The notes beneath the pieces were generated by a model. It made no database searches, had not been told where the DNA came from, and saw nothing but the letters and a program-made list of their open reading frames with translations. A stretch of 64,000 nucleotides of DNA from Muricea muricata (Eukaryota > Cnidaria > Anthozoa > Malacalcyonacea > Plexauridae): NCBI GenBank assembly GCA_963855995.1, contig OY979718.1, forward strand, positions 43,273,559 through 43,337,558, written 5' to 3'. The position numbers and the translations under genes are program-made. This document shows positions 1 to 64,000 of the stretch, piece after piece (position 1 is the stretch's first letter; the number at the start of each line of letters is the position of its first letter).

Positions 1-101
1 TCATCGTTTTCTTCGTCATCATCGTCACCATCACGTGACTTCTTTCCTTTCTTCTTTTTCTTACATTTCTCTTCATCTGGTTTAATTCGACTGATTTCAA
101 T
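1..101 (-). CDS. PLAT exon, charged linker, cut by window edge
   Basis: After acceptor TTCTTCAAG it reads IEISRIKPDEEKC, then a Lys-rich and Asp/Glu-rich stretch. It continues the previous exon in phase 0 and runs off the window. Confidence 0.75.
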   Translation of the reverse strand, partial: MEISRIKPDEEKCKKKKKGKKSRDGDDDDEEND

Positions 102-385
102 CTTGAAGAAAACGTTAGTTAGTAAGAATTGCAATTTGTTTGCTTGCTTCACTTGTGTAGTATTTCATGTTAATTTATAGAATTGCAAAATACAAATCAT
201 GCTTGCAATATAGCCTAGTTTGCAGTTGGTCGCATCTGTCGTAGCAAAGTCATTCTCGACGATGTGATATAGTCTAGATCTACCTTCTCTTTTGTTGGCT
301 GTGTTCAAATTACTCATACTAAGTGTAGATCGGTATATATGCTCTGCGACATCGGTCAACTGGATTTAACAAAAACAAAACGCAC

Positions 386-472
386 CTTGTGTAAAAACCA
401 TGCAGCACCAAAGCCTGAATTATCATGACCAATTCTTATCTTAGTTAATGTTCCAATGTCTTCACTTTCAAC
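386..472 (-). CDS. PLAT exon (87-nt type)
   Basis: It encodes VESEDIGTLTKIRIGHDNSG then FGAAWFLHK. Acceptor TTTTTCAAAG, donor CAAG|GTGCGT, phase 0 at both ends, 29 codons. Confidence 0.9.
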
Positions 473-985
473 CTTTGAAAAAAAATAATGAATGATTAAA
501 CAAGTAAATAAGACGTTTGCACGATATCGAGAGTTAGAAAACAGTACGAAACTCTTGAGATAGCGTTCAAAACGATGGTATGATAAATGCGCTACCGTTA
601 CTACGTGCTTTTCATATATTGTAATTCATCGGTGATATCCTTGTAGTTTTACTGCCGGGCATCAATGACGGATAAAATCTTGTATTTTCTCCCCCGGCAA
701 AGATAGATAGATAGTTCGGCAACCATTATTCATTATACTGAAACATGGGAACAATTGCAAACCGTAACAATTTTTAACTGGCAGAGTTTTGTGCTGGCAT
801 TACGAGAACGCAGTCTGGACTATAACTACTCAGACAAAACGTTCGTCATTTGAAAATGAATAACACAGACCCCATTTGGAAGTTTGAAAATATAATCGCT
901 TTATTAGCAACACAAAAACATCCTATTTGTAAAATCGTTAGTGAAAATAATGCAATATATTTGTACAAAGAGCAAACCAGCCTAC

Positions 986-1146
986 CTTGAATTTATCAAC
1001 TTTGCCATTTTCAAAGTTATCAGTTTTGTTTCTCAGTTTGAACTCGTCCGATTTTCCCTTTTTTCCATGTAAGGTAAGCACGATATTAGCGTCAGTACCA
1101 GCCCCTCTCGCATTACCAGTGTACACAATGACCTCGTAGGGAATTT
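986..1146 (-). CDS. PLAT exon (161-nt type)
   Basis: It encodes IPYEVIVYTGNARGAGTDAN then IVLTLHGKKGK and FENGKVDKFK. Acceptor ATACCAG, donor AAG|GTAGGC. Confidence 0.9.
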
Positions 1147-1220
1147 CTGGTATGGGAAAATTTAACATTTAATATCAAACAAAAACTATTTCTTAATCCA
1201 TTTTTGATCTACTGGTTCTA

Positions 1221-1810
1221 TACAGGGTGTATAAAAAAAAGTAATCGAACTTTACAGTGCTCTAGCGCGTTCATTATACAATCTACAGAAATCATTCTTT
1301 CGCAGGCGGAAAGACCAGGCTTTTAGCTTTCGATTGTCATCATTTTTGTGAAATTTGAAGAAAGATTGGGCAAATACGAATAAAATGAAAATAGCCGGTC
1401 GAAATCGCTTATTTTCACCTCTGAGCATTATTAGGGCAGTGAAGAAGAAAAGAAAATTTCATTAATCATTTACCTGTCACGAGAAAAAATTAACATCACA
1501 AATAAAATGCCAGAAGTTTACTACCTAAGCTAAAATTGGTCAATTAATTTTGTAATTTAATTCCCTAATAGGATTAAATTTCAACAGATTTTCGATCAAC
1601 TCCCAACGGTGAAAAAATGTGATTTCGACCTGCAATTTTTTATCGCATTTGTACTTGCTTGATTTTTCTTCAAATTTTACAAAAACGATGGCAATTAAAA
1701 GCTAAAAGCCTGGTCTTTCCAACTACGTAACAGTTATTTCTGTATGTTAAGTATTGAACGCCCTAGAGCACATCAAAGTTCGATTACCTTTTTTTTTATA
1801 CACCCTGTAG
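1221..1810. mobile_element. Tc1/mariner-type palindromic MITE
   Basis: A 590-bp inverted-repeat element in the intron between exons 1948 and 986. Its ends read CAGGGTGTATAAAAAAAA and its complement and are flanked by TA on both sides. Subterminal parts also pair. It has no ORF. The TA target and end sequence suggest a mariner-type non-autonomous element. Confidence 0.75.
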
Positions 1811-1947
1811 TTTACATCTACTGGATAGCCCCATCAACTCTAAACTGTTCTGCCTCTGGTCCACCAAGGATCATCTCTTATTGATCAAGTGTTACTACAG
1901 AAGGAAACCTAAGCTACCTCTAATCTTTTTCATGCTTACAATCTTAC

Positions 1948-2095
1948 TTTGATTGATGTTATTATGTTGATTGTGATAGAGTTTTCTCTCAATTTTCCCA
2001 TCATCTTTGTCTTCAGCTAACCAACGATGACAGGGAAACACCATCAGTTCACCATGTGATGGTACTTCCACTGTTACTTCATCAAGATACCATTC
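1948..2095 (-). pseudogene. Second part of the LINE-split PLAT exon
   Basis: It continues in frame with EWYLDEVTVEVPSHGELMVF then PCHRWLAEDKDDGKIERKL and ends at donor CAAA|GTAAGA in phase 1. The next exon supplies AA to complete Lys. Removing 2096-6823 restores a continuous PLAT reading frame. Confidence 0.85.
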
Positions 2096-2487
2096 ATCAC
2101 GTTTGTGCGTGCACACCCACGCACGACGCTCCGTAAAATTGCTTCAAATTTTACATTAAAACCAAACATTAAAGTTCAGTCTTCAACGAATGATTGTGGC
2201 TAAGAACATTGTCTTGGGGAATATTAAGTTTGTGTACGGTTCTGAATATTCTATCAAGAAAAAGTTTGTATATTGTGTTGATTAGACGTTCCTTGAAAAT
2301 TCTGAACAGGATATTTCCGTTATTTTTCAACGCACACGCGAGTGAACGACGGTTAACTTACGAGTGCAAACGAACACGCCACTGCTTTCGCTTGAATTAA
2401 TCAAGTGATTTATTAAACATCAATTAGAACCGAAAAACCTCTATTTAAAGCTTCACAGCATTTTACTATTATCCTATTACAAGATGA

Positions 2488-3351
2488 TTGCGCCTAAAAT
2501 TTGTTACACATGTCCTGTTGTGGCTGGTTCTACGTGGCGTAATGACGAAAGAACGAAGTCAGCTGAAATTATTCTACGCAACCACAAAACTCCTTGCTCC
2601 ACCGTGCTTTTATAAAGCATGTCGAGAGAAGAAATATGTTACTCTGCTCGTTATCCATCGAGTTGTACATAGTCTAAAACTTTTGCAACGGTCATCCCTA
2701 CCTTTAATGCTTATCCTCCTGCCTAATGATGTGGAAATCAATCCAGGTCATGTAAAGTCTACCAGGACTGATAATAACGATATGAAAGTTCTTTATTTAA
2801 ATACCAGAAGCGTAAAGTCATTTATCACAATTGAGAACAATCCACCAAACAAAATTTGCCAAATCACCTTACTTCAAGAGTTAGTCCACTCGGGTGATTA
2901 TGAAGTTATCTGTGTTTGCGAGACATGGTTAAATGAAACTGTCCTTGATTCTGAACTTCTTCGCGGCTTTAATATCTTTCGGAAAAATAGAAAAGGAAAA
3001 ATTGGAGGTGGCGTGCTAATCGCAGTTAAAGAAGGATTACAAGCCACTCGGCGCTGTGACTTAGAAAGAGATGGTGCTGAATATGTTGTCGCACAATTGA
3101 ATAAAGTAAACAATTCATCTGCAATTCTTTACACATATTATCGTCCACCTCAGTGTTGTTTGGACAGTGTTAAACTCTTAAACAACTCATTGCTAAGTAA
3201 TCCAGAATATAGCTGCATTGTGTTAGTTGGTGATTTCAACCTCCCTTATATATCGTGGCCTGACAGTCAGTCAACATCCCTTGTTAACAATGGTGGATGT
3301 GCAAATGCTGAAGATCTCTGCGAACTTGTGGGTGATAATTTTCTTCACTAG
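2488..3351 (+). pseudogene. LINE endonuclease ORF fragment
   Basis: This 287-codon frame covers the LINE leader, the 2A-like motif and most of the AP-endonuclease domain, ending at a premature TAG in FLH*FIEG. The endonuclease fold continues in frame after the stop with the SDEH-type motif. Confidence 0.8.
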
Positions 3352-3663
3352 TTTATAGAAGGCTCAACCCACCGCGCTGGTAATAAGCTTGACTTATTAG
3401 TTTGTAATAATGCAGAGAAGATACGCGATGTATCAACTTTTTCCTCTGATGAACACAACTTCCCTACTGATCCCCACATTATAAAATTCAGCATACGTAC
3501 AAAATTTACAAAAGCAAAACCCGTGCGACGTATTGTCTTTGGCTACAACAAAACCGAGTTTTCCGCATTACGTAGAGCCTTGTCAGAAGCAAAGCTGGAT
3601 GTACCCTTTACAAATAACATGGATGAATGCTGGGAGCAGTAGAGAAGCACATTTTTATCTATC

Positions 3664-4017
3664 GTGACCACTTTTGTCCCGACCAAACTTGTGCCGGATA
3701 CCAACTCCCCTCCTTGGATTGATGGTGAAGTTCGTCACCTAATTCGCAAGAAATATACCGCTCTGCGACATTACAGGAAAATTAAAACATCTGCACTAAA
3801 GATTAAACTGCGAAACCTGTGTCAAAAAGTCAAGTACGCAATCAGGAATAAACATAAAATGTACATTGCTAAGATCGAAGCATCGTTTAAAGACAACCCT
3901 AAGATGTTCTGGAGCTATCATAAAGCTATACTTCATCACCGATCCACGACAAACCCCGTAATAACCTTCAAAAACCATACAGCAACATCTCCTAAAGAAA
4001 AAGCAAAACTTTTCAAT
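3664..4017 (+). pseudogene. LINE inter-domain fragment
   Basis: It encodes the segment between endonuclease and RT, with PPWIDGEVRHLIRKKY and DNPKMFWSYHK, as in CR1/L2 elements. It is cut at 4017 by a palindromic MITE; the frame resumes at 4401 with SYFCSVF. Confidence 0.75.
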
Positions 4018-4400
4018 GGACCATTCCCCAATTGGACAAACTTTTAAGTTCAAAAACAATTGTAGCACAGTTGGAAAGAACTTCCTAAATTTAGTAAAAT
4101 TGTGAGGTTTGGTTGTAAAATATTGTAAAATGTGGAAAATATAGCTCTTTAAAGTTTGCAAATTTTGTATACTTTTGTATTACGCGGGAAAAAGCGTTAC
4201 CACAATTCCACATAGTGGTAACGCTCTTCCGTTCGTAATACAAAAGTATACAAAATTTGCCAATTTTACAGGGCTATATTTTCCACATTTTACAATATTT
4301 TGCAACCAAACTTTACAATTTCACCAAATTTAAGAAGCTCTTTCTAACTGTGCTAAAATTGTTTTCGAATTTAAAAGTTTGTTTAATTGGGGAATGGTCC
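4018..4400. mobile_element. Palindromic MITE family GGACCATTCCCC, copy 1, nested in LINE
   Basis: A near-palindromic 383-bp element with ends GGACCATTCCCCAATTGG and its complement. It interrupts the LINE reading frame exactly between LFN and SYFCSVF, with AT repeated on both sides. The centre holds GTATTACGCGGG... and its inverted partner. Related copies lie at 39205, 45866 and 54975. Confidence 0.8.
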
Positions 4401-5369
4401 ATTCCTATTTCTGTTCTGTCTTTCGTCCTGTACAATCTACGGAGATTAACGAAGCACCCTTTTCTTTGCTGACCTCGGCTTTGTTGTCTGATATCTCCAT
4501 CTCAGAGGAAGAAGTTGTTCACCATCTTTGGAACCTGGATCCATCTAAATCTCCTGGACCAGACAATATTCCTGGTCTCATTCTAAAGCAATGTAGCACT
4601 GCCATTGCTCCTAGTCTTTGTTCACTGTTTAATCACTCTCTTAAAACTGGAACTCTACCTACTGAATGGAAGGAAATCTGCAAATGTTACATCGGTTCAC
4701 AAGAAAAATAAGAAAGAGCCTGCTTCTAACTACCGCCTAATATCCCTACTTTCCTTCATCAGTAAAGCCTTGGGCGCTGCGTTTGCGATCGTTTCTGTGA
4801 TCATCTCCATGAGATAATAAATAAAGCACAATACGGATTTCTTCACGGTCGCTCATGTGTTACGCAACTTCTAACCACCTTACATCACGTTGGACAACTA
4901 CTAGATAATAACGTTCAGACAGGTATTGTCTTTCTTGACTTTGCTAAAACCTTTGATTCCGTCGATCACATCATCTTATTAAAGAAACTTAAGTCTTACG
5001 GTATCTCTGGCAACATGTACAATTGGTTCACTGATTATCTGCACGGACGTAAGCAGCGTGTCGTTGTAGATGGCGTAGCTTCAGGGTGGTCTCAAGTCAC
5101 CTTTGGTGTCCCTCAGGGCAGTATCTTAGGTCCTATGCTCTTCCTTCTCTTCATCAATGACCTCCCTGACATCATTCCACCACCAACGTCGAATGGATTG
5201 TATGCGAACGATACAAAACTGTATAATGCAATAAAATCAAGCCACGATTGCGATCACCTACACTACAGCAAGCATTATCTTACGCTCATCAACGTCTCAA
5301 AATATAAAGTTCTAATAATTTCCCGGCGAAAAAGCCCAATTGAATCTAAGTACCGTCTTGACTCAACAC
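4401..5369 (+). pseudogene. LINE reverse-transcriptase fragment
   Basis: It carries RT blocks SPGPDNIP, SNYRLISLLS, QYGFLHGRSC, FLDFAKTFDSVDH, FGVPQGSILGP and LYANDTKLY. Frameshifts lie near 4680 and 4790. The second catalytic Asp pair reads N-D, so the polymerase centre is damaged. It ends at the hAT insertion. Confidence 0.8.
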
Positions 5370-5780
5370 CATAGGCGTACGAGGCGGGGGAGGGGGCTGG
5401 GGGGCGGGCGCCCCCCCAGTTTTTCGTCATCAAAGAAAGTCGAGCAATTTGTGCTTGAAAAGTCGGGCAATTTAGGTCGGGCATGCTGCGCTCAAATAGG
5501 CTCAATTACAAAAATAGCCTACGGAGTGTGAGTACGGACAAAACAATAATTGTTGAAACCTGTTTCACATTCAGGCAAACCAGCTTTGAATCGAATTTAT
5601 AATACAATATTAGTTTATCAAAAAAGTTGTTGGATGTATGTCAATATAGATATAGTGTTGCATCATGCAACTATTAAACGATATTTTGATTCATTTTTGA
5701 CCCGTCGGGCAACTTCAGGATGCGTCGGGCAAAAATGTGTCCGCCCCCCCTCCAATTTTTTTTTGACCGGTACGCTTATG
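5370..5780. mobile_element. hAT-type non-autonomous element nested in LINE
   Basis: A 411-bp element with inverted ends CATAGGCGTAC and CATAAGCGTAC, G-rich subterminal runs, and an exact 8-bp target duplication CTCAACAC (5362-5369 and 5781-5788). Removing it restores the LINE frame from RLDST to QLMRVDSEVDLGV. An 8-bp duplication is the hAT hallmark. Confidence 0.85.
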
Positions 5781-6495
5781 CTCAACACAACTGATGCGTG
5801 TGGATAGCGAGGTTGACCTCGGAGTAACTGTAACCAGTAAGTTATCTTGGAATCAACATATCATCCTAACGGTATCCAAAGCAAATAAAATGTTGGGACT
5901 ATTACGAAGAACCTGCCCCTTGTTAACGAATCGTGACGCTCGAAGAACATTATACCTATCCTTAGTAAAATCTCAGAGTTATACCACAGAAATCTGGTCA
6001 CCGTCCCAGTCCACCTTTAAAATCAACCTTGAGAGAATTCAAAGACGGGCTACTCGATGGATTCTTCAAGTAAAGATAGGAGACGCCTCCTACAAAGATC
6101 GTTTGTTGGCTCTTAATCTTCTGCCACTATGTTACGACAGAGAAATAAAGAACTTAACATTCTTTTTTAAAGCTATGTACGGGCACTATGACTTAAATGT
6201 CTTTGACTATGTATCAGTCCTAGGCCATAGTCGTATGCGAAATTGTGTAAACCCTAGCTTAATGCTCAAAGTACCATCGTGTAAAACAAGTACATTCCAG
6301 TCTTCATTTTTTAATCGCATCGTACACCTTTGGAACATTGTGTGTAGAACTGCTCAGCCATCAGACTTACGTAGTCTATTTATGTTCAGATCATTTTTAT
6401 CAAGAACGTATTTACAGTTAGTACTTTCTTGTTATGATGTAAACATGACCTGTACGGGGTCGTTATATCGTACTTGTTCATGTCATAGAATTTAA
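5781..6495 (+). pseudogene. LINE RT C-terminal region
   Basis: An open frame of about 230 codons with VDSEVDLGVTV, MLGLLRRTCP and LERIQRRATRWI, the usual CR1/L2 region after the RT core, ending at a stop at 6493-6495. About 330 bp of 3' UTR follow. Confidence 0.8.
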
Positions 6496-6823
6496 ATGTA
6501 AGGTAAACCTATACTATTGCTCGATCTTAATGAAGTATTTCAAATTCAAATTTGATTATAAGTTCCTTAAATTATTTCAAGGTATTATTCCTCTAACAAA
6601 ATACATGCATTTCGCTTTTACCTTTTAAACGGTTTTCAAATTTTAATCAAATCACTCGAGCTGTTGGTATATTTTTACTTAATGACCTTAATTTATGCAT
6701 ATTCGTTTGTATGTTCTGTATGTTAAAAGTTTAATTGGAGGTGTGCCTCGCAGGGGGTCTCGAGTCCCGTTTGCGCTCCTTCCTTTTGGTATATATATTT
6801 ATCCAATAAAGTTTTAATAATAA

Positions 6824-6871
6824 TCCAGCACTAAAACCTTTACCATCATGACCAATACGTACCACCTCCAA
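6824..6871 (-). pseudogene. First part of a LINE-split PLAT exon
   Basis: After acceptor TTTATTTAG it encodes LEVVRIGHDGKGFSAG, then stops abruptly at the 3' end of the LINE at 6823. The remainder of the exon resumes at 2095. Confidence 0.85.
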
Positions 6872-7335
6872 CTAAATAAAACAATGAGTAACTAGTTGAA
6901 CGAATAAAATCTAGAGTAAGCTCTCATGCTTTGACAAGGTTCTCTCAACGATGCTCAGATACGGTCAGAAATTACTGGCTGATATCAAAACTAATATCTC
7001 TTACAATCTGAAATTAATAGAAATAGACATTTCGAGTAAAGCTATTCGGTCAGGCCTCCGCTATTAGCGAGCTTTGGATTTGACTACAGCTACGAGAACG
7101 AATACAACTGCACGATTTGGACGTTAAAAATCTGTTATTTCAACCTTGATAATATTGATTTCTTTTTTTGAGACAATATGTCTTAAAAACAGTAGATGAT
7201 ACAAAGGAAGGAATTCGGGTTTGTAGAAGTCAAAACGTCCAATTCTGTTTATATCGTTTCAGGCAGTAAAAGATCCTATGTTTTTGTGTGTTTTTGACTA
7301 CACCACTGACACTGTGCGACAACGTTAGTTCTAAC

Positions 7336-7529
7336 CTTGCCTATATCGACTGCTTCAACAGTAAACATGTCAGCTCTTCCTTTTTCACATTTATTCTTTG
7401 TGTTCTCAGATTGTCTCAAAGGTAATCTGCCTGTGTCTCCTTTCCTTCCAAATATCTGCAGATAAACATTAGCATCCGTGCCAGCACCTCGAATATCTCC
7501 TTTCCTGACTGTCACCTTGTACGATGTCG
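7336..7529 (-). CDS. PLAT exon (194-nt type)
   Basis: It encodes SYKVTVRKGDIRGAGTDANV, YLQIFGRKGDTGRLPL and ADMFTVEAVDIGK. Acceptor TTTCTACAG, donor AAG|GTTAGA, ending in phase 0 and joining directly to LEVVRIGHDG. Confidence 0.85.
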
Positions 7530-7554
7530 CTGTAGAAATACAATAAGAGATGAT

Positions 7555-7880
7555 TGTTAGCAGATCTTTACGATGAATTGATAGAGCTATCCAGTATAAA
7601 TAAAGTTAGTATAGATCAGGTTTCCCCTGTAGGAGCGCTGGATCAATAAGAGATGATCGTTAAAGGACCTCTAGAAAGAACAGTTTAGAACTGATAGAGC
7701 TATCTAGTATAAATAAAGTTAGTTTAGTTTAGGCTTCCTCCTGTAGTAACACTGGATCAATAAGCGATGATCTTTACTGGGCCTCTAGGAAGAACATTTT
7801 AGAATTGATAGACCAATCCAGTATAAATCAAGTTAGTTTAGTTTAGATTCCCGCCAGTAGTAACACTGGATAGTAAAGCT
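7555..7880. repeat. 114-bp minisatellite, about three copies
   Basis: Tandem copies share the words AGAACAGTTTAGAACTGATA, GAGCTATCCAGTATAAATAA and CACTGGATCAATAAG. Single or partial copies also occur at 1800-1915, 11130-11240 and 13060-13200, all in introns of the PLAT gene. Confidence 0.75.
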
Positions 7881-7882
7881 AC

Positions 7883-7986
7883 CCCGTACAAACAAAACTA
7901 CTAACTTTGTAATAAACTGGTTCCTCCTAGAGGCTAGAGTCAATTCTCGGATGATTTGTCCATCATCTTCGTCTTTAGCCAACCAT
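7883..7986 (-). CDS. PLAT exon, end of repeat
   Basis: After acceptor ATATTAG it reads WLAKDEDDGQIIRELTLASR. The donor at 7882 is preferred because it leaves the one base the next exon requires; an alternative GTTAGT donor ends the exon at 7906 but breaks phase. Confidence 0.7.
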
Positions 7987-8090
7987 CTAATATAAAAGAA
8001 AGAAGAATATTTGTAAGGATAAACTACACAAATTTGTTCTGACAGTAGATACAATATTGCTACAGAAGACTTTGTGTCATCTTACAATAC

Positions 8091-8248
8091 CTCTCACGAG
8101 GAAATATAAATTGCTTCAAGGGATCTGTAGGATCTTTAATGATAACTTTATCCAAAAACCATCCTACCCCAGGTCCCTTGCCATCATGTCCGACCCTGAT
8201 CATCCTGAGATCTTTAAGATCAACCGCCTCGATTTCAAACTCCTCTAC
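8091..8248 (-). CDS. PLAT exon, middle of repeat
   Basis: It encodes VEEFEIEAVDLKDLRMIRVG, HDGKGPGVGWFLDKVIIK and FIFPRE. Acceptor TTGTAG, donor GAGAG|GTATTG. It leaves two bases that complete Arg with the next exon, giving FPRERWLAKDEDDG across the junction. Confidence 0.85.
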
Positions 8249-8695
8249 CTACAATAACGAAAGAAGAATGCGTTAGTACGAAGTTAATACGTTCACGGCA
8301 AGCAGGTGTAATACTCATGTCCCGCTCATTATTGTAGTAATATTTAAACAATACAAAGGTCGGTGGAATTGCATTCACGAAGTTTTAAGGTAGAAAAGAA
8401 CTAGAATAAGCGATGCAACATACATAACACATCCATTAGTATTCTTAAGTTATTACTAGTCAAAAGCACGCAAAAACATAGGATCTTTCACTATCTCAAG
8501 CAATATTGCAAAAGAATTTGAAGTTCGTTCGAGTAAAGGTTCAAGTGAAGGTCCTTCGTGAGGAAGTTAGTAGCGGGAGTTATTACAACGCCTCGAAAGA
8601 CCTTCGCTCGAAACACCGCATTCTGTTTCAGTGTTTTAGGTAATGAAAGATCCTCTGTTTTTGCGCGCTTTTGACTATACACTATCTACAGTGCA

Positions 8696-8856
8696 ACATT
8701 AGCTCGAGATATTATAGTCAGTTGATTGTGACTCGTATCTCCTTTTTAAAACTTAACCACCATCTCCTTGACTGCCAAATATGTTCAAGAAGACATTAGA
8801 ATCAGTACCAGCCCCCATCTTCTCAGCTGTATGCACATGTACCGGATATACAAGCA
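8696..8856 (-). pseudogene. Decayed PLAT exon
   Basis: It opens correctly: acceptor CTTTTTAG, then VLVYPVHVHTAEK and MGAGTDSNVFLNIFGSQGD. It then hits TAA at 8753-8755 and lacks the FE.G..D.F segment and a usable donor. Sequence downstream of it resembles the intron behind the 7336-7529 exon, so the two exons look like copies of one duplicated block, this one decayed. The 8696 end is only where a 161-nt exon would end. Confidence 0.65.
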
Positions 8857-8894
8857 CTAAAAAGATAACAATATCATCGCAATATAATTAACAC

Positions 8895-9030
8895 TTATTG
8901 ACTGAGACCGAGGGAAACAGTATGTTTTGTGGACCAGAGACTGTCGATGTTTCCCGAGGCGAAGCCGAGGGAAACATCGACAGTCGAGGGTCCACAAAAC
9001 ATACTGCTTTCCCGAGGTCTCAGTCAATAA
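8895..9030. repeat. Palindromic foldback (TATAATAAACA family)
   Basis: Inverted arms run from TTATTGACTGAGACC to GGTCTCAGTCAATAA with a GC-rich apex, in the intron between exons 9337 and 8856. The flanks read as imperfect TATAATAAACA-like ends, shared with foldbacks at 21566, 25691 and 36059. Confidence 0.7.
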
Positions 9031-9336
9031 GTATTTTATTATATACTGAAAGTCAAAAGAGAAGAAAAGTACCACAAATCAATCAAACATGTGTAAAAAG
9101 GATTACCTTTTAACTGACAAGGCTCCGTGAGGCTCTGTGGATTTGTTATTTACCGGTGAATAAAAGTAATGTCCACCGCTTAGCTACGTTGCCAGGGAGA
9201 CAGTAGAATTTCTCCACTATCACGTGATACGTTCTTAACCAATAAGAAACAGGAATAAATGAACTTTGACATTCAGTATATAATAACACCGTTTTCTGTT
9301 GATGACAGAATAATCTCATTTAATTCAAGTACATAC

Positions 9337-9475
9337 CTGTACCTTGCTGAGGCTGAACATCTTCACCAAAGGCAGGAAGTTCTTTAATGATACTACGATC
9401 ATCTTCTTTCAGTGAAAGCCAACGTCCACATTTGAATGAAAACTTCGCGCCTGTTTTGGTATTTTCAACTTGGAT
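9337..9475 (-). CDS. PLAT exon, end of repeat
   Basis: It reads IQVENTKTGAKFSFKCGRWL then KEDDRSIIKELPAFGED, the end of a PLAT repeat plus linker. Acceptor TGTCTAG, donor CAG|GTATGT, phase 0 in and phase 1 out, which fits the next exon at 8856. Confidence 0.8.
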
Positions 9476-9921
9476 CTAGACAACATTAGCATTTATTTCG
9501 AACATGATCAAACAACTTAGTAAACAAGCGTTATGTACTTCAGCACTCGTTATTTTAGAGTCTCTTTCATCGACATGAACTATAAAGTGAATGCCAAACA
9601 ACATTCTCTTCTAACTCGTATATATGTAGAGAAGACTAATGACTTTAGAGGAGAACAATAGACGCAATTCCTTGTAAACTTAACCATGTTTTGATACGGT
9701 TAGAGTATATATGGTCACTCGTGTTCCATACCATGACGTACTCAAGATCAAAGAACGGGGTTCTATAGCCCATAGAACACATGTGACCTTGTTCTGATGA
9801 GTGCAAATTAATCCAACAATTCTCGTACAGATACTAAAAAACATTACAGATACACATGCAGAGAGTGATTACTATGTTACTAACACGTCAACACAACTAT
9901 ATCCCAAGAAGACAACCATAC

Positions 9922-10012
9922 CTTTTCCAAATGCCAATCCGAGAATGACTTAGAGTTGTCGTGTCGAACCCGAAGTTTAGCTATATAACGGACCGACGTT
10001 AGGAAGTTCAAC
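9922..10012 (-). pseudogene. PLAT exon with 4-bp frameshift insertion
   Basis: It begins VELPNVGPLY in the expected phase, then meets TAA. Four extra bases (AGCT, 9979-9982) separate this from KLRVRHDNSKSFSDWHLEK, which is in another frame. The exon is 91 nt, against 87 nt for its counterpart at 386-472, exactly 4 bp longer. Acceptor TATCTAG and donor AAG|GTATGG look intact. Confidence 0.8.
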
Positions 10013-10232
10013 CTAGATATAAATAAAACAGACTTGTTATAACAACCTTGTAGCAAATCTGATGGTGACATCAAGCTTCTTGAGACAAACTAAACACATT
10101 AGCAGTGCTAACACAATTTGCAGCAGGTAATGTAACTGTTATTGGACGATCTACCGTATGGATACCAATAAGAAGTACAAATGGATAACAGTAATGATGT
10201 ATTCTACTAGATAAATAGACCACAGATAGTAC

Positions 10233-10393
10233 CTTAAACCTGTCCAGTTGCCCCAGTTCAAAATTGTCCGTTGCATTCCCGATTTGAACTTCCTCTGTTT
10301 TTCCTTTCTTTCCGTAAAAGGTAATGAAGACTTTAGCGTCGGTTCCAGCACCTCTTTCGTCACTCGTCCACACCCAGACATTATAAACAATCT
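10233..10393 (-). CDS. PLAT exon (161-nt type)
   Basis: It encodes the first half of a PLAT domain: IVYNVWVWTSDERGAGTDAK, then VFITFYGKKGK and ending LDRFK. Acceptor GATCAG and donor AAG|GTACTA. Length 161 nt, identical to the exon at 986-1146. Confidence 0.85.
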
Positions 10394-10509
10394 CTGATCA
10401 ATCAAAATTAAAAACAGTTGAGGACAGATAAAACTATCACAAATGAAGTTTAGCTATCACCATACTCTAGGAAGAACACTTGCTTGAAATGAATGAAAAA
10501 TAGCACTAC

Positions 10510-10645
10510 TTGGTCTACGCTTTTGTCTCATGTCTTCAGATTCATATAAATCTCGTTCGAGCCTGCCATCCGCCTCTTCATCTGCAATCCATTGCTGACA
10601 TAAAAACACTTGTTGACATCCTGTACTGGGATAATCCACCACGAT
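10510..10645 (-). CDS. PLAT exon, C-terminal strand and linker
   Basis: After the acceptor CTTTAG it reads IVVDYPSTG, then FLCQQWIADEEADGRLER, the usual end of a LOXHD1 PLAT repeat. It joins the 13222 exon in phase 0. The donor is chosen at 10509 because it leaves one base, as the next exon needs; nearby GT sites are possible. Confidence 0.7.
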
Positions 10646-11130
10646 CTAAAGTGAAGATTGCTCTACATTACTGTAAGTGCGGTCGCATAAATTAGCATAA
10701 AAAACTTTCTCGGGTTTGTGTTGTTATCTGGTGCGGATGCGAGCGACAACTGGCACATATGCATGAGTTTCGTTATAGCTACTAGAGTTGAACCTTCATG
10801 TATATTTTAACTGATCTATTACGTCGATAACATCAATTAAAGTGACACTAAATAGGAGAAATATCGGTCAGTATACTTACTTGCACGATTTATGTAAATA
10901 CGTCTTCGATTTGTCATTTGTTCGTTAGTTTTAAGTAATCCTTTGTATTGTTAGTTGACGTCAAGTCTTGGAAATAAATTGTTGCCAATAGATATATGCG
11001 TCCTAGTCTTGTCAGTATAACGACTCCTAATTTCTGGTCGTGCGTAGTGTCACTCGTGAGAGAATTATTAGCGAAATAGAATCGAAATACGACCGGGAGT
11101 TATAATTACCAATGGTAATAAATAGTCCAT
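10646..11130. other. Intron sequence, nothing recognised
   Basis: This is intron sequence of the PLAT gene between exons 13222 and 10645. I see no coding exon, palindrome or known repeat here. Confidence 0.4.
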
Positions 11131-11258
11131 CAGTTCCATACTGTTCCTCCTAGAGGTCCAGTAAGGTTCATCCACACCAGGAAACCTAAACTAAACTATT
11201 TTTAATTATACTAGATTGCTCTATCAGTTCTAAACTGTTATTATTATATATTGGTATT

Positions 11259-11698
<440 letters not shown>

Positions 11699-11869
11699 GT
11701 AATCTCCCAGCAGGGCTTTTCAGAATACATTTACAGATATTTGGATAAAAGAACAACTAATATAATAGAGTAGTACAGTATTATAATTATGCTAATATAT
11801 CAAATTTAAAGTGATAAAAAGACGTGTATAAGTATGTAAAGTGAGAATGATTAAATTTATTTGTCACAT

Positions 11870-13050
11870 CTCCTTTAATTACTAAAAATATGTTTCTTAA
11901 GTTCTAGCTTGAATTTATGAATGTTTTCGATTGACTTAATTTTGTCATCCAAACTGTTTCAAAGTTTCACAGCTCGGTAGTGGAAAGTTTTCAGACCAGT
12001 ACTAGTTTGACATTTTGGGATAATCAGGTTGTGAGTTTGTCTGGTGGGATATTGGTGGACACTTGCTCGTTGTTTAAAAAGTTTGCCGAGGTACCGCGGG
12101 GATAAGTCTTTTAGACACTTATAGATTTGAAGAGTGTCTCTGTATATCAGTCGTTTATGTACCGTCATCCATCCAAGTACGTTCTTGCAGTATTGGTGAA
12201 ATATGATCGAATTTGCTACTACCCGTTATGATTCTGGCCGCAAAATTTTGAACCAATTGCAGTTTTTCCATATTTTTGCAGCGGTATTGGACCAGACTAC
12301 TGAGCAGTAGAATTGTTTGCTTAGTACAAATGAATGTATGATAAGGGGTAAGGTTTCTCAGTCCAATAAGTGTATATTTGACTCTGCTGATCTGACAGAG
12401 TTTTGATAAGCACGATGAAACCAATTCGCTGATGTGCGTGTCGTATTTGAAATGGGAATCGAGAGTCACTCCCAAATCTTTCACCGAAAATAGTGCGTAT
12501 GTTTTATTTAGAAAATTTAGTGTGAGTTCCTCTGGCAATGTATCCAACAATTGTGGTGTGCCGAATAATATAAATTTAGTTTTATCTGGATTTAAAAGGA
12601 GGGAATTTGTGCAGCACCACCTGGCGACGTTGTTAAGGTCTTCCTCTAATGTCAGTTTTGCCTTCGGTATATCTTGGATGGAAAAGGATAACGAGACCTT
12701 GCTATCGTCAACATACGAGTCTAGAGAGCATTCTTTGGTTGCAGAGGGGAAATCATTGGTATAAATACTAAACAGCAATAGGGATAGAATCGATCCTTGA
12801 GGAAAACCGAGCGTAATCTTTAAAAGATTGAATTTGCTAGAACCTATTCTAACGTATTGTCTGCGATCTGTCAAGAAGCTTTGAAACCATTCTAAAGCTG
12901 ACAGGGATTACTCCGACGGCTTTCAGTTTTCGTAAAATATACTGTGCCGTTAGTTCCTTTTGGTCCATGGACTTAAGAATTCTGTCTGTTGTGTTAATGT
13001 TAATGGTTTCTATAGAGTGGTTTCGTTTGTTGCCACTTTGACAGGGCGAT
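11870..13050 (-). mobile_element. 5'-truncated CR1/L2-type LINE fragment
   Basis: The minus strand encodes an RT tail: FPQGSILSLLLFSIYTNDFP, YVDDSKV, LLLNPDKTKFILFG and VKDLGVTLD, then RLIYRDTLQIYKCL in a second frame after a 1-nt shift near 12165. A TGA interrupts near 11960 and the final stop is at 11875-11877. It is truncated 5' near 13050. It sits inside a copy of the 114-bp minisatellite, whose halves resume at 11240 and 13056. Confidence 0.85.
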
Positions 13051-13221
13051 AATCAGGGCGATCATCTCTTATGATCCAGTGTTACCACACGAAGAAACCT
13101 AAACTAAACCAACTTTATTTATCTGGATAGGTCTACCAGTTCTAAACTGTTCTTCTCAGAGGTCCAGTAAGGATCGTCTCGTATTGATCCAGTGTTAGTA
13201 ATCTACAGGAGGAAACTTTAC

Positions 13222-13469
13222 CTTTTCACAAAACCATCCAGCACCTAAGGCAGTGTTATCATGGCCAATAGTAGTATGATGCACACGACTCAAGCAGTCA
13301 GCTGTTTCCACTTGAAAAATATCAGTTCTTACTCGTTTAAAATTATCATCGTTTTCATTTCTCAGTACCAGTTTCCCGCTGTTCTTCTCTCCATCTTCAC
13401 CCCCGTGAACAACTATAAACACATTGGCGCTGGTGCTGGCGTTCCTTACGTCACCTGTGATCACGTGAA
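13222..13469 (-). CDS. PLAT exon (fused 161+87 nt type)
   Basis: It encodes the first PLAT domain seen, from VITGDVRNAS through IGHDNTALGAGWFCEK. The donor is AAAG|GTAAAG. The 248-nt length equals the sum of the separate 161-nt and 87-nt exons elsewhere in this gene, which supports both borders. The acceptor has a weak pyrimidine tract. It starts needing one base from an upstream exon. Confidence 0.8.
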
Positions 13470-13570
13470 CTCATTGCAGACTCATTGTAGTACTCATTAT
13501 CAATCACGTGAAAATGTGACGTGCCACGTACACACGTGCTGTGTTTTAGCTGCCCCTACTTGTTCCTCGT

Positions 13571-14016
13571 GTACACACGTAAAAACGCACAAGTTGCTAC
13601 AGACCTGCAAACAAGTTGTAACAAGTCTGTTCACAAGTTGTTGACAAGATGTATTCGCACTGCTTGTTCCGAATTTGTTGGAACAAGTTTGGAACAAGCT
13701 GTTGACAAATTGTAACAAGCTTGATGGGACTATCAGACCGGTTACAAGATTGTTCCAGCAAGAATGATACAGTCATGATATAACAATATTGTTACAGCCT
13801 TGTGTTGTCAATCTTGTAACAAACTTGCTACAACAAGATTGTATCAGAGTTGTTAGAACAACCTTGTAACAAGTCTGATATTTTCGTCAAGCTTGTTACA
13901 AGTTGTCAACAAGTTTGGAACAGCTTGTTGACAACTTTGGAACAAGCAGTGCGAACACATCTTGTTGACGGCTTGTCTGCAGACTTGTTACAAGTTGTGA
14001 GATTTTTACGTGTGTA
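13571..14016. repeat. CAAGTTG palindromic unit 1
   Basis: The unit starts TACACACGTAAAAA and ends with its complement TTTTTACGTGTGTA. The interior is an imperfect palindrome made of ACAAGTTGT/ACAACTTGT-like words (for example CAAACAAGTTGTAACAAG). It is one of four units of 420-450 bp. Confidence 0.85.
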
Positions 14017-14039
14017 GCAAGAACAGTCCGAACCATCAT

Positions 14040-14458
14040 GTGATCTGCAAACAAGTTGTAACAAGTCTGCTCACAAGTTGTCAACAAGTTGTGTTCGCAC
14101 TGCTTGTTTCTAGTTTCTCGTGACAAGTTTGGAGCAAGTTGTTAACAACTTGTAACAAGCTTGATGGCATTGCCAGACTTGTTACAAGGTTGTTCTAACA
14201 AGTCTGATACAGACATGATACAACAAGAATGTTACAAGTTTGACGACACAAGGTTGTAGCAATATCGTTACGTCATGATTGTAAAAGGCTTGTTGGAACA
14301 ACCTTGTAACAAGTCTGACAATATCAACAAGGTTGTTACAAGTTGTTAGCAGCTTGTTCCAAACTTGTTGACAACTTGTAACAAGCCGTGCGAACACAAC
14401 TTGTTAACGGCTTATTTGCAGAATTGCTACAAGTTGTGACATTTTTTACGTGTGTACA
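14040..14458. repeat. CAAGTTG palindromic unit 2
   Basis: Same composition and order as unit 1. The left terminal motif is missing (it starts at CTGCAAACAAGTTGTAAC); the right end TTTTTTACGTGTGTAC is present. Confidence 0.8.
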
Positions 14459-14903
14459 CACTGTGCACATTTTTTACGTGTGTGCTACAGACCTGCAAAC
14501 AAGTTGTAACAAGTCTGTTCACAAGTTGTTGACAAGATGTATTCGCACTGCTTGTTCCGAATTTGTTGGAACAAGTTTGAAACAAGCTGTTGACAAATTG
14601 TAACAAGCTTGATGAGACTATCAGACCTGTTACAAGATTGTTCCAACAAGACTGATATAGCATGATATAAAAATATTGTTACAGCCTTGTGTTATCAATC
14701 TTGTAACAAACTTGCTACAACAGAATTGTATCAGAGTTGTTAGAACAGCCTTGTAACAAGTCTGATATTTTCGTCAAAGTTGTTACAAGTGGTCAAGAAA
14801 TTTGCAACAACTTGTTGACAACTTTGGAACAAGCAGTGCGAACACATCTTGTTGACGGCTTGTCTGCAGACTTGTTACAAGTTGTGAGATTTTTACGTGT
14901 GTA
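14459..14903. repeat. CAAGTTG palindromic unit 3
   Basis: It follows unit 2 almost directly, begins ACGTGTGTGCTACAGACCTG and ends TTTTTACGTGTGTA. It is very similar to unit 1 over its whole length. Confidence 0.8.
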
Positions 14904-15148
14904 CTGTTCTCAAAATCTGGAGCACTCCGAAGCAGCCTGTTGATGGATGTTGGTCACGTGGCTGCCGGATTGAGTGAGCCACGAATATGACCCTTGAGAG
15001 GGATGGTGGGTGGTACTTGTTAATAAATTACATATTATAATTAACAATTATTCGCCAAATGCGAATCACTGAGCCTGAGGCAGATAGTTGTTTTAGAATA
15101 GTATCTTTAGTGAAACGTGTATACAATACACTTCTTTTATGAATACAG

Positions 15149-15594
15149 TGTACACGCGTAAAAACGCACAAGTTGCTACATACCTGCAAACAAGTTGTAA
15201 CAAGTCTGTTCACAAGTTGTTGACAAGATGTATTCGCACTGCTTGTTCCGAATTTGTTACAACAAGTTTGGAACAAGCTGTTGACAAGTTGTAACAAGCT
15301 TGATGAGACTATCAGACCTGTTACAAGATTGTTCCAACAAGACTGATATAGCATGATATAACAATATTGTTACAGCCTTGTGTTATCAATCTTGTAACAA
15401 ACTTGCTACAACAGAATTGTATCAGAGTTGTTAGAACAACCTTGCAACAAGTCTGATATTTTCGTCAAGCTTGTTACAAGTTGTCAACAAGTTTGGAACA
15501 ACTTGTTGACAACTTTGGAACAAGCAGTGCGAACACATCTGGTTGACGGCTTGTCTGCAGACTTGTTACAAGTTGTGAGATTTTTACGTGTGTA
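15149..15594. repeat. CAAGTTG palindromic unit 4
   Basis: It is separated from unit 3 by about 245 bp of other sequence. It starts TGTACACGCGTAAAAACGC and ends TTTTTACGTGTGTA, with the same interior as units 1 and 3. Confidence 0.8.
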
Positions 15595-15751
15595 TTTCGG
15601 AAAATTCCTAACGAATCTTTTTTAGGCAGGAAATATGATATCTTCATTGTGTCATAGATTACAACAAATTCGACCGGTTGTGTGAGATGCCACTATATTT
15701 TCATACGAAGTTTTTTTAACCAAAAATTCTCCCCGCTTGCCCAAGATATTC

Positions 15752-15918
15752 TTATAAAAATAATTTTGAGATGGTAGTTCATTGGTGTTGTGTTTGCTAC
15801 AATTCGCGTTAGAGTTGACTTCATACTTGGCCTTTAAGAAGTCGGACGTGGATTGTAGCAAACACAACGTCAACTAAAATTATGTCATCATTACCTCATC
15901 TCAAAATTATTTTTTAAA
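15752..15918. repeat. Nested foldback
   Basis: Outer arms AAAATAATTTTGAGATG and CATCTCAAAATTATTTT enclose a second hairpin with arms GTTGTGTTTGCTACAATT and its complement. It has the shape of a short MITE. Confidence 0.65.
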
Positions 15919-15988
15919 ATATCATGTCTACTTGCCCTGGTTGAAACAGTTTCTATATAGGCAAAACAGAAAGAAATTTGGCTATTCG

Positions 15989-16337
15989 ATTATCCATAGT
16001 TAATAGAGTAGATGGTTTGGAAACTCATTAGAATAACAATATTACTCATTATCTATGTTGGTCAACGTTTATTCAAAAATATGGTTCTTCATCGTCACGT
16101 GTGTATTGTTTTTTTGCCAAATCCACCAATAGGAGTTCTTAAATTACCCTATTGTTCAAGTCGCCGATGGCTAAATTTTCTAAAACGTTGCTATTGGTTA
16201 GTTAGGTGAAAATACAATACGCACGTGACGACGAAGGACCTCATTCCTGCATAAACTAGAACAAAAACATAGATAATGACTTATATTGTAGTTCTAATGA
16301 GTTTCCAAACCATCTAGCTCTATTAACTATGGATTAT
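15989..16337. mobile_element. Foldback MITE, 349 bp
   Basis: Long inverted arms start ATTATCCATAGTTAATAGAG and also pair at ACTCATTATCTATG and ATCGTCACGTG deeper in. No ORF of note. The family is unknown. Confidence 0.7.
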
Positions 16338-16339
16338 CC

Positions 16340-17800
16340 GAGCACCCAGATCCACAAAAGTTGTGTGTGAATATGCTAATTATATCCTTTATTTTGAACC
16401 ATATCTTTGAGAACCTCAATGACATAAATGACAAAGACACAGACATACCAGATGTAATCCCAATGATAGAGTGAACAACAATTAATGGTAGAGATATTGA
16501 CTAAAACCAATGAGATTGCATTTGGGTTGAATGGTGCGCTGATATTTTCGAACTCGATAGAATTTGAGTATTGGAAAACCAGTGAGGTAGACAATGTTGC
16601 TTTTTCAGGTTAAATATATTGTAACAGTTCCAAATCGGAAATCGACAAATCGTGAAATCGGTTCGAACTAAATAACATGCAAATAAAGATAACTTACAAT
16701 CTCTAACAATGAGTCGATTGTTCGCGTGACCATAGCATGAAACACGCAATAATCATGCAACATGCACAACTGCTATTAAATCATTGATATCATGCTCTAA
16801 CATGCATTATGACAAACCAAAACAAACGTTTCATCTACAACTACGTCAATAAAACAATATAGAATACAATACAAATCTAATAATTACGATGAACAAAAGA
16901 AAGGTCAAATGTGTACTCACTTTGGTTTACAAGCGCACCGATGACGTTTACCACTGCAAACCGCCGCGAGCACGTAGATACGTTGTGGATTGAAGTACAA
17001 CTTTGAGAACGTATAATATCGATAGAGTCCACAAATAGAAATTAATCCTTACAGAACAGAACGTACTAGCACAATGACCTTCTTTTAGTCACGCAACTCG
17101 TAAAAACTAAACCTGATGGTGCAACTAGATTGACAAGTTATGATTGATAACTAGATAAGCGGCATAATTCGCGTCGCGTGAAGCGCTGACGTATGCACTA
17201 TAATATATGCGGCTTTTTAAAACTAACACCAGACACACCTCATTCTCTTCACAATCTCATCAATCACTTTACGACCAACAAAATTTATTGTACTATACAA
17301 ATACAAATTTACCTAAATTAACCTAAATTACATTCATATTTGTTATGGATAGTTAAAAAAACAAACATCAAAATATTTGATACACAATTGATCATCATCT
17401 GATTGATAACGAATTTATAGTAAATGTTACTGTTGAAATATGTTCCAGCAAGCAATATACCACAAAATCGTATAACAGGTCGCAATTTTGTCTGCACATG
17501 CACGTTACATTGTTATACTTAGTATATTACGGGTTATTATAATTACATGCACATACACAATTAAAACATGCATAAAATTTAAATATGAATAAATAGAAAT
17601 GGCGGTGTCATTTAAACAGGAATACTGACGACATACTAAACATTATTGATGTACCGCCAATTAAGATTGCTGTAGATTCTCTCACTCATGACGAGCTTTT
17701 ATAGTATTGTAAAAGCTACCGTCAAGGAGTTCCTGGGAGTTCATTTGGGGAGTTCATTTGGGGTTCTCTGGACTCCGTCGGGTTTCTGTAGAGTCGATGA
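16340..17800. other. Gene-poor stretch with one weak exon candidate
   Basis: I see no repeat here. On the minus strand a stretch ending at 16922 with donor AAA|GTGAGT encodes FAVVNVIGALVNQ and leaves one base, which would fit the PLAT exon at 13469 (giving NQIHVITGD). This is a weak candidate for an upstream PLAT-gene exon with no start codon seen. Confidence 0.25.
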
Positions 17801-18040
17801 CGACGACGAGAGGTCGATATAGTTTGATGAGATGTCGGGTCGACGACAACGAGACTCCGATTTAGGGCAGAGAAGAGGTCGATGTAGGGTCGACGACGAT
17901 GACAAGAGGTCGATGTAGGGTCGACGACGATGACAAGAAGTCGATGTAGGGTCGACGACGATGACAAGAGGTCGATGTAGGATCGACGACAACGACAACA
18001 AGAAGTCGATGTAGCTCGACGAGATGCCAATTTATGAGCT
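17800..18040. repeat. 31-bp minisatellite
   Basis: About five tandem copies of a 31-bp unit containing GTCGATGTAGGGTCGACGAC. The copies diverge towards both ends. Open frames across it are repeat artefacts. Confidence 0.8.
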
Positions 18041-19162
18041 CGATGTAAAGCCGAAGCCTGGGGTACAAAGTTGAGTCCAGTTTAAACATTTCTAAGAGAA
18101 CCCCTTCAGAACGCCCACAGCACCTTGAAATACTGTAAAAGCTCCACAACTGTTGATTTGTCATGTGTGTAAATAATTGTTGCAATTTAAAAATATTCAA
18201 AATTGCTTCGACGCAACCCAGCAGTACATTCGTCACCACAAATAAATAAAAAATCTCAATTTATGGTGCTAACAACAGTTTCTTTTAACGTCGTCAGTAT
18301 CCCGAAGTTTCAACATATATATAGTCGAACAACTCGTCATTTTTCTAAAATAGCAGCATACTAATTACTTCCGCCACTAGATGACCCTGCATAACGTACT
18401 GCCACTAGTACGAGTGATCAAATACTGCTTAGACTCTCAGGCCTGTTATATACGTCTCGTTTCATTCGCTTTACATGCAATTCAAAAAATGCACGAGACG
18501 AGTCATCTCATGCTCTGACACATCTAGCGAGCGTACCATCTAGCGACCACCCTCTGGACACATGCAATCCAATACATAAAGGACAATGTCAGTTGCAGAC
18601 CTGCAAATTATTCTGCTGATGACCATGGACAATACGGACAATAATCATGTTTTTGCTAGACAATTCACGAAAAGTATCTTTGCCATTTTCGCCAACAATG
18701 TCCTAAAGGACTTCAACCCAAAATTCGTCCCAGAACGCAGCATTTTAGAATTCTGTTTACAAACGCAACTTTATATATGATTGTAGTTCTTAAAGTGTGG
18801 ACAATTTTAGATATCATAAACATCATGCGCAAGACAAGCACGCAGTGGCAATAACAAGTTAGTTGCACGAGGCAATAATTATTGTGAAAATCGCCACGAC
18901 GCAATTCTGACTTGACGCTTTGTCAACATTTTAATAGTGTGTATGAGGATAGCAACAATACAGTACAACGTAAACCACGCTCACGCTTTGCCCTGTATAT
19001 TTATAATAACATTGATCCAAGTTAACAGTGCAAAGGGTTCATTTTCTTCGCTTCAAAATGTAATTTGCAGGTCTGCGATGCAGGTCAACTATACGTCGCT
19101 ACATAAAGTTGATTACAAAAACTAACACTACGATGACAAAATTCCGACCTATTTTTACCGTC
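18041..19162. other. Intergenic, nothing recognised
   Basis: This lies downstream of the TAZ-like/kinase stop codon. GCAGACCTGCAAATTA appears near 18595 and inverted near 19060; otherwise I see no gene or repeat. Confidence 0.4.
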
Positions 19163-19255
19163 TTATAGTCCAACAGCACTGGAATGCAATTTGTCATTCA
19201 ATTCGGTGAATTTGTGCAACAGGAGCCCAATGTTAGGCCTCTGGTTCGGATCCAC
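19163..19255 (-). CDS. TAZ-like/kinase gene exon 13, last exon
   Basis: It encodes VDPNQRPNIGLLLHKFTELN then DKLHSSAVGL and TAA. DPxxRP is the kinase subdomain XI signature. Acceptor TTGTATAG. Confidence 0.85.
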   Translation of the reverse strand: MDPNQRPNIGLLLHKFTELNDKLHSSAVGL

Positions 19256-22200
19256 CTATACAATTAATAAGATGCATAATTCATTTGCATGTTGGAGAGT
19301 AGTAGCAGTAGGCACAGGCCCGAACGACCCATTTTTAGGGTCGTACATGAGATGTGGAAGTGAAGGGCCGCGTTAAATTCGTCGAGCAGCACTGTTGGAG
19401 CGTTATTAATTTGTTTTTGAGTCGGGTTTTTTTATGCACCGCGATTTTAATCTCAGATAAAAATACCTTGATAAATAATTACATAAAAATTGTGGAAAAA
19501 TCTCGAAAAATCTCGATTTAAATTGTTTAAAGTCGAAAGATTCTGCTAGAAAACCTCCTCAAAATAAATTAAGTTCGATGAAATCCCTCGAAAGTCGGGA
19601 TTTACCTTATATATATATATATATATATACATAGCTTTATATGATATAAATCCCTCCTTTTCTCGTGAAAAAGGAGGGATTTATATCATATAAAGCTTTA
19701 TATGATATAAACCCTCCTTTTCGGTGGTTAACTCGTTAGTTAATAGAGTGCTATGATTGATTGATGGTCTTACAATATTTTATACATTTTCCACCAAGAC
19801 TTTACCAATGTTCGAAGTACAACTTTAAGGAATATATATGGCTTATCTTGGACTATACAGTAAGTTGTAACTACCTTGGACTACAGTCAGAACTATCTTA
19901 GCCCTTAAAGGCAGAGCTATCTTGACTTATAAGTTAGTATTAGCACAAGTATAAGAACATATACACAAGAAAGATACCTTCACACAAGATTCAATTAACA
20001 TTCCAATTCCTATATTTTTAGCTTTCAACTCTGAAAGTTTCTCCTCCTATAAAGAAGCACAACAAAAATATTTTGCGTTTAGGGTCACTTTTAGGGCAAC
20101 ACCGTTATAACCTCTGGACTATAGGGGCATTATCTTTAAGGAGGGCTTCCAAAAGCGTAAACTTTAAACTATGAGCGCGCCAAGGATAATGGATTAATGT
20201 GTATTTAGGCCCTGGTACTCAGGGAATTACCTTTGTAGCAAGTAAATTTGCCGTTGCAAGTTTGTGATTTACCCTCGATGCTGTTTCAAAGAAATAATTC
20301 CGTATTTGGATCCGAGGTAAAAATAAGCAATGATCAATCATCCCTTGCGCATTCATAGTTTACAGTTTACGATTTTGGAAGGACAACCTTCATTGAATTA
20401 GCTGCATACACAACGATATTTTGTGTTGCATGGTATTAACACATATTCAGGTATATACAGGTATATACAGTATAACATTCGGTCATGACGCCACGAAATA
20501 TGTTCATGGACAATGATTAAAAAGTTTTTGTAAAATGAGCATTTCAAACCATTTGAATACACGCAGCTGTATTATTATTATTATTATTAATCATCTTTAT
20601 ACAGGTTTACTCGTTCAGCAATTAGTGTAAATGCAGTTATCCCACAAGGACCTGAAAAAATCACTACCCAGTAAATAGCACAATTCGTACAACTGACCCC
20701 TGATCTCTAGCACAAAAACAATTCACACTGTATTCAACCCCGGAAATGCTGAAATGAAACCTTGAAACAAAACTACCATTATAACTAAAACAACCAAACA
20801 ACCATTAAAACATGTTTATGTATCTTTACTAGGATTTGGAAAGCTTGGATTTTTAAAGTGTATGACTAGCTAGCATCTGTATTATTATGATCACAATTTT
20901 TGTAGCGCAAGTGCTTCATATATACAAAGTAGATAAGATCAAATGCAATTACAACATTTACTCTTAAGTAACAAGTAAATGCTACGAAAAACCCATACCA
21001 GAAATTGACGCCACATGCCTTTGTTTCGAGTGGGTGGAGATGTTCCATTCGGTATTACCATTTCCACGTAAAATATCCCTAGAGAGTAAATATCTCTGGT
21101 AGGCCCGTTTTCCATCTAGAACGTAAAATAGATGTTTAAATAAAAATGCTCATGTTTCTAGGCAAAACGTGTTTTAGGTACAAAGATTCAATTCGATTTT
21201 TTCCCATCTAAACAAGCGCAAAAAAATCACGAAATATATCAAGAGAACTTGAAGACGACTGGATTAAAAATAGGTTCGCTACGCGTGCATGTATTTACGT
21301 TTTTTAACACCATGGCAAACATAAATAGGACATGATATATAAACCTATGAGGAATAAGATTACTTGTTTTAATTTAAATAGCATTAAAACCAATATTTTT
21401 AGATGTTATTGTGAAAATAAAATAATATCATCAATGGCTTATTACAGTATATAATTCTCATAGTAAGTTCAGGCAACATTAATCTCAACATATACCGGTA
21501 GACTAGTTATACTAAAAGATAAGCAGACGTATAGGCCTTCACTTGAAATGCTAAATACTAAAGGATTATTGACCGAGCTGAGGTCTGTACCGTGAAATAT
21601 CGGACTGAGGTTTTTTAGTACGGACCGAGCGAGCGAGGTCCGTACTAAAAAACCAGAAATCCATATTTCACGGTACAGACCGAACAAGCGAGGTCAATGA
21701 ACTGTTTATTATATGGCTCGCGGTCATTTTAAGAGTTAGTGTGACATTTTGTATTTAAATGACGTCGATCGTGGTTTCGTTAATTACAATACAAAAAAGT
21801 TGAACATGACAAAACTTTATTTTTTAAACATAAAGTTTTCAAACATATCAGTAAAACATCAATTTCGTTAATAAGTATATTGTAAGCAGTACAAAGTGCG
21901 ATTAAAAACACTGGGAAAAAGCCCGGTCCGAATACGGAAATTTACGGACCACGGTCCGAATACGGGTTTTTACGGACCGCACGTCGACCAATCACATTGC
22001 AGGATTCTTCAAAGCCATATCATAATGTGGCATACATACAAAGGATGGCAGAGTTGAAAAATCTGAATGCATTATTTTATTTTGGATAGGCCACAGGTGA
22101 CCTTTTTAAAATGCTGAAAAAGCAATGGATATATTTTGTATATGTCTTGGCAGAGTTCGCTGAAGAACTCGGAAATAAACAACTGCCCATTTAGTTTATA

Positions 22201-25200
22201 TTCAGTACTTAAAGTCTGACTTTTTTGCAAAATATTACTAAAGCGATTTTGAATTTGAGTGTTTTTGGATTTATTCCTTGCTATTAAATGTTATTAAATG
22301 AAATTGAATATCTGTGCAATATTTGTCCTTCAGTAAATGTAAAGTAAACTAGCACATTTTTCTAGGCAGCATCATGACTAACTACGAGCTTGGCACAGAG
22401 ATAAGTACATGAAATAATGTACATTCCAGTGCATTTACAAGTATTTTGACTAGCTTGTAAGAACTTTATAAACTCACAGAATCACACAACTTGTTTTCAT
22501 ATTTCAAACACATTTGACACAGACACAACTTGTTATAAACAAATTGTGCGATATTTTCCATGATTTTAAGTAAAATTAGAATGCCACTTACACGTACATC
22601 TACACCTTAATAATATCGTGAGTTTAAAACTAAGCTTAGCTGCTCAGATTTACAAGAATTATACTGATATCACTATATAAGTATATAGACACCAATTAAA
22701 ATCATTTCTGTTGTTATATTTGTGCTAGTTTGTCAGCAGATTCTTCACAAACAAGCATTTCGACGGACAAAATCCTGTCTTCTGGCTGGGGCTGGATATT
22801 TACTTATATGCAGTCACACTAGCGGGCTACCCGGCCTAGCTGCTGACAATGAGTAATTTACACACGATACGGACAGACCGGACGCGATTTGACAGGGCTA
22901 GGGATGAGCCGATTAATCGGTAAATAATCGGCAAAGCCGATTATCGGCCAATTTTAAAATAATCAGTAATCGGCCGATTATTGCCTGATAATCGGAAAAT
23001 AATCAGCTATAAGATTTTTTCTGCATCTGCCAAGAACATGCTAAAATTCTCCATACAAGCGAATGGATTTCTACATTTTGTTGAAAAATGTACGTGTTTT
23101 GACTCAAAACCCGTGTCTTTTGTCCGGTGAGTGGCTTGGAGGAAGTCATTAAAAACGCAATGCATTCCAATGCATTGAGTCATTACCATATTCTGTTTTC
23201 TGACTGACTTAGACTTATCCTGATATTTGCTATTAAAAAATTTCTCGGAGTTATAAATCAGTTAATTATTCTGCCCAGAACTAAATGGCGCACAATAAAA
23301 CTGCGTGAACAATAATACCGCATTTACAACTTCAATTTTGGTCATTTTGCAATTTTTCTCTTGCTTTTTAAAATAATTGGCAAGTACCGATTAATCGGCC
23401 GATTAGTTACGATAATCGGTTTATAAATAATCGGCCTCAGTAATCGGCAATTTTCCTTATCGGCTCATCCCTAGACAGGGCGACGCGAATTTTCGATTTT
23501 CAACATCCTTTAACTTTAATCCTTTTCTATTTTTCCCCAATCTTCGGAAGGACTTCGGCAATTTAAGCTATTTTGTGCACATATCTAGCCAAACTTCTTC
23601 GGTTGATGGTTTTATTTGCTTTTAAAAATCGAAAAATCGCGTCGCGTTGGCAAATCGCATGCGGTCTGAGTGAGCATTTATACAAGTCGCTGATTGGCTA
23701 CAAGCAAACAAAGAAAGTTAACGGAGAACGGAATGAGTGAACAAGTCGACAGCATAGTATCTATCGCTACGCGTAGATACAAAAAATTACTGTGTTTTCG
23801 TCAGTTTATGGGGATCTTGCATCTGTAAAGTACAGGGTTCAGGTGCCGACCTACTCATAGCAATCTGATCTGGCAGATAAACAGCAGACTATCTAAGATG
23901 AGCCAGACACTACATAAAAAAACAATAGAGCAATTACCTTTGGTGACATAAAAAATGGCGTTCCACCACAACGCCCAGTAGGTAAACCAATTTTGGCGAA
24001 TTCATAGTCAGTTAACATCGCGTAAAGTTTTCCGTCAATCCGAACCATAAGGACATTACGAGCTTTGATGTCGTAGTGTGTAATGCCATTCTGATGGGAA
24101 AACTGTGTTGCTTTTAACACATGAATGAAAAACCGGTTCGCCTCCTTCAAAGTGAGAACACGGCCCTGCAAACGCATGTGATCGTGCAAAGAATATTCTA
24201 GAATTGGAAAAACAAGAGATGAGACACACCGAGCACAAAATTCCCTGAGGTACCCCGCATGTATGCTTCGTAATTCTATACTTAATATCGACGCACCTCG
24301 TCGGCTATCAGCTAATATATACGTTCGAAGAAAAACTGTTCAATTAGCCATATAGTCCTTCAAGAAATTCATTACTTTATCTCTCTATTGATCGCTTACT
24401 CGATTAAATTTCGCCGCATCACAATAGTGCAAAGTCAACTTTGCACTAAAAATGCGAAAAGCGACCTCATTTTTCCGGTTCGAGCCGTAATGTAAGATAT
24501 TTATATGTATACCTGCCCGTCGCATAACCATCATATGTTCGAACGTCGTCATGACCTCCTTTCCGGATTTTCTGTTAAGCCACGGTATGTCTTGACGCTT
24601 TTGTACCAGAAAATAATGATCTGCACTGTATCGACAATTGACGAGCTTTTTCAACACTTGCATTTCATTTGCACTAACGTTTGCCTAGAAAAAATGAATC
24701 AGTTTGTTTGAAATTGGGTGGAGGTAATCTTGACATCTACTTTAATTTTCTTATCTTATTACATGTTTTGATACTAGAGAGGTTAAAATAAACCAGCTTT
24801 GGTTGAACTAATCAGAATTTTTAAAAAGAACATCAGTCACTAAGCAAATTATACTAAGTGATTGTAAGTACATTTCAGATGCAGGTGATGCATGACTGCA
24901 AGGTAATGTATCTCGGTAATAAAGAGGATGCATGAACATGACTGAATGAGAATATCGTGGTTCCACGGTACACAGGACATTTTTTCTTTACAACAATTGA
25001 TTTTTTATTTCGAGCTTTCGACACTAAGTTTACACTTTTTAACAGGCGAAAGGTTATCTGCTTGTCAACCAAAACTTTAATCAAACAATCTGCAAATTAA
25101 ATTAAAATAAGCCGTATTCTTACTATTTTTGCGCAAAGCAAAATGTCTTCATTACTTCCTAGCTTCTTCTTCCCACGATCAAACAGTATGATTTCGTAGA

Positions 25201-28200
25201 CCACACCATTCCCGCCACGTCCCAATTCACGTCCGAGTATGTAATCCACTCCCATAATAAACCTCTGTCCTTTCAGCGGACTACCAAGCTAAAATATCAC
25301 AACAAAAATATAATAGATAACATTATTATTTATTGAAAATATTTTAGGAGTTTGATTGGTTAAGAGCTAAAGGTGAAATCGTCATATCCGCTTGGAAGTT
25401 GCCCAAATTTGGAGTTGAAAATAAATATACGACATTATGACTCATTTCGTCGTATATTGTAAACAAATATACGACATTATGACTCATTTCGTCGTATATT
25501 GACTGACCTTTGTTAATCGACCTTCCGTCGTAATCTGACAATTGTATTGAGAATATTTTTCCGTAGTCTGATTGGCTTATTAAAGTTTTCGAACAATTTC
25601 ATGCTGTTCCATTTATATTAGCAGCTTGTGTCTTCTTACTTACAAAGCAAGCGTTGAGACTGAGTTTAAAATATTTTCAAAAAATAATGAAACAATTATT
25701 GAATTCGGTTCTCGCAGGATATGAGAAATTATTAAGGCCTCGGTTTGTGTTATCTGCCGAAGCCGATAAAACAAACCTCTGCCTTAATAATTCCTCATAT
25801 CCTGCGAGAACCGAATTAAATAATTGTTTATTAACTGCCACACAACACTGGTTTTATTGAACGAGTACAATCACCACCACACAATGATTGCATTCACGAC
25901 CCAAGGTTTCGACAGTCCAGTCTAGTATTTTTTAGAAGTGATCTGATGTTGAAACTCGTGACCTTATATACTGTCAACATTACGTCATCTGCCAACAAGA
26001 TGTATATACTCTTGTGCCGTCATCACTATTTAGGGCACAAGAGTTCGCGTTGATATGCCAGGCTTCCTAACAAAGCCGTTGAAAACAACGATTGTTAGTG
26101 GTAATGATTTTGGAATCATTCCTCGCAATGTCATGACTTGTTTGGCACACGTGTTCAGCCAAAGCTGATTTGGAACTGTTCGAGTTGGAAACATCCGTTT
26201 GACGTTCTTTCAGACGTGTGCCGGCAAAACTGACAGTCACCGCATGGTATAGAGTATACAGCTTGTGTGTTTTGATCAGTCGGAACACGACGTCAGGTTT
26301 GGCGAAAGTATGTCCCAGTATTTGAAAGGTTTTCAAGGCAACCTTGGATCGTAATAACATTGATAGTGCGCAAAAACCGTTATATCCATTGACCACGTTT
26401 ACATTAGTTGTTGTTTTTGTGAGACTGGCGATATATGGCGGGATGCATGGGCATAGAATATCGATTATAATATACATGCTATAAAAACCAGTGGTCAATA
26501 ACACGATTGAGCACGGCCAAAATGCGCGGGAATATTTTCCCGTTATTTTTTGAGCTCATTCGAGTTATTGAGCACTTGGGAAGTTGGGAGGCCACGAAAA
26601 AAGCGTAAGAGGCGCGGTCTGGGTGCTAGCCGAGAAAAATACTTAATTTTTGAAAAATTCCTAATTTTTCCTGGCTCAATCATGGAACGTTTTAGTGTCA
26701 AAAATATAAACAAGACAAAAAAAATTATACCTTAAATTCAAATTGTCCAATCAGAAAACTTAAGTTGACGGCACGAGAACATTTCCTCACATTCACTCAA
26801 TCCCATGCACGAATACTTCGTGTACCATGGAATAAAATATTTCATTTTCATGGTGACATATGAAATATATATTTCATGGCACACGTGCGATCCACGAACT
26901 TTTAGAATCGTAAATTTTAGTTTTTCAGTATAAAATATCATTTGTAGACCTGCCGCTTGGGGTATTTGGCGAACTACTTGGCAAATATCATCATTTCGGC
27001 GCCGAATACCCAGCACTACGGGTCTATAAACGATAAATATATGCCGTCCCAGAACATAATCTGAATAAATTACACAACACCCGTTGCCCAAAATGCATGC
27101 ATGTACAGCACACGCACGTGACAAACATGCCATTGGACTACACATTACATGGGAGATTAATCTCAGTGAATTACACTGCCAAAAGTGAAAAAGATGTAAT
27201 CTAAAATACCTAATGAAAAGAGGTAATCCAATATCCCTTGCAGCCTTGCGCGTTCAACGTACAGATTTTAAACATAGATATCTCATACATATACAAGATG
27301 AAGATGGTGCATCCCACACTGTGGGCTGGCGAAAATTGAAGCCAGATCGCTGGTCGTTCCCACAGAGTTGACACGGAGCATGATAATTTGTGTATTTTGT
27401 ATTGCGGAAATGGACAAAGTTGACAATAAGTCCTCTTTTATGCAGCTAAAAAGTATTTAATACACAAATGCAGAAAAGTATAGTGTTTTCTGTAGCATTT
27501 TTTTGATGAGTGGGAACGACCAATATGGCCGTCGCCTATTGTTATGAGGGGATACCGCTGAGGTTTTTGGCTTCACTTTTTGATATACAGATGCGCTATC
27601 TAGTGTATATGAGATATCTATGATTTTGAACCTCGCAGATATACTCACAACTTTAAATTCTTCAATTATAGTTTCATTTGGCAAATTAGAACCCTGCATT
27701 GCAGTTGTGGTACTATCTCTACCAGGTTTTACTTGATTAACTTGATTGCCCCTCAAAACTGGCCCAGCGCGTGCATTTTCTTCATGATGGCCGCCACGTT
27801 CTGGACGTTCACTGCCTTCACGCCTGAAGAAGAAATTACAGTGAATAATAAATCCACTCAATAAACGCAATTTTCACTATAATAAATCGCATAATAATTA
27901 CTTGGCAACAACTTATCTCTTACCGTTGAAAACATAGCTTTCGAACAAAGGATCTTCGTCGGGAAGATAAAAGATCAAGAGCCTTCGCTCGAAACGTCCA
28001 TTTTTACTTTAAAGTTTTAGGCAGTGAGAGTACTTAACAGGTTATTCCACCCTCTCTAGTCGTATATGAGCGATAGCAAACTCGGCTATATAGGCTTGTA
28101 ATCACCTCGCATTCGGTGACTAATTGTTAATTATTAGATATGCAAATTACACGTTATGAAATCACAGTTAACTTTTCAAAAATCATCAGTAATTTGCAAG

Positions 28201-31200
28201 GCAAACAAGTAATTTCGCACAAAAGTGCAAACACCACGCCATTAATCGTAGTTTACACACGTACATCACAGTTTTAGTTGTTTCTTGTTGTCATATGCTA
28301 CAAATCAGCAATCTTGAAGATACTCATCATGAACAGTGATTTCATAAGTTGTGTAATTTACATGTCGAATAAAGTTGAACCTCTCGAGAAGGTAAAAAGC
28401 TAAAAAAAATTATACCAAAGAAGTTACACTGCCATTTTAAGCGATCTTTGCAATGTAATTCATGGCCACTTCAAAATATCGCTACTATAGATGTTAATTT
28501 CAGAACTATACTCACCCAATTGCGGCGCAAAGGAGACAAACTTCTTCTGATGTTGCTTCACCAAGTGCAACACGACAGGAGCATTTATGAAATTCATAAA
28601 CAATCCGAACATTCTGACATAACTGACATTTTCCCTTCTTGTCACACGTTTGGCGGTGATGAAACAACTCCCCTGCCTGAATGAGAATCAATGTCACAAC
28701 ACATTCCTTACATTCAACAAATGTATACAATTATTTGGCTGTTCTTCATAAAATTATATACCTCAAATATTGAACACGCAAGGGATCATATGTTCTTGCT
28801 GCATTCCAGCTGCAGACTGGTCACGAACTTCGCAAAAACCCAACTATCCATGTCATAGTATCATAAGCTAAGCTGTATTTCCACGTTTATGTTTTTACCT
28901 ACCTCCCCTTGCGAGCTCAATATTTAATACCTATATTCTAGGAAGATAACAGTTTTTGCACTCAACTGTTTAAAAACAATTTACAACAATTTCTTTTACA
29001 TTAATTACCGAACTGTTTAATGCGGGTTGCGAATTTTATGAATTTGTGGACGTAAATTTCACAAAATAAATTGAACGGGTTATAGGCGCAGACACTCTCT
29101 GAACTGCGTCTTATCTATCTAAGGAATTTTTGCTGTGTATTAACGTTCAAATGGCTAATGGGAACAAGTTATTTATCGGGAGTTGTAACGATGTGCAAGT
29201 ATGAAACTATATACAAGTATGTAACTACTAAATAGTCGAGTCGAACCGCCTTACAGCATGGAAAGACGAGTCGAAAGCTCGCCCGCTGTTTTGGATGCGG
29301 GAAGACAATCAAGTGATCAGAAATTGTCCCAGAAGAGTTATTCATGGTGAATATCGAAACAAACCGAAACTTAAGCAGCAACAGCAGTTGTGAATGGAAA
29401 AAAAGAACGACGACTCTGGTGGAAATGTATTTGTACGTCGCAAGATTGATTGCAGCTGAAGCTAACAGCTGTTCAATAACTGATTTCGCACAACACAGCT
29501 TCACTAATCGTACATTACTGGTAAATTATTGCCAATTCCTTCCAGTTGCTTCGGGAGACGGTCGCTTTGTTATATACGTAAATATCACTATGATACTTGG
29601 AAATAAAACCTGGAGCTGGCGGTTAAGGTTTTTGCGAGGTCTGTGCAGACCTCGAAGTCTACCAACTGTCTACCCAATGAAGCACAAGTGTCATGTACAT
29701 CACGTCAGAAACTTGACCACAAGCCAGCCAAGGCGAGATTTGTCGGCTACAGCCTTACACAGAAAGGATACAGGTTATAGGTTTAGAATGGACAAGAAAT
29801 CTTTATTCGAAGAGATGTTACATTTAATAAAATATACGTGTGATGAATATAGTATTGAATGTGCCGAAGAAGAAATGGACTTAAGGCAAAGAAAGGATAA
29901 CCGTGGATTAATAAATCCCCTAAAGGACCCCCGACGCTCAGGACGAGAAAAAAATCCACCAACGTTCTACCACGACGTGTACACTGGAATCCGTACAGCA
30001 AAGTATTCAGCACTTTATCTACCTGAAATCGAAAAGTTAATAAAGGCCTTCCCTTGATACTGAATATGGAACACAGTGGAAAGCAGCGGCAGATGGTGAG
30101 TACCTGTGTCTGTTAGAGAATGAAACTTGGGAATTAGTTGAATCACCGACAGGAGTAAGCCTATCATTTGCAAGTGGGATTTCCAAGTCAAGAACGAAGA
30201 TACAGAAATATTTAAAGGTCGTTAATGGCTGAGGGATTCCTGGCTGAGGGCCTCAAGTTGACTATGATGAAACACTCTCTGTGCAGTTCGTTTCTTATCA
30301 ATCTGTCCTCAACTGGCTTTTGGTGTTTCTCGACAAATGTTGATCCATCAAATGGATGTGGTAACGGCATTCCTCGACGGTACTTTGCACAAGAAAATAG
30401 ATGTAGAACTAGGTAATAAAGAGCTGGTATGCCAGCTCAAGAAATTGAAATTTCAGTCAAAAGCAAAGTCCATGACGTTCTTGGAAGCGTCATTAAAGAA
30501 TTCATGTTATTACTAGGATTTGTTCAGAGTGTCGCAGATTCCTTCGCGTCTTCAACTATAAGCTGACGATTAGTACTGTTCACGTTGATTGAACTACTGA
30601 TTCTTCTAACGGAAACTGAAGAAGAAATAATCGATCTAAAAACCGGCCGGGCAAATCAATTTCAAGATGAAGGGTATACTGACTATATTCTACAACTGTC
30701 TACCAATTAGTGTTGCTATAAAGAACGATGTGTTGCAAAATGTTAACAATATATCGTTAAGTGCAAATTAGAAGATTGCAAAACCGTGTCAACGCTATTG
30801 GATTTTAGCATCAAGCTAATTAAGGACATGGAGATAGTAAACAAGTGGATGCCGCTCAGTACCAGTCAATGTTATAGGTAGTTTGAAATACGCGACAATA
30901 AGTATTCGTCTGAGCTGAAATTAGGATTTTTCATGAGTTGGCGTGTTCATTCGAGTTAGCGAGCACGCGAAAAGTTGGGAGAGCACAACTAAAAGCGTAA
31001 AAGTTGCTCGAGACGCTAGCTAAGACCAACTCTAGCGTTTAAGTCCTCTCCCAACTTCCCAAGTGCTCAATAACTCGATTGCATGAGCACGCCTACTCAT
31101 GAAGAAATACATTTATAATATACAATTTACAGAAAATATTGAGCACGCGTTTCCAACAATGAAAAAGCTTTTCTTATAACAGGTATATTATAACACTGTC

Positions 31201-34200
31201 CAAGCAATGATATGATAGCACAAATCTTGACGAATCCACTATCCAAAGGGCAATTCGAGCATTACAATATATTTAGAAACCTGTGGCCCTCAATAAGCTA
31301 AATTACAATGTTGTGTTTATGAAACAAATACAAACAAATACGAAATAAATTCAACATTGACTATATATTTAGAGAAAATTGTGCGTTCAAACAATCCTAT
31401 AGATCACGTTATGAGCACTTGCAATATAAGTATCTGATACTTTAAAAAAAAGTTACCCCCATCGGGTTAAAGAGGCGGTCATCGTACCTTTTTACACCAA
31501 TCACACGAGCACATTTTACACGTTGCATTACTATTGGATGCACAACATTCATTCTTTTTTTTTTCAGACAAATAATGCCGCAACATATTCACGACCACTT
31601 GCATTTTCTAAACAGAGAAAGCACGACATAAACACAGTCCCTGAAGTTGTATGTATATAATATATCGACCATATAATTAAATATAATGAAACGCAACCAT
31701 TTACGACCACTTTCCACGTAATTTCGGCAAACGATCATACGACCGCTGTTTTATAGGGGAAACTACTGAGAGCTGAACTGATCCAGTCGAAAGGATGTGC
31801 TAGGGGGTAACTCTGTACGGCTATAATCCTAGCCTACTCTGTTACCATACCCCGAGAAAGGAAACTGCATGGACACACCAGAAAATTTAAGCCTACAATG
31901 ATTTTTCTCACATTGCAATCAATACCTTATTAAAAGCTTTATTTCCATCAATATGTGCTGCTTTCGTTGGGACAGGAACATCTAAAAAACAAGGGTCAGT
32001 CATTTTTCATCATTGCATTCGTTATGGTATGGCGTGTGCGTTGATATATTCGTGCATTATGAGATTTTCTTGTCCAAGGTCTCATCAATCGAGAACGTAA
32101 ATTTTTACTTGTGCCTTTTTTGACCACTAAGTTGCAACTAATCTTGATTTGCAAATGGTTTGAGGTGGATCAAATTTCATCGCAAGGTTTTTGTGGGTAG
32201 CCGCGCATGCGTAGCTACCCACTATGTGAGAACCGTAAAATGTACAATCGTGTGTGGGTTCGTGTCCGCAGTACTGATCCAGTACTAGAGTGGATAGTCA
32301 AAAGTGAAGCGGCAATGATTATATATGCGAAAATCACTTCCGGGAACGAAGGTGAATTTTGCCGGATTTGAGATACTTTACGAGTTATACCAAGCTGATG
32401 GCTTCAATTTTGTCTAAAAGATGTTATGTTAATGCTTTTGAAACGCTAGTTATCTGGATTGTCCTAAAACATCGTCATTTTTGTTTGTTCACAGTTGTTC
32501 ATAAAATACAATGCATCCGAACTGTTCGTTCAAAGTTGTCCATGAAATAAAATGCATGGCGAACAACGTGAAGCAAGGTGAATTTTGCCAAATTTGAGAT
32601 ACTTTACGAAGTTATACCAAGCTGATGGCTTCACTTTTGTCTAAAAGATGTTACCTTAATGCTTTAGGAACGCTAGTTATCTGGATTGTCCTAAAACATC
32701 GTCATTTTTGTTCGTTCAAAGTCCATGCAATTACATATTTTATCGTCGAACACGGATCACCAGTCACCAGACAATTTCACTTGTTAAATGATAAATCTTG
32801 TGCACTAATGGGTTAATTTATAAGTCTACAGTGTGTCTGAAAAAAACAGAACCCGCATAAATTTATTATGTATGCACTTGGGAAATCTTTGACCAAGTAG
32901 TTGACCAAATATTGAGGAATGTTCACAGCAGTTCCTCGAAGTCAGGCAAATGAACTGATCAAAATTTAGGAATATAAACTCAATTAGCACAACTGTAATC
33001 ACATTCTATTAGAGTGCACAACTTATTGTAAACTAAAATACAAGTAACAAAACCACAAAACCAATTCAAATGTTTCATCATTGACAAAACAATGCATCTT
33101 GAATAATTAACAAAACAAATCAAATTGTATTTGACACATTAAAATACAGTACCTCACAATTTTTTAGATATGTTTATGCCTATTGAAAAAAAATGTACGT
33201 AATACTCGTTTACTTTAAGTGTAATGTTTTGTATTCCCATAAACTGTGCCAATTTACTTAATTTCAATAACTTTAGCTTTTGAAATAGCCATTGTCAAAC
33301 ACTGCAGGCTACCCACATGTACGCAGCGCGTACCTATTTTTTAGACTTGTCTTGCTATACGTTTGAACAAAAAATACAAGTTCATACAACTGATACAAGA
33401 ACATTTTCGTGATCAGTTTCTATTTAAAACGCAGTCTGATTTAATAATGAAACTTTGCAAAATTGCCCTTACACGAGCAAAAAGTATCGCAATTTTTAAA
33501 TCTTTGCGAGAACTTGCGTCTCGTTTGATCACTTGCAATATATGGCTTTCCTCTCGTCTAATCCGATTAAATTAATAAGCATAGTAACATCCAAGTCAAT
33601 ATATGGTAGAAATTATTCAGAATTACGTGACCACGCAAAAATTTATCTACAGGTCACTAATGTGAATTCGATGTCAAAGAGGTTAAATAAAATATTTTCT
33701 TTAACCGATGCAGGGTATACCAGAACTAAATGGTGGAAAAAGATGGAACCCAATGTTTCAATTCTTGTAGTCCCACACTGTCCGATGGTTACCGAATAAT
33801 TTACACATCATTTTACCACATACTTGATTCAGCTGCCAGTTGTAAGGGTTGCATAACTGTATTTGGTGTTGGGGAAGCTGTGTTTTGGTTGGGGCAAGGA
33901 GTTTTAGTTGACTTGGATGTTTCATCAGGATATATTTCATTGTGCTGCTGAAAGCCTTGAAAAAGATAAGAAAGGAAAATAAAAATTCTATTCAATGGAA
34001 ATTATATAAGCCTCTATGGGGTAATTTACATGATCCCTACATTATTTCGTATAGTTTTTGTTGTATATTACATGAGAGAAACCGGCCCTGTGGCTGGCTC
34101 AATTCTGTGCAACTTATTAATTATATTTATCATATCAAAGTATAAATTAAAGTTGGTCATCTAAATCTTGGAACAAGCACCAACAAACAACTGCATAGTT

Positions 34201-37200
34201 TTTGAAATTATACTTTTAAATTTTACTATTATAATTATATTATCATAAACCTTACCAAGTGTCAATTTATTTAGTTCTTAAAAAACTATAATTGGGGACA
34301 CCTATCCCGATTAACTTAAACCTACTGAAAATACTATTTCCCTAAATTATTCCCTAAGTTATTGTGATATAGTAAGTTAAATGAAAGGATTTGGAAATCT
34401 ACATTTTAGAAATCTAGAACACTAAGTCAAGCAGAGTTAACAAATATTTTTGCAAGTAAAAACCTAAAAACAGTTCATTTAAATATTTTTGCCAGTAAAA
34501 ACCTAAAAACAAGTCTCATGCCTTCATATATTTCCCTATCATTCAAGTACTCGCTAACATAAAGTTCAACTATTTGTTTAATACCATATTGAGTCCATGT
34601 AGGGAAATATTTTATCATTTTTTTTTTCGTTACTTTTTCTTTGATAACTTTCGAATTTTATACTGATATCCTGTATTTTTTTCTGCTATCCTCAAGACAC
34701 CTCTGGGACCAATGGTCCTGCAGTCCCCCATATTATACAGCTCTGTGTTTTACAGTCAGCTCTATAGTCACTTTACATGGAACATTTCCAGCCCTATTTG
34801 GCAAAATCTCGCCTTATCAACAGCCATATCTCACCAAGTAGGGCTCCCTTCTCTAATGTAAACATCATACTGTCTTAAGCATAGATTTCACATATATTTC
34901 AAGCCACCATTTGCTTGTGAAATATTTCAATCTAATATTGATACAATTTTCCCACATACTTGTTATGGGTTTTTGTTGTAGATGAAGAGGAAGATGACCA
35001 TTATTTGAGTGATGCTCAGCAAGAGATCCATGTTGTTCTGGGCCTAGATACACAAAAGAGGGTCTTGACTGAGTTTTGTTTAAGTCTTAAGTGTTATAGC
35101 AGCCTGTATTCTAAACATGTTGAATGCTAAACATTTTGCTGTTTACTGTCATGGACATCTTAGCAGTTAACTTGAAAAATGTTGGATGTGGCGTAAATTG
35201 GAGGTGGCGTAATTTTCATTGTGGTCTCTCAAACTGAGGTGACTGATGGTATTTTCTGATGATATTGTTTTCTAACTTGCTCTAAACCTGAACTATATCA
35301 TTCTACTATTCATCATTTGCTTCTGTTTATTTAAATATAGTGTACAATGTGTTCATGTTTAATTATATTGTAGTGAGAGAGATGCCTTGAATGTGTCGTA
35401 GTTATTGACATGTTTCTCCTTTTGGCAATTATTTGCTTGCTTTATTATATTGTGGTTCCTATAAAGGTAAATTTCAAAAGACTTTCAGACAAAAATTGAT
35501 AGTTTTTACATTGCTACAACCTTAGACTAGAATAAAGAGACGTTCAATATACTGGTACACTTCAAGTTTAATATAATTACGTGGCCCAACAAACGATCTT
35601 GCATATTCAATATCCTATCAGTTAAACACTGCCCATTACAACACTAATACATTTAAGCAACTGTTGAATTTTTCTACATACATGTACCTGATTTACCTGA
35701 CTGTTGTGATGGTAAATCTGCATTTTGAGTTGGTGAAGTGTTTTGAGTTGGGAAAGACGTTAGAGTTTTTGCTTGAGCTCCATCAGGAGATTCATTTTGC
35801 TGAGAGCCTAAATATATATTACATACAAAAAAAACTGACATGAACAAAAACTTCAGTCAAAATAATTTTTGGTAAACACTACATAAGCTTTATTTGTGCA
35901 AATTATATCATCAAATTTAATCAATTATTAGCATTAACTTTTATTACATTCTATGTGGTATTTCCACAAAATTATGTTAATTGATGTACTGACAATGCAA
36001 ACTTACATAGGACTAAGTAAATTTCACCAGTAATGTGCATATATTGTTAATAATACATGGGTGCGTGGAAATACCAGATTTATTTGCAGTGTTGAACATG
36101 ACATCTCAAAATATCATGTTCAAACCGAGAAATAAATCTGGTATTTCCAAGCACTCATGCATTTTTCTGTTTATTATATAAACTACAGTCTTTCTACCAA
36201 TAAAAAATCTAGAAACTATGATTGCTAATTGTTTGAAAAGAGACAATTTTCACATGTGAAATTATCAGAAATAATCTCACATGTGAGATTATCAGTTTTA
36301 TCAGTGCCCAAAATCCCTATAAAGTACTGTACTTTATATAATAAACATTATTAAAAAGTCAAAACAATTAAACACATATTCCCATGTATAATTTTGAATC
36401 CAATTTTGTGTTATTTGCAATCTTCAGGGGGTTTACGACTGTATGTCTTGGAAGCTTATCTCTGTGACCCTGTGGGTTTAGCTCTGACAGATTGGAATGT
36501 TTGTACTTTGCAAATTTCGTAAATCTTGATCACACAATTTTCACACTTTCCAGTCTGGTATCTTGTGTCTTTCCAGTCTGGTATCGACGTCCATACTCGA
36601 ATTGCCACGCAAAAACGTCATTTTGACGTTTTTGCTTTGACCCACCCACCCAGTGCTGAAAACGTCAAGTGTATACATAAATGCCTCAAGTTAATAACTT
36701 CTATATACACATCCAAATGAATCTCCATAGAAAGGCATACATTTTTCAGTATCTTCTCATTTTAAAAATCAAACCTGCCAAGCAAAACGTCAAACTGTCT
36801 CTTAAATACCCACCTATCCACTCAAAACTTCAAAATGACGTTTTGCATGGCAATTTGAATATGGACGTGAGGACGTCGCCCCTAAGTAGTCAACTATGCT
36901 GACAAGTAGTCAACTATGTTCAAAACAGCTTTAACTGCCTCTAGACAACCTACAAAAACCATCACTGACACAGGCTTAAATATGCAGCTACTAAAAGTAG
37001 TAAAATCATTACAAATTGTAACAGACTAATAGTAAGATGCAAATAAAACAAGTAAAATCAAACTTGTGCAAACAACATGAACTTATGTAGCTGTGTCATG
37101 CTTAATAAGCAAAAATTGCATCATACAATATCATATATAGCATTGACTGTTATCGTTTTGCTTACCTTGCCCTTCTGTACTTGTACTGCCGCTATTTTTA

Positions 37201-37223
37201 CGAGTTAGTCGATGTGGAGCCAT
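19163..37223 (-). CDS. TAZ-like zinc finger and divergent protein kinase, 13 exons
   Basis: Exons on the minus strand: 37223-37166, 35807-35697, 33955-33824, 31981-31926, 31607-31488, 28676-28516, 27823-27649, 25288-25124, 24684-24513, 24197-23938, 21115-20999, 20046-19978, 19255-19163. All borders are AG/GT and all phases match; the sum is 1689 nt, 562 aa plus stop. Residues 1-119 are Ser/Thr/Gln/Pro-rich. Residues 120-212 are Cys/His-rich with C-x4-C-x8-H-x3-C-x5-C-x2-C-x9-H-x3-C, the spacing of a TAZ2-type finger except for C-x5-C (CBP has x7). The kinase domain covers about 286-550: Gly loop GRGGNG (294-299), Lys325, Glu333, HYDIKARN (Asp426, Lys428, Asn431), Asp447 in DYE, and DIYSLG. 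DFG reads DYE and APE reads SPK, so it is atypical but keeps the catalytic residues. The role is not known; TAZ fingers usually bind transactivation domains, which suggests nuclear signalling (inference). Confidence 0.85.
19633..19697. repeat. Near-perfect hairpin in the last intron
   Basis: Arms of about 29 bp (AGCTTTATATGATATAAATC...) separated by a short TCGTG-type loop. A third partial copy follows to 19722 and (TA)n precedes it. Confidence 0.75.
19978..20046 (-). CDS. TAZ-like/kinase gene exon 12
   Basis: Twenty-three codons: EEKLSELKAKNIGIGML then IESCVK. Acceptor CTTTATAG, donor AAG|GTATCT. It fits the helix G-H region of the kinase. Confidence 0.75.
20139..20397. mobile_element. Inverted-repeat MITE in intron 11
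   Basis: Arms pair around AGGGCTTCCAAAAGCGTAAA at the left and TTTACGATTTTGGAAGGACA at the right, with further pairing at CTATGAGCGCGCC. No ORF. Confidence 0.65.
20999..21115 (-). CDS. TAZ-like/kinase gene exon 11, helix F
   Basis: It encodes MENGPTRDIYSLGIFYVEM, the DxWSxG region with Tyr for Trp, then KGMWRQFL. Acceptor ACGTTCTAG, donor CTG|GTATGG, 39 codons in phase 0. Confidence 0.85.
21566..21699. repeat. Palindromic foldback (TATAATAAACA family)
   Basis: Arms TTATTGACCGAG... and its partner pair, with an inner GGTTTTTTAGTACGGACCG hairpin. Just outside the right arm is GTTTATTATAT. Confidence 0.7.
22899..23473. mobile_element. hAT-type non-autonomous element, 575 bp
   Basis: Inverted ends TAGGGATGAGCCGAT, multiple internal TAATCGGCCGATTA words, and an exact 8-bp target duplication GACAGGGC (22891-22898 and 23474-23481). 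It lies in intron 10 of the TAZ-like/kinase gene. Confidence 0.85.
23938..24197 (-). CDS. TAZ-like/kinase gene exon 10, catalytic and activation loops
   Basis: It encodes the catalytic loop GITHYDIKARNVLM, the metal-binding segment LTDYEFAKIG and the activation-loop end GGTPFFMSPK. Acceptor CAATTCTAG, donor AAAG|GTAATT. Confidence 0.9.
24513..24684 (-). CDS. TAZ-like/kinase gene exon 9, helix C and beta 4-5
   Basis: It encodes ANVSANEMQVLKKLVN (Glu333 of helix C) to EHMMVMRRA. Acceptor TTTTTTCTAG, donor GCAG|GTATAC. One base is left that makes Glu with the next exon, giving RRAEYSLHDHM. Confidence 0.9.
25124..25288 (-). CDS. TAZ-like/kinase gene exon 8, kinase N-lobe
   Basis: It encodes the Gly-rich loop (DYILGRELGRGGNGVVYEI) and the ATP-binding Lys in LLCAKI. 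Acceptor ATATTTTAG, donor ATA|GTAAGA. Phase 0, 55 codons. Confidence 0.9.
25427..25500. repeat. Tandem copies of a short palindrome
   Basis: Two direct copies, about 38 bp apart, of AATATACGACATTATGACTC...GTCGTATATT, each itself a hairpin. Confidence 0.7.
25691..25828. repeat. Palindromic foldback in intron 7
   Basis: Arms AATTCGGTTCTCGCAGGATA and its complement, with paired TTAATAAT and an apex near TGCCGAAGCCG. The right end is followed by TTGTTTATTA. Confidence 0.75.
25980..26260 (-). mobile_element. Penelope-like GIY-YIG endonuclease relic
   Basis: The minus strand reads GTRLKERQTDV, ALAEHVCQTSHDI, then RCFQRLC*EAWHIN and LNSDDGTRVY, matching the C-terminal part of the GIY-YIG domain that ends Penelope-like retroelements. 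One TAG interrupts it. The GIY-YIG start itself is not recognisable. Confidence 0.55.
26530..26640. repeat. Half copy of the foldback seen at 30927
   Basis: It shares CATTCGAGTTATTGAGCACT, TGGGAAGTTGGGAG and AAAGCGTAA with one arm of the foldback inside the Copia relic. Confidence 0.55.
27649..27823 (-). CDS. TAZ-like/kinase gene exon 7, linker
   Basis: Fifty-eight codons of charged linker: REGSERPERGGHHEENARAG, then RGNQVNQVKPGRDSTT and NETIIEEFKV. Acceptor TTCTTCTTCAG, donor GTT|GTGAGT. Confidence 0.8.
28516..28676 (-). CDS. TAZ-like/kinase gene exon 6, core of Cys/His domain
   Basis: It encodes AGELFHHRQTCDKKGKCQLC then QNVRIVYEFHKCSC and EEVCLLC. Acceptor CTCATTCAG, donor TTGG|GTGAGT. 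H166-x3-C170-x5-C176-x2-C179-x9-H189-x3-C193 supplies the zinc-ligand pattern. Confidence 0.85.
29640..31303 (+). mobile_element. Ty1/Copia-type retrotransposon fossil
   Basis: Fragments in several frames match Copia pol in order: ARRSGREKNPPTFYH-type linker near 29930 (reads RRSGREKNPPTFYHDV), the RT start WKAAADGEYLCLLENETWEL near 30070, IHQMDVVTAFLDGTLHKK near 30345, and the C-terminal MIAQILTNPLSKGQFEHYN near 31220 with a stop at about 31303. Stops and shifts are frequent. A foldback (30927-31105) is inserted in it. It lies in intron 5 of the TAZ-like/kinase gene, opposite strand. No LTRs were found. Confidence 0.7.
30927..31105. mobile_element. Foldback nested in the Copia fossil
   Basis: Arms TTTTCATGAGTTGGCGTG and its partner CACGCCTACTCATGAAGAAA, then AAGTTGGGAGAG and CTCTCCCAACTT deeper in. 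A half copy lies at 26530. Confidence 0.7.
31488..31607 (-). CDS. TAZ-like/kinase gene exon 5, start of Cys/His domain
   Basis: Forty codons: KMQVVVNMLRHYLSEKKKNE then CCASNSNATCKMCSCDWCKK. The N-terminal amphipathic helix and the C-x4-C pair resemble the first part of a TAZ finger. Acceptor CTGTTTAG, donor AAG|GTACGA, phase 0 both ends. Confidence 0.8.
31926..31981 (-). CDS. TAZ-like/kinase gene exon 4
   Basis: A 56-nt exon: acceptor TTGTTTTTTAG, then VPVPTKAAHIDGNKAFNK, donor AAG|GTATTG. It joins exon 3 in phase. Confidence 0.75.
32180..33345. mobile_element. Possible non-autonomous element with internal duplication
   Basis: Both ends carry TGTGGGTAGCC in inverted orientation, and the right end has GTACGCAGCGCGTACC. 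Inside, a block of about 150 bp (32345-32495) is repeated at 32574-32722. A sequence near 41944 has the same terminal words. Confidence 0.4.
33824..33955 (-). CDS. TAZ-like/kinase gene exon 3
   Basis: It encodes FQQHNEIYPDETSKSTKTPC then PNQNTASPTPNTVMQPLQLA. Acceptor TTTTTCAAG, donor TCAA|GTATGT. It appears to be a duplicate of exon 2 (QQ-N-E-PDxxx-K-T, P-QNT-SPT). Confidence 0.8.
33960..35690. other. Intron 2 sequence
   Basis: Intron 2 of the TAZ-like/kinase gene. A direct repeat containing AAAAACCTAAAAACA occurs at about 34460 and 34498; otherwise nothing is recognised. Confidence 0.5.
35697..35807 (-). CDS. TAZ-like/kinase gene exon 2
   Basis: It encodes SQQNESPDGAQAKTLTSFPT then QNTSPTQNADLPSQQS. 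Acceptor ATATTTAG, donor TCAG|GTAAAT. Low complexity, same phase and similar composition to exon 3. Confidence 0.8.
36059..36156. repeat. Palindromic foldback in intron 1
   Basis: Arms GGAAATACCAGATTTATTT and its complement. GTTTATTATATAA follows the right arm, as with the foldback at 21566. Confidence 0.75.
36585..36878. mobile_element. Inverted-repeat MITE in intron 1
   Basis: Arms CGACGTCCATACTCGAATTG and, inverted, CAATTTGAATATGGACGTGA; both contain AAAACGTCATTTTG-type words that recur inside. Confidence 0.7.
37166..37223 (-). CDS. TAZ-like/kinase gene exon 1 (start codon)
   Basis: ATG at 37223-37221, then APHRLTRKNSGSTSTEGQ, donor CAAG|GTAAGC leaving one base. It is the only ATG in phase with the next exon that I found nearby. 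Confidence 0.75.
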
Positions 37224-37471
37224 GATTTCTACACTTTAAAAACACTTTCACTTTGCATGTAAAATGGAAGTGGTTATTCGTACTGGACCAGTACGTCGAG
37301 TCTGATTCGCTATTCGCACTGCAGTCGGAATATTTCTTTCAAATGTCAGGGAAATTTTGTTTCTATCGATTCGTATAATCGTACTTTAATAAAGAAACAG
37401 TAAGCGAATACCACGAAGGTTATTTTCGTTCTTGAAATCAACCTTCTAGTCCTGTCTTCTAGACGTTCACT
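37224..37471 (-). promoter_or_regulatory. Putative promoter/5' UTR region of the TAZ-like/kinase gene
   Basis: This is the sequence just upstream of the start codon, up to a hAT element at 37480. I see no clear TATA box. The role is inferred from position only. Confidence 0.35.
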
Positions 37472-37479
37472 GTTCCAGC

Positions 37480-37970
37480 CAGGGTTGGTAGGTCCTGCGC
37501 ATGCTTGGAGCCAAAAGGTATGCAAAAAGAGGCCAAAATCTACTTAAAGAGGCCAAACTACAATTTTTCTAACGCGGCCAAACAAATGCTAAAAAGCCCA
37601 AATTTATCGCAAACTTATTACTAATAGTTTTGGGTATTGACACTGTTCAGCTTTTCTTTTACAACCAGTGCGATGTCTAGTGTACTGCGTAGTACAACTA
37701 ATTTATGCCATGAATACTAAATAATCCTCATATACTAAAAGTCCTCATGAATACTAAATGCCTTTAATATCACAATTAGTGTGCCTACATTATTATGACG
37801 ATTAAACATATAAAATCAAACTAAGATCGAAACATTTTCCAAGCATTACTTTGAAATAGAAAGAGGCCAAAAAGTAGCCAAAAAGCCAAACTTTTTTTTG
37901 AGGCCAAGCAAGAAAAAAAGAAGCCAAAATCGAGTTATTTGGCCTCTAATAGGCCAAACTACCAACTCTG
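37480..37970. mobile_element. hAT-type MITE, CAGGGTTGGTAG family, copy 1
   Basis: A 491-bp element with ends CAGGGTTGGTAGG and CTACCAACTCTG, many AGGCCAAA words, and an exact 8-bp target duplication GTTCCAGC (37472-37479, 37971-37978). Confidence 0.85.
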
Positions 37971-37980
37971 GTTCCAGCCT

Positions 37981-38104
37981 GCCTCGTACCCAGGCGCTTT
38001 TTTTGTAACGAAAATTATTATACTTAATTCAGTGTTGATCTATATATACAACACTGAATTAAGTATAATATTCTCTTTACAAAAGAGCGCCTGGGTACGA
38101 GGCT
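37981..38104. repeat. Inverted repeat with CCTCGTACCCAGGCGCT arms
   Basis: Outer arms of 17 bp and an inner perfect pair ACACTGAATTAAGTATAATA. It starts immediately after the target duplication of the hAT element. Confidence 0.8.
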
Positions 38105-38108
38105 GTTC

Positions 38109-38147
38109 CAGTGAACTCAAATAAGACTTATTTGAGTTCACTGGGCT
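38109..38147. repeat. Perfect 18-bp palindrome
   Basis: CCAGTGAACTCAAATAAG is followed after one base by its exact complement. Confidence 0.85.
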
Positions 38148-38196
38148 GTTCTTCTTCGTAGCTATACCAGCATGTTCTCTTCCCTACATTGGACCT

Positions 38197-38427
38197 TACC
38201 CATAATGACGTCATTTAGTAGTTAAGCGAGTAAAACTATTTAAATATGGCAATATTGTTAATTTTTTTTAGGTCCTTATTTGTCCAGAACATTAAATGAA
38301 ACAAATAATTTAACATATTTATTTCACAAATAATCTTTTTGTTACTTAAACCACTCAATTATATTGGCATATTCAAATAGTTTTACATGCTTAACTACTA
38401 AATGACGTCATTATGGGTATGGTCTAT
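38197..38427. mobile_element. MITE with long inverted ends
   Basis: Ends CCCATAATGACGTCATTTAG with about 45 paired bases; the middle is AT-rich and has no ORF. Confidence 0.75.
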
Positions 38428-38756
38428 TAATAATAATTCTAAATTGTACATCGTCCTTCAATTAATAATAATTGGAAAGTTTAGGGTCAGCTTAAGAACG
38501 AATCAATATTACTGGTTAAAAAATTGTTGGGCATTACTCGCCCTTCAGGCTCGCGCTTTAGCTAAGTTTGCTGAAGTAGATCGAGTAGATACAGTCCCAG
38601 TGAGTGAAAATTTTGTTTTATCATGTTCGTCTGTGTCTAATTTTTGTGGTGCAATTTTTAGTTCTACAATTTTTAATTATTGTAAATATCGGAAAAGAAT
38701 GTGTAATTTATAATTATTATAAATCAAAGGGAAGAGAACATGTTGGCTATACAGGC

Positions 38757-39057
38757 CTAGGGTTGGTAGGCTTTTGCGCATGCGCAATCAAAGCCAAATG
38801 ACGTTTTTTTAAAAAAGGCCAAAAAGGGCGAAATTTTATCAATGTTTTCACATGGTATCAGTCAGATTTGGTATTAACGCGTATTTACACGAATGTGTCT
38901 ACGGCATTGACAGTTTTTACTTATATCTTGTCACTCGTTAAAAAAAGCTAAAATAAAGCAAAAAGGCCAAACATTTTTTTCAAGACCAAACAAGAAATAA
39001 AAAAGCCAAAATCGAGTAATTTGGCATTAAAAAGCCAAGATACCAACCTTGAAATCA
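38757..39057. mobile_element. CAGGGTTGGTAG family MITE, copy 2
   Basis: Ends TAGGGTTGGTAGGC and TACCAACCTTG, internal AGGCCAAA words as in the copy at 37480. No target duplication is recognisable. Confidence 0.65.
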
Positions 39058-39084
39058 ACCTTGATACTATCCTAGGTAGCCCAT

Positions 39085-39200
39085 TTGTGATTGTGGTTTC
39101 AGTAATATGTTAAGAACAGTGGATATATTATCTGTATTACGTAATTGTTTATTACAATATATGCACTGATCTCCACATATTACTGAAACCACAATCACAA
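39085..39200. repeat. Inverted repeat with 25-bp perfect arms
   Basis: TTGTGATTGTGGTTTCAGTA begins the left arm and its complement ends the right arm; the loop is about 65 bp. Confidence 0.8.
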
Positions 39201-39204
39201 TGAA

Positions 39205-39575
39205 CCATTCTCCTATTCAACAAACTTTTGAATTCGGAAAATCAATTAGCACAGCTGGAAAGAGCATCCTAAATTTCATACAATTGCCACGTTTGGTTGC
39301 GAAATATTGTAAAATATGGAAAATACAGTCCTGTAAAGTTGGCGAATTTTGTATACTTTTGTATTACGCACGGAAAAGCGTTAACACTATGTGGAAATGT
39401 GGTAACGCTTTTTCCCGCGTAATACAAAAGTATATAAAATTCGCAAACTTTATATTACTATATTTTCAACAGTTTACAATATTTTGCAACCAAACTTCAC
39501 AATTTCACTAAATTTAGGAAGCTCTTTCCAACTGTGCTAAAATTGTTTACGAATTTAAAAGTTTGTGGCCACTGA
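39205..39575. mobile_element. GGACCATTCCCC family MITE, copy 2
   Basis: It shares the left end (ACCATTCTCCTATT), the CACAGCTGGAAAGAGCAT segment and the central GTATTACGC/GCGTAATAC palindrome with the copy in the LINE at 4018. The right end is truncated. Confidence 0.75.
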
Positions 39576-39671
39576 CCACTGAGCTTTACAAATACTGGAG
39601 GAGCGGCTCGGCATGAAAAAGTGTCGCCAGAAACATGACGGATTTTGGCCTTTGCTGACGCCATATGGTTC

Positions 39672-40061
39672 GGTGAGGGCTATTTCAGATCTGTCCGAGC
39701 GCCTAGCGACCAGTATTTTTCAGTTTATCTACGCTCGCCTTACCTACCACTTAAAAAAGTTTTTAAACTACCTACGGATTTCTGTTGGCATCCAGAGGTT
39801 TGCGTCGGATTGGTCGACGTGCTGTCTTTCGGGGACGCTGTTCTGGGCTCAAACCCAGGGAGTAACATTTATTTGTTGATATCGGTCTTATTTTTGTTTT
39901 CAAAGTTTGTTTTTTTCAAAAGTTTTAAGACTTTCCGTTTTGTAACGTATTCCTCGTTCTTTAGACTATTTATAAAAAATTGATTCGCAATATATTATAA
40001 CCGATGTCTTATCTCCACCTGATTATCAAGGTGCTCTGACGGATCAGAAATAGCCCTCACC
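39672..40061. mobile_element. MITE with 9-bp target duplication (Mutator-like?)
   Basis: Ends GGTGAGGGCTATTTC pair over about 33 bp, flanked by an exact 9-bp duplication ATATGGTTC (39663-39671, 40062-40070). A 9-bp duplication fits Mutator-like elements. Confidence 0.7.
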
Positions 40062-40070
40062 ATATGGTTC

Positions 40071-41346
40071 ATATGGTTCCTCATTGCCTACAGGTATTTA
40101 CCACTGACCAACCACGATCCCGAGATTTTAGAAAGACATTCGCCCCCCTGTATTTTGTAAAAAAGTTTTATGGGCTTATAGCTTGCAATTGGTTGTTTTC
40201 GGAAAAAAATCAAAGAAAAAATATGCTTTTTTCGCTCGTGGACGCAAGGATTTGTAAAAATAATGAGGAAATGTTTCTTCTAGCGGGTAAGACTCTCGAA
40301 ACTTCCAATTTTATATCGTTTTACTGGCTAAGTTTGCATTTTGATTCCCAAAGTTTGCAGGAAATTCCCATCCGATGCACACATCTTGTCTTGTACCCTG
40401 TGACGTCATGCCTTACGTCATTCTATTCTGATTCCATCGCGCGCATTGTTCCAGGGTCTATATCTATATTCCAGGGTCAGTTTGTATGTTCAAATGCTAA
40501 GAATGTGATAGGTAAGACGTTCACTCAAGAAGCATGTAACTGACTCGGGTAAGACACTTTTTAAAATATTAGAATTTTGTTGGTTCCCCCTCAAAAAAAG
40601 TCACACCCCTCTTGACCTTTTCTCGTTCCGTTGTCCCTGCTGGATGGTCAATTCCAAATGGAAACACATTTATTGGATCGACTCAAGTATTCATCATATA
40701 GGTACTGACCTTGTGTTTGGTAGCATTTATATGCAATTTAGCGAAATTATTTTGCTCACTTCCACAAGCCGCAAAGCGGTAAAATGTGTAAAGATGACCA
40801 TCAAGCGTTGTCCTAAGTAAAAGTATCGAGTGAGACCGCCTCAAAGACGTGACAAGGGATTATATAGGCTGTGCACATTGACAATGCATGCCTATCAATG
40901 CACTGCACGTACACATGCAGTATCTGATGTGAGCCCAATTAGGCGATTATTGAGCCTAATTAAGCTTTACCAGTTTAATAAAAATGAAGTTCGTTTTCTC
41001 GAATGAATATTCGTCACAACTCAACTTTGAGTTTTGGGAAGGGGGGGGGAGGGACAACGTTTTCCCCAGGATTTGTTAGCTTAATTCCTTTCACGCGAGA
41101 CACGATATTGGAATTCAAATACTTCTAGTGCGGCTGGTACCAGTATTCACGTTGGGCCCAAAGTACTTTAAACAGCCCGCAAACCTCCATCTCTATATTG
41201 CTACGGCTTCGCATGGGATCTCGTCTAGTTCCTGGACACTTGTATAACATAAGGACAGGACGGTCATGACGTCAATCACATGTGATCAGTACTTATTTAC
41301 ACGGCTCTTGCGGTATTTAATGTTTATATTACTAATATTAGCACAG
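40071..41346. other. Intergenic, nothing recognised
   Basis: An open frame of 159 codons at 40064-40543 on the plus strand has no recognisable domain and overlaps the MITE border; I do not call it a gene. Confidence 0.4.
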
Positions 41347-41637
41347 GGCGCCCGACTACGGCATTGTCTTCTGGAAGTATTTTAAAATAAGTATTTGGGT
41401 TATGCAGTATATCTAAGAATTTTTTTATTATGTGAAAATGCGCTTAAGCGTAATATTGAAATTAAAATATTGTGAGAAACCGCTAATAAGAAAAACGCGG
41501 GCGATGAACAATATTTTAATTTAAATATTACGCTCAAGCGCATTTTCACATAATAAAAAAATTCATTGATATACTGCATAACACAAACACTTATTTTAAA
41601 ATACTTCCAGAAGACAATGCCGTAGTCGGGCACCCTG
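41347..41637. mobile_element. Long, nearly perfect inverted repeat
   Basis: Arms of about 125 bp begin CACAGGGCGCCCGACTACGG and mirror it at the right. It has the shape of a young MITE. Confidence 0.8.
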
Positions 41638-41943
41638 TGATATTGGCTCTTTTATCGTGACTAAGAATTAAAAGCTATCCTGCATAGAATTCAGCGCCGT
41701 TTCAACTAAAAGTCCGAATTACCAAAGGCTGCGTTTCCACAGGGGAAGAACAGGTCCATAGATAAGGTTTTCTGAAAATTTACTGTAGATGACTAAACAG
41801 AATGCAGATTCCCATGCACCAGTTTGTCTTTTCCTCCATACAGCAGTCGTCGCGATGTATTTCTTCGAATTACTTTAAATACTCAACAACGGAGAGAGAA
41901 TCTGTGGTACATTAGGATTTTATCCAAATAACGCCATGTTAAA

Positions 41944-43117
41944 AAATAGGTACGCAGCGCGTACATGTGGCTAGCCCAACACAAAGCAACTGACAAAAAG
42001 GTGGCTACAGCAAATGCTGTTATAAAAAATATAATTTGACAAAGATATTCAAATCCATCATTATATATTTCTTACAATGTGCGCACAGCTTGATACAATT
42101 ACTGTACTTCACAGGAATAGTTTTCCAGCTAGTAATATTAGGCGTGCTACAGTACACAAACGATATACAATACATTAAGTTTTTGTAACAGCACAAATTA
42201 GTGCACTGTTTTCACTTTTAAATGTCATTAATCCGTATTTAATCAGGATTAGAGCTCAAAAGATTATTTTACAGTTATATTCCATGAATAATAGTCAAAA
42301 GAGGGTCCCCATCCTACATGAAGCATTAGATTCTAGATGAAATCACATGGGGCAATGTGTTCTGTCTAATCAATAAAACCCTACTGTTGTGTTAGTTATT
42401 ATTTTCTTGAGTGTGTTTTATTGGTTAAAGCCTGCAGATAATTAACAAATAATAAAACAAGTATTGAATTTGGTTTTTTCAAGAGATCTAAAAATAATTA
42501 AACCTTTGTCAGTGTTATTCGTCTTAGTTTGCTTCAATAGATAATACTGAACTCATCCAATAATTGGTTATATTAAATGTATTTAATACTATCCAGACGG
42601 CTATTGTTCGACGATGTAACAAAAAAGTGATATTCTAAAGCTACTACGATTGAATAAACTTTCCTCTACACATATTTGAAGTTTTGAAATGATTTAAAAA
42701 TCATTAAATTTCTCTCAGACTTTCCAATGATATTTTGAATGGTTATCAAAATAGCATACGGGCGAAAATATTTGAACATGACCCTCATCAACGTTTTTGT
42801 CTTCGAATTTTATTCAGTATATTTTATCTTCAAATATATTGAAGACTCCAAAGAATTAATTGACGGAATATCAGAACGAAATCTGGATGAAATACTGATG
42901 ATTATTTTGCTGAAAAGTCCATATATTTTGACCCAGTAGAAGTATATCTTCAACTGTTTAAAATATCGGGTTTTTACCGCGCACGTGCAGAGCATCCAGA
43001 TAGCATGCTATTTTAGGAATGCCTGTTGCTATAGACACGCGGAAAACACGCTATATACGAAATTTGAACCTGTAGATACGGTTTCCGAGTCCTGGGGAAC
43101 CGTAGGGTACTTTCTTC
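41944..43117. other. Intergenic; possible end of the 32180-type element
   Basis: At 41944 the words ATAGGTACGCAGCGCGTAC and GTGGCTAGCC match, inverted, the right end of the element at 32180-33345. A second end was not found. The rest is unrecognised. Confidence 0.35.
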
Positions 43118-43861
43118 CAGTGTTGCCAAGTCCGGGATTTTATCCCGAGATCTCGGGATTTTTTACATCAGTTGGGATGTTTTTGGGATTCTTATTTTAA
43201 AAATTCAATCTCGGGATTTTTTGGGATTTTTCAGAATTCGAGTTCTAAATTTAGTAATCAAGTTTTTGGTGAAATTAGCTAGTTAACAAACTATTTTGTT
43301 AAATAGACAATTTATGCTGTCATATTTACAGCCGTGGCAATTGAAGTGTTCCTAAAATATTGCATCAATTCATCTGCTCACTAGAACAAATTGATTTGAC
43401 AGTCGGTGGAACTGTTTACAAACTTCACAAATCTGACCATCTCTGGTCACTTCCTGCTCTGTTGTGATTGGCCGCTTGTGCCAAAGCCAATGGTGATTGG
43501 AGCATTCAACGGGAAGTTGATTAATTATTTAGGAATTGTAAAATTTTCAAATGTTTTATCAAATGAATTCGTTCATTTTGTCAAATGAATTGATACAATA
43601 TTTTATTAGGAACACTTCAATTGCCACGGCTGTAAGCCCTATTGACCTGCGTATTTAACAAAATTTTGTTTTGGAAGGCTCTCAAAAGCAAAAGAGAGAG
43701 GCAAAGAACACACAATAGGTGGCCTGAGGCCTAAATTGCGCAGAGACTGGGAGAATGAAATGAATGAGAATGAAAGTAAGAATTTCGGGATTTTCAAAGA
43801 AATCTCGGGATATTTAGGGAGCTTACTTGGGATTTGTACAAAATTAGAGTTCGCAACGCTG
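43118..43861. mobile_element. hAT-type element, 744 bp, carrying a nested MITE
   Basis: Ends CAGTGTTGCCAAGTC and its imperfect complement, many TCTCGGGATTTT words, and an exact 8-bp target duplication CTTTCTTC (43110-43117, 43862-43869). Confidence 0.85.
43329..43632. mobile_element. Mariner-type MITE nested in the hAT element
   Basis: A 304-bp element with inverted ends CAGCCGTGGCAATTGAAGTG and a TA on each side; arms pair over about 45 bp. Confidence 0.85.
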
Positions 43862-44295
43862 CTTTCTTCGCATGTTTTGACAGGTGAAATGTGATACATG
43901 TTCACCTTTGAGCTGCAAGCCGTTGTAGCGTCTTCAATATTTAATATTTTTCGCTCAAAAGAAGCAAATATCTTGGGAAAACGATAGCGATTCATTCAGT
44001 GGTATTTTGAGGAAAATACAATGAAGGATGCCATGGATTTTCGCAGCGAAAGGTCAAAATATTTGTAGTAATTAATACTGTCGAACGTAAACAATGATAT
44101 AAACGCGTTGTAGTTTAGATTTCGCTGTATTTTTTTTAGCTATAGTTTGTAGTATTTTCGTATGAAACTTAGCTTAAATGTAGAGAAAATTGTAGCGATT
44201 ATTTTAGTGGCATTTTGAAAAATATACGATTAGATATAGGATAGCAAAGTTATTGCTGTATTTTTTTGCATACGAATTTATAATTATGTTTCGAT

Positions 44296-44665
44296 ATAGC
44301 CCAAATGCCCAATACTGGTTTTATATTATTGTGTATATGAGCTTTGTTTATAATTATAACTACTTACTGTGAGAGAAACGGCAAACGAGCTGAGCAAACT
44401 CTACTGCCTAAATGCCCAATACAGGTTTTATATAGTGTATATGTCGTACATGCTTCTGTTAGAAATTTATATCTGAGCTTTGTTTATGATTATAACTGTA
44501 CTTATACTGTGAGAGAGCAAACGAGCAAACTCAAATGCCCAATAGAGGTTTTTATATTGTGTATATGTCGTACAATATGTTTCTGCTAGAAATTATCTGA
44601 GCTTTGTTTATTACTATAACTACTTACTGTGTGAGAAACAGCAAACGGGCAAACTCTACTGGCTA
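44296..44665. repeat. About 130-bp tandem repeat, 2.6 copies
   Basis: Each copy has TGAGCTTTGTTTAT, AAATGCCCAATA and GTGTATATGTCGTACA in order. Confidence 0.75.
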
Positions 44666-45331
44666 GAACAGTAGAAGTTGCGAGTGTGAATTTCAAAAGT
44701 TGTGAATTTCAATAATTATTGCTCCTTAGTGTTTGGTGCACTTCGCAACTTATAAGGTACGACATAAATGAATAATCACTATATACCTGGTAGGGTGGAC
44801 AAATAGCAGTTGCTGAAGAATTTATAGGAGTACTAGCATTTCTACTTTTTTCTTATCGCCCGTAGCTAGTGACGCTTATTCCTTTCCACTTTCCGAATAC
44901 ATGCGAACAATCGGCGCTAACTGTCGAAGCTTCCGGCCTATTACGCTGCTTCACGAAAATTCGGACAACGCTCACCACGTACCGCCGTTTGAGTATGAGA
45001 TAGTGGCTTGCCCGCAAACGGGCTAGCCACAAAAATACTGACTAGAATGTTATAACCGCAACACAACACATGAAAGTAAAAAAATACTGGGAAAGGGACA
45101 TTTCTAAACAACGAAACCGCAAACAATGAAACGGAACAGCGAAAGCCGGAAAGAAACCAGGAAATACATTGTTTCGTTTCCTGATTCGTTTCCTTTTTTC
45201 GCTCTAGTGTTTCCCAGCTTTTCTATTAGTTATGTTTGCTGTTTCGTTTCGTTATTCCGCTTCGTTGTTTCGTTGTTTAGTAATATTAATGTCCGTGGAA
45301 AATTGCATTAAGCCCTTCTACTATGAAGGTT

Positions 45332-45852
45332 TTTATTATTATTATTATAGGGTTAATTACACTTTATGGCAATTAAAAATTGAATTACAAAGTATTTACA
45401 AAATTAGAAAAGTTAAAAAGAAACTATATATTAACAAATTGCATAAAAAAGCTAGCAATAAAAACACTAAAGATGCAACGGCATTGAGTAAATTTACTTA
45501 TTGATCTCGGAGACCGTGCTTGGGAAAAGCTGCTTTTAAAACGTTCTGTCCTACACATGTATAATGATGAACAATGATAGATCTTGTGAATTTCGGGTGT
45601 TGTAGTGGTGAACAGTTTCTCTAGTTTGTAGCACATTTGCTCCTTGAGCGGACCCTGTTTAATAATTTTGCGTAAAGTATTTATACAAATTTTCGTACGC
45701 CTAGACGTCTTTCACAACCTGCAATCTTCAGTGCTTCGTCGTAGGCGCAGCTAGGGAAAATGATACGCATTACTTGTTTATGGACTCTTTCCAGATCTGC
45801 AGATTGGTATTGCGTTATCGAATTACCCCAGACTTCAGTACTTCACAACTAT
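45332..45852 (-). mobile_element. LINE RT C-terminal fragment
   Basis: The minus strand reads EVWGNSITQYQSADLERVHK, QVMRIIFPSCAYDEALKIAG and CERRLGVRKF, then a second frame CYKLEKLF with SPRSISKF, as at the end of CR1-type RTs. A short (ATT)n lies at its 3' end (45332-45349). Confidence 0.65.
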
Positions 45853-45865
45853 ATTCTAGAATAGA

Positions 45866-46252
45866 CTGTTCCCCTATTGGACAAACTTTTGAAGTGGGAA
45901 AATTTATTCGCACAGTTGGAAAGCTAGAGCATTCTAATTTTAGTAAACTGTGAAGTTTGGTTGCGGAATATAATTTGTAAAATGTTGAAAATGTTGTTCA
46001 GTGAAGTTTGCAGATTTTGTATACTTTTGTATTACTCGTGAGAAAGGCTTACCACTATGTTGCAATGTGGTAAGCCTTTTTCGCGCGTAATACATCAGTA
46101 TACAAAATTCGCAAACTTCAGGGGACTACATTTTCCTCATTTTAATATATTTTGCAACCAAACTTCACAGTTTTACTACATTAAGGGTGCTCTTTCTAAC
46201 TATGATGATAAATTTTCGCAATTGAAAAGTTTGTCTAATAGGGGAATGGTCA
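45866..46252. mobile_element. GGACCATTCCCC family MITE, copy 3
   Basis: Ends GACTGTTCCCCTATTGGACA and its partner GGGGAATGGTC; the centre is a GTATTAC/GTAATAC palindrome. Confidence 0.8.
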
Positions 46253-48591
46253 GCGATGTATATTTTGATCAAGTCAACTGGTGGGATAGTGGACCGTCGC
46301 AATATTCTGAGTATATGCAAGAGTTTGAAAGCCTTCGCGATTATAGATCGAGTATGTTCATCCCATTTCAGATTACTTTGAATAGTAAGGCCCAGACTCG
46401 GACTGGCCTATGTGCCACTGTGTCATGGCACATGGGCCCCTACTGGGGCATCAAATGGGCCCTTGACAATTGTTGTTTAATTTCCGTATTTGTAAACATT
46501 CAAAGATGTTTAAGGTGGCTCGATAGTCAGAATTCATTAGAAATTTTATGTCTCTACGATTAAATGTTTTGTCGTGAATGCTTGAGCTTCATTTTAGTTC
46601 ATTGCACAGCTCTATAGCACTGTTTGCTGTATTTAAAAAAGAATTTCTTAAAAGTTTGCCTGAACATAGAAATCACGTTTCTTGTTGGAACTCGTTTCTA
46701 ATTATAAGTTCATTTGCATAAACTCCACACCTTACCTATGACAACAATGTCTCTGGACATACGAACGGTAGGAGTATAAAACTTTTCCAATTATGAAGAC
46801 AACCAGCAGAGCTATGCAATGAACTAAACTAAGCTTTACACGCGCACTGTAAAAGATTCTATGGCGAAAGAAGTATTATGTGCTATGAGTTAGACTATCG
46901 AGCCACCTTAAAACAGACTATCAGGCAGTACGAAACGAAAATAAAAGTGCCGGATGGAAATGATTTGGAATTTTTGAACTCTTCAGGGAAGCGGTTAAAT
47001 AATTCATCATGTTCTCTCCAGAATACCATAAAATCTTCACCTAAAACATTCAGAACAGCAAAAAATTTCAGGCTTCTCTCAGTGCTAGAATGGCAAGGCC
47101 CCTTAATTGAGACCAGTCTGGTAAGGCCTAATGCTTTATAACTCTGGACAATCTTTAGTTCACATCCCGCAATTACTAAAGGTTGTATAGGTCGACGGTT
47201 TTTTTAAGGAAACAAATTCTAAGTTCCTTGCATTTTTTCGGATTAAGGATCATCGAATTATTAGAGCTCCATGATTCGATGTGATTAAGGGTTAAAACCA
47301 GTATTCGAGCACCTGGCCAAATTGCTCATTGTGAGCTCTATATTTCCTTAATTCTTTAAGCTTCTCTTTATTTGTAATTTTTAATATTTTATATGCATTA
47401 ATTAGTATCAATAAAGGAAGTTAATGTCGAACAGGACTTAAACAAGGTCGTTTCGATTCCGAGTGTTTTCACAACAGTCAAAATGAAAATTCTGAGCGCA
47501 TTAAGTTTTTAGTCTTTTTTCATAGACGAGGTTTATCCTGGTTTTCGTTGAATTATGTAAACAAGTCGGGAGCTTTTTGAAATAATTCGAAATGAAAACG
47601 CTCGGAAACGGCACCGTGTGCATGTAGCCTTAGTGAAGTCAGAGATTGCCTACCGGGTGTTGTTACCCCCTAGGCCAGTATAAATAACACTTGCTTTATT
47701 GCTATCCAGTTGCTAACTGTTCGTTTAATTTGTCCACCCCCCCCCCTGCTCCCGCTAGTTTTTTGCATCTTGGGTATTGGGGTGGTAGGTTTAATGTTTT
47801 GTCCGTTTTTGTTAAGGACTGAATGCTCGTTATCAATCTTACGCTATTATTGTGATTTGTGACATCTTGTTCTGGTAGTTCACCGTCGAGGTCTAAGAGT
47901 GTATTGTTGTTTTATATTGTTCAGGCCATATTATTGTTTGTCCTCTTTCGCGCGTTTCACTTCGTCTTATATTCTCGTGTGATGGCTGTAATCACGGGAC
48001 AGAGATGGTGCTGTTTAGGTTCAAAATGTGCTGGGCGTTAGTTATGACCGTGGATAGGCATGAAGAATGTTCACATTTCAAGAACCTAGTTCGATCGCAT
48101 CGCCAAGCTCGTTCGCATCGCCGTGTTACCGTCTCAATTTCCACCGATCGGCAGCGGGCATAATTACTATAAGTTACTGTGGAGTTGCTGCTGGCAAAAT
48201 TGCCAAACTAGCATAGTCATAGGTAATTATCCTGTGAGATCAAGTTATAATATAATGTCTTAACTACGCCCCTCTTGGAAATCAGCATTTGCTAAGCGGT
48301 CTGATCAGCGTAGCAAAATTTTTTTTTCTCTACCTTACTTTACCCAGAAGTAATTTGCAAACTAGTTACGTTCAATTGCAAACTGGTAGTAATAAGCCAA
48401 TCATAGGCGTTAAAAACAGACGATTAACCAATGACACGCATACTTAATAATAATAATAATACTGAATAATAATAATAATGGAAACAAATAATTTTAATAA
48501 CAATTTTCGATCCAATAGTTACATTTCACCTGTATTCACTGATAACGGACAGGTGAATTTATAGGCTAGCTATTTACATTACACAAAGAGC

Positions 48592-48592
<1 letters not shown>
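46253..48592. other. Intergenic, nothing firm
   Basis: AGGCCCAGACTCGGACTGGCC near 46388 and an inverted relative near 47095 could be ends of another element. TATAAATAACAC near 47680 looks like a TATA box without a gene. A short (AAT)n lies at about 48450. Confidence 0.35.
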
Positions 48593-48645
<53 letters not shown>

Positions 48646-48646
48646 T
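48593..48646. repeat. (AAT)n microsatellite
   Basis: About 18 copies at the 3' end of the minus-strand LINE fragment 48647-50228. Confidence 0.95.
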
Positions 48647-48934
48647 TTATTGAAAACTCGATAAGATATGTACATATTTTTAAAAAAAGGTATCTTTAGT
48701 TAGCCCATACTATTAAAATTGTCTGATTCATTGTCAAGTTTATCATTTTGTCATTTATGTTAAAAATATTTAAAAAAAACACACACACACATCCTTAGAA
48801 ATTCTTAGAATCAAAGGATAGCATCTAAAGTATTCTTGCCACTTCTGTCTCTATCTCAATGTCAATTTCCTTCATATTACATTTCTTATTTTTCAGTCGT
48901 CTTATGCCTCTAAGGCATAAAAGAGCAGATCTAA

Positions 48935-49360
48935 TTATGGAGAAATTTTCGCTCTTATCCATGCTATTGTCTTTGAATACTTTTCTCCTTGTTTCATGGC
49001 AATCAATTCTGCTAGTCGACTGTGGTACTTTTTACATTCTTCTCCCATTCCACCAGTGGTTGTGAAAACTAGCGGAGTAAATGTTCCTTGTTCTATATCT
49101 GTTACACGTTGATTATACATTCGTTTCTTCTCATTTTCGTGCATACGGTAAATTTGCTTTGGGGTTAAGTCTTGGTACGATTCCGCATTTGGGTGACATA
49201 CCCGGATATCAAAGAATGCAGATCTTTGTCTTTCCCAAAAGCCTCGTGCATGGACATCTAGTCTGGCTTCTTGTGATGTATTTGAGCCAGAGTTTAAAAT
49301 TTCACCCCTTACGTCCTGCAGTGCTGGCTCGATCTCGACATCGTTGCAGACAACATTCAA
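48935..49360 (-). pseudogene. LINE restriction-like nuclease fragment
   Basis: Continuation after the 2-bp shift: [16 protein letters not shown], then [15 protein letters not shown] and AWIRAKIS. It is interrupted by another shift near 48940. Confidence 0.7.
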
Positions 49361-50223
49361 GAGGTCTGCCTCCAGATCGCGTAATTCATTGTGGCGTTGA
49401 ATAATAAAACCACCTTGCTTGCATACATCGCATGGTCAATGTTAAAAAAATCTCCACAAGCACATCTTGTTGGGTTATCTTTGATAGGCCAATTATCTCT
49501 CAGCTTTAAAGCATCTCTAAATTCCCGTTTATTTAAAGTGAAATCCATTTCAGACATTGGGATGACTGTCAACCAAGAGGAGGCTCCTTTCTCTGATGCA
49601 AGTTCTATCATTCGCTTCATCTTTGGTGATGCATTTTCAACGACAGATTCTACTCTCTCACTTAAAACACCGCTCTTTTCTTTCCGTACATCTTGCTTTA
49701 AAACTTGTATTTCTGAATCATCAGGAATTTCATGCATTTGTAATTCAATCCGTTTTACCAATGGCGCTGTTATCTTTCTCGACGCTTGATACTTCAACTG
49801 TGCTTCGTTGCATGGATTTGCTACCCAAATACCACCTTTTCTAACTGGTAGGGCTAGAATTTCTCTTCCGATTGGGGAACAATTGTGTTCGAGTAGAGCT
49901 GGCAGAAAAACATTTGCAATTGCATCTTCTAATGGTTTCAATAGATCTTGGATATCAGGTAGTGTTCGATAATAATACGTCCATCGATGTTTCAGCCCAA
50001 AGGTATAGACTGCATAACTTGCTTGAGGCTGTGTCGTTGCAAATTCAGCTAGCTTAATTATCTCGCTTACCCATCCATCCACTTTTTCATTGACATATTC
50101 CGACAAGTAAGATCTTGATCCAACTACTGCTCCAAGGTGTTTCTTCCCCTCCTTTGTGATATTTATATCTGTATCCTTAAACTTTTCCCTTACAATTTCT
50201 TCTTTCTCCGGTTTTGTTATCAA
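49357..50223 (-). pseudogene. LINE RT thumb and zinc-knuckle fragment
   Basis: A 288-codon open frame of the element above, from TKPEKEEIVREKF to the frameshift after DHAM. It is a 5'-truncated pseudogene, not a host gene. Confidence 0.75.
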
Positions 50224-50228
50224 CCAAC

Positions 50229-51682
<1,454 letters not shown>

Positions 51683-51703
51683 TAATGATAATAATAATAA
51701 TAA
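51683..51703. repeat. Short (AAT)n between head-to-head LINEs
   Basis: About six copies shared by the 5' break of the minus LINE and the 5' end of the plus LINE. Confidence 0.85.
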
Positions 51704-51707
51704 GAAT

Positions 51708-53150
51708 GCTCTGAAAAACTGCTAATGCCGAGATGGTTGAGGAAGTTGAGCATCCTATAAAATATCTCAGATGGCAAAGCGCAAAATACAGCCTCTGGCA
51801 GTCTAAGTTCAACTCCTGGCCTTCACGTGGCAGAGCTGTTTGGAACCAGCAGAAGAAGGGGCGAAAGGCGAGAATCTGGCGCCTTTAAATAACCAGTGCT
51901 TCGGGTCGGATGAGCTCGTTAGCATTGCCAGCAGTTATCCTAGGAGAAGGAAAATCTCTGATTTCAAAACCAGGGCAGACAGGGCTCTTAAGTCTTGGAA
52001 GACAACCTGTCTAGTGGAAACTACACGAACAATGGTATGGGTGGATGATGCTCTTCAGTCTTGGACGACAAATCATCTAGTGGAGGTTACACGATAAATT
52101 ATACCCGCAACCCAAAGATACCGTGCCGATATGGGTGAATGGCCACTGCGTTATGAGGTCACTAATCGTGAAACCTGGTAGAAGTGGTGACCCTATCAAA
52201 ATCAAAGCCTTATCCAGAGAGCCGGGCAACCCTGGATGGACTGCTTGGATCCGTGCAATCTACAAACTTTTTATGGGAGACTAATCAATTTCAACCAAAC
52301 CTTTTACATGATATTGTCAATGATACAGTGGCACCATCAGGTGTTGAAAATGAAGCATATCATGGAAACAACAACGTGCATAGAATGAACAACCGTGGAT
52401 GGACAGATCAGCAAAAACATAGGATAGTCGAAAAAGACAGAGGAAAGAACAAGAGGAAAACATTTTATGAAAAGAGTGAAAGAAAGATGGGACACCGAAT
52501 TTCCAACAGTTGTAAGAACAGCACAAAACCTAATAGACAATACGAAGAGATTTCGAAAAGAAGGATGGGGACAATCTAAGGTTGAGAACGGAGAAGTGGC
52601 TGCAGCTCAGATACCACACCCAAAAGATCAAGAGAAAAGAAGTCTTGAATGGACGACAGGGATGAAAGTCGCATTAATAACTTTTGACAACGAAGAGCGT
52701 GCAAAAGGCAGAGGTTTCATGAAAAGAGTAAAAGAACGATGGGATCAATACTTCCCTGAATACCGACATGCAAGCTGGCAGAAGCTACGTGATAATGCTG
52801 CTAGATTTAAGAAAGAGCCTGGAGTCATGAACTTGATACTAGTGAGAAGGAGAAACGAGATACAACAAGAGGAGATTAGTCGAGAGGAAAATCTACCAGT
52901 TGCTTTAGTCTTTTATTATTCATTTTTACATGAACTGGTCGTTAAAACTGCAGCTGAAATGCAGAAAACGATATTAATGGACAGTGAAACGTTATTGAGA
53001 AATGAGGAAAGTGCTTTCCGGAATTGTCCAAAGTGACACAGAAGAGAACTGGCAACAGGGATAGCGTTCATTTTATGAATCATGTTGTTGCTCTTGTAAC
53101 TAGCAAATATTGGTAGTTATTTATTATGGCAACATTTTGTAGCTTCTTAA
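51708..53150 (+). mobile_element. 5' part of a restriction-endonuclease-type LINE
   Basis: A leader region with two tandem 66-bp repeats (GTCTTGGAAGACAACCTGTC and GTCTTGGACGACAAATCATC) is followed by an ORF with two Myb-like repeats. RT and nuclease parts are absent; the unit is followed by microsatellite DNA at 53155. The link to the other fragments is inferred from location and Myb content. Confidence 0.6.
52467..53036 (+). pseudogene. LINE N-terminal ORF with two Myb-like repeats
   Basis: Two about 60-residue repeats share W-T....K, FMKRVKERWD, FP and L.DN..RFKKE. Repeat 1 starts in another frame (WTDQQKHRIVEKD, 52390-52440), so a 1-nt shift near 52455 splits it; repeat 2 is intact (LEWTTGMKVALITFDNEER onward). 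Myb-like folds occur N-terminally in several LINEs of this type. Confidence 0.6.
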
Positions 53151-53154
53151 ATCA

Positions 53155-53179
53155 CATAATAATAATAATAATAATAATA

Positions 53180-53247
<68 letters not shown>

Positions 53248-53248
53248 G

Positions 53249-53320
<72 letters not shown>
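53155..53320. repeat. (AAT)n(GAT)n(AAT)n microsatellite
   Basis: AAT copies, then about 25 GAT copies, then AAT again. Open frames across it are artefacts. Confidence 0.95.
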
Positions 53321-53780
53321 GTCTTCATTAAAATACTCAAAACAAAACGTCTGAGTTTATATTTTTTAAAGAATACTATATTTACATCGATTATATATAC
53401 AATGAAGGTACAAAGGTGGTTATAGCTAATAGAATATATAATTTATATTAAATTAAAAAGACATCGATTTATAAACACGTTTTTAAACCTCTCACTTGCA
53501 CAGGACAAAATAGTGAACGTGGCAGTGGAAGCAAAATCTTACTCCAATAATTATTAGGTTTCTCCGTCCAGGACCGCCAGACTGATGAGACGGGCAATTT
53601 GCCTCAAACGTCAGTTATGCGAAATTGTGTTGAGAGTTACACAAAATCCTCGACAGCGCTGGACTAACGCTTCTCACTTCAGGCAATAACTCCAGGTTTA
53701 GGAAAGTTTGCTTCCATCGGACAGGTATATTCTATTCAAAACTTTGTTTTGTACATGTTGTTTATGTTGAACTGTTATTC

Positions 53781-54022
53781 GGGGCCGGTTGTATCAAAGG
53801 CGTTTAGCTTAAACCGTGGATAAGTCAAAACTATAAAACAAGTTTGCATGCTGTATAAAGAAACCAGCTAAAGTTATTTGACCTGAGAAGAACAATTATA
53901 TATAAAAACTAAATATTTATTCTATTAAACTCATGATTTCGGTTCCGTACTAGGTGTAAAAGTGATTTTTAAATTTCTCTTATCCACCGTTTAAGCCAAA
54001 CGCCTTTGATACAACCGGCCCC
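53781..54022. mobile_element. MITE with GGGGCCGGTTGTATC ends
   Basis: Inverted ends GGGGCCGGTTGTATCAAAGG pair over more than 40 bp including TTTAAGCTAAACGCC-type sequence. Total 242 bp, no ORF. Confidence 0.8.
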
Positions 54023-54974
54023 AGGTCGATACTAGATCGTTAATTTATACGAGTTGTTTTAGCGACTGATATCCACTGAGTGCGCGCAATTCAGTTGGGC
54101 ATACCTAATGAAATTTGTTCTACTTGACAACACACATTTCAAAAGAGAGCAATATCGCAAAAAATCTGAGTGCTGAATGGAAATCAGCCTTGAACCTCGT
54201 ACCAAACATAGTAACGAGGCTCGTCAGTCTTTAAAGCGCCAAGATGCAATTTAACCTTGCATCTGCTTCTACAGTACAAACCCTCAGCACGACATTGACA
54301 TCAACTTCACAGTTCTAAATTTTACAAGTTTGTGAGCATACCCTTTGCTCATGACGTCACGCTGGGCATAGCCCGGAGTTCTTCATTCAACTTTAAATTT
54401 TGAAAAGAATATTAAGCAATGAAACTAGTGTTTATTCTCGTTTAAAAGTGTATTCATTCAGCTTTCTTTGGATAGGTGTCTATGAAATTTGAGCGAGTAA
54501 GTCACAAGTTATGGTCTTAACCGATCGCGATTGAAAGTTTTTAAAATTGAGATAACGCTTTAATTACAGCACAATCACATGTTATCTGTATTCAAAGTGG
54601 CTATCTGGAGTTCTAGTCTGGAAGCTGAACATTCATATCATTTTTTATCATTTTTCGTGGTTTGTTCATCTTCTGTAAAAGTGTGTTTGAGGCAGCTTAC
54701 AGTAAATTTTGTCTTCAAGACAGCTAAAGAAAGTATCAATCACTGTCTCATGCATAAGGTCATAAAATGTTGTGAATGCATTTAATTGCAATCAGATCCA
54801 TTTGATTTTAATCAAGGGAATCTCAATAAGAAAAAAAATCATTTTCTTTATCGGTATTTTGTGTAATTCTATTAATTACTATAAAATCATTTTCAACAAG
54901 GATAATGGCAATTTGCATAATAGACTAAAGGTCGAAGTCGAACTAGACAGGAAGAACGAAATATTTTACTACCA
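54023..54974. other. Intergenic, nothing recognised
   Basis: No domain-bearing ORF, palindrome or microsatellite is evident. Confidence 0.4.
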
Positions 54975-55285
54975 TTAGAAGGAGCATCTTAAGTTAGTAG
55001 AATTGCAAAGTTTGGTGGTGAAATGTTATAAAATACGGAAAATATAGGCCTGCGAAGTTCGCAAATTTTGTATATATATGTATTAAGCGCGGAAAAAGTT
55101 ATCATTTTTGAGCTAAAATTGCCACGAAAAGTTAACTTTTCCGTGCGTAATACAAATATATATATACAAAATTTACAAACTTCGCAAGGCTGTATTTTCC
55201 GTATTTAATATCCTTTTGGCACCAAACTTTGCAGTTCTGCCAATCTTAGGATCCTCTTTCTAGCTGTTGTAAAAGATTTTGTTTC
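54975..55285. mobile_element. GGACCATTCCCC family MITE, copy 4, diverged
   Basis: It shares the AAGTTTGGTGGTGAAATGTT-type arm and a central GCGGAAAAAGTTA palindrome with the other copies; the outermost ends are missing. Confidence 0.65.
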
Positions 55286-55587
55286 TTTTGCCTAGATCGA
55301 GTGTTAGTTTATTATGCAAATTGTCCATTACTTTTGCTGTGGAACATCAAGTGGACATTAGACAGTTCCAAACTACCCATGTAGCACCAAATTATGTCCT
55401 TTTTTCGAGCATCTCAAAATGACCACTTGCGCTAAAATTGCTCCCGTGGTTGTATTACTTGCTTCAAGTAGACAAGGAATACCTTGGTCGAAAGGCAAAT
55501 GGACAAGCCATAAAAAAAATACATGATCAAGTTTTCATTCAGCAATCAATCTTAGACGTCGGACTCCGTTTTTTTGGGACACCCTGT
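55286..55587. mobile_element. Right end of a mariner-type element
   Basis: The segment ends TTTTTTTGGGACACCCTGTA, the common ACAGGGTGTCCCAAAA end of mariner-like elements; the left end was not found. Confidence 0.45.
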
Positions 55588-56712
55588 ATTTTCAAATAAT
55601 GAATGAATTTTGATAAAACTATCGGAGAGATCTTACTTTATTTCTTCGTGTTTTTAAAGCCTGTGTCTAACTCTTGCATATCTATATGGTTTTTTACGCA
55701 TGTTGGTTGTACAAAAGTTGAATAGCGCTGTCCCGACCGGATAGTGAATCTTTTTTCAAACTTATAAAATATATGTTCGGTAACTGGTAAACCCATATTA
55801 AAGTTCAGCATTTTCGAGTTAAAGTCATTTTTTATGTCTTGCGAGTTCAATATCCCTGGTGTTATTGCTTTTTATGCCTTTATGCGGCAGTTGAAAAATC
55901 ACTATCCGGTGGATACCACTGTCCATCTTAGAAGAGAACTTCAAAGATGAGCAAATACAAATTATGCAACTGTACCACAATACCAAGACAGCAGTCTGCA
56001 AAACTTACTGAGTAGAATAGTATATTATAGGATATAGTTGTAGTAACTTAATTGCTAAACATTTCACTTCTCTAGAATTCACATTTAGAAGTACTATTTA
56101 AAAGGTATAGCACATAGTACCCTTGAATGGATTAAAATTGTTACAACTCATTCAATACATGAATTAAATAGCGATATAATATTTCATTAAAATAGAAAAA
56201 GCGCGCTTCTTTTACCCTCTAGTTTTACCTTGTTCACGCGCTTGTAGTTCACGATCACCTTATTTATAGATATATGTGGCATTTAAAGCGCTTCAAAAGC
56301 AACCTGATTTCATTTCAATATCATTCTACTTCAAATCTTCTGCTGACGGCTTACTAACATGGCGCGGTTTTTTATTTTGACATCTCTAAAGCTGGATTAG
56401 TACTCATCCTGGGTTAATTAAAATTTAACCCATTGTTTTAGTTTGTGCATTTCTAAAACTACATTTCTCTTTCAAACCGTTAGAAACTAAAGTTACTATA
56501 GTGATCCAGACAAGATTCCTTAACAAATATTTCTAACCTAAACAAGCTGCTGTGAAATTTGTCCTGAATTTGAACCCAGCCTTAAAGTCCCTGGTTAATA
56601 ATGTTAATCTAGTTGATGTGTCTGACATGAAATGGTTTATTTCTAGAGGAACAGTGATTATTACAGTGCAATCTATTTTTGAAAAACACAATGCTAAAAA
56701 CACAAGGCAAAA

Positions 56713-56880
56713 AAGTCCTATGCCTGGGAATGAAATTGCGACAAAATGACGTCACTTGATTAATTTGCTGTACATTGACCATCGCGACATTAACCGAGTT
56801 TAATTTACCTTGGAGTAAAACAAGTGGCATGATTATGACGTCATTTTGATGGTATTTCATTCTCAATCGTAGGACAGTTT
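56713..56880. repeat. Inverted repeat with CAAAATGACGTCA words
   Basis: Left arm GTCCTATGCCTGGGAATGAA and right arm TTCATTCTCAATCGTAGGAC pair imperfectly, with paired AAAATGACGTCA inside. Confidence 0.6.
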
Positions 56881-56899
56881 TCTTTACAGCTACTTTTTT

Positions 56900-58990
56900 T
56901 AATAAGACAAAACGGTCCCCTTAGCATCATGCTTTCCAAAAACAAATGGCACCGCGACAATCAATGCACAAAGTTATTTTGCTACCAGAGAGGTCGAGAT
57001 ATAACGGTTCCGGAGAGCGGGTACGTGCAGAGTTAGTTTGTTCATGAAATTTTGCTTCAACTTCCATGAATTTACTTCTAATTACTGTATCAATCTATAC
57101 TACAATAGTCCATTTCAAGAAGCACAATAAATATAATAAAACATGCAGATACCGGAAGAAATACTATAAACAAAATGACGCTTTTTGTACTTGTTTACAG
57201 GAACTGGGATACCTTAGCCTCTCTGTTTAGTCTTTTATTATCCATTTTTACTTGTAATATTTATTTTACAACATGCTCTTTTTTGTTCTTTAAAAAGTTG
57301 TATATTTTTGCCCGTTCGTCTTGAGAAGGTAATTTACCTGGCGTATTTTTTCACGGATAAAAATGGAGAAATGCAATCAGGAAAAGCAATTCGTTACTTC
57401 ATTTATGACCCACTGACACGAAACGATCCAAGATTCAATCTTCTAGCTGAAAACAAAATAAAACATGTTCAAAACTTTATACGGGCTGGAGAAAATTCTG
57501 TACACTTTCACTATATATCAATAATCGTCTCAATGTCTCATTCTAAACTGCATATATTCGTTATATTATTTTCTAGTTATTTTCTCATTAGGAAAACTTC
57601 AATTTAACAATTCAATAAGCGATTTAAAAAAATGCGCCGCAAAAATTATTGTTTTGCTACTCGCTACATATCCATGGGAGATAGAGTCAATAAAGTAGCC
57701 AATCAAATGACATCACTTGCAATAGTAGTACAGTATATCAATATATTCACTTAATCTGTACTAGCACGAGCAGAATGCCGGATTTGTTCAGCTTTTATGG
57801 CGCTATCTATTTCTCCACAGACGGAAAGTCTGAGCAAAACGATCATTTGGCACAGTTTTTATTTTCTGAAAATTATTGTGTGGAGTACTTTATGTCTGAT
57901 TCTGATTCTACTACCCACTCTTGAATTGTATTACAGGTGATTAGGACTTTGCCCAGATCAACTACCATTTGCACTGGTAAATCTGGACTGATATTATAAC
58001 GTCACAATTAATAAAGCGTCTTAAAAATGCACTTAAAACTGACTTTAGCTTGAGAATGCTGAACTTTAATATATTACTGAGCATGTTTAGAAAGTTGGAT
58101 CGTTGCTTTTTCACCTTTTGTGTAACTGGTCCCTGCTGCAGTCTGGGGAAAAAGTCATAGTCTGGTAAATTTGCTACTCAAACAGTGTTTAATTGATGTC
58201 TCTCGGCCAAGATTTACATTAATCTTCCTCAGTCTGAGAGATAAATTTATAGAAGTCAGAACCAAACAAATTTTATTGATGGACATCAGAGATCCCATAA
58301 TTTTGCTTAAGGCTCACTTCAGATGGCATACTGCACATGCACCAAACTTAAATGAAAGCTAAATCATGATTTAAATGAGGCAGAAGTGCGGCATCAGTTA
58401 AGTACCACAGATTTAATTTAGAGTGGCCAGAGTCAGTTGCATAATGCCATGTTGGAGCGGCACTGATTCCTATACTGCTCAACTTATGTGCTGAACTTAA
58501 ATCATAATTTATTTTAATGCATCAGTCACTCTCTGATAATATTTAGTATTTTTGACTCATGTATTTTATATTTAATTATGGCATTTGAATAAGTGCTGCT
58601 CCAATGTTGCCCCAACTTCGAAGTTTAGTAATACAATTAAGTTTGCCACATGTGAAGTTTGCCACATGTGAAGTTTGCCATTTGAAACGGGCCTTATTCA
58701 AATCAGTATATCAGTAGGTTCCCAGGTTAAACTTTAATGTTGTTATGACTAAAATATTCCCAAGATGCAAGATTTTGTTTGATTTTGATTTTGATAGATT
58801 TTGTTTGAACTTGTTGACACCACAATCAATAATTCACTGAAACCAAAGTTAGTTTTGGTTTGTAAAATACACAAGAGTGCTCAATAACATAAGATGAAAT
58901 AGACTGTAGTGGTAAGTTTTTCAGGTATTTTGCATGATTATAAATTTTGCTCTGTCTATATGTCATTGAGCACCATTTTGTAAACTGTAT
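56900..58990. other. Region downstream of adenylyl cyclase
   Basis: Open frames here (for example 57308-57607, with KAIRYFIYDPLTRNDPRF) have no recognised domain. Nothing else is evident; part may be 3' UTR of the cyclase gene. Confidence 0.35.
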
Positions 58991-59015
58991 TCACTGTATT
59001 TTGCAAACCGAAACT

Positions 59016-59350
<335 letters not shown>

Positions 59351-59425
59351 CAGTGAAGCTAGCCTGATGATAATGCTTACAAACATACTACACTGGTAAT
59401 GTTAAATTAGTTATGGCAATGCATA

Positions 59426-62400
59426 CTAGTTTTTTTTTACCTTAACATCACTTGTGTTAGCAACTGGACCAACAAGAAGGAATGTCTTAATTGTCCCTTT
59501 TCCTTTTACTGGAATTTCACCACGCTCTTCAAAGGCAAAGAACTCTTCAAGTAGATTTTTTGATGCTTCACTAACTTGAACACGACCTTCGACTCCTGTG
59601 GAATCCATTCGACTTGCAATATTTACAGTGTCACCCCAAATATCATAAAATAGTTTATTTGTTCCAATTACACCAGCTGTTACTGGGCCAGCATTGAATC
59701 CAACCCGTAAAATAAACTTGAATCCAAGCATATGATCATTAAAACTACTTATTTCATTCATCATTGCCAGTGCAAATTCAATCAATTGTTTTAGATGATT
59801 CTTTCCCTTTCCATTTCCTTGTGAATTATTGAGGCCCGAGGCAGCCATGAAGGTTGAGCCATTAACAGTTTTAATTTTCTCAACTTCTGAAAACTTCGGT
59901 TTCTCCAGCAAATCATCAAAGTCGCCAACCAACTCATTGAGCACTCTAATGCACTCCTTCCCACCTTCAAAGTTCTCTTCATAAAAGTCTCCAAAATTTA
60001 CTATCGATGCAAAAATAACACCAACATTTTCATAGTTCCTGGAATACAGTTTTTCTTCTTGCAATTCTGCAATAACATGTCTTGGAATTATGCTTTCTAA
60101 CAACCAGTCAGCTTGAGCTTTGTTCATTTTTGCTTCTCGTTTATCCTTTGCAGCTTCAGCATCAACGAGGAAGTTCATGCGAACGCCAATGTCATTTCGA
60201 TAGTTCAGGATGAATATGAGGATTGTTAGCAGTATCAAGGTGGGTATCATATCTGCTTGAAGTTTTGCCTCCACATTACCACATTCATGAATTGTTGTTG
60301 TGAGTATTATGAATAAAATAGCAAGCAATGTAACCAGAGCTGACTTGAGAATAGAAGTGAGTTGTGTAAAATTGCAGAAATGTATGAATGTGACTATCAT
60401 GACATTTGCAGAAAATGTGACAAAATCATTACTGACTGTCTTGCCACATGCTGTATAATTTAACATTACTGTTAAGACTGGCAAACACATTAATACAGTG
60501 CCAGATATATGACTTGACAGCCAGCCTGGAAGCTTTGAAAATAATGCAAAGAACTTCATGTGCTGTGGATATGCTCGACTTATGTTGAAAATTAGGAAAA
60601 ATATTTCAAGCAAGAATGTGAGTGCAAATACTGTGTAGTTAACTACAATGGACATGTCACTAACAGAATTAAGCATGACCAAGCAAAGTATTACTACACA
60701 TACGTAAACAAGATTAGAAATAAAAACATCAAATAAAAAGTTCACCTTAGGAGATGCGAATGTGGTGACAGTGGGGCTCAACAATGTTGTATCTTGACCT
60801 TCTTCATGGTAGGATTTTTCCAGACTTTTGTCTTGGAACCATAGTGAACCGGTCATCAATGGTGGATTTGCAAATGAATTCTCATTATCTTTAATCAAGG
60901 CAACTAACTCGCGATCATTTGATGTTCGAAGCCTAAACCGAGCAATAGCTTCATTAATGGTTCCACCAAGTACTTGAGACGGTCGTCGACCATTTTGCAA
61001 ACCATAGTCATCTTCAGATGTATAGGATGAATTCAAAATCTCAGAATCCAATATTTCCTCACTTTGACGCTTTAAGCTACCTCGTGGGCTCTTACTCTCA
61101 GGTGGAACTTGTATGGATAACGAGTTACATGGGCCATTGTTGGACGGTGGTACAACATCATTCTTGTCAATCCTTATAGACACCTTCTTGAAAGATTCAT
61201 CAGGTTTACTCTCTGACTTTTTATGTCGACTTGATCCTTTCTTATCATGTTTCCGTTTCTTACCAAGAATTAAGTACGTGGTAATGTCCTTGAGTGCAAC
61301 ATGTCGGCTGCTGCCATTGCCATCCTCATAGAGGTAAGAATCATCCAGGAAATCTTTCGTTGCTTGTGTAATGTGCACTTTGCCAGGAACACCTGCAGTC
61401 TCCATCTTATTTGCCAATGTAACATCATTTGACCACACATCAAATTTAAACCTTTTGTTTCCGATAATTCCACACAAGACTGTACCAGTATGGATGCCAA
61501 CTCGCATACCAACCTGTTCGTTATTCTCCTCATCAAATTCTTTGATGGTCTTCACCATGGCCAATCCCATGTCAACACAACAAAAGGCATGTTCACAAAT
61601 TGGTTCGGGACAGCCAGCAACACAATAATATGCATCGCCCAGTGTACTGATTTTCTCACACTGATGTTCGTATGTGAGTTGATCAAAGCGGCCAAACAGA
61701 TCACTCAGTAGCCCGACCAGTTGTTCAGCTGTTTTGTTGGAAGACATTTGAGTAAATCCAACAATGTCCGCGAACAGTATACTAACATCATCCATGCGGT
61801 GCATTCTAAACGGACGAAATGTCAACTCCTTCTTTTGAAAATTTTCAACAATTTCCCCAGCGATAATTTCCGGCATTACAGAACGAATCATGGAATCCTT
61901 CGCCGACTTTTCGATTTCTGCCTCTCGCTTCGCGATCAAACGTTGTCCAAATTTCCAAAAGGTGCTACGATCTCGAACCTGTGCCATGAAGCTGATTTGA
62001 ATCGCGGTAATATGAACAACTAAATGCAGGACTGCCGTGCAGATTATCTTGCTGACGCTTTCGTTTAAACTAAGTAGACAAGCATACAAAATCTCGTGAA
62101 TTACAGAGAATAATGCCAAGATAATCATTGAAACAAAGAGCGGTATAGAATGTAGCATAGTGTAAATAATTAGAATAAACGAAGCACACATCGCAAAACG
62201 TGCAGCCCCCGAGAGTTCCTTGACACTTCGCGAGAAAAACAGCAGATCAACGGTGATCATAAGTAGGGCTAAAAACAACGAAGCTATACACGGGATGTGA
62301 CGGTAAAACGAGGACTGTACAATCGCGAGAGATGCGAAGAACACCGCACCAAAACAGGCAATGGCGATCAAAACAGGCTGCCGGTTGTCGTCCTTCTGCG

Positions 62401-62731
62401 TTGCGCCAAAGTAAATCATCCATATTAAAGCAGTCATAAGCAAGTATATTAATATTTTAACTACCGCACGACGGTTGTTGACAAAAGAAAATTCTTGGTA
62501 CTCTTTTTCTAAAATAGAAGAATCAAATTTCGGATACCACCAAGCAGACGAAGCTCGTTCGAAATAAAGTGGCACACATCCTTTGTTGTTTCGTGTGTCA
62601 ACTTGCGAGAAAGAGCGATCTTTTTTGACCAGTGCATTGAAACTTTTTAATCGTGTTTCAGGATTTCTAGAGTCAGCTTCAGACGAGGCCCGACTGTGAT
62701 TGCCATATTCACCTGCAGTACTATCCACCAT
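59426..62731 (-). CDS. Adenylyl cyclase, type 9 (ADCY9-like), intronless
   Basis: This membrane enzyme makes cAMP from ATP and is normally controlled by G proteins. The 1101-aa frame has the full class III layout: N-terminus with YFERASSAWWYPKFD (57-71, ADCY9-like), membrane block 1 (about 91-250), C1a (about 305-490), C1b, membrane block 2 (about 664-845) and C2a (about 895-1090). C1 keeps the metal Asp322 (LFADIVGF), Asp366 (STLGDAYY) and Arg410. C2 keeps Lys954, Asp1030 (FYDIWGDTVNIASR), Asn1037 and Arg1041. C2 reads KTVNGSTF, one residue longer than the usual KTIGSTY. The single exon is unusual for an animal cyclase. The closest family is type 9; forskolin response cannot be predicted with confidence. 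It is shorter than human ADCY9 (about 1350 aa). Confidence 0.95.
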   Translation of the reverse strand: MVDSTAGEYGNHSRASSEADSRNPETRLKSFNALVKKDRSFSQVDTRNNKGCVPLYFERASSAWWYPKFDSSILEKEYQEFSFVNNRRAVVKILIYLLMTALIWMIYFGATQKDDNRQPVLIAIACFGAVFFASLAIVQSSFYRHIPCIASLFLALLMITVDLLFFSRSVKELSGAARFAMCASFILIIYTMLHSIPLFVSMIILALFSVIHEILYACLLSLNESVSKIICTAVLHLVVHITAIQISFMAQVRDRSTFWKFGQRLIAKREAEIEKSAKDSMIRSVMPEIIAGEIVENFQKKELTFRPFRMHRMDDVSILFADIVGFTQMSSNKTAEQLVGLLSDLFGRFDQLTYEHQCEKISTLGDAYYCVAGCPEPICEHAFCCVDMGLAMVKTIKEFDEENNEQVGMRVGIHTGTVLCGIIGNKRFKFDVWSNDVTLANKMETAGVPGKVHITQATKDFLDDSYLYEDGNGSSRHVALKDITTYLILGKKRKHDKKGSSRHKKSESKPDESFKKVSIRIDKNDVVPPSNNGPCNSLSIQVPPESKSPRGSLKRQSEEILDSEILNSSYTSEDDYGLQNGRRPSQVLGGTINEAIARFRLRTSNDRELVALIKDNENSFANPPLMTGSLWFQDKSLEKSYHEEGQDTTLLSPTVTTFASPKVNFLFDVFISNLVYVCVVILCLVMLNSVSDMSIVVNYTVFALTFLLEIFFLIFNISRAYPQHMKFFALFSKLPGWLSSHISGTVLMCLPVLTVMLNYTACGKTVSNDFVTFSANVMIVTFIHFCNFTQLTSILKSALVTLLAILFIILTTTIHECGNVEAKLQADMIPTLILLTILIFILNYRNDIGVRMNFLVDAEAAKDKREAKMNKAQADWLLESIIPRHVIAELQEEKLYSRNYENVGVIFASIVNFGDFYEENFEGGKECIRVLNELVGDFDDLLEKPKFSEVEKIKTVNGSTFMAASGLNNSQGNGKGKNHLKQLIEFALAMMNEISSFNDHMLGFKFILRVGFNAGPVTAGVIGTNKLFYDIWGDTVNIASRMDSTGVEGRVQVSEASKNLLEEFFAFEERGEIPVKGKGTIKTFLLVGPVANTSDVKVKKN

Positions 62732-64000
62732 AATCTTTCGTATTAATAAACACCGCCAGCCGTGTCAGGCAGAGTAAGAGCTGTAAAAAGTGACACCCCT
62801 TTATGAACTTCTGTCGTGGTTGCCACCGCTAAAACAAACTTAGCACAGGCAAGAATAATGCCTCTGGCTTCTTGCACGAGGCAGAAGCACGATTAAAAAA
62901 GAACTGAACAGATTACATGAGGAGTCTTCTACTAAACACAGAATTAACTCCCTCGCTGGACATTCAATGATCGCAATAATCCTAGGAAAATAATTTATGT
63001 CATGTGACCTCGATCAAATTTATGTCTCTCTTTGTTTTTATCAGCCAATGACATCACATGTTTGACAATCAAACACTCACGTGAACTCAACAGAACAGCC
63101 GGAAAAAACGCGCATTTCACAAGTGTTACTGTAAGTTGGCAAACATTCGACAATCTCTAGTTAATATGGACAAATCTGCTCTAAATTTGCGGTTAATTTT
63201 CTAAGAATTGAAAACTAATAAGTTGGACAAAATAAAATGTGGACAGGTGCATGCGAAATAGCCCATGTATATTAACAATATTAAAAGCAAAAATTACCAT
63301 AAGTCAGTTCTGATTCAGCGGAAAACAAAACAAAAGCAGATGGCAAGCATCTTAAGGCTTCTTTTTGTCTGTTTCGTTTAGATTTACTAGCTACTATAAA
63401 ATGCAAAAAAGCTGAAAAATCTGGAGAAAATTAAAAAAATATGGAGAGTCGTTAATAGTCATTAGGTAGTGATAATTATACAAAGGTGCGCAAAAAATGA
63501 TTTGCAAGAATGTCTGTATTGAGATTTACAAAACAGCCGCATAAAATATTTACATCAAGTAACGATTTGAAATCAAATGGTTGAAATGGAAGTTGGAAAT
63601 TAATTTTTTTGTTATTCGCTGTTTATAGCTCATTCCTTAGCAACTGTTTACTCTTGTCAATTTACGCCGTGCCCGTGTACAACGTATGTAATCAACACTG
63701 AATATGCAAATGCCATTGAGGTAGAAATGCTGTCATAATATTTAATACATAGCGTAAAGGGCATAACCATTGGTGGTATTCATGCCGTTGTTGATTTCTC
63801 ATTGTCGCCATCTGTGCATAACTTGTGCTCAGCATAAGCCCCCCTTTCTTGGTGACGAAGATAAACTTTATGCTGTTAGAGCTCATGCAATAGAGTACAG
63901 TGTTCTCATTAGACAGTCAGAACAAGTGAAAGCTCCTATGAACACTTTCGCTAATAAACACACCCTTAATCAAAAGTATAGCTTGTTTGCATAAAATCAG
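62732..64000. other. Upstream of adenylyl cyclase
   Basis: Probable 5' UTR and promoter of the cyclase, with TGACATCACATG near 63050. No TATA box or other gene is clear. Short frames near 63692-63994 lack recognisable domains. Confidence 0.4.

Follow-up and report, generated by a model that had tools for sequence, protein, structure and literature searches.

A predicted octocoral gene combining a TAZ-like Cys/His module with a divergent protein kinase

Introduction

Does a single gene of the octocoral Muricea muricata join a TAZ-type zinc finger to a protein kinase? TAZ domains are known chiefly as parts of histone acetyltransferases, in which they serve as docking modules. A first-pass annotation of this DNA described a gene joining a TAZ-like finger to a kinase, and we rebuilt that gene and examined its two halves separately and together. 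The window is the whole stretch of DNA analysed, 64,000 nucleotides, and positions refer to it unless a C3, C13 or L coordinate is given.

Results

Exon structure of the coral kinase gene

The gene was rebuilt from the sequence as 13 exons on the minus strand, running from 37223 to 19163 and encoding a 562-aa protein from ATG to TAA (Table 1). All 12 introns are GT...AG with matching phases, and all 13 exons are open. The annotated gene, with its thirteen exons, twelve GT/AG joins, matching phase and 562 residues, was thus reproduced; identity of the two models was judged on length, ends, and motif. The sequence ATTAAA lies 227 nt past the stop codon of exon 13. For codon usage, each exon was compared with 400 open intron segments by a score whose training set was the reading frame of the neighbouring ADCY9 gene plus that of the CBP TAZ2 exon. 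Exons 1-7, 9, and 10 are distinct from these segments, 0 to 14 of which reach the exon score. The signal is weak for exons 8, 11, 12, and 13, where 31, 49, 28, and 52 of the 400 segments score as high. Exons 8-13 are supported instead by the kinase match described below.

Table 1. Exons of the coral kinase gene (window positions) and the CBP locus. Codon usage is the number of 400 open intron segments reaching the exon score.
Feature	Position	Strand	Content	Codon usage
Exon 1	37166..37223	-	start codon at 37223, ATG; donor GTAAGC	2/400
Exon 2	35697..35807	-	Q/N/S/P/T-rich; phase 1-1; resembles exon 3	0/400
Exon 3	33824..33955	-	resembles exon 2 (suggested exon duplication)	
Exon 4	31926..31981	-		5/400
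Exon 5	31488..31607	-	Cys/His module, first half; residues 120-159, C140-C157	14/400
Exon 6	28516..28676	-	Cys/His module, second half; residues 160-212, H165-C209	4/400
Exon 7	27649..27823	-	finger-kinase linker; one open frame	0/400
Exon 8	25124..25288	-	kinase: glycine loop 294-301, Lys325	
Exon 9	24513..24684	-	kinase: helix-C Glu333 to hinge	0/400
Exon 10	23938..24197	-	kinase: HYDIKARN 424-431, DYE 447-449, SPK 468-470	0/400
Exon 11	20999..21115	-	kinase: DIYSLG 478-483	
Exon 12	19978..20046	-	kinase subdomain XI (LIESCVK before VDPNQRP); brings the Pkinase score from 58.9 up to 68.4 bits	
Exon 13	19163..19255	-	kinase end VDPNQRP and stop	52/400
CBP gene	C3:43.207-43.221 Mb		three TAZ pieces; TAZ2 frame with Q-rich tail	

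Exons 2 and 3 are alike. Their DNA local score is 101, compared to 69 for the best of 2000 shuffles, and at the protein level their score is reached by 3 of 5000 shuffles. This likeness suggests an exon duplication. An alternative exon 12 at 20231-20280, which gives a 560-aa model, was rejected: it sits in a dispersed inverted-repeat element (20136-20400), and the kinase motif and the 562-aa protein are obtained with 19978-20046 in its place. The element itself is intronic and MITE-like, with inverted ends at 20146-20206 and 20321-20381 (80%) and a copy at L010:9144-9362 (76%). The intron between exons 5 and 6 contains, on the opposite strand (29344-30057, +), a reading frame resembling a retroelement remnant, with no Pfam match at E<=0.01.

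Two of the three TAZ zinc sites can be drawn in the Cys/His module

Residues 152-193 read C-x4-C-x8-H-x3-C-x5-C-x2-C-x9-H-x3-C, exactly the Cys/His string of the first-pass annotation. A further pair, C206-x2-C209, lies outside that string. The TAZ2 fold contains three zinc ions, each in an HCCC site of one His and three Cys, as one report describes it (PMC12022988). Two such sites can be drawn in the coral finger, H166-C170-C176-C179 and H189-C193-C206-C209, and these are its predicted zinc ligands. In the first TAZ site, C149, C152, and C157 are in place, with Asn where TAZ has His. The finger matches the CBP/p300 TAZ domains (PF02135) in the order C-x4-C-x8-H-x3-C...C-x2-C-x9-H-x3-C, in two putative HCCC sites of three, and in basic charge, but it falls below the Pfam cut-off and its first zinc site is without His. 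The loop of the last site has 12 residues, compared to 4 in the CBP TAZ2 of the same genome. In an alignment that includes the finger, it keeps 11 of the 17 positions invariant in five TAZ domains and loses 6. The MK-x-V core of TAZ is gone, and the net charge is +6, compared to +10 to +16 in five real TAZ domains.

Possible kinship of the finger to TAZ

Six cut-outs of the finger and two versions of the whole protein were scanned against Pfam. The zf-TAZ family was the sole family listed for the 48-aa cut-out (14.5 bits, E 0.051) and the 43-aa cut-out (15.3 bits, E 0.028), both below the curated cut-off of 25 bits. It was missing from the other four cut-outs and from both whole-protein scans (560 aa and 562 aa). 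The other families found for the finger, KOW6 (E 0.07-0.1) and a conotoxin family (E 0.9-1.8), are far below cut-off. The expected TAZ hit was therefore obtained in two of six cut-outs, but it was sub-threshold and was absent from the whole protein.

A TAZ profile was built from p300 TAZ2 and four bona fide TAZ domains found in the coral's own genome, with the coral kinase protein left out. In hmmsearch, exons 5 and 6 together (94 aa) scored 10.2 bits, a value reached by 0 of 20,000 composition-keeping shuffles and by 3 of 2000 shuffles with Cys and His fixed. Since none of the 20,000 shuffles reached it, the score is more than chance. The 48-aa core scored 12.5 bits, with 3 of 20,000 full shuffles and 7 of 2000 Cys/His-fixed shuffles as high. 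Among 132 scored Cys/His-rich stretches (140 overlapping local controls were taken, of which 131 scored), the finger ranks first, and a Cys-rich piece of the CBP locus comes next. When the finger was compared by tblastn with about 237 kb chosen for TAZ loci, all its non-self matches at E<0.1 lay within those loci.

Other comparisons count against TAZ kinship. The hhalign probability for the finger against TAZ was 11-14%; 0 of 300 full shuffles scored above the finger, the best being nearly equal (21.9 versus 21.94). With Cys and His fixed, at least 8 of 300 shuffles outscored the finger. Exon 6 alone gave E=0.12 among 7449 ORFs, beside non-TAZ ORFs at 0.15, which is chance level. Its predicted fold, computed for this single 53-aa exon and uninformative as such, has a pLDDT of 48.3. 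A phmmer search with the 94-aa finger returned no TAZ chain from the PDB, which does contain such chains; two other chains matched at E<=10. The better of the two was 2k9h (E 0.31), a chain called Glycoprotein that we take to be a pair of zinc fingers.

These data are suggestive of kinship to TAZ. The proposal of a TAZ-like finger holds in its spacing, in its advantage over shuffles, and in its rank above 131 scored local controls; it is weakened by the score under the Pfam cut-off, the two cut-outs of six, the lack of a TAZ chain among the PDB matches, and the loss of the first-site His and MK-x-V. Given the weak and mixed profile scores, the lost first-site His, and the 6 of 17 invariant positions lost, the finger is not filed as a TAZ member and is called TAZ-like. 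A TAZ-like fold is the prediction that goes with this name.

The main competing description, possible but rather doubtful in our estimate, is that the finger consists of two tandem C2HC units whose TAZ spacing arose by chance, and that its role in an orphan kinase would be dimerization, nucleic acid binding, or self-inhibition. The units C154-x2-C157-x8-H166-x3-C170 and C176-x2-C179-x9-H189-x3-C193 have near-equal spacing and use eight Cys/His residues, and both the 2k9h match and the missing first-site His of TAZ fit this description. However, it leaves C206-x2-C209 without use, and residues other than Cys and His add to the TAZ score, as the Cys/His-fixed shuffles (3 of 2000) indicate. Nor did the six Pfam scans of the finger, whose HMMER filters drop most weak matches, return any C2HC, C1, TRAF, or B-box family, whereas two returned zf-TAZ.

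The C-terminal half is a divergent protein kinase

The C-terminal half matches Pfam Pkinase (PF00069) with 68.4 bits over profile positions 2-258 of 263, against a cut-off of 31.7. With exon 12 at 19978-20046 in the model, this match grew from 58.9 bits over profile positions 2-195. The near full-length match above cut-off bears out the annotation of a divergent kinase and establishes its homology. Lys325, Glu333, Asp426 (HRD), Asn431, and Asp447 (DFG), which we take to be the residues for catalysis and for binding ATP and Mg, are all kept together with the glycine loop, and QRP is found at 537-539. In this match and in these residues the coral protein is like the eukaryotic protein kinases. 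It differs from them in that its similarity to any of them is weak and in that the DFG and APE motifs read DYE (447-449) and SPK (468-470), with loss of the DFG Gly and the APE Glu. The Lys325-Glu333 spacing is also short. The nearest solved relatives by sequence are the PAK4 and SIK3 kinases (E about 7e-10). Seven NCBIfam families were matched; they are bacterial kinases, and all are far below cut-off.

Some known kinases deviate at the DFG Gly or the APE Glu. The DYE and SPK changes lower the case for activity and leave the kinase homology standing. The C-terminal half is a divergent protein kinase, probably active and of the Ser/Thr type. We consider it unlikely that it is instead a pseudokinase scaffold that binds partners without phosphorylating them, or part of a decaying locus. 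DYE for DFG, SPK for APE, the short Lys-to-Glu distance, and the failure to find an orthologue (see below) would suit such a fate, but Lys325, Glu333, Asp426, Asn431, Asp447, and the glycine loop are present and 13 of 13 exons are open.

Exon 7 as a probable link between finger and kinase

Linker exon 7 contains 10, 0, and 3 stops in its three frames, and its single open frame is the continuation of exon 6. Exon 6 ends at a GTGAGT donor, and reading past it into the intron meets a TGA at once. The coding signal of exon 7 (0/400) and its one open frame, which continues exon 6, favour a model that joins both halves in one putative transcript. That TGA and the Met residues in exons 7 and 8 would allow two adjoining genes, one for a short Cys/His protein that stops at the TGA and one for a kinase that starts in exon 7 or 8, but this is improbable: exon 7 is open solely in the exon 6 frame and scores 0/400, exon 6 has the GTGAGT donor, and a search of 5.8 billion proteins gave no close free-standing kinase of 162-516 aa.

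Relatives of the coral kinase

The 562-aa protein was compared with 5.8 billion proteins. Three matches were obtained at E<=0.001 (relatives of 309-983 aa), all generic kinases that look bacterial by their domains, with 34, 34, and 25% identity over 19, 20, and 42% of the query. The kinase half alone found 21 kinases (relatives of 162-516 aa), one of them from Planctomycetota, with a best E of 1.5e-6. We did not find an orthologue among these proteins with either query; distant relatives may have been missed because the search requires shared five-residue words. The same fusion had been suggested as something to look for in other cnidarians, and neither it nor another orthologue turned up in this collection. 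A control search with the ADCY9 reading frame, also from this window, gave 3225 proteins, of which the top 12 are 78-94% identical. The octocoral Dendronephthya gigantea is among these 12 (89%), which shows that octocoral proteins are present in the collection; next come stony corals and sea anemones, at 46-48%. The control frame lies at 59426-62731 on the minus strand and is an intronless, adenylate cyclase type 9-like frame of 1101 aa.

The coral kinase is probably fast-evolving or lineage-restricted. Its apparent isolation would mean either recent origin or rapid evolution, or else a lack of annotation in other genomes. In the excerpts of the literature matches listed for TAZ with kinases, mostly open-access papers, no TAZ-kinase fusion is named. 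These excerpts and the relatives search are in keeping with the suggestion of an undescribed architecture. Compared to CBP/p300, the coral protein is without a listed HAT, KIX, ZZ, or bromodomain in the whole-protein Pfam scan. The plant BT (BTB-TAZ) proteins also have a TAZ-type finger outside CBP/p300, but its partner domain there is BTB and not a kinase.

A proposed function for the combined protein

Our preferred explanation, advanced tentatively, is one octocoral gene encoding a disordered-looking Q/N/P/T-rich start, a putative zinc module that descended from or converged on TAZ, a linker, and a divergent, probably active Ser/Thr kinase. The basic finger would most likely bind acidic, disordered stretches in partner proteins, in the way that the TAZ domains of CBP/p300 dock activation domains. 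The tethered kinase could then phosphorylate the docked partner or its neighbours, which would be its targets. Partner binding may also free the kinase from inhibition, a gating step modelled on TAZ2 and the p300 acetyltransferase. One report describes that acetyltransferase as inhibited by TAZ2, with the inhibition lifted when a transcription factor binds (PMC10475075). The connection that the first-pass annotation draws from transcription factors to signalling is an inference. If the finger is a true TAZ, a kinase carrying it would couple the recognition of activation domains directly to phosphorylation. If orthologues are truly absent, the gene would clearly exemplify how a new signalling architecture arose within one coral lineage.

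Genome setting of the TAZ loci

Six TAZ matches (six candidates scored) were found in the coral's own genome, at three loci. One of these is read as CBP from its TAZ1, its TAZ2, and a 76% TAZ2 match to p300. The coral kinase gene (C3:43,292,721-43,310,781) and the TAZ1 exon of CBP share a strand and are separated by about 72 kb. A random place would fall within 90 kb of CBP in 453 Mb with a chance near 4 in 10,000, a figure for a closeness that was noticed afterwards. This post hoc closeness fits a local duplication. It is a distinct possibility, to be held cautiously, that the gene is a true TAZ-kinase fusion, perhaps derived from a local CBP duplication, in which the kinase would read the activation-domain code of CBP/p300 and phosphorylate its ligands or compete for them; it would then be a lineage-restricted octocoral invention.

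Outside CBP, the genome contains a TAZ pair 8.5 kb apart and 1.4 Mb from CBP (L008/L021, C3:44,643,208-44,643,366; L001, C3:44,634,469-44,634,687). One copy of this pair at C3:44.63-44.64 Mb has an internal stop; the pair represents TAZ duplication outside CBP. A further TAZ finger exon (L004, C13:1,843,836-1,844,039) scores 43 bits and is the closest TAZ to the finger by tblastn within a small local set. A clear kinase exon was not found beside these loci, in 80 kb round C3:44.63 Mb or in 60 kb round C13:1.84 Mb (best E outside the window 0.35). The kinase profile used there contained the coral kinase protein itself, so the hits it gave on exons of the window itself are circular and were not counted as evidence.

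Elsewhere in the window, a PLAT/LH2 domain (5.8e-16, on a translation joined by eye within the initial 1200 bases) at about 380-1150 on the minus strand probably marks exons that encode a PLAT-domain protein. LINE-like elements have left endonuclease and reverse transcriptase pieces at 2488-6495 (+) and 12155-12874 (-), with Pfam run on 2488-3348 and 12158-12874 only.
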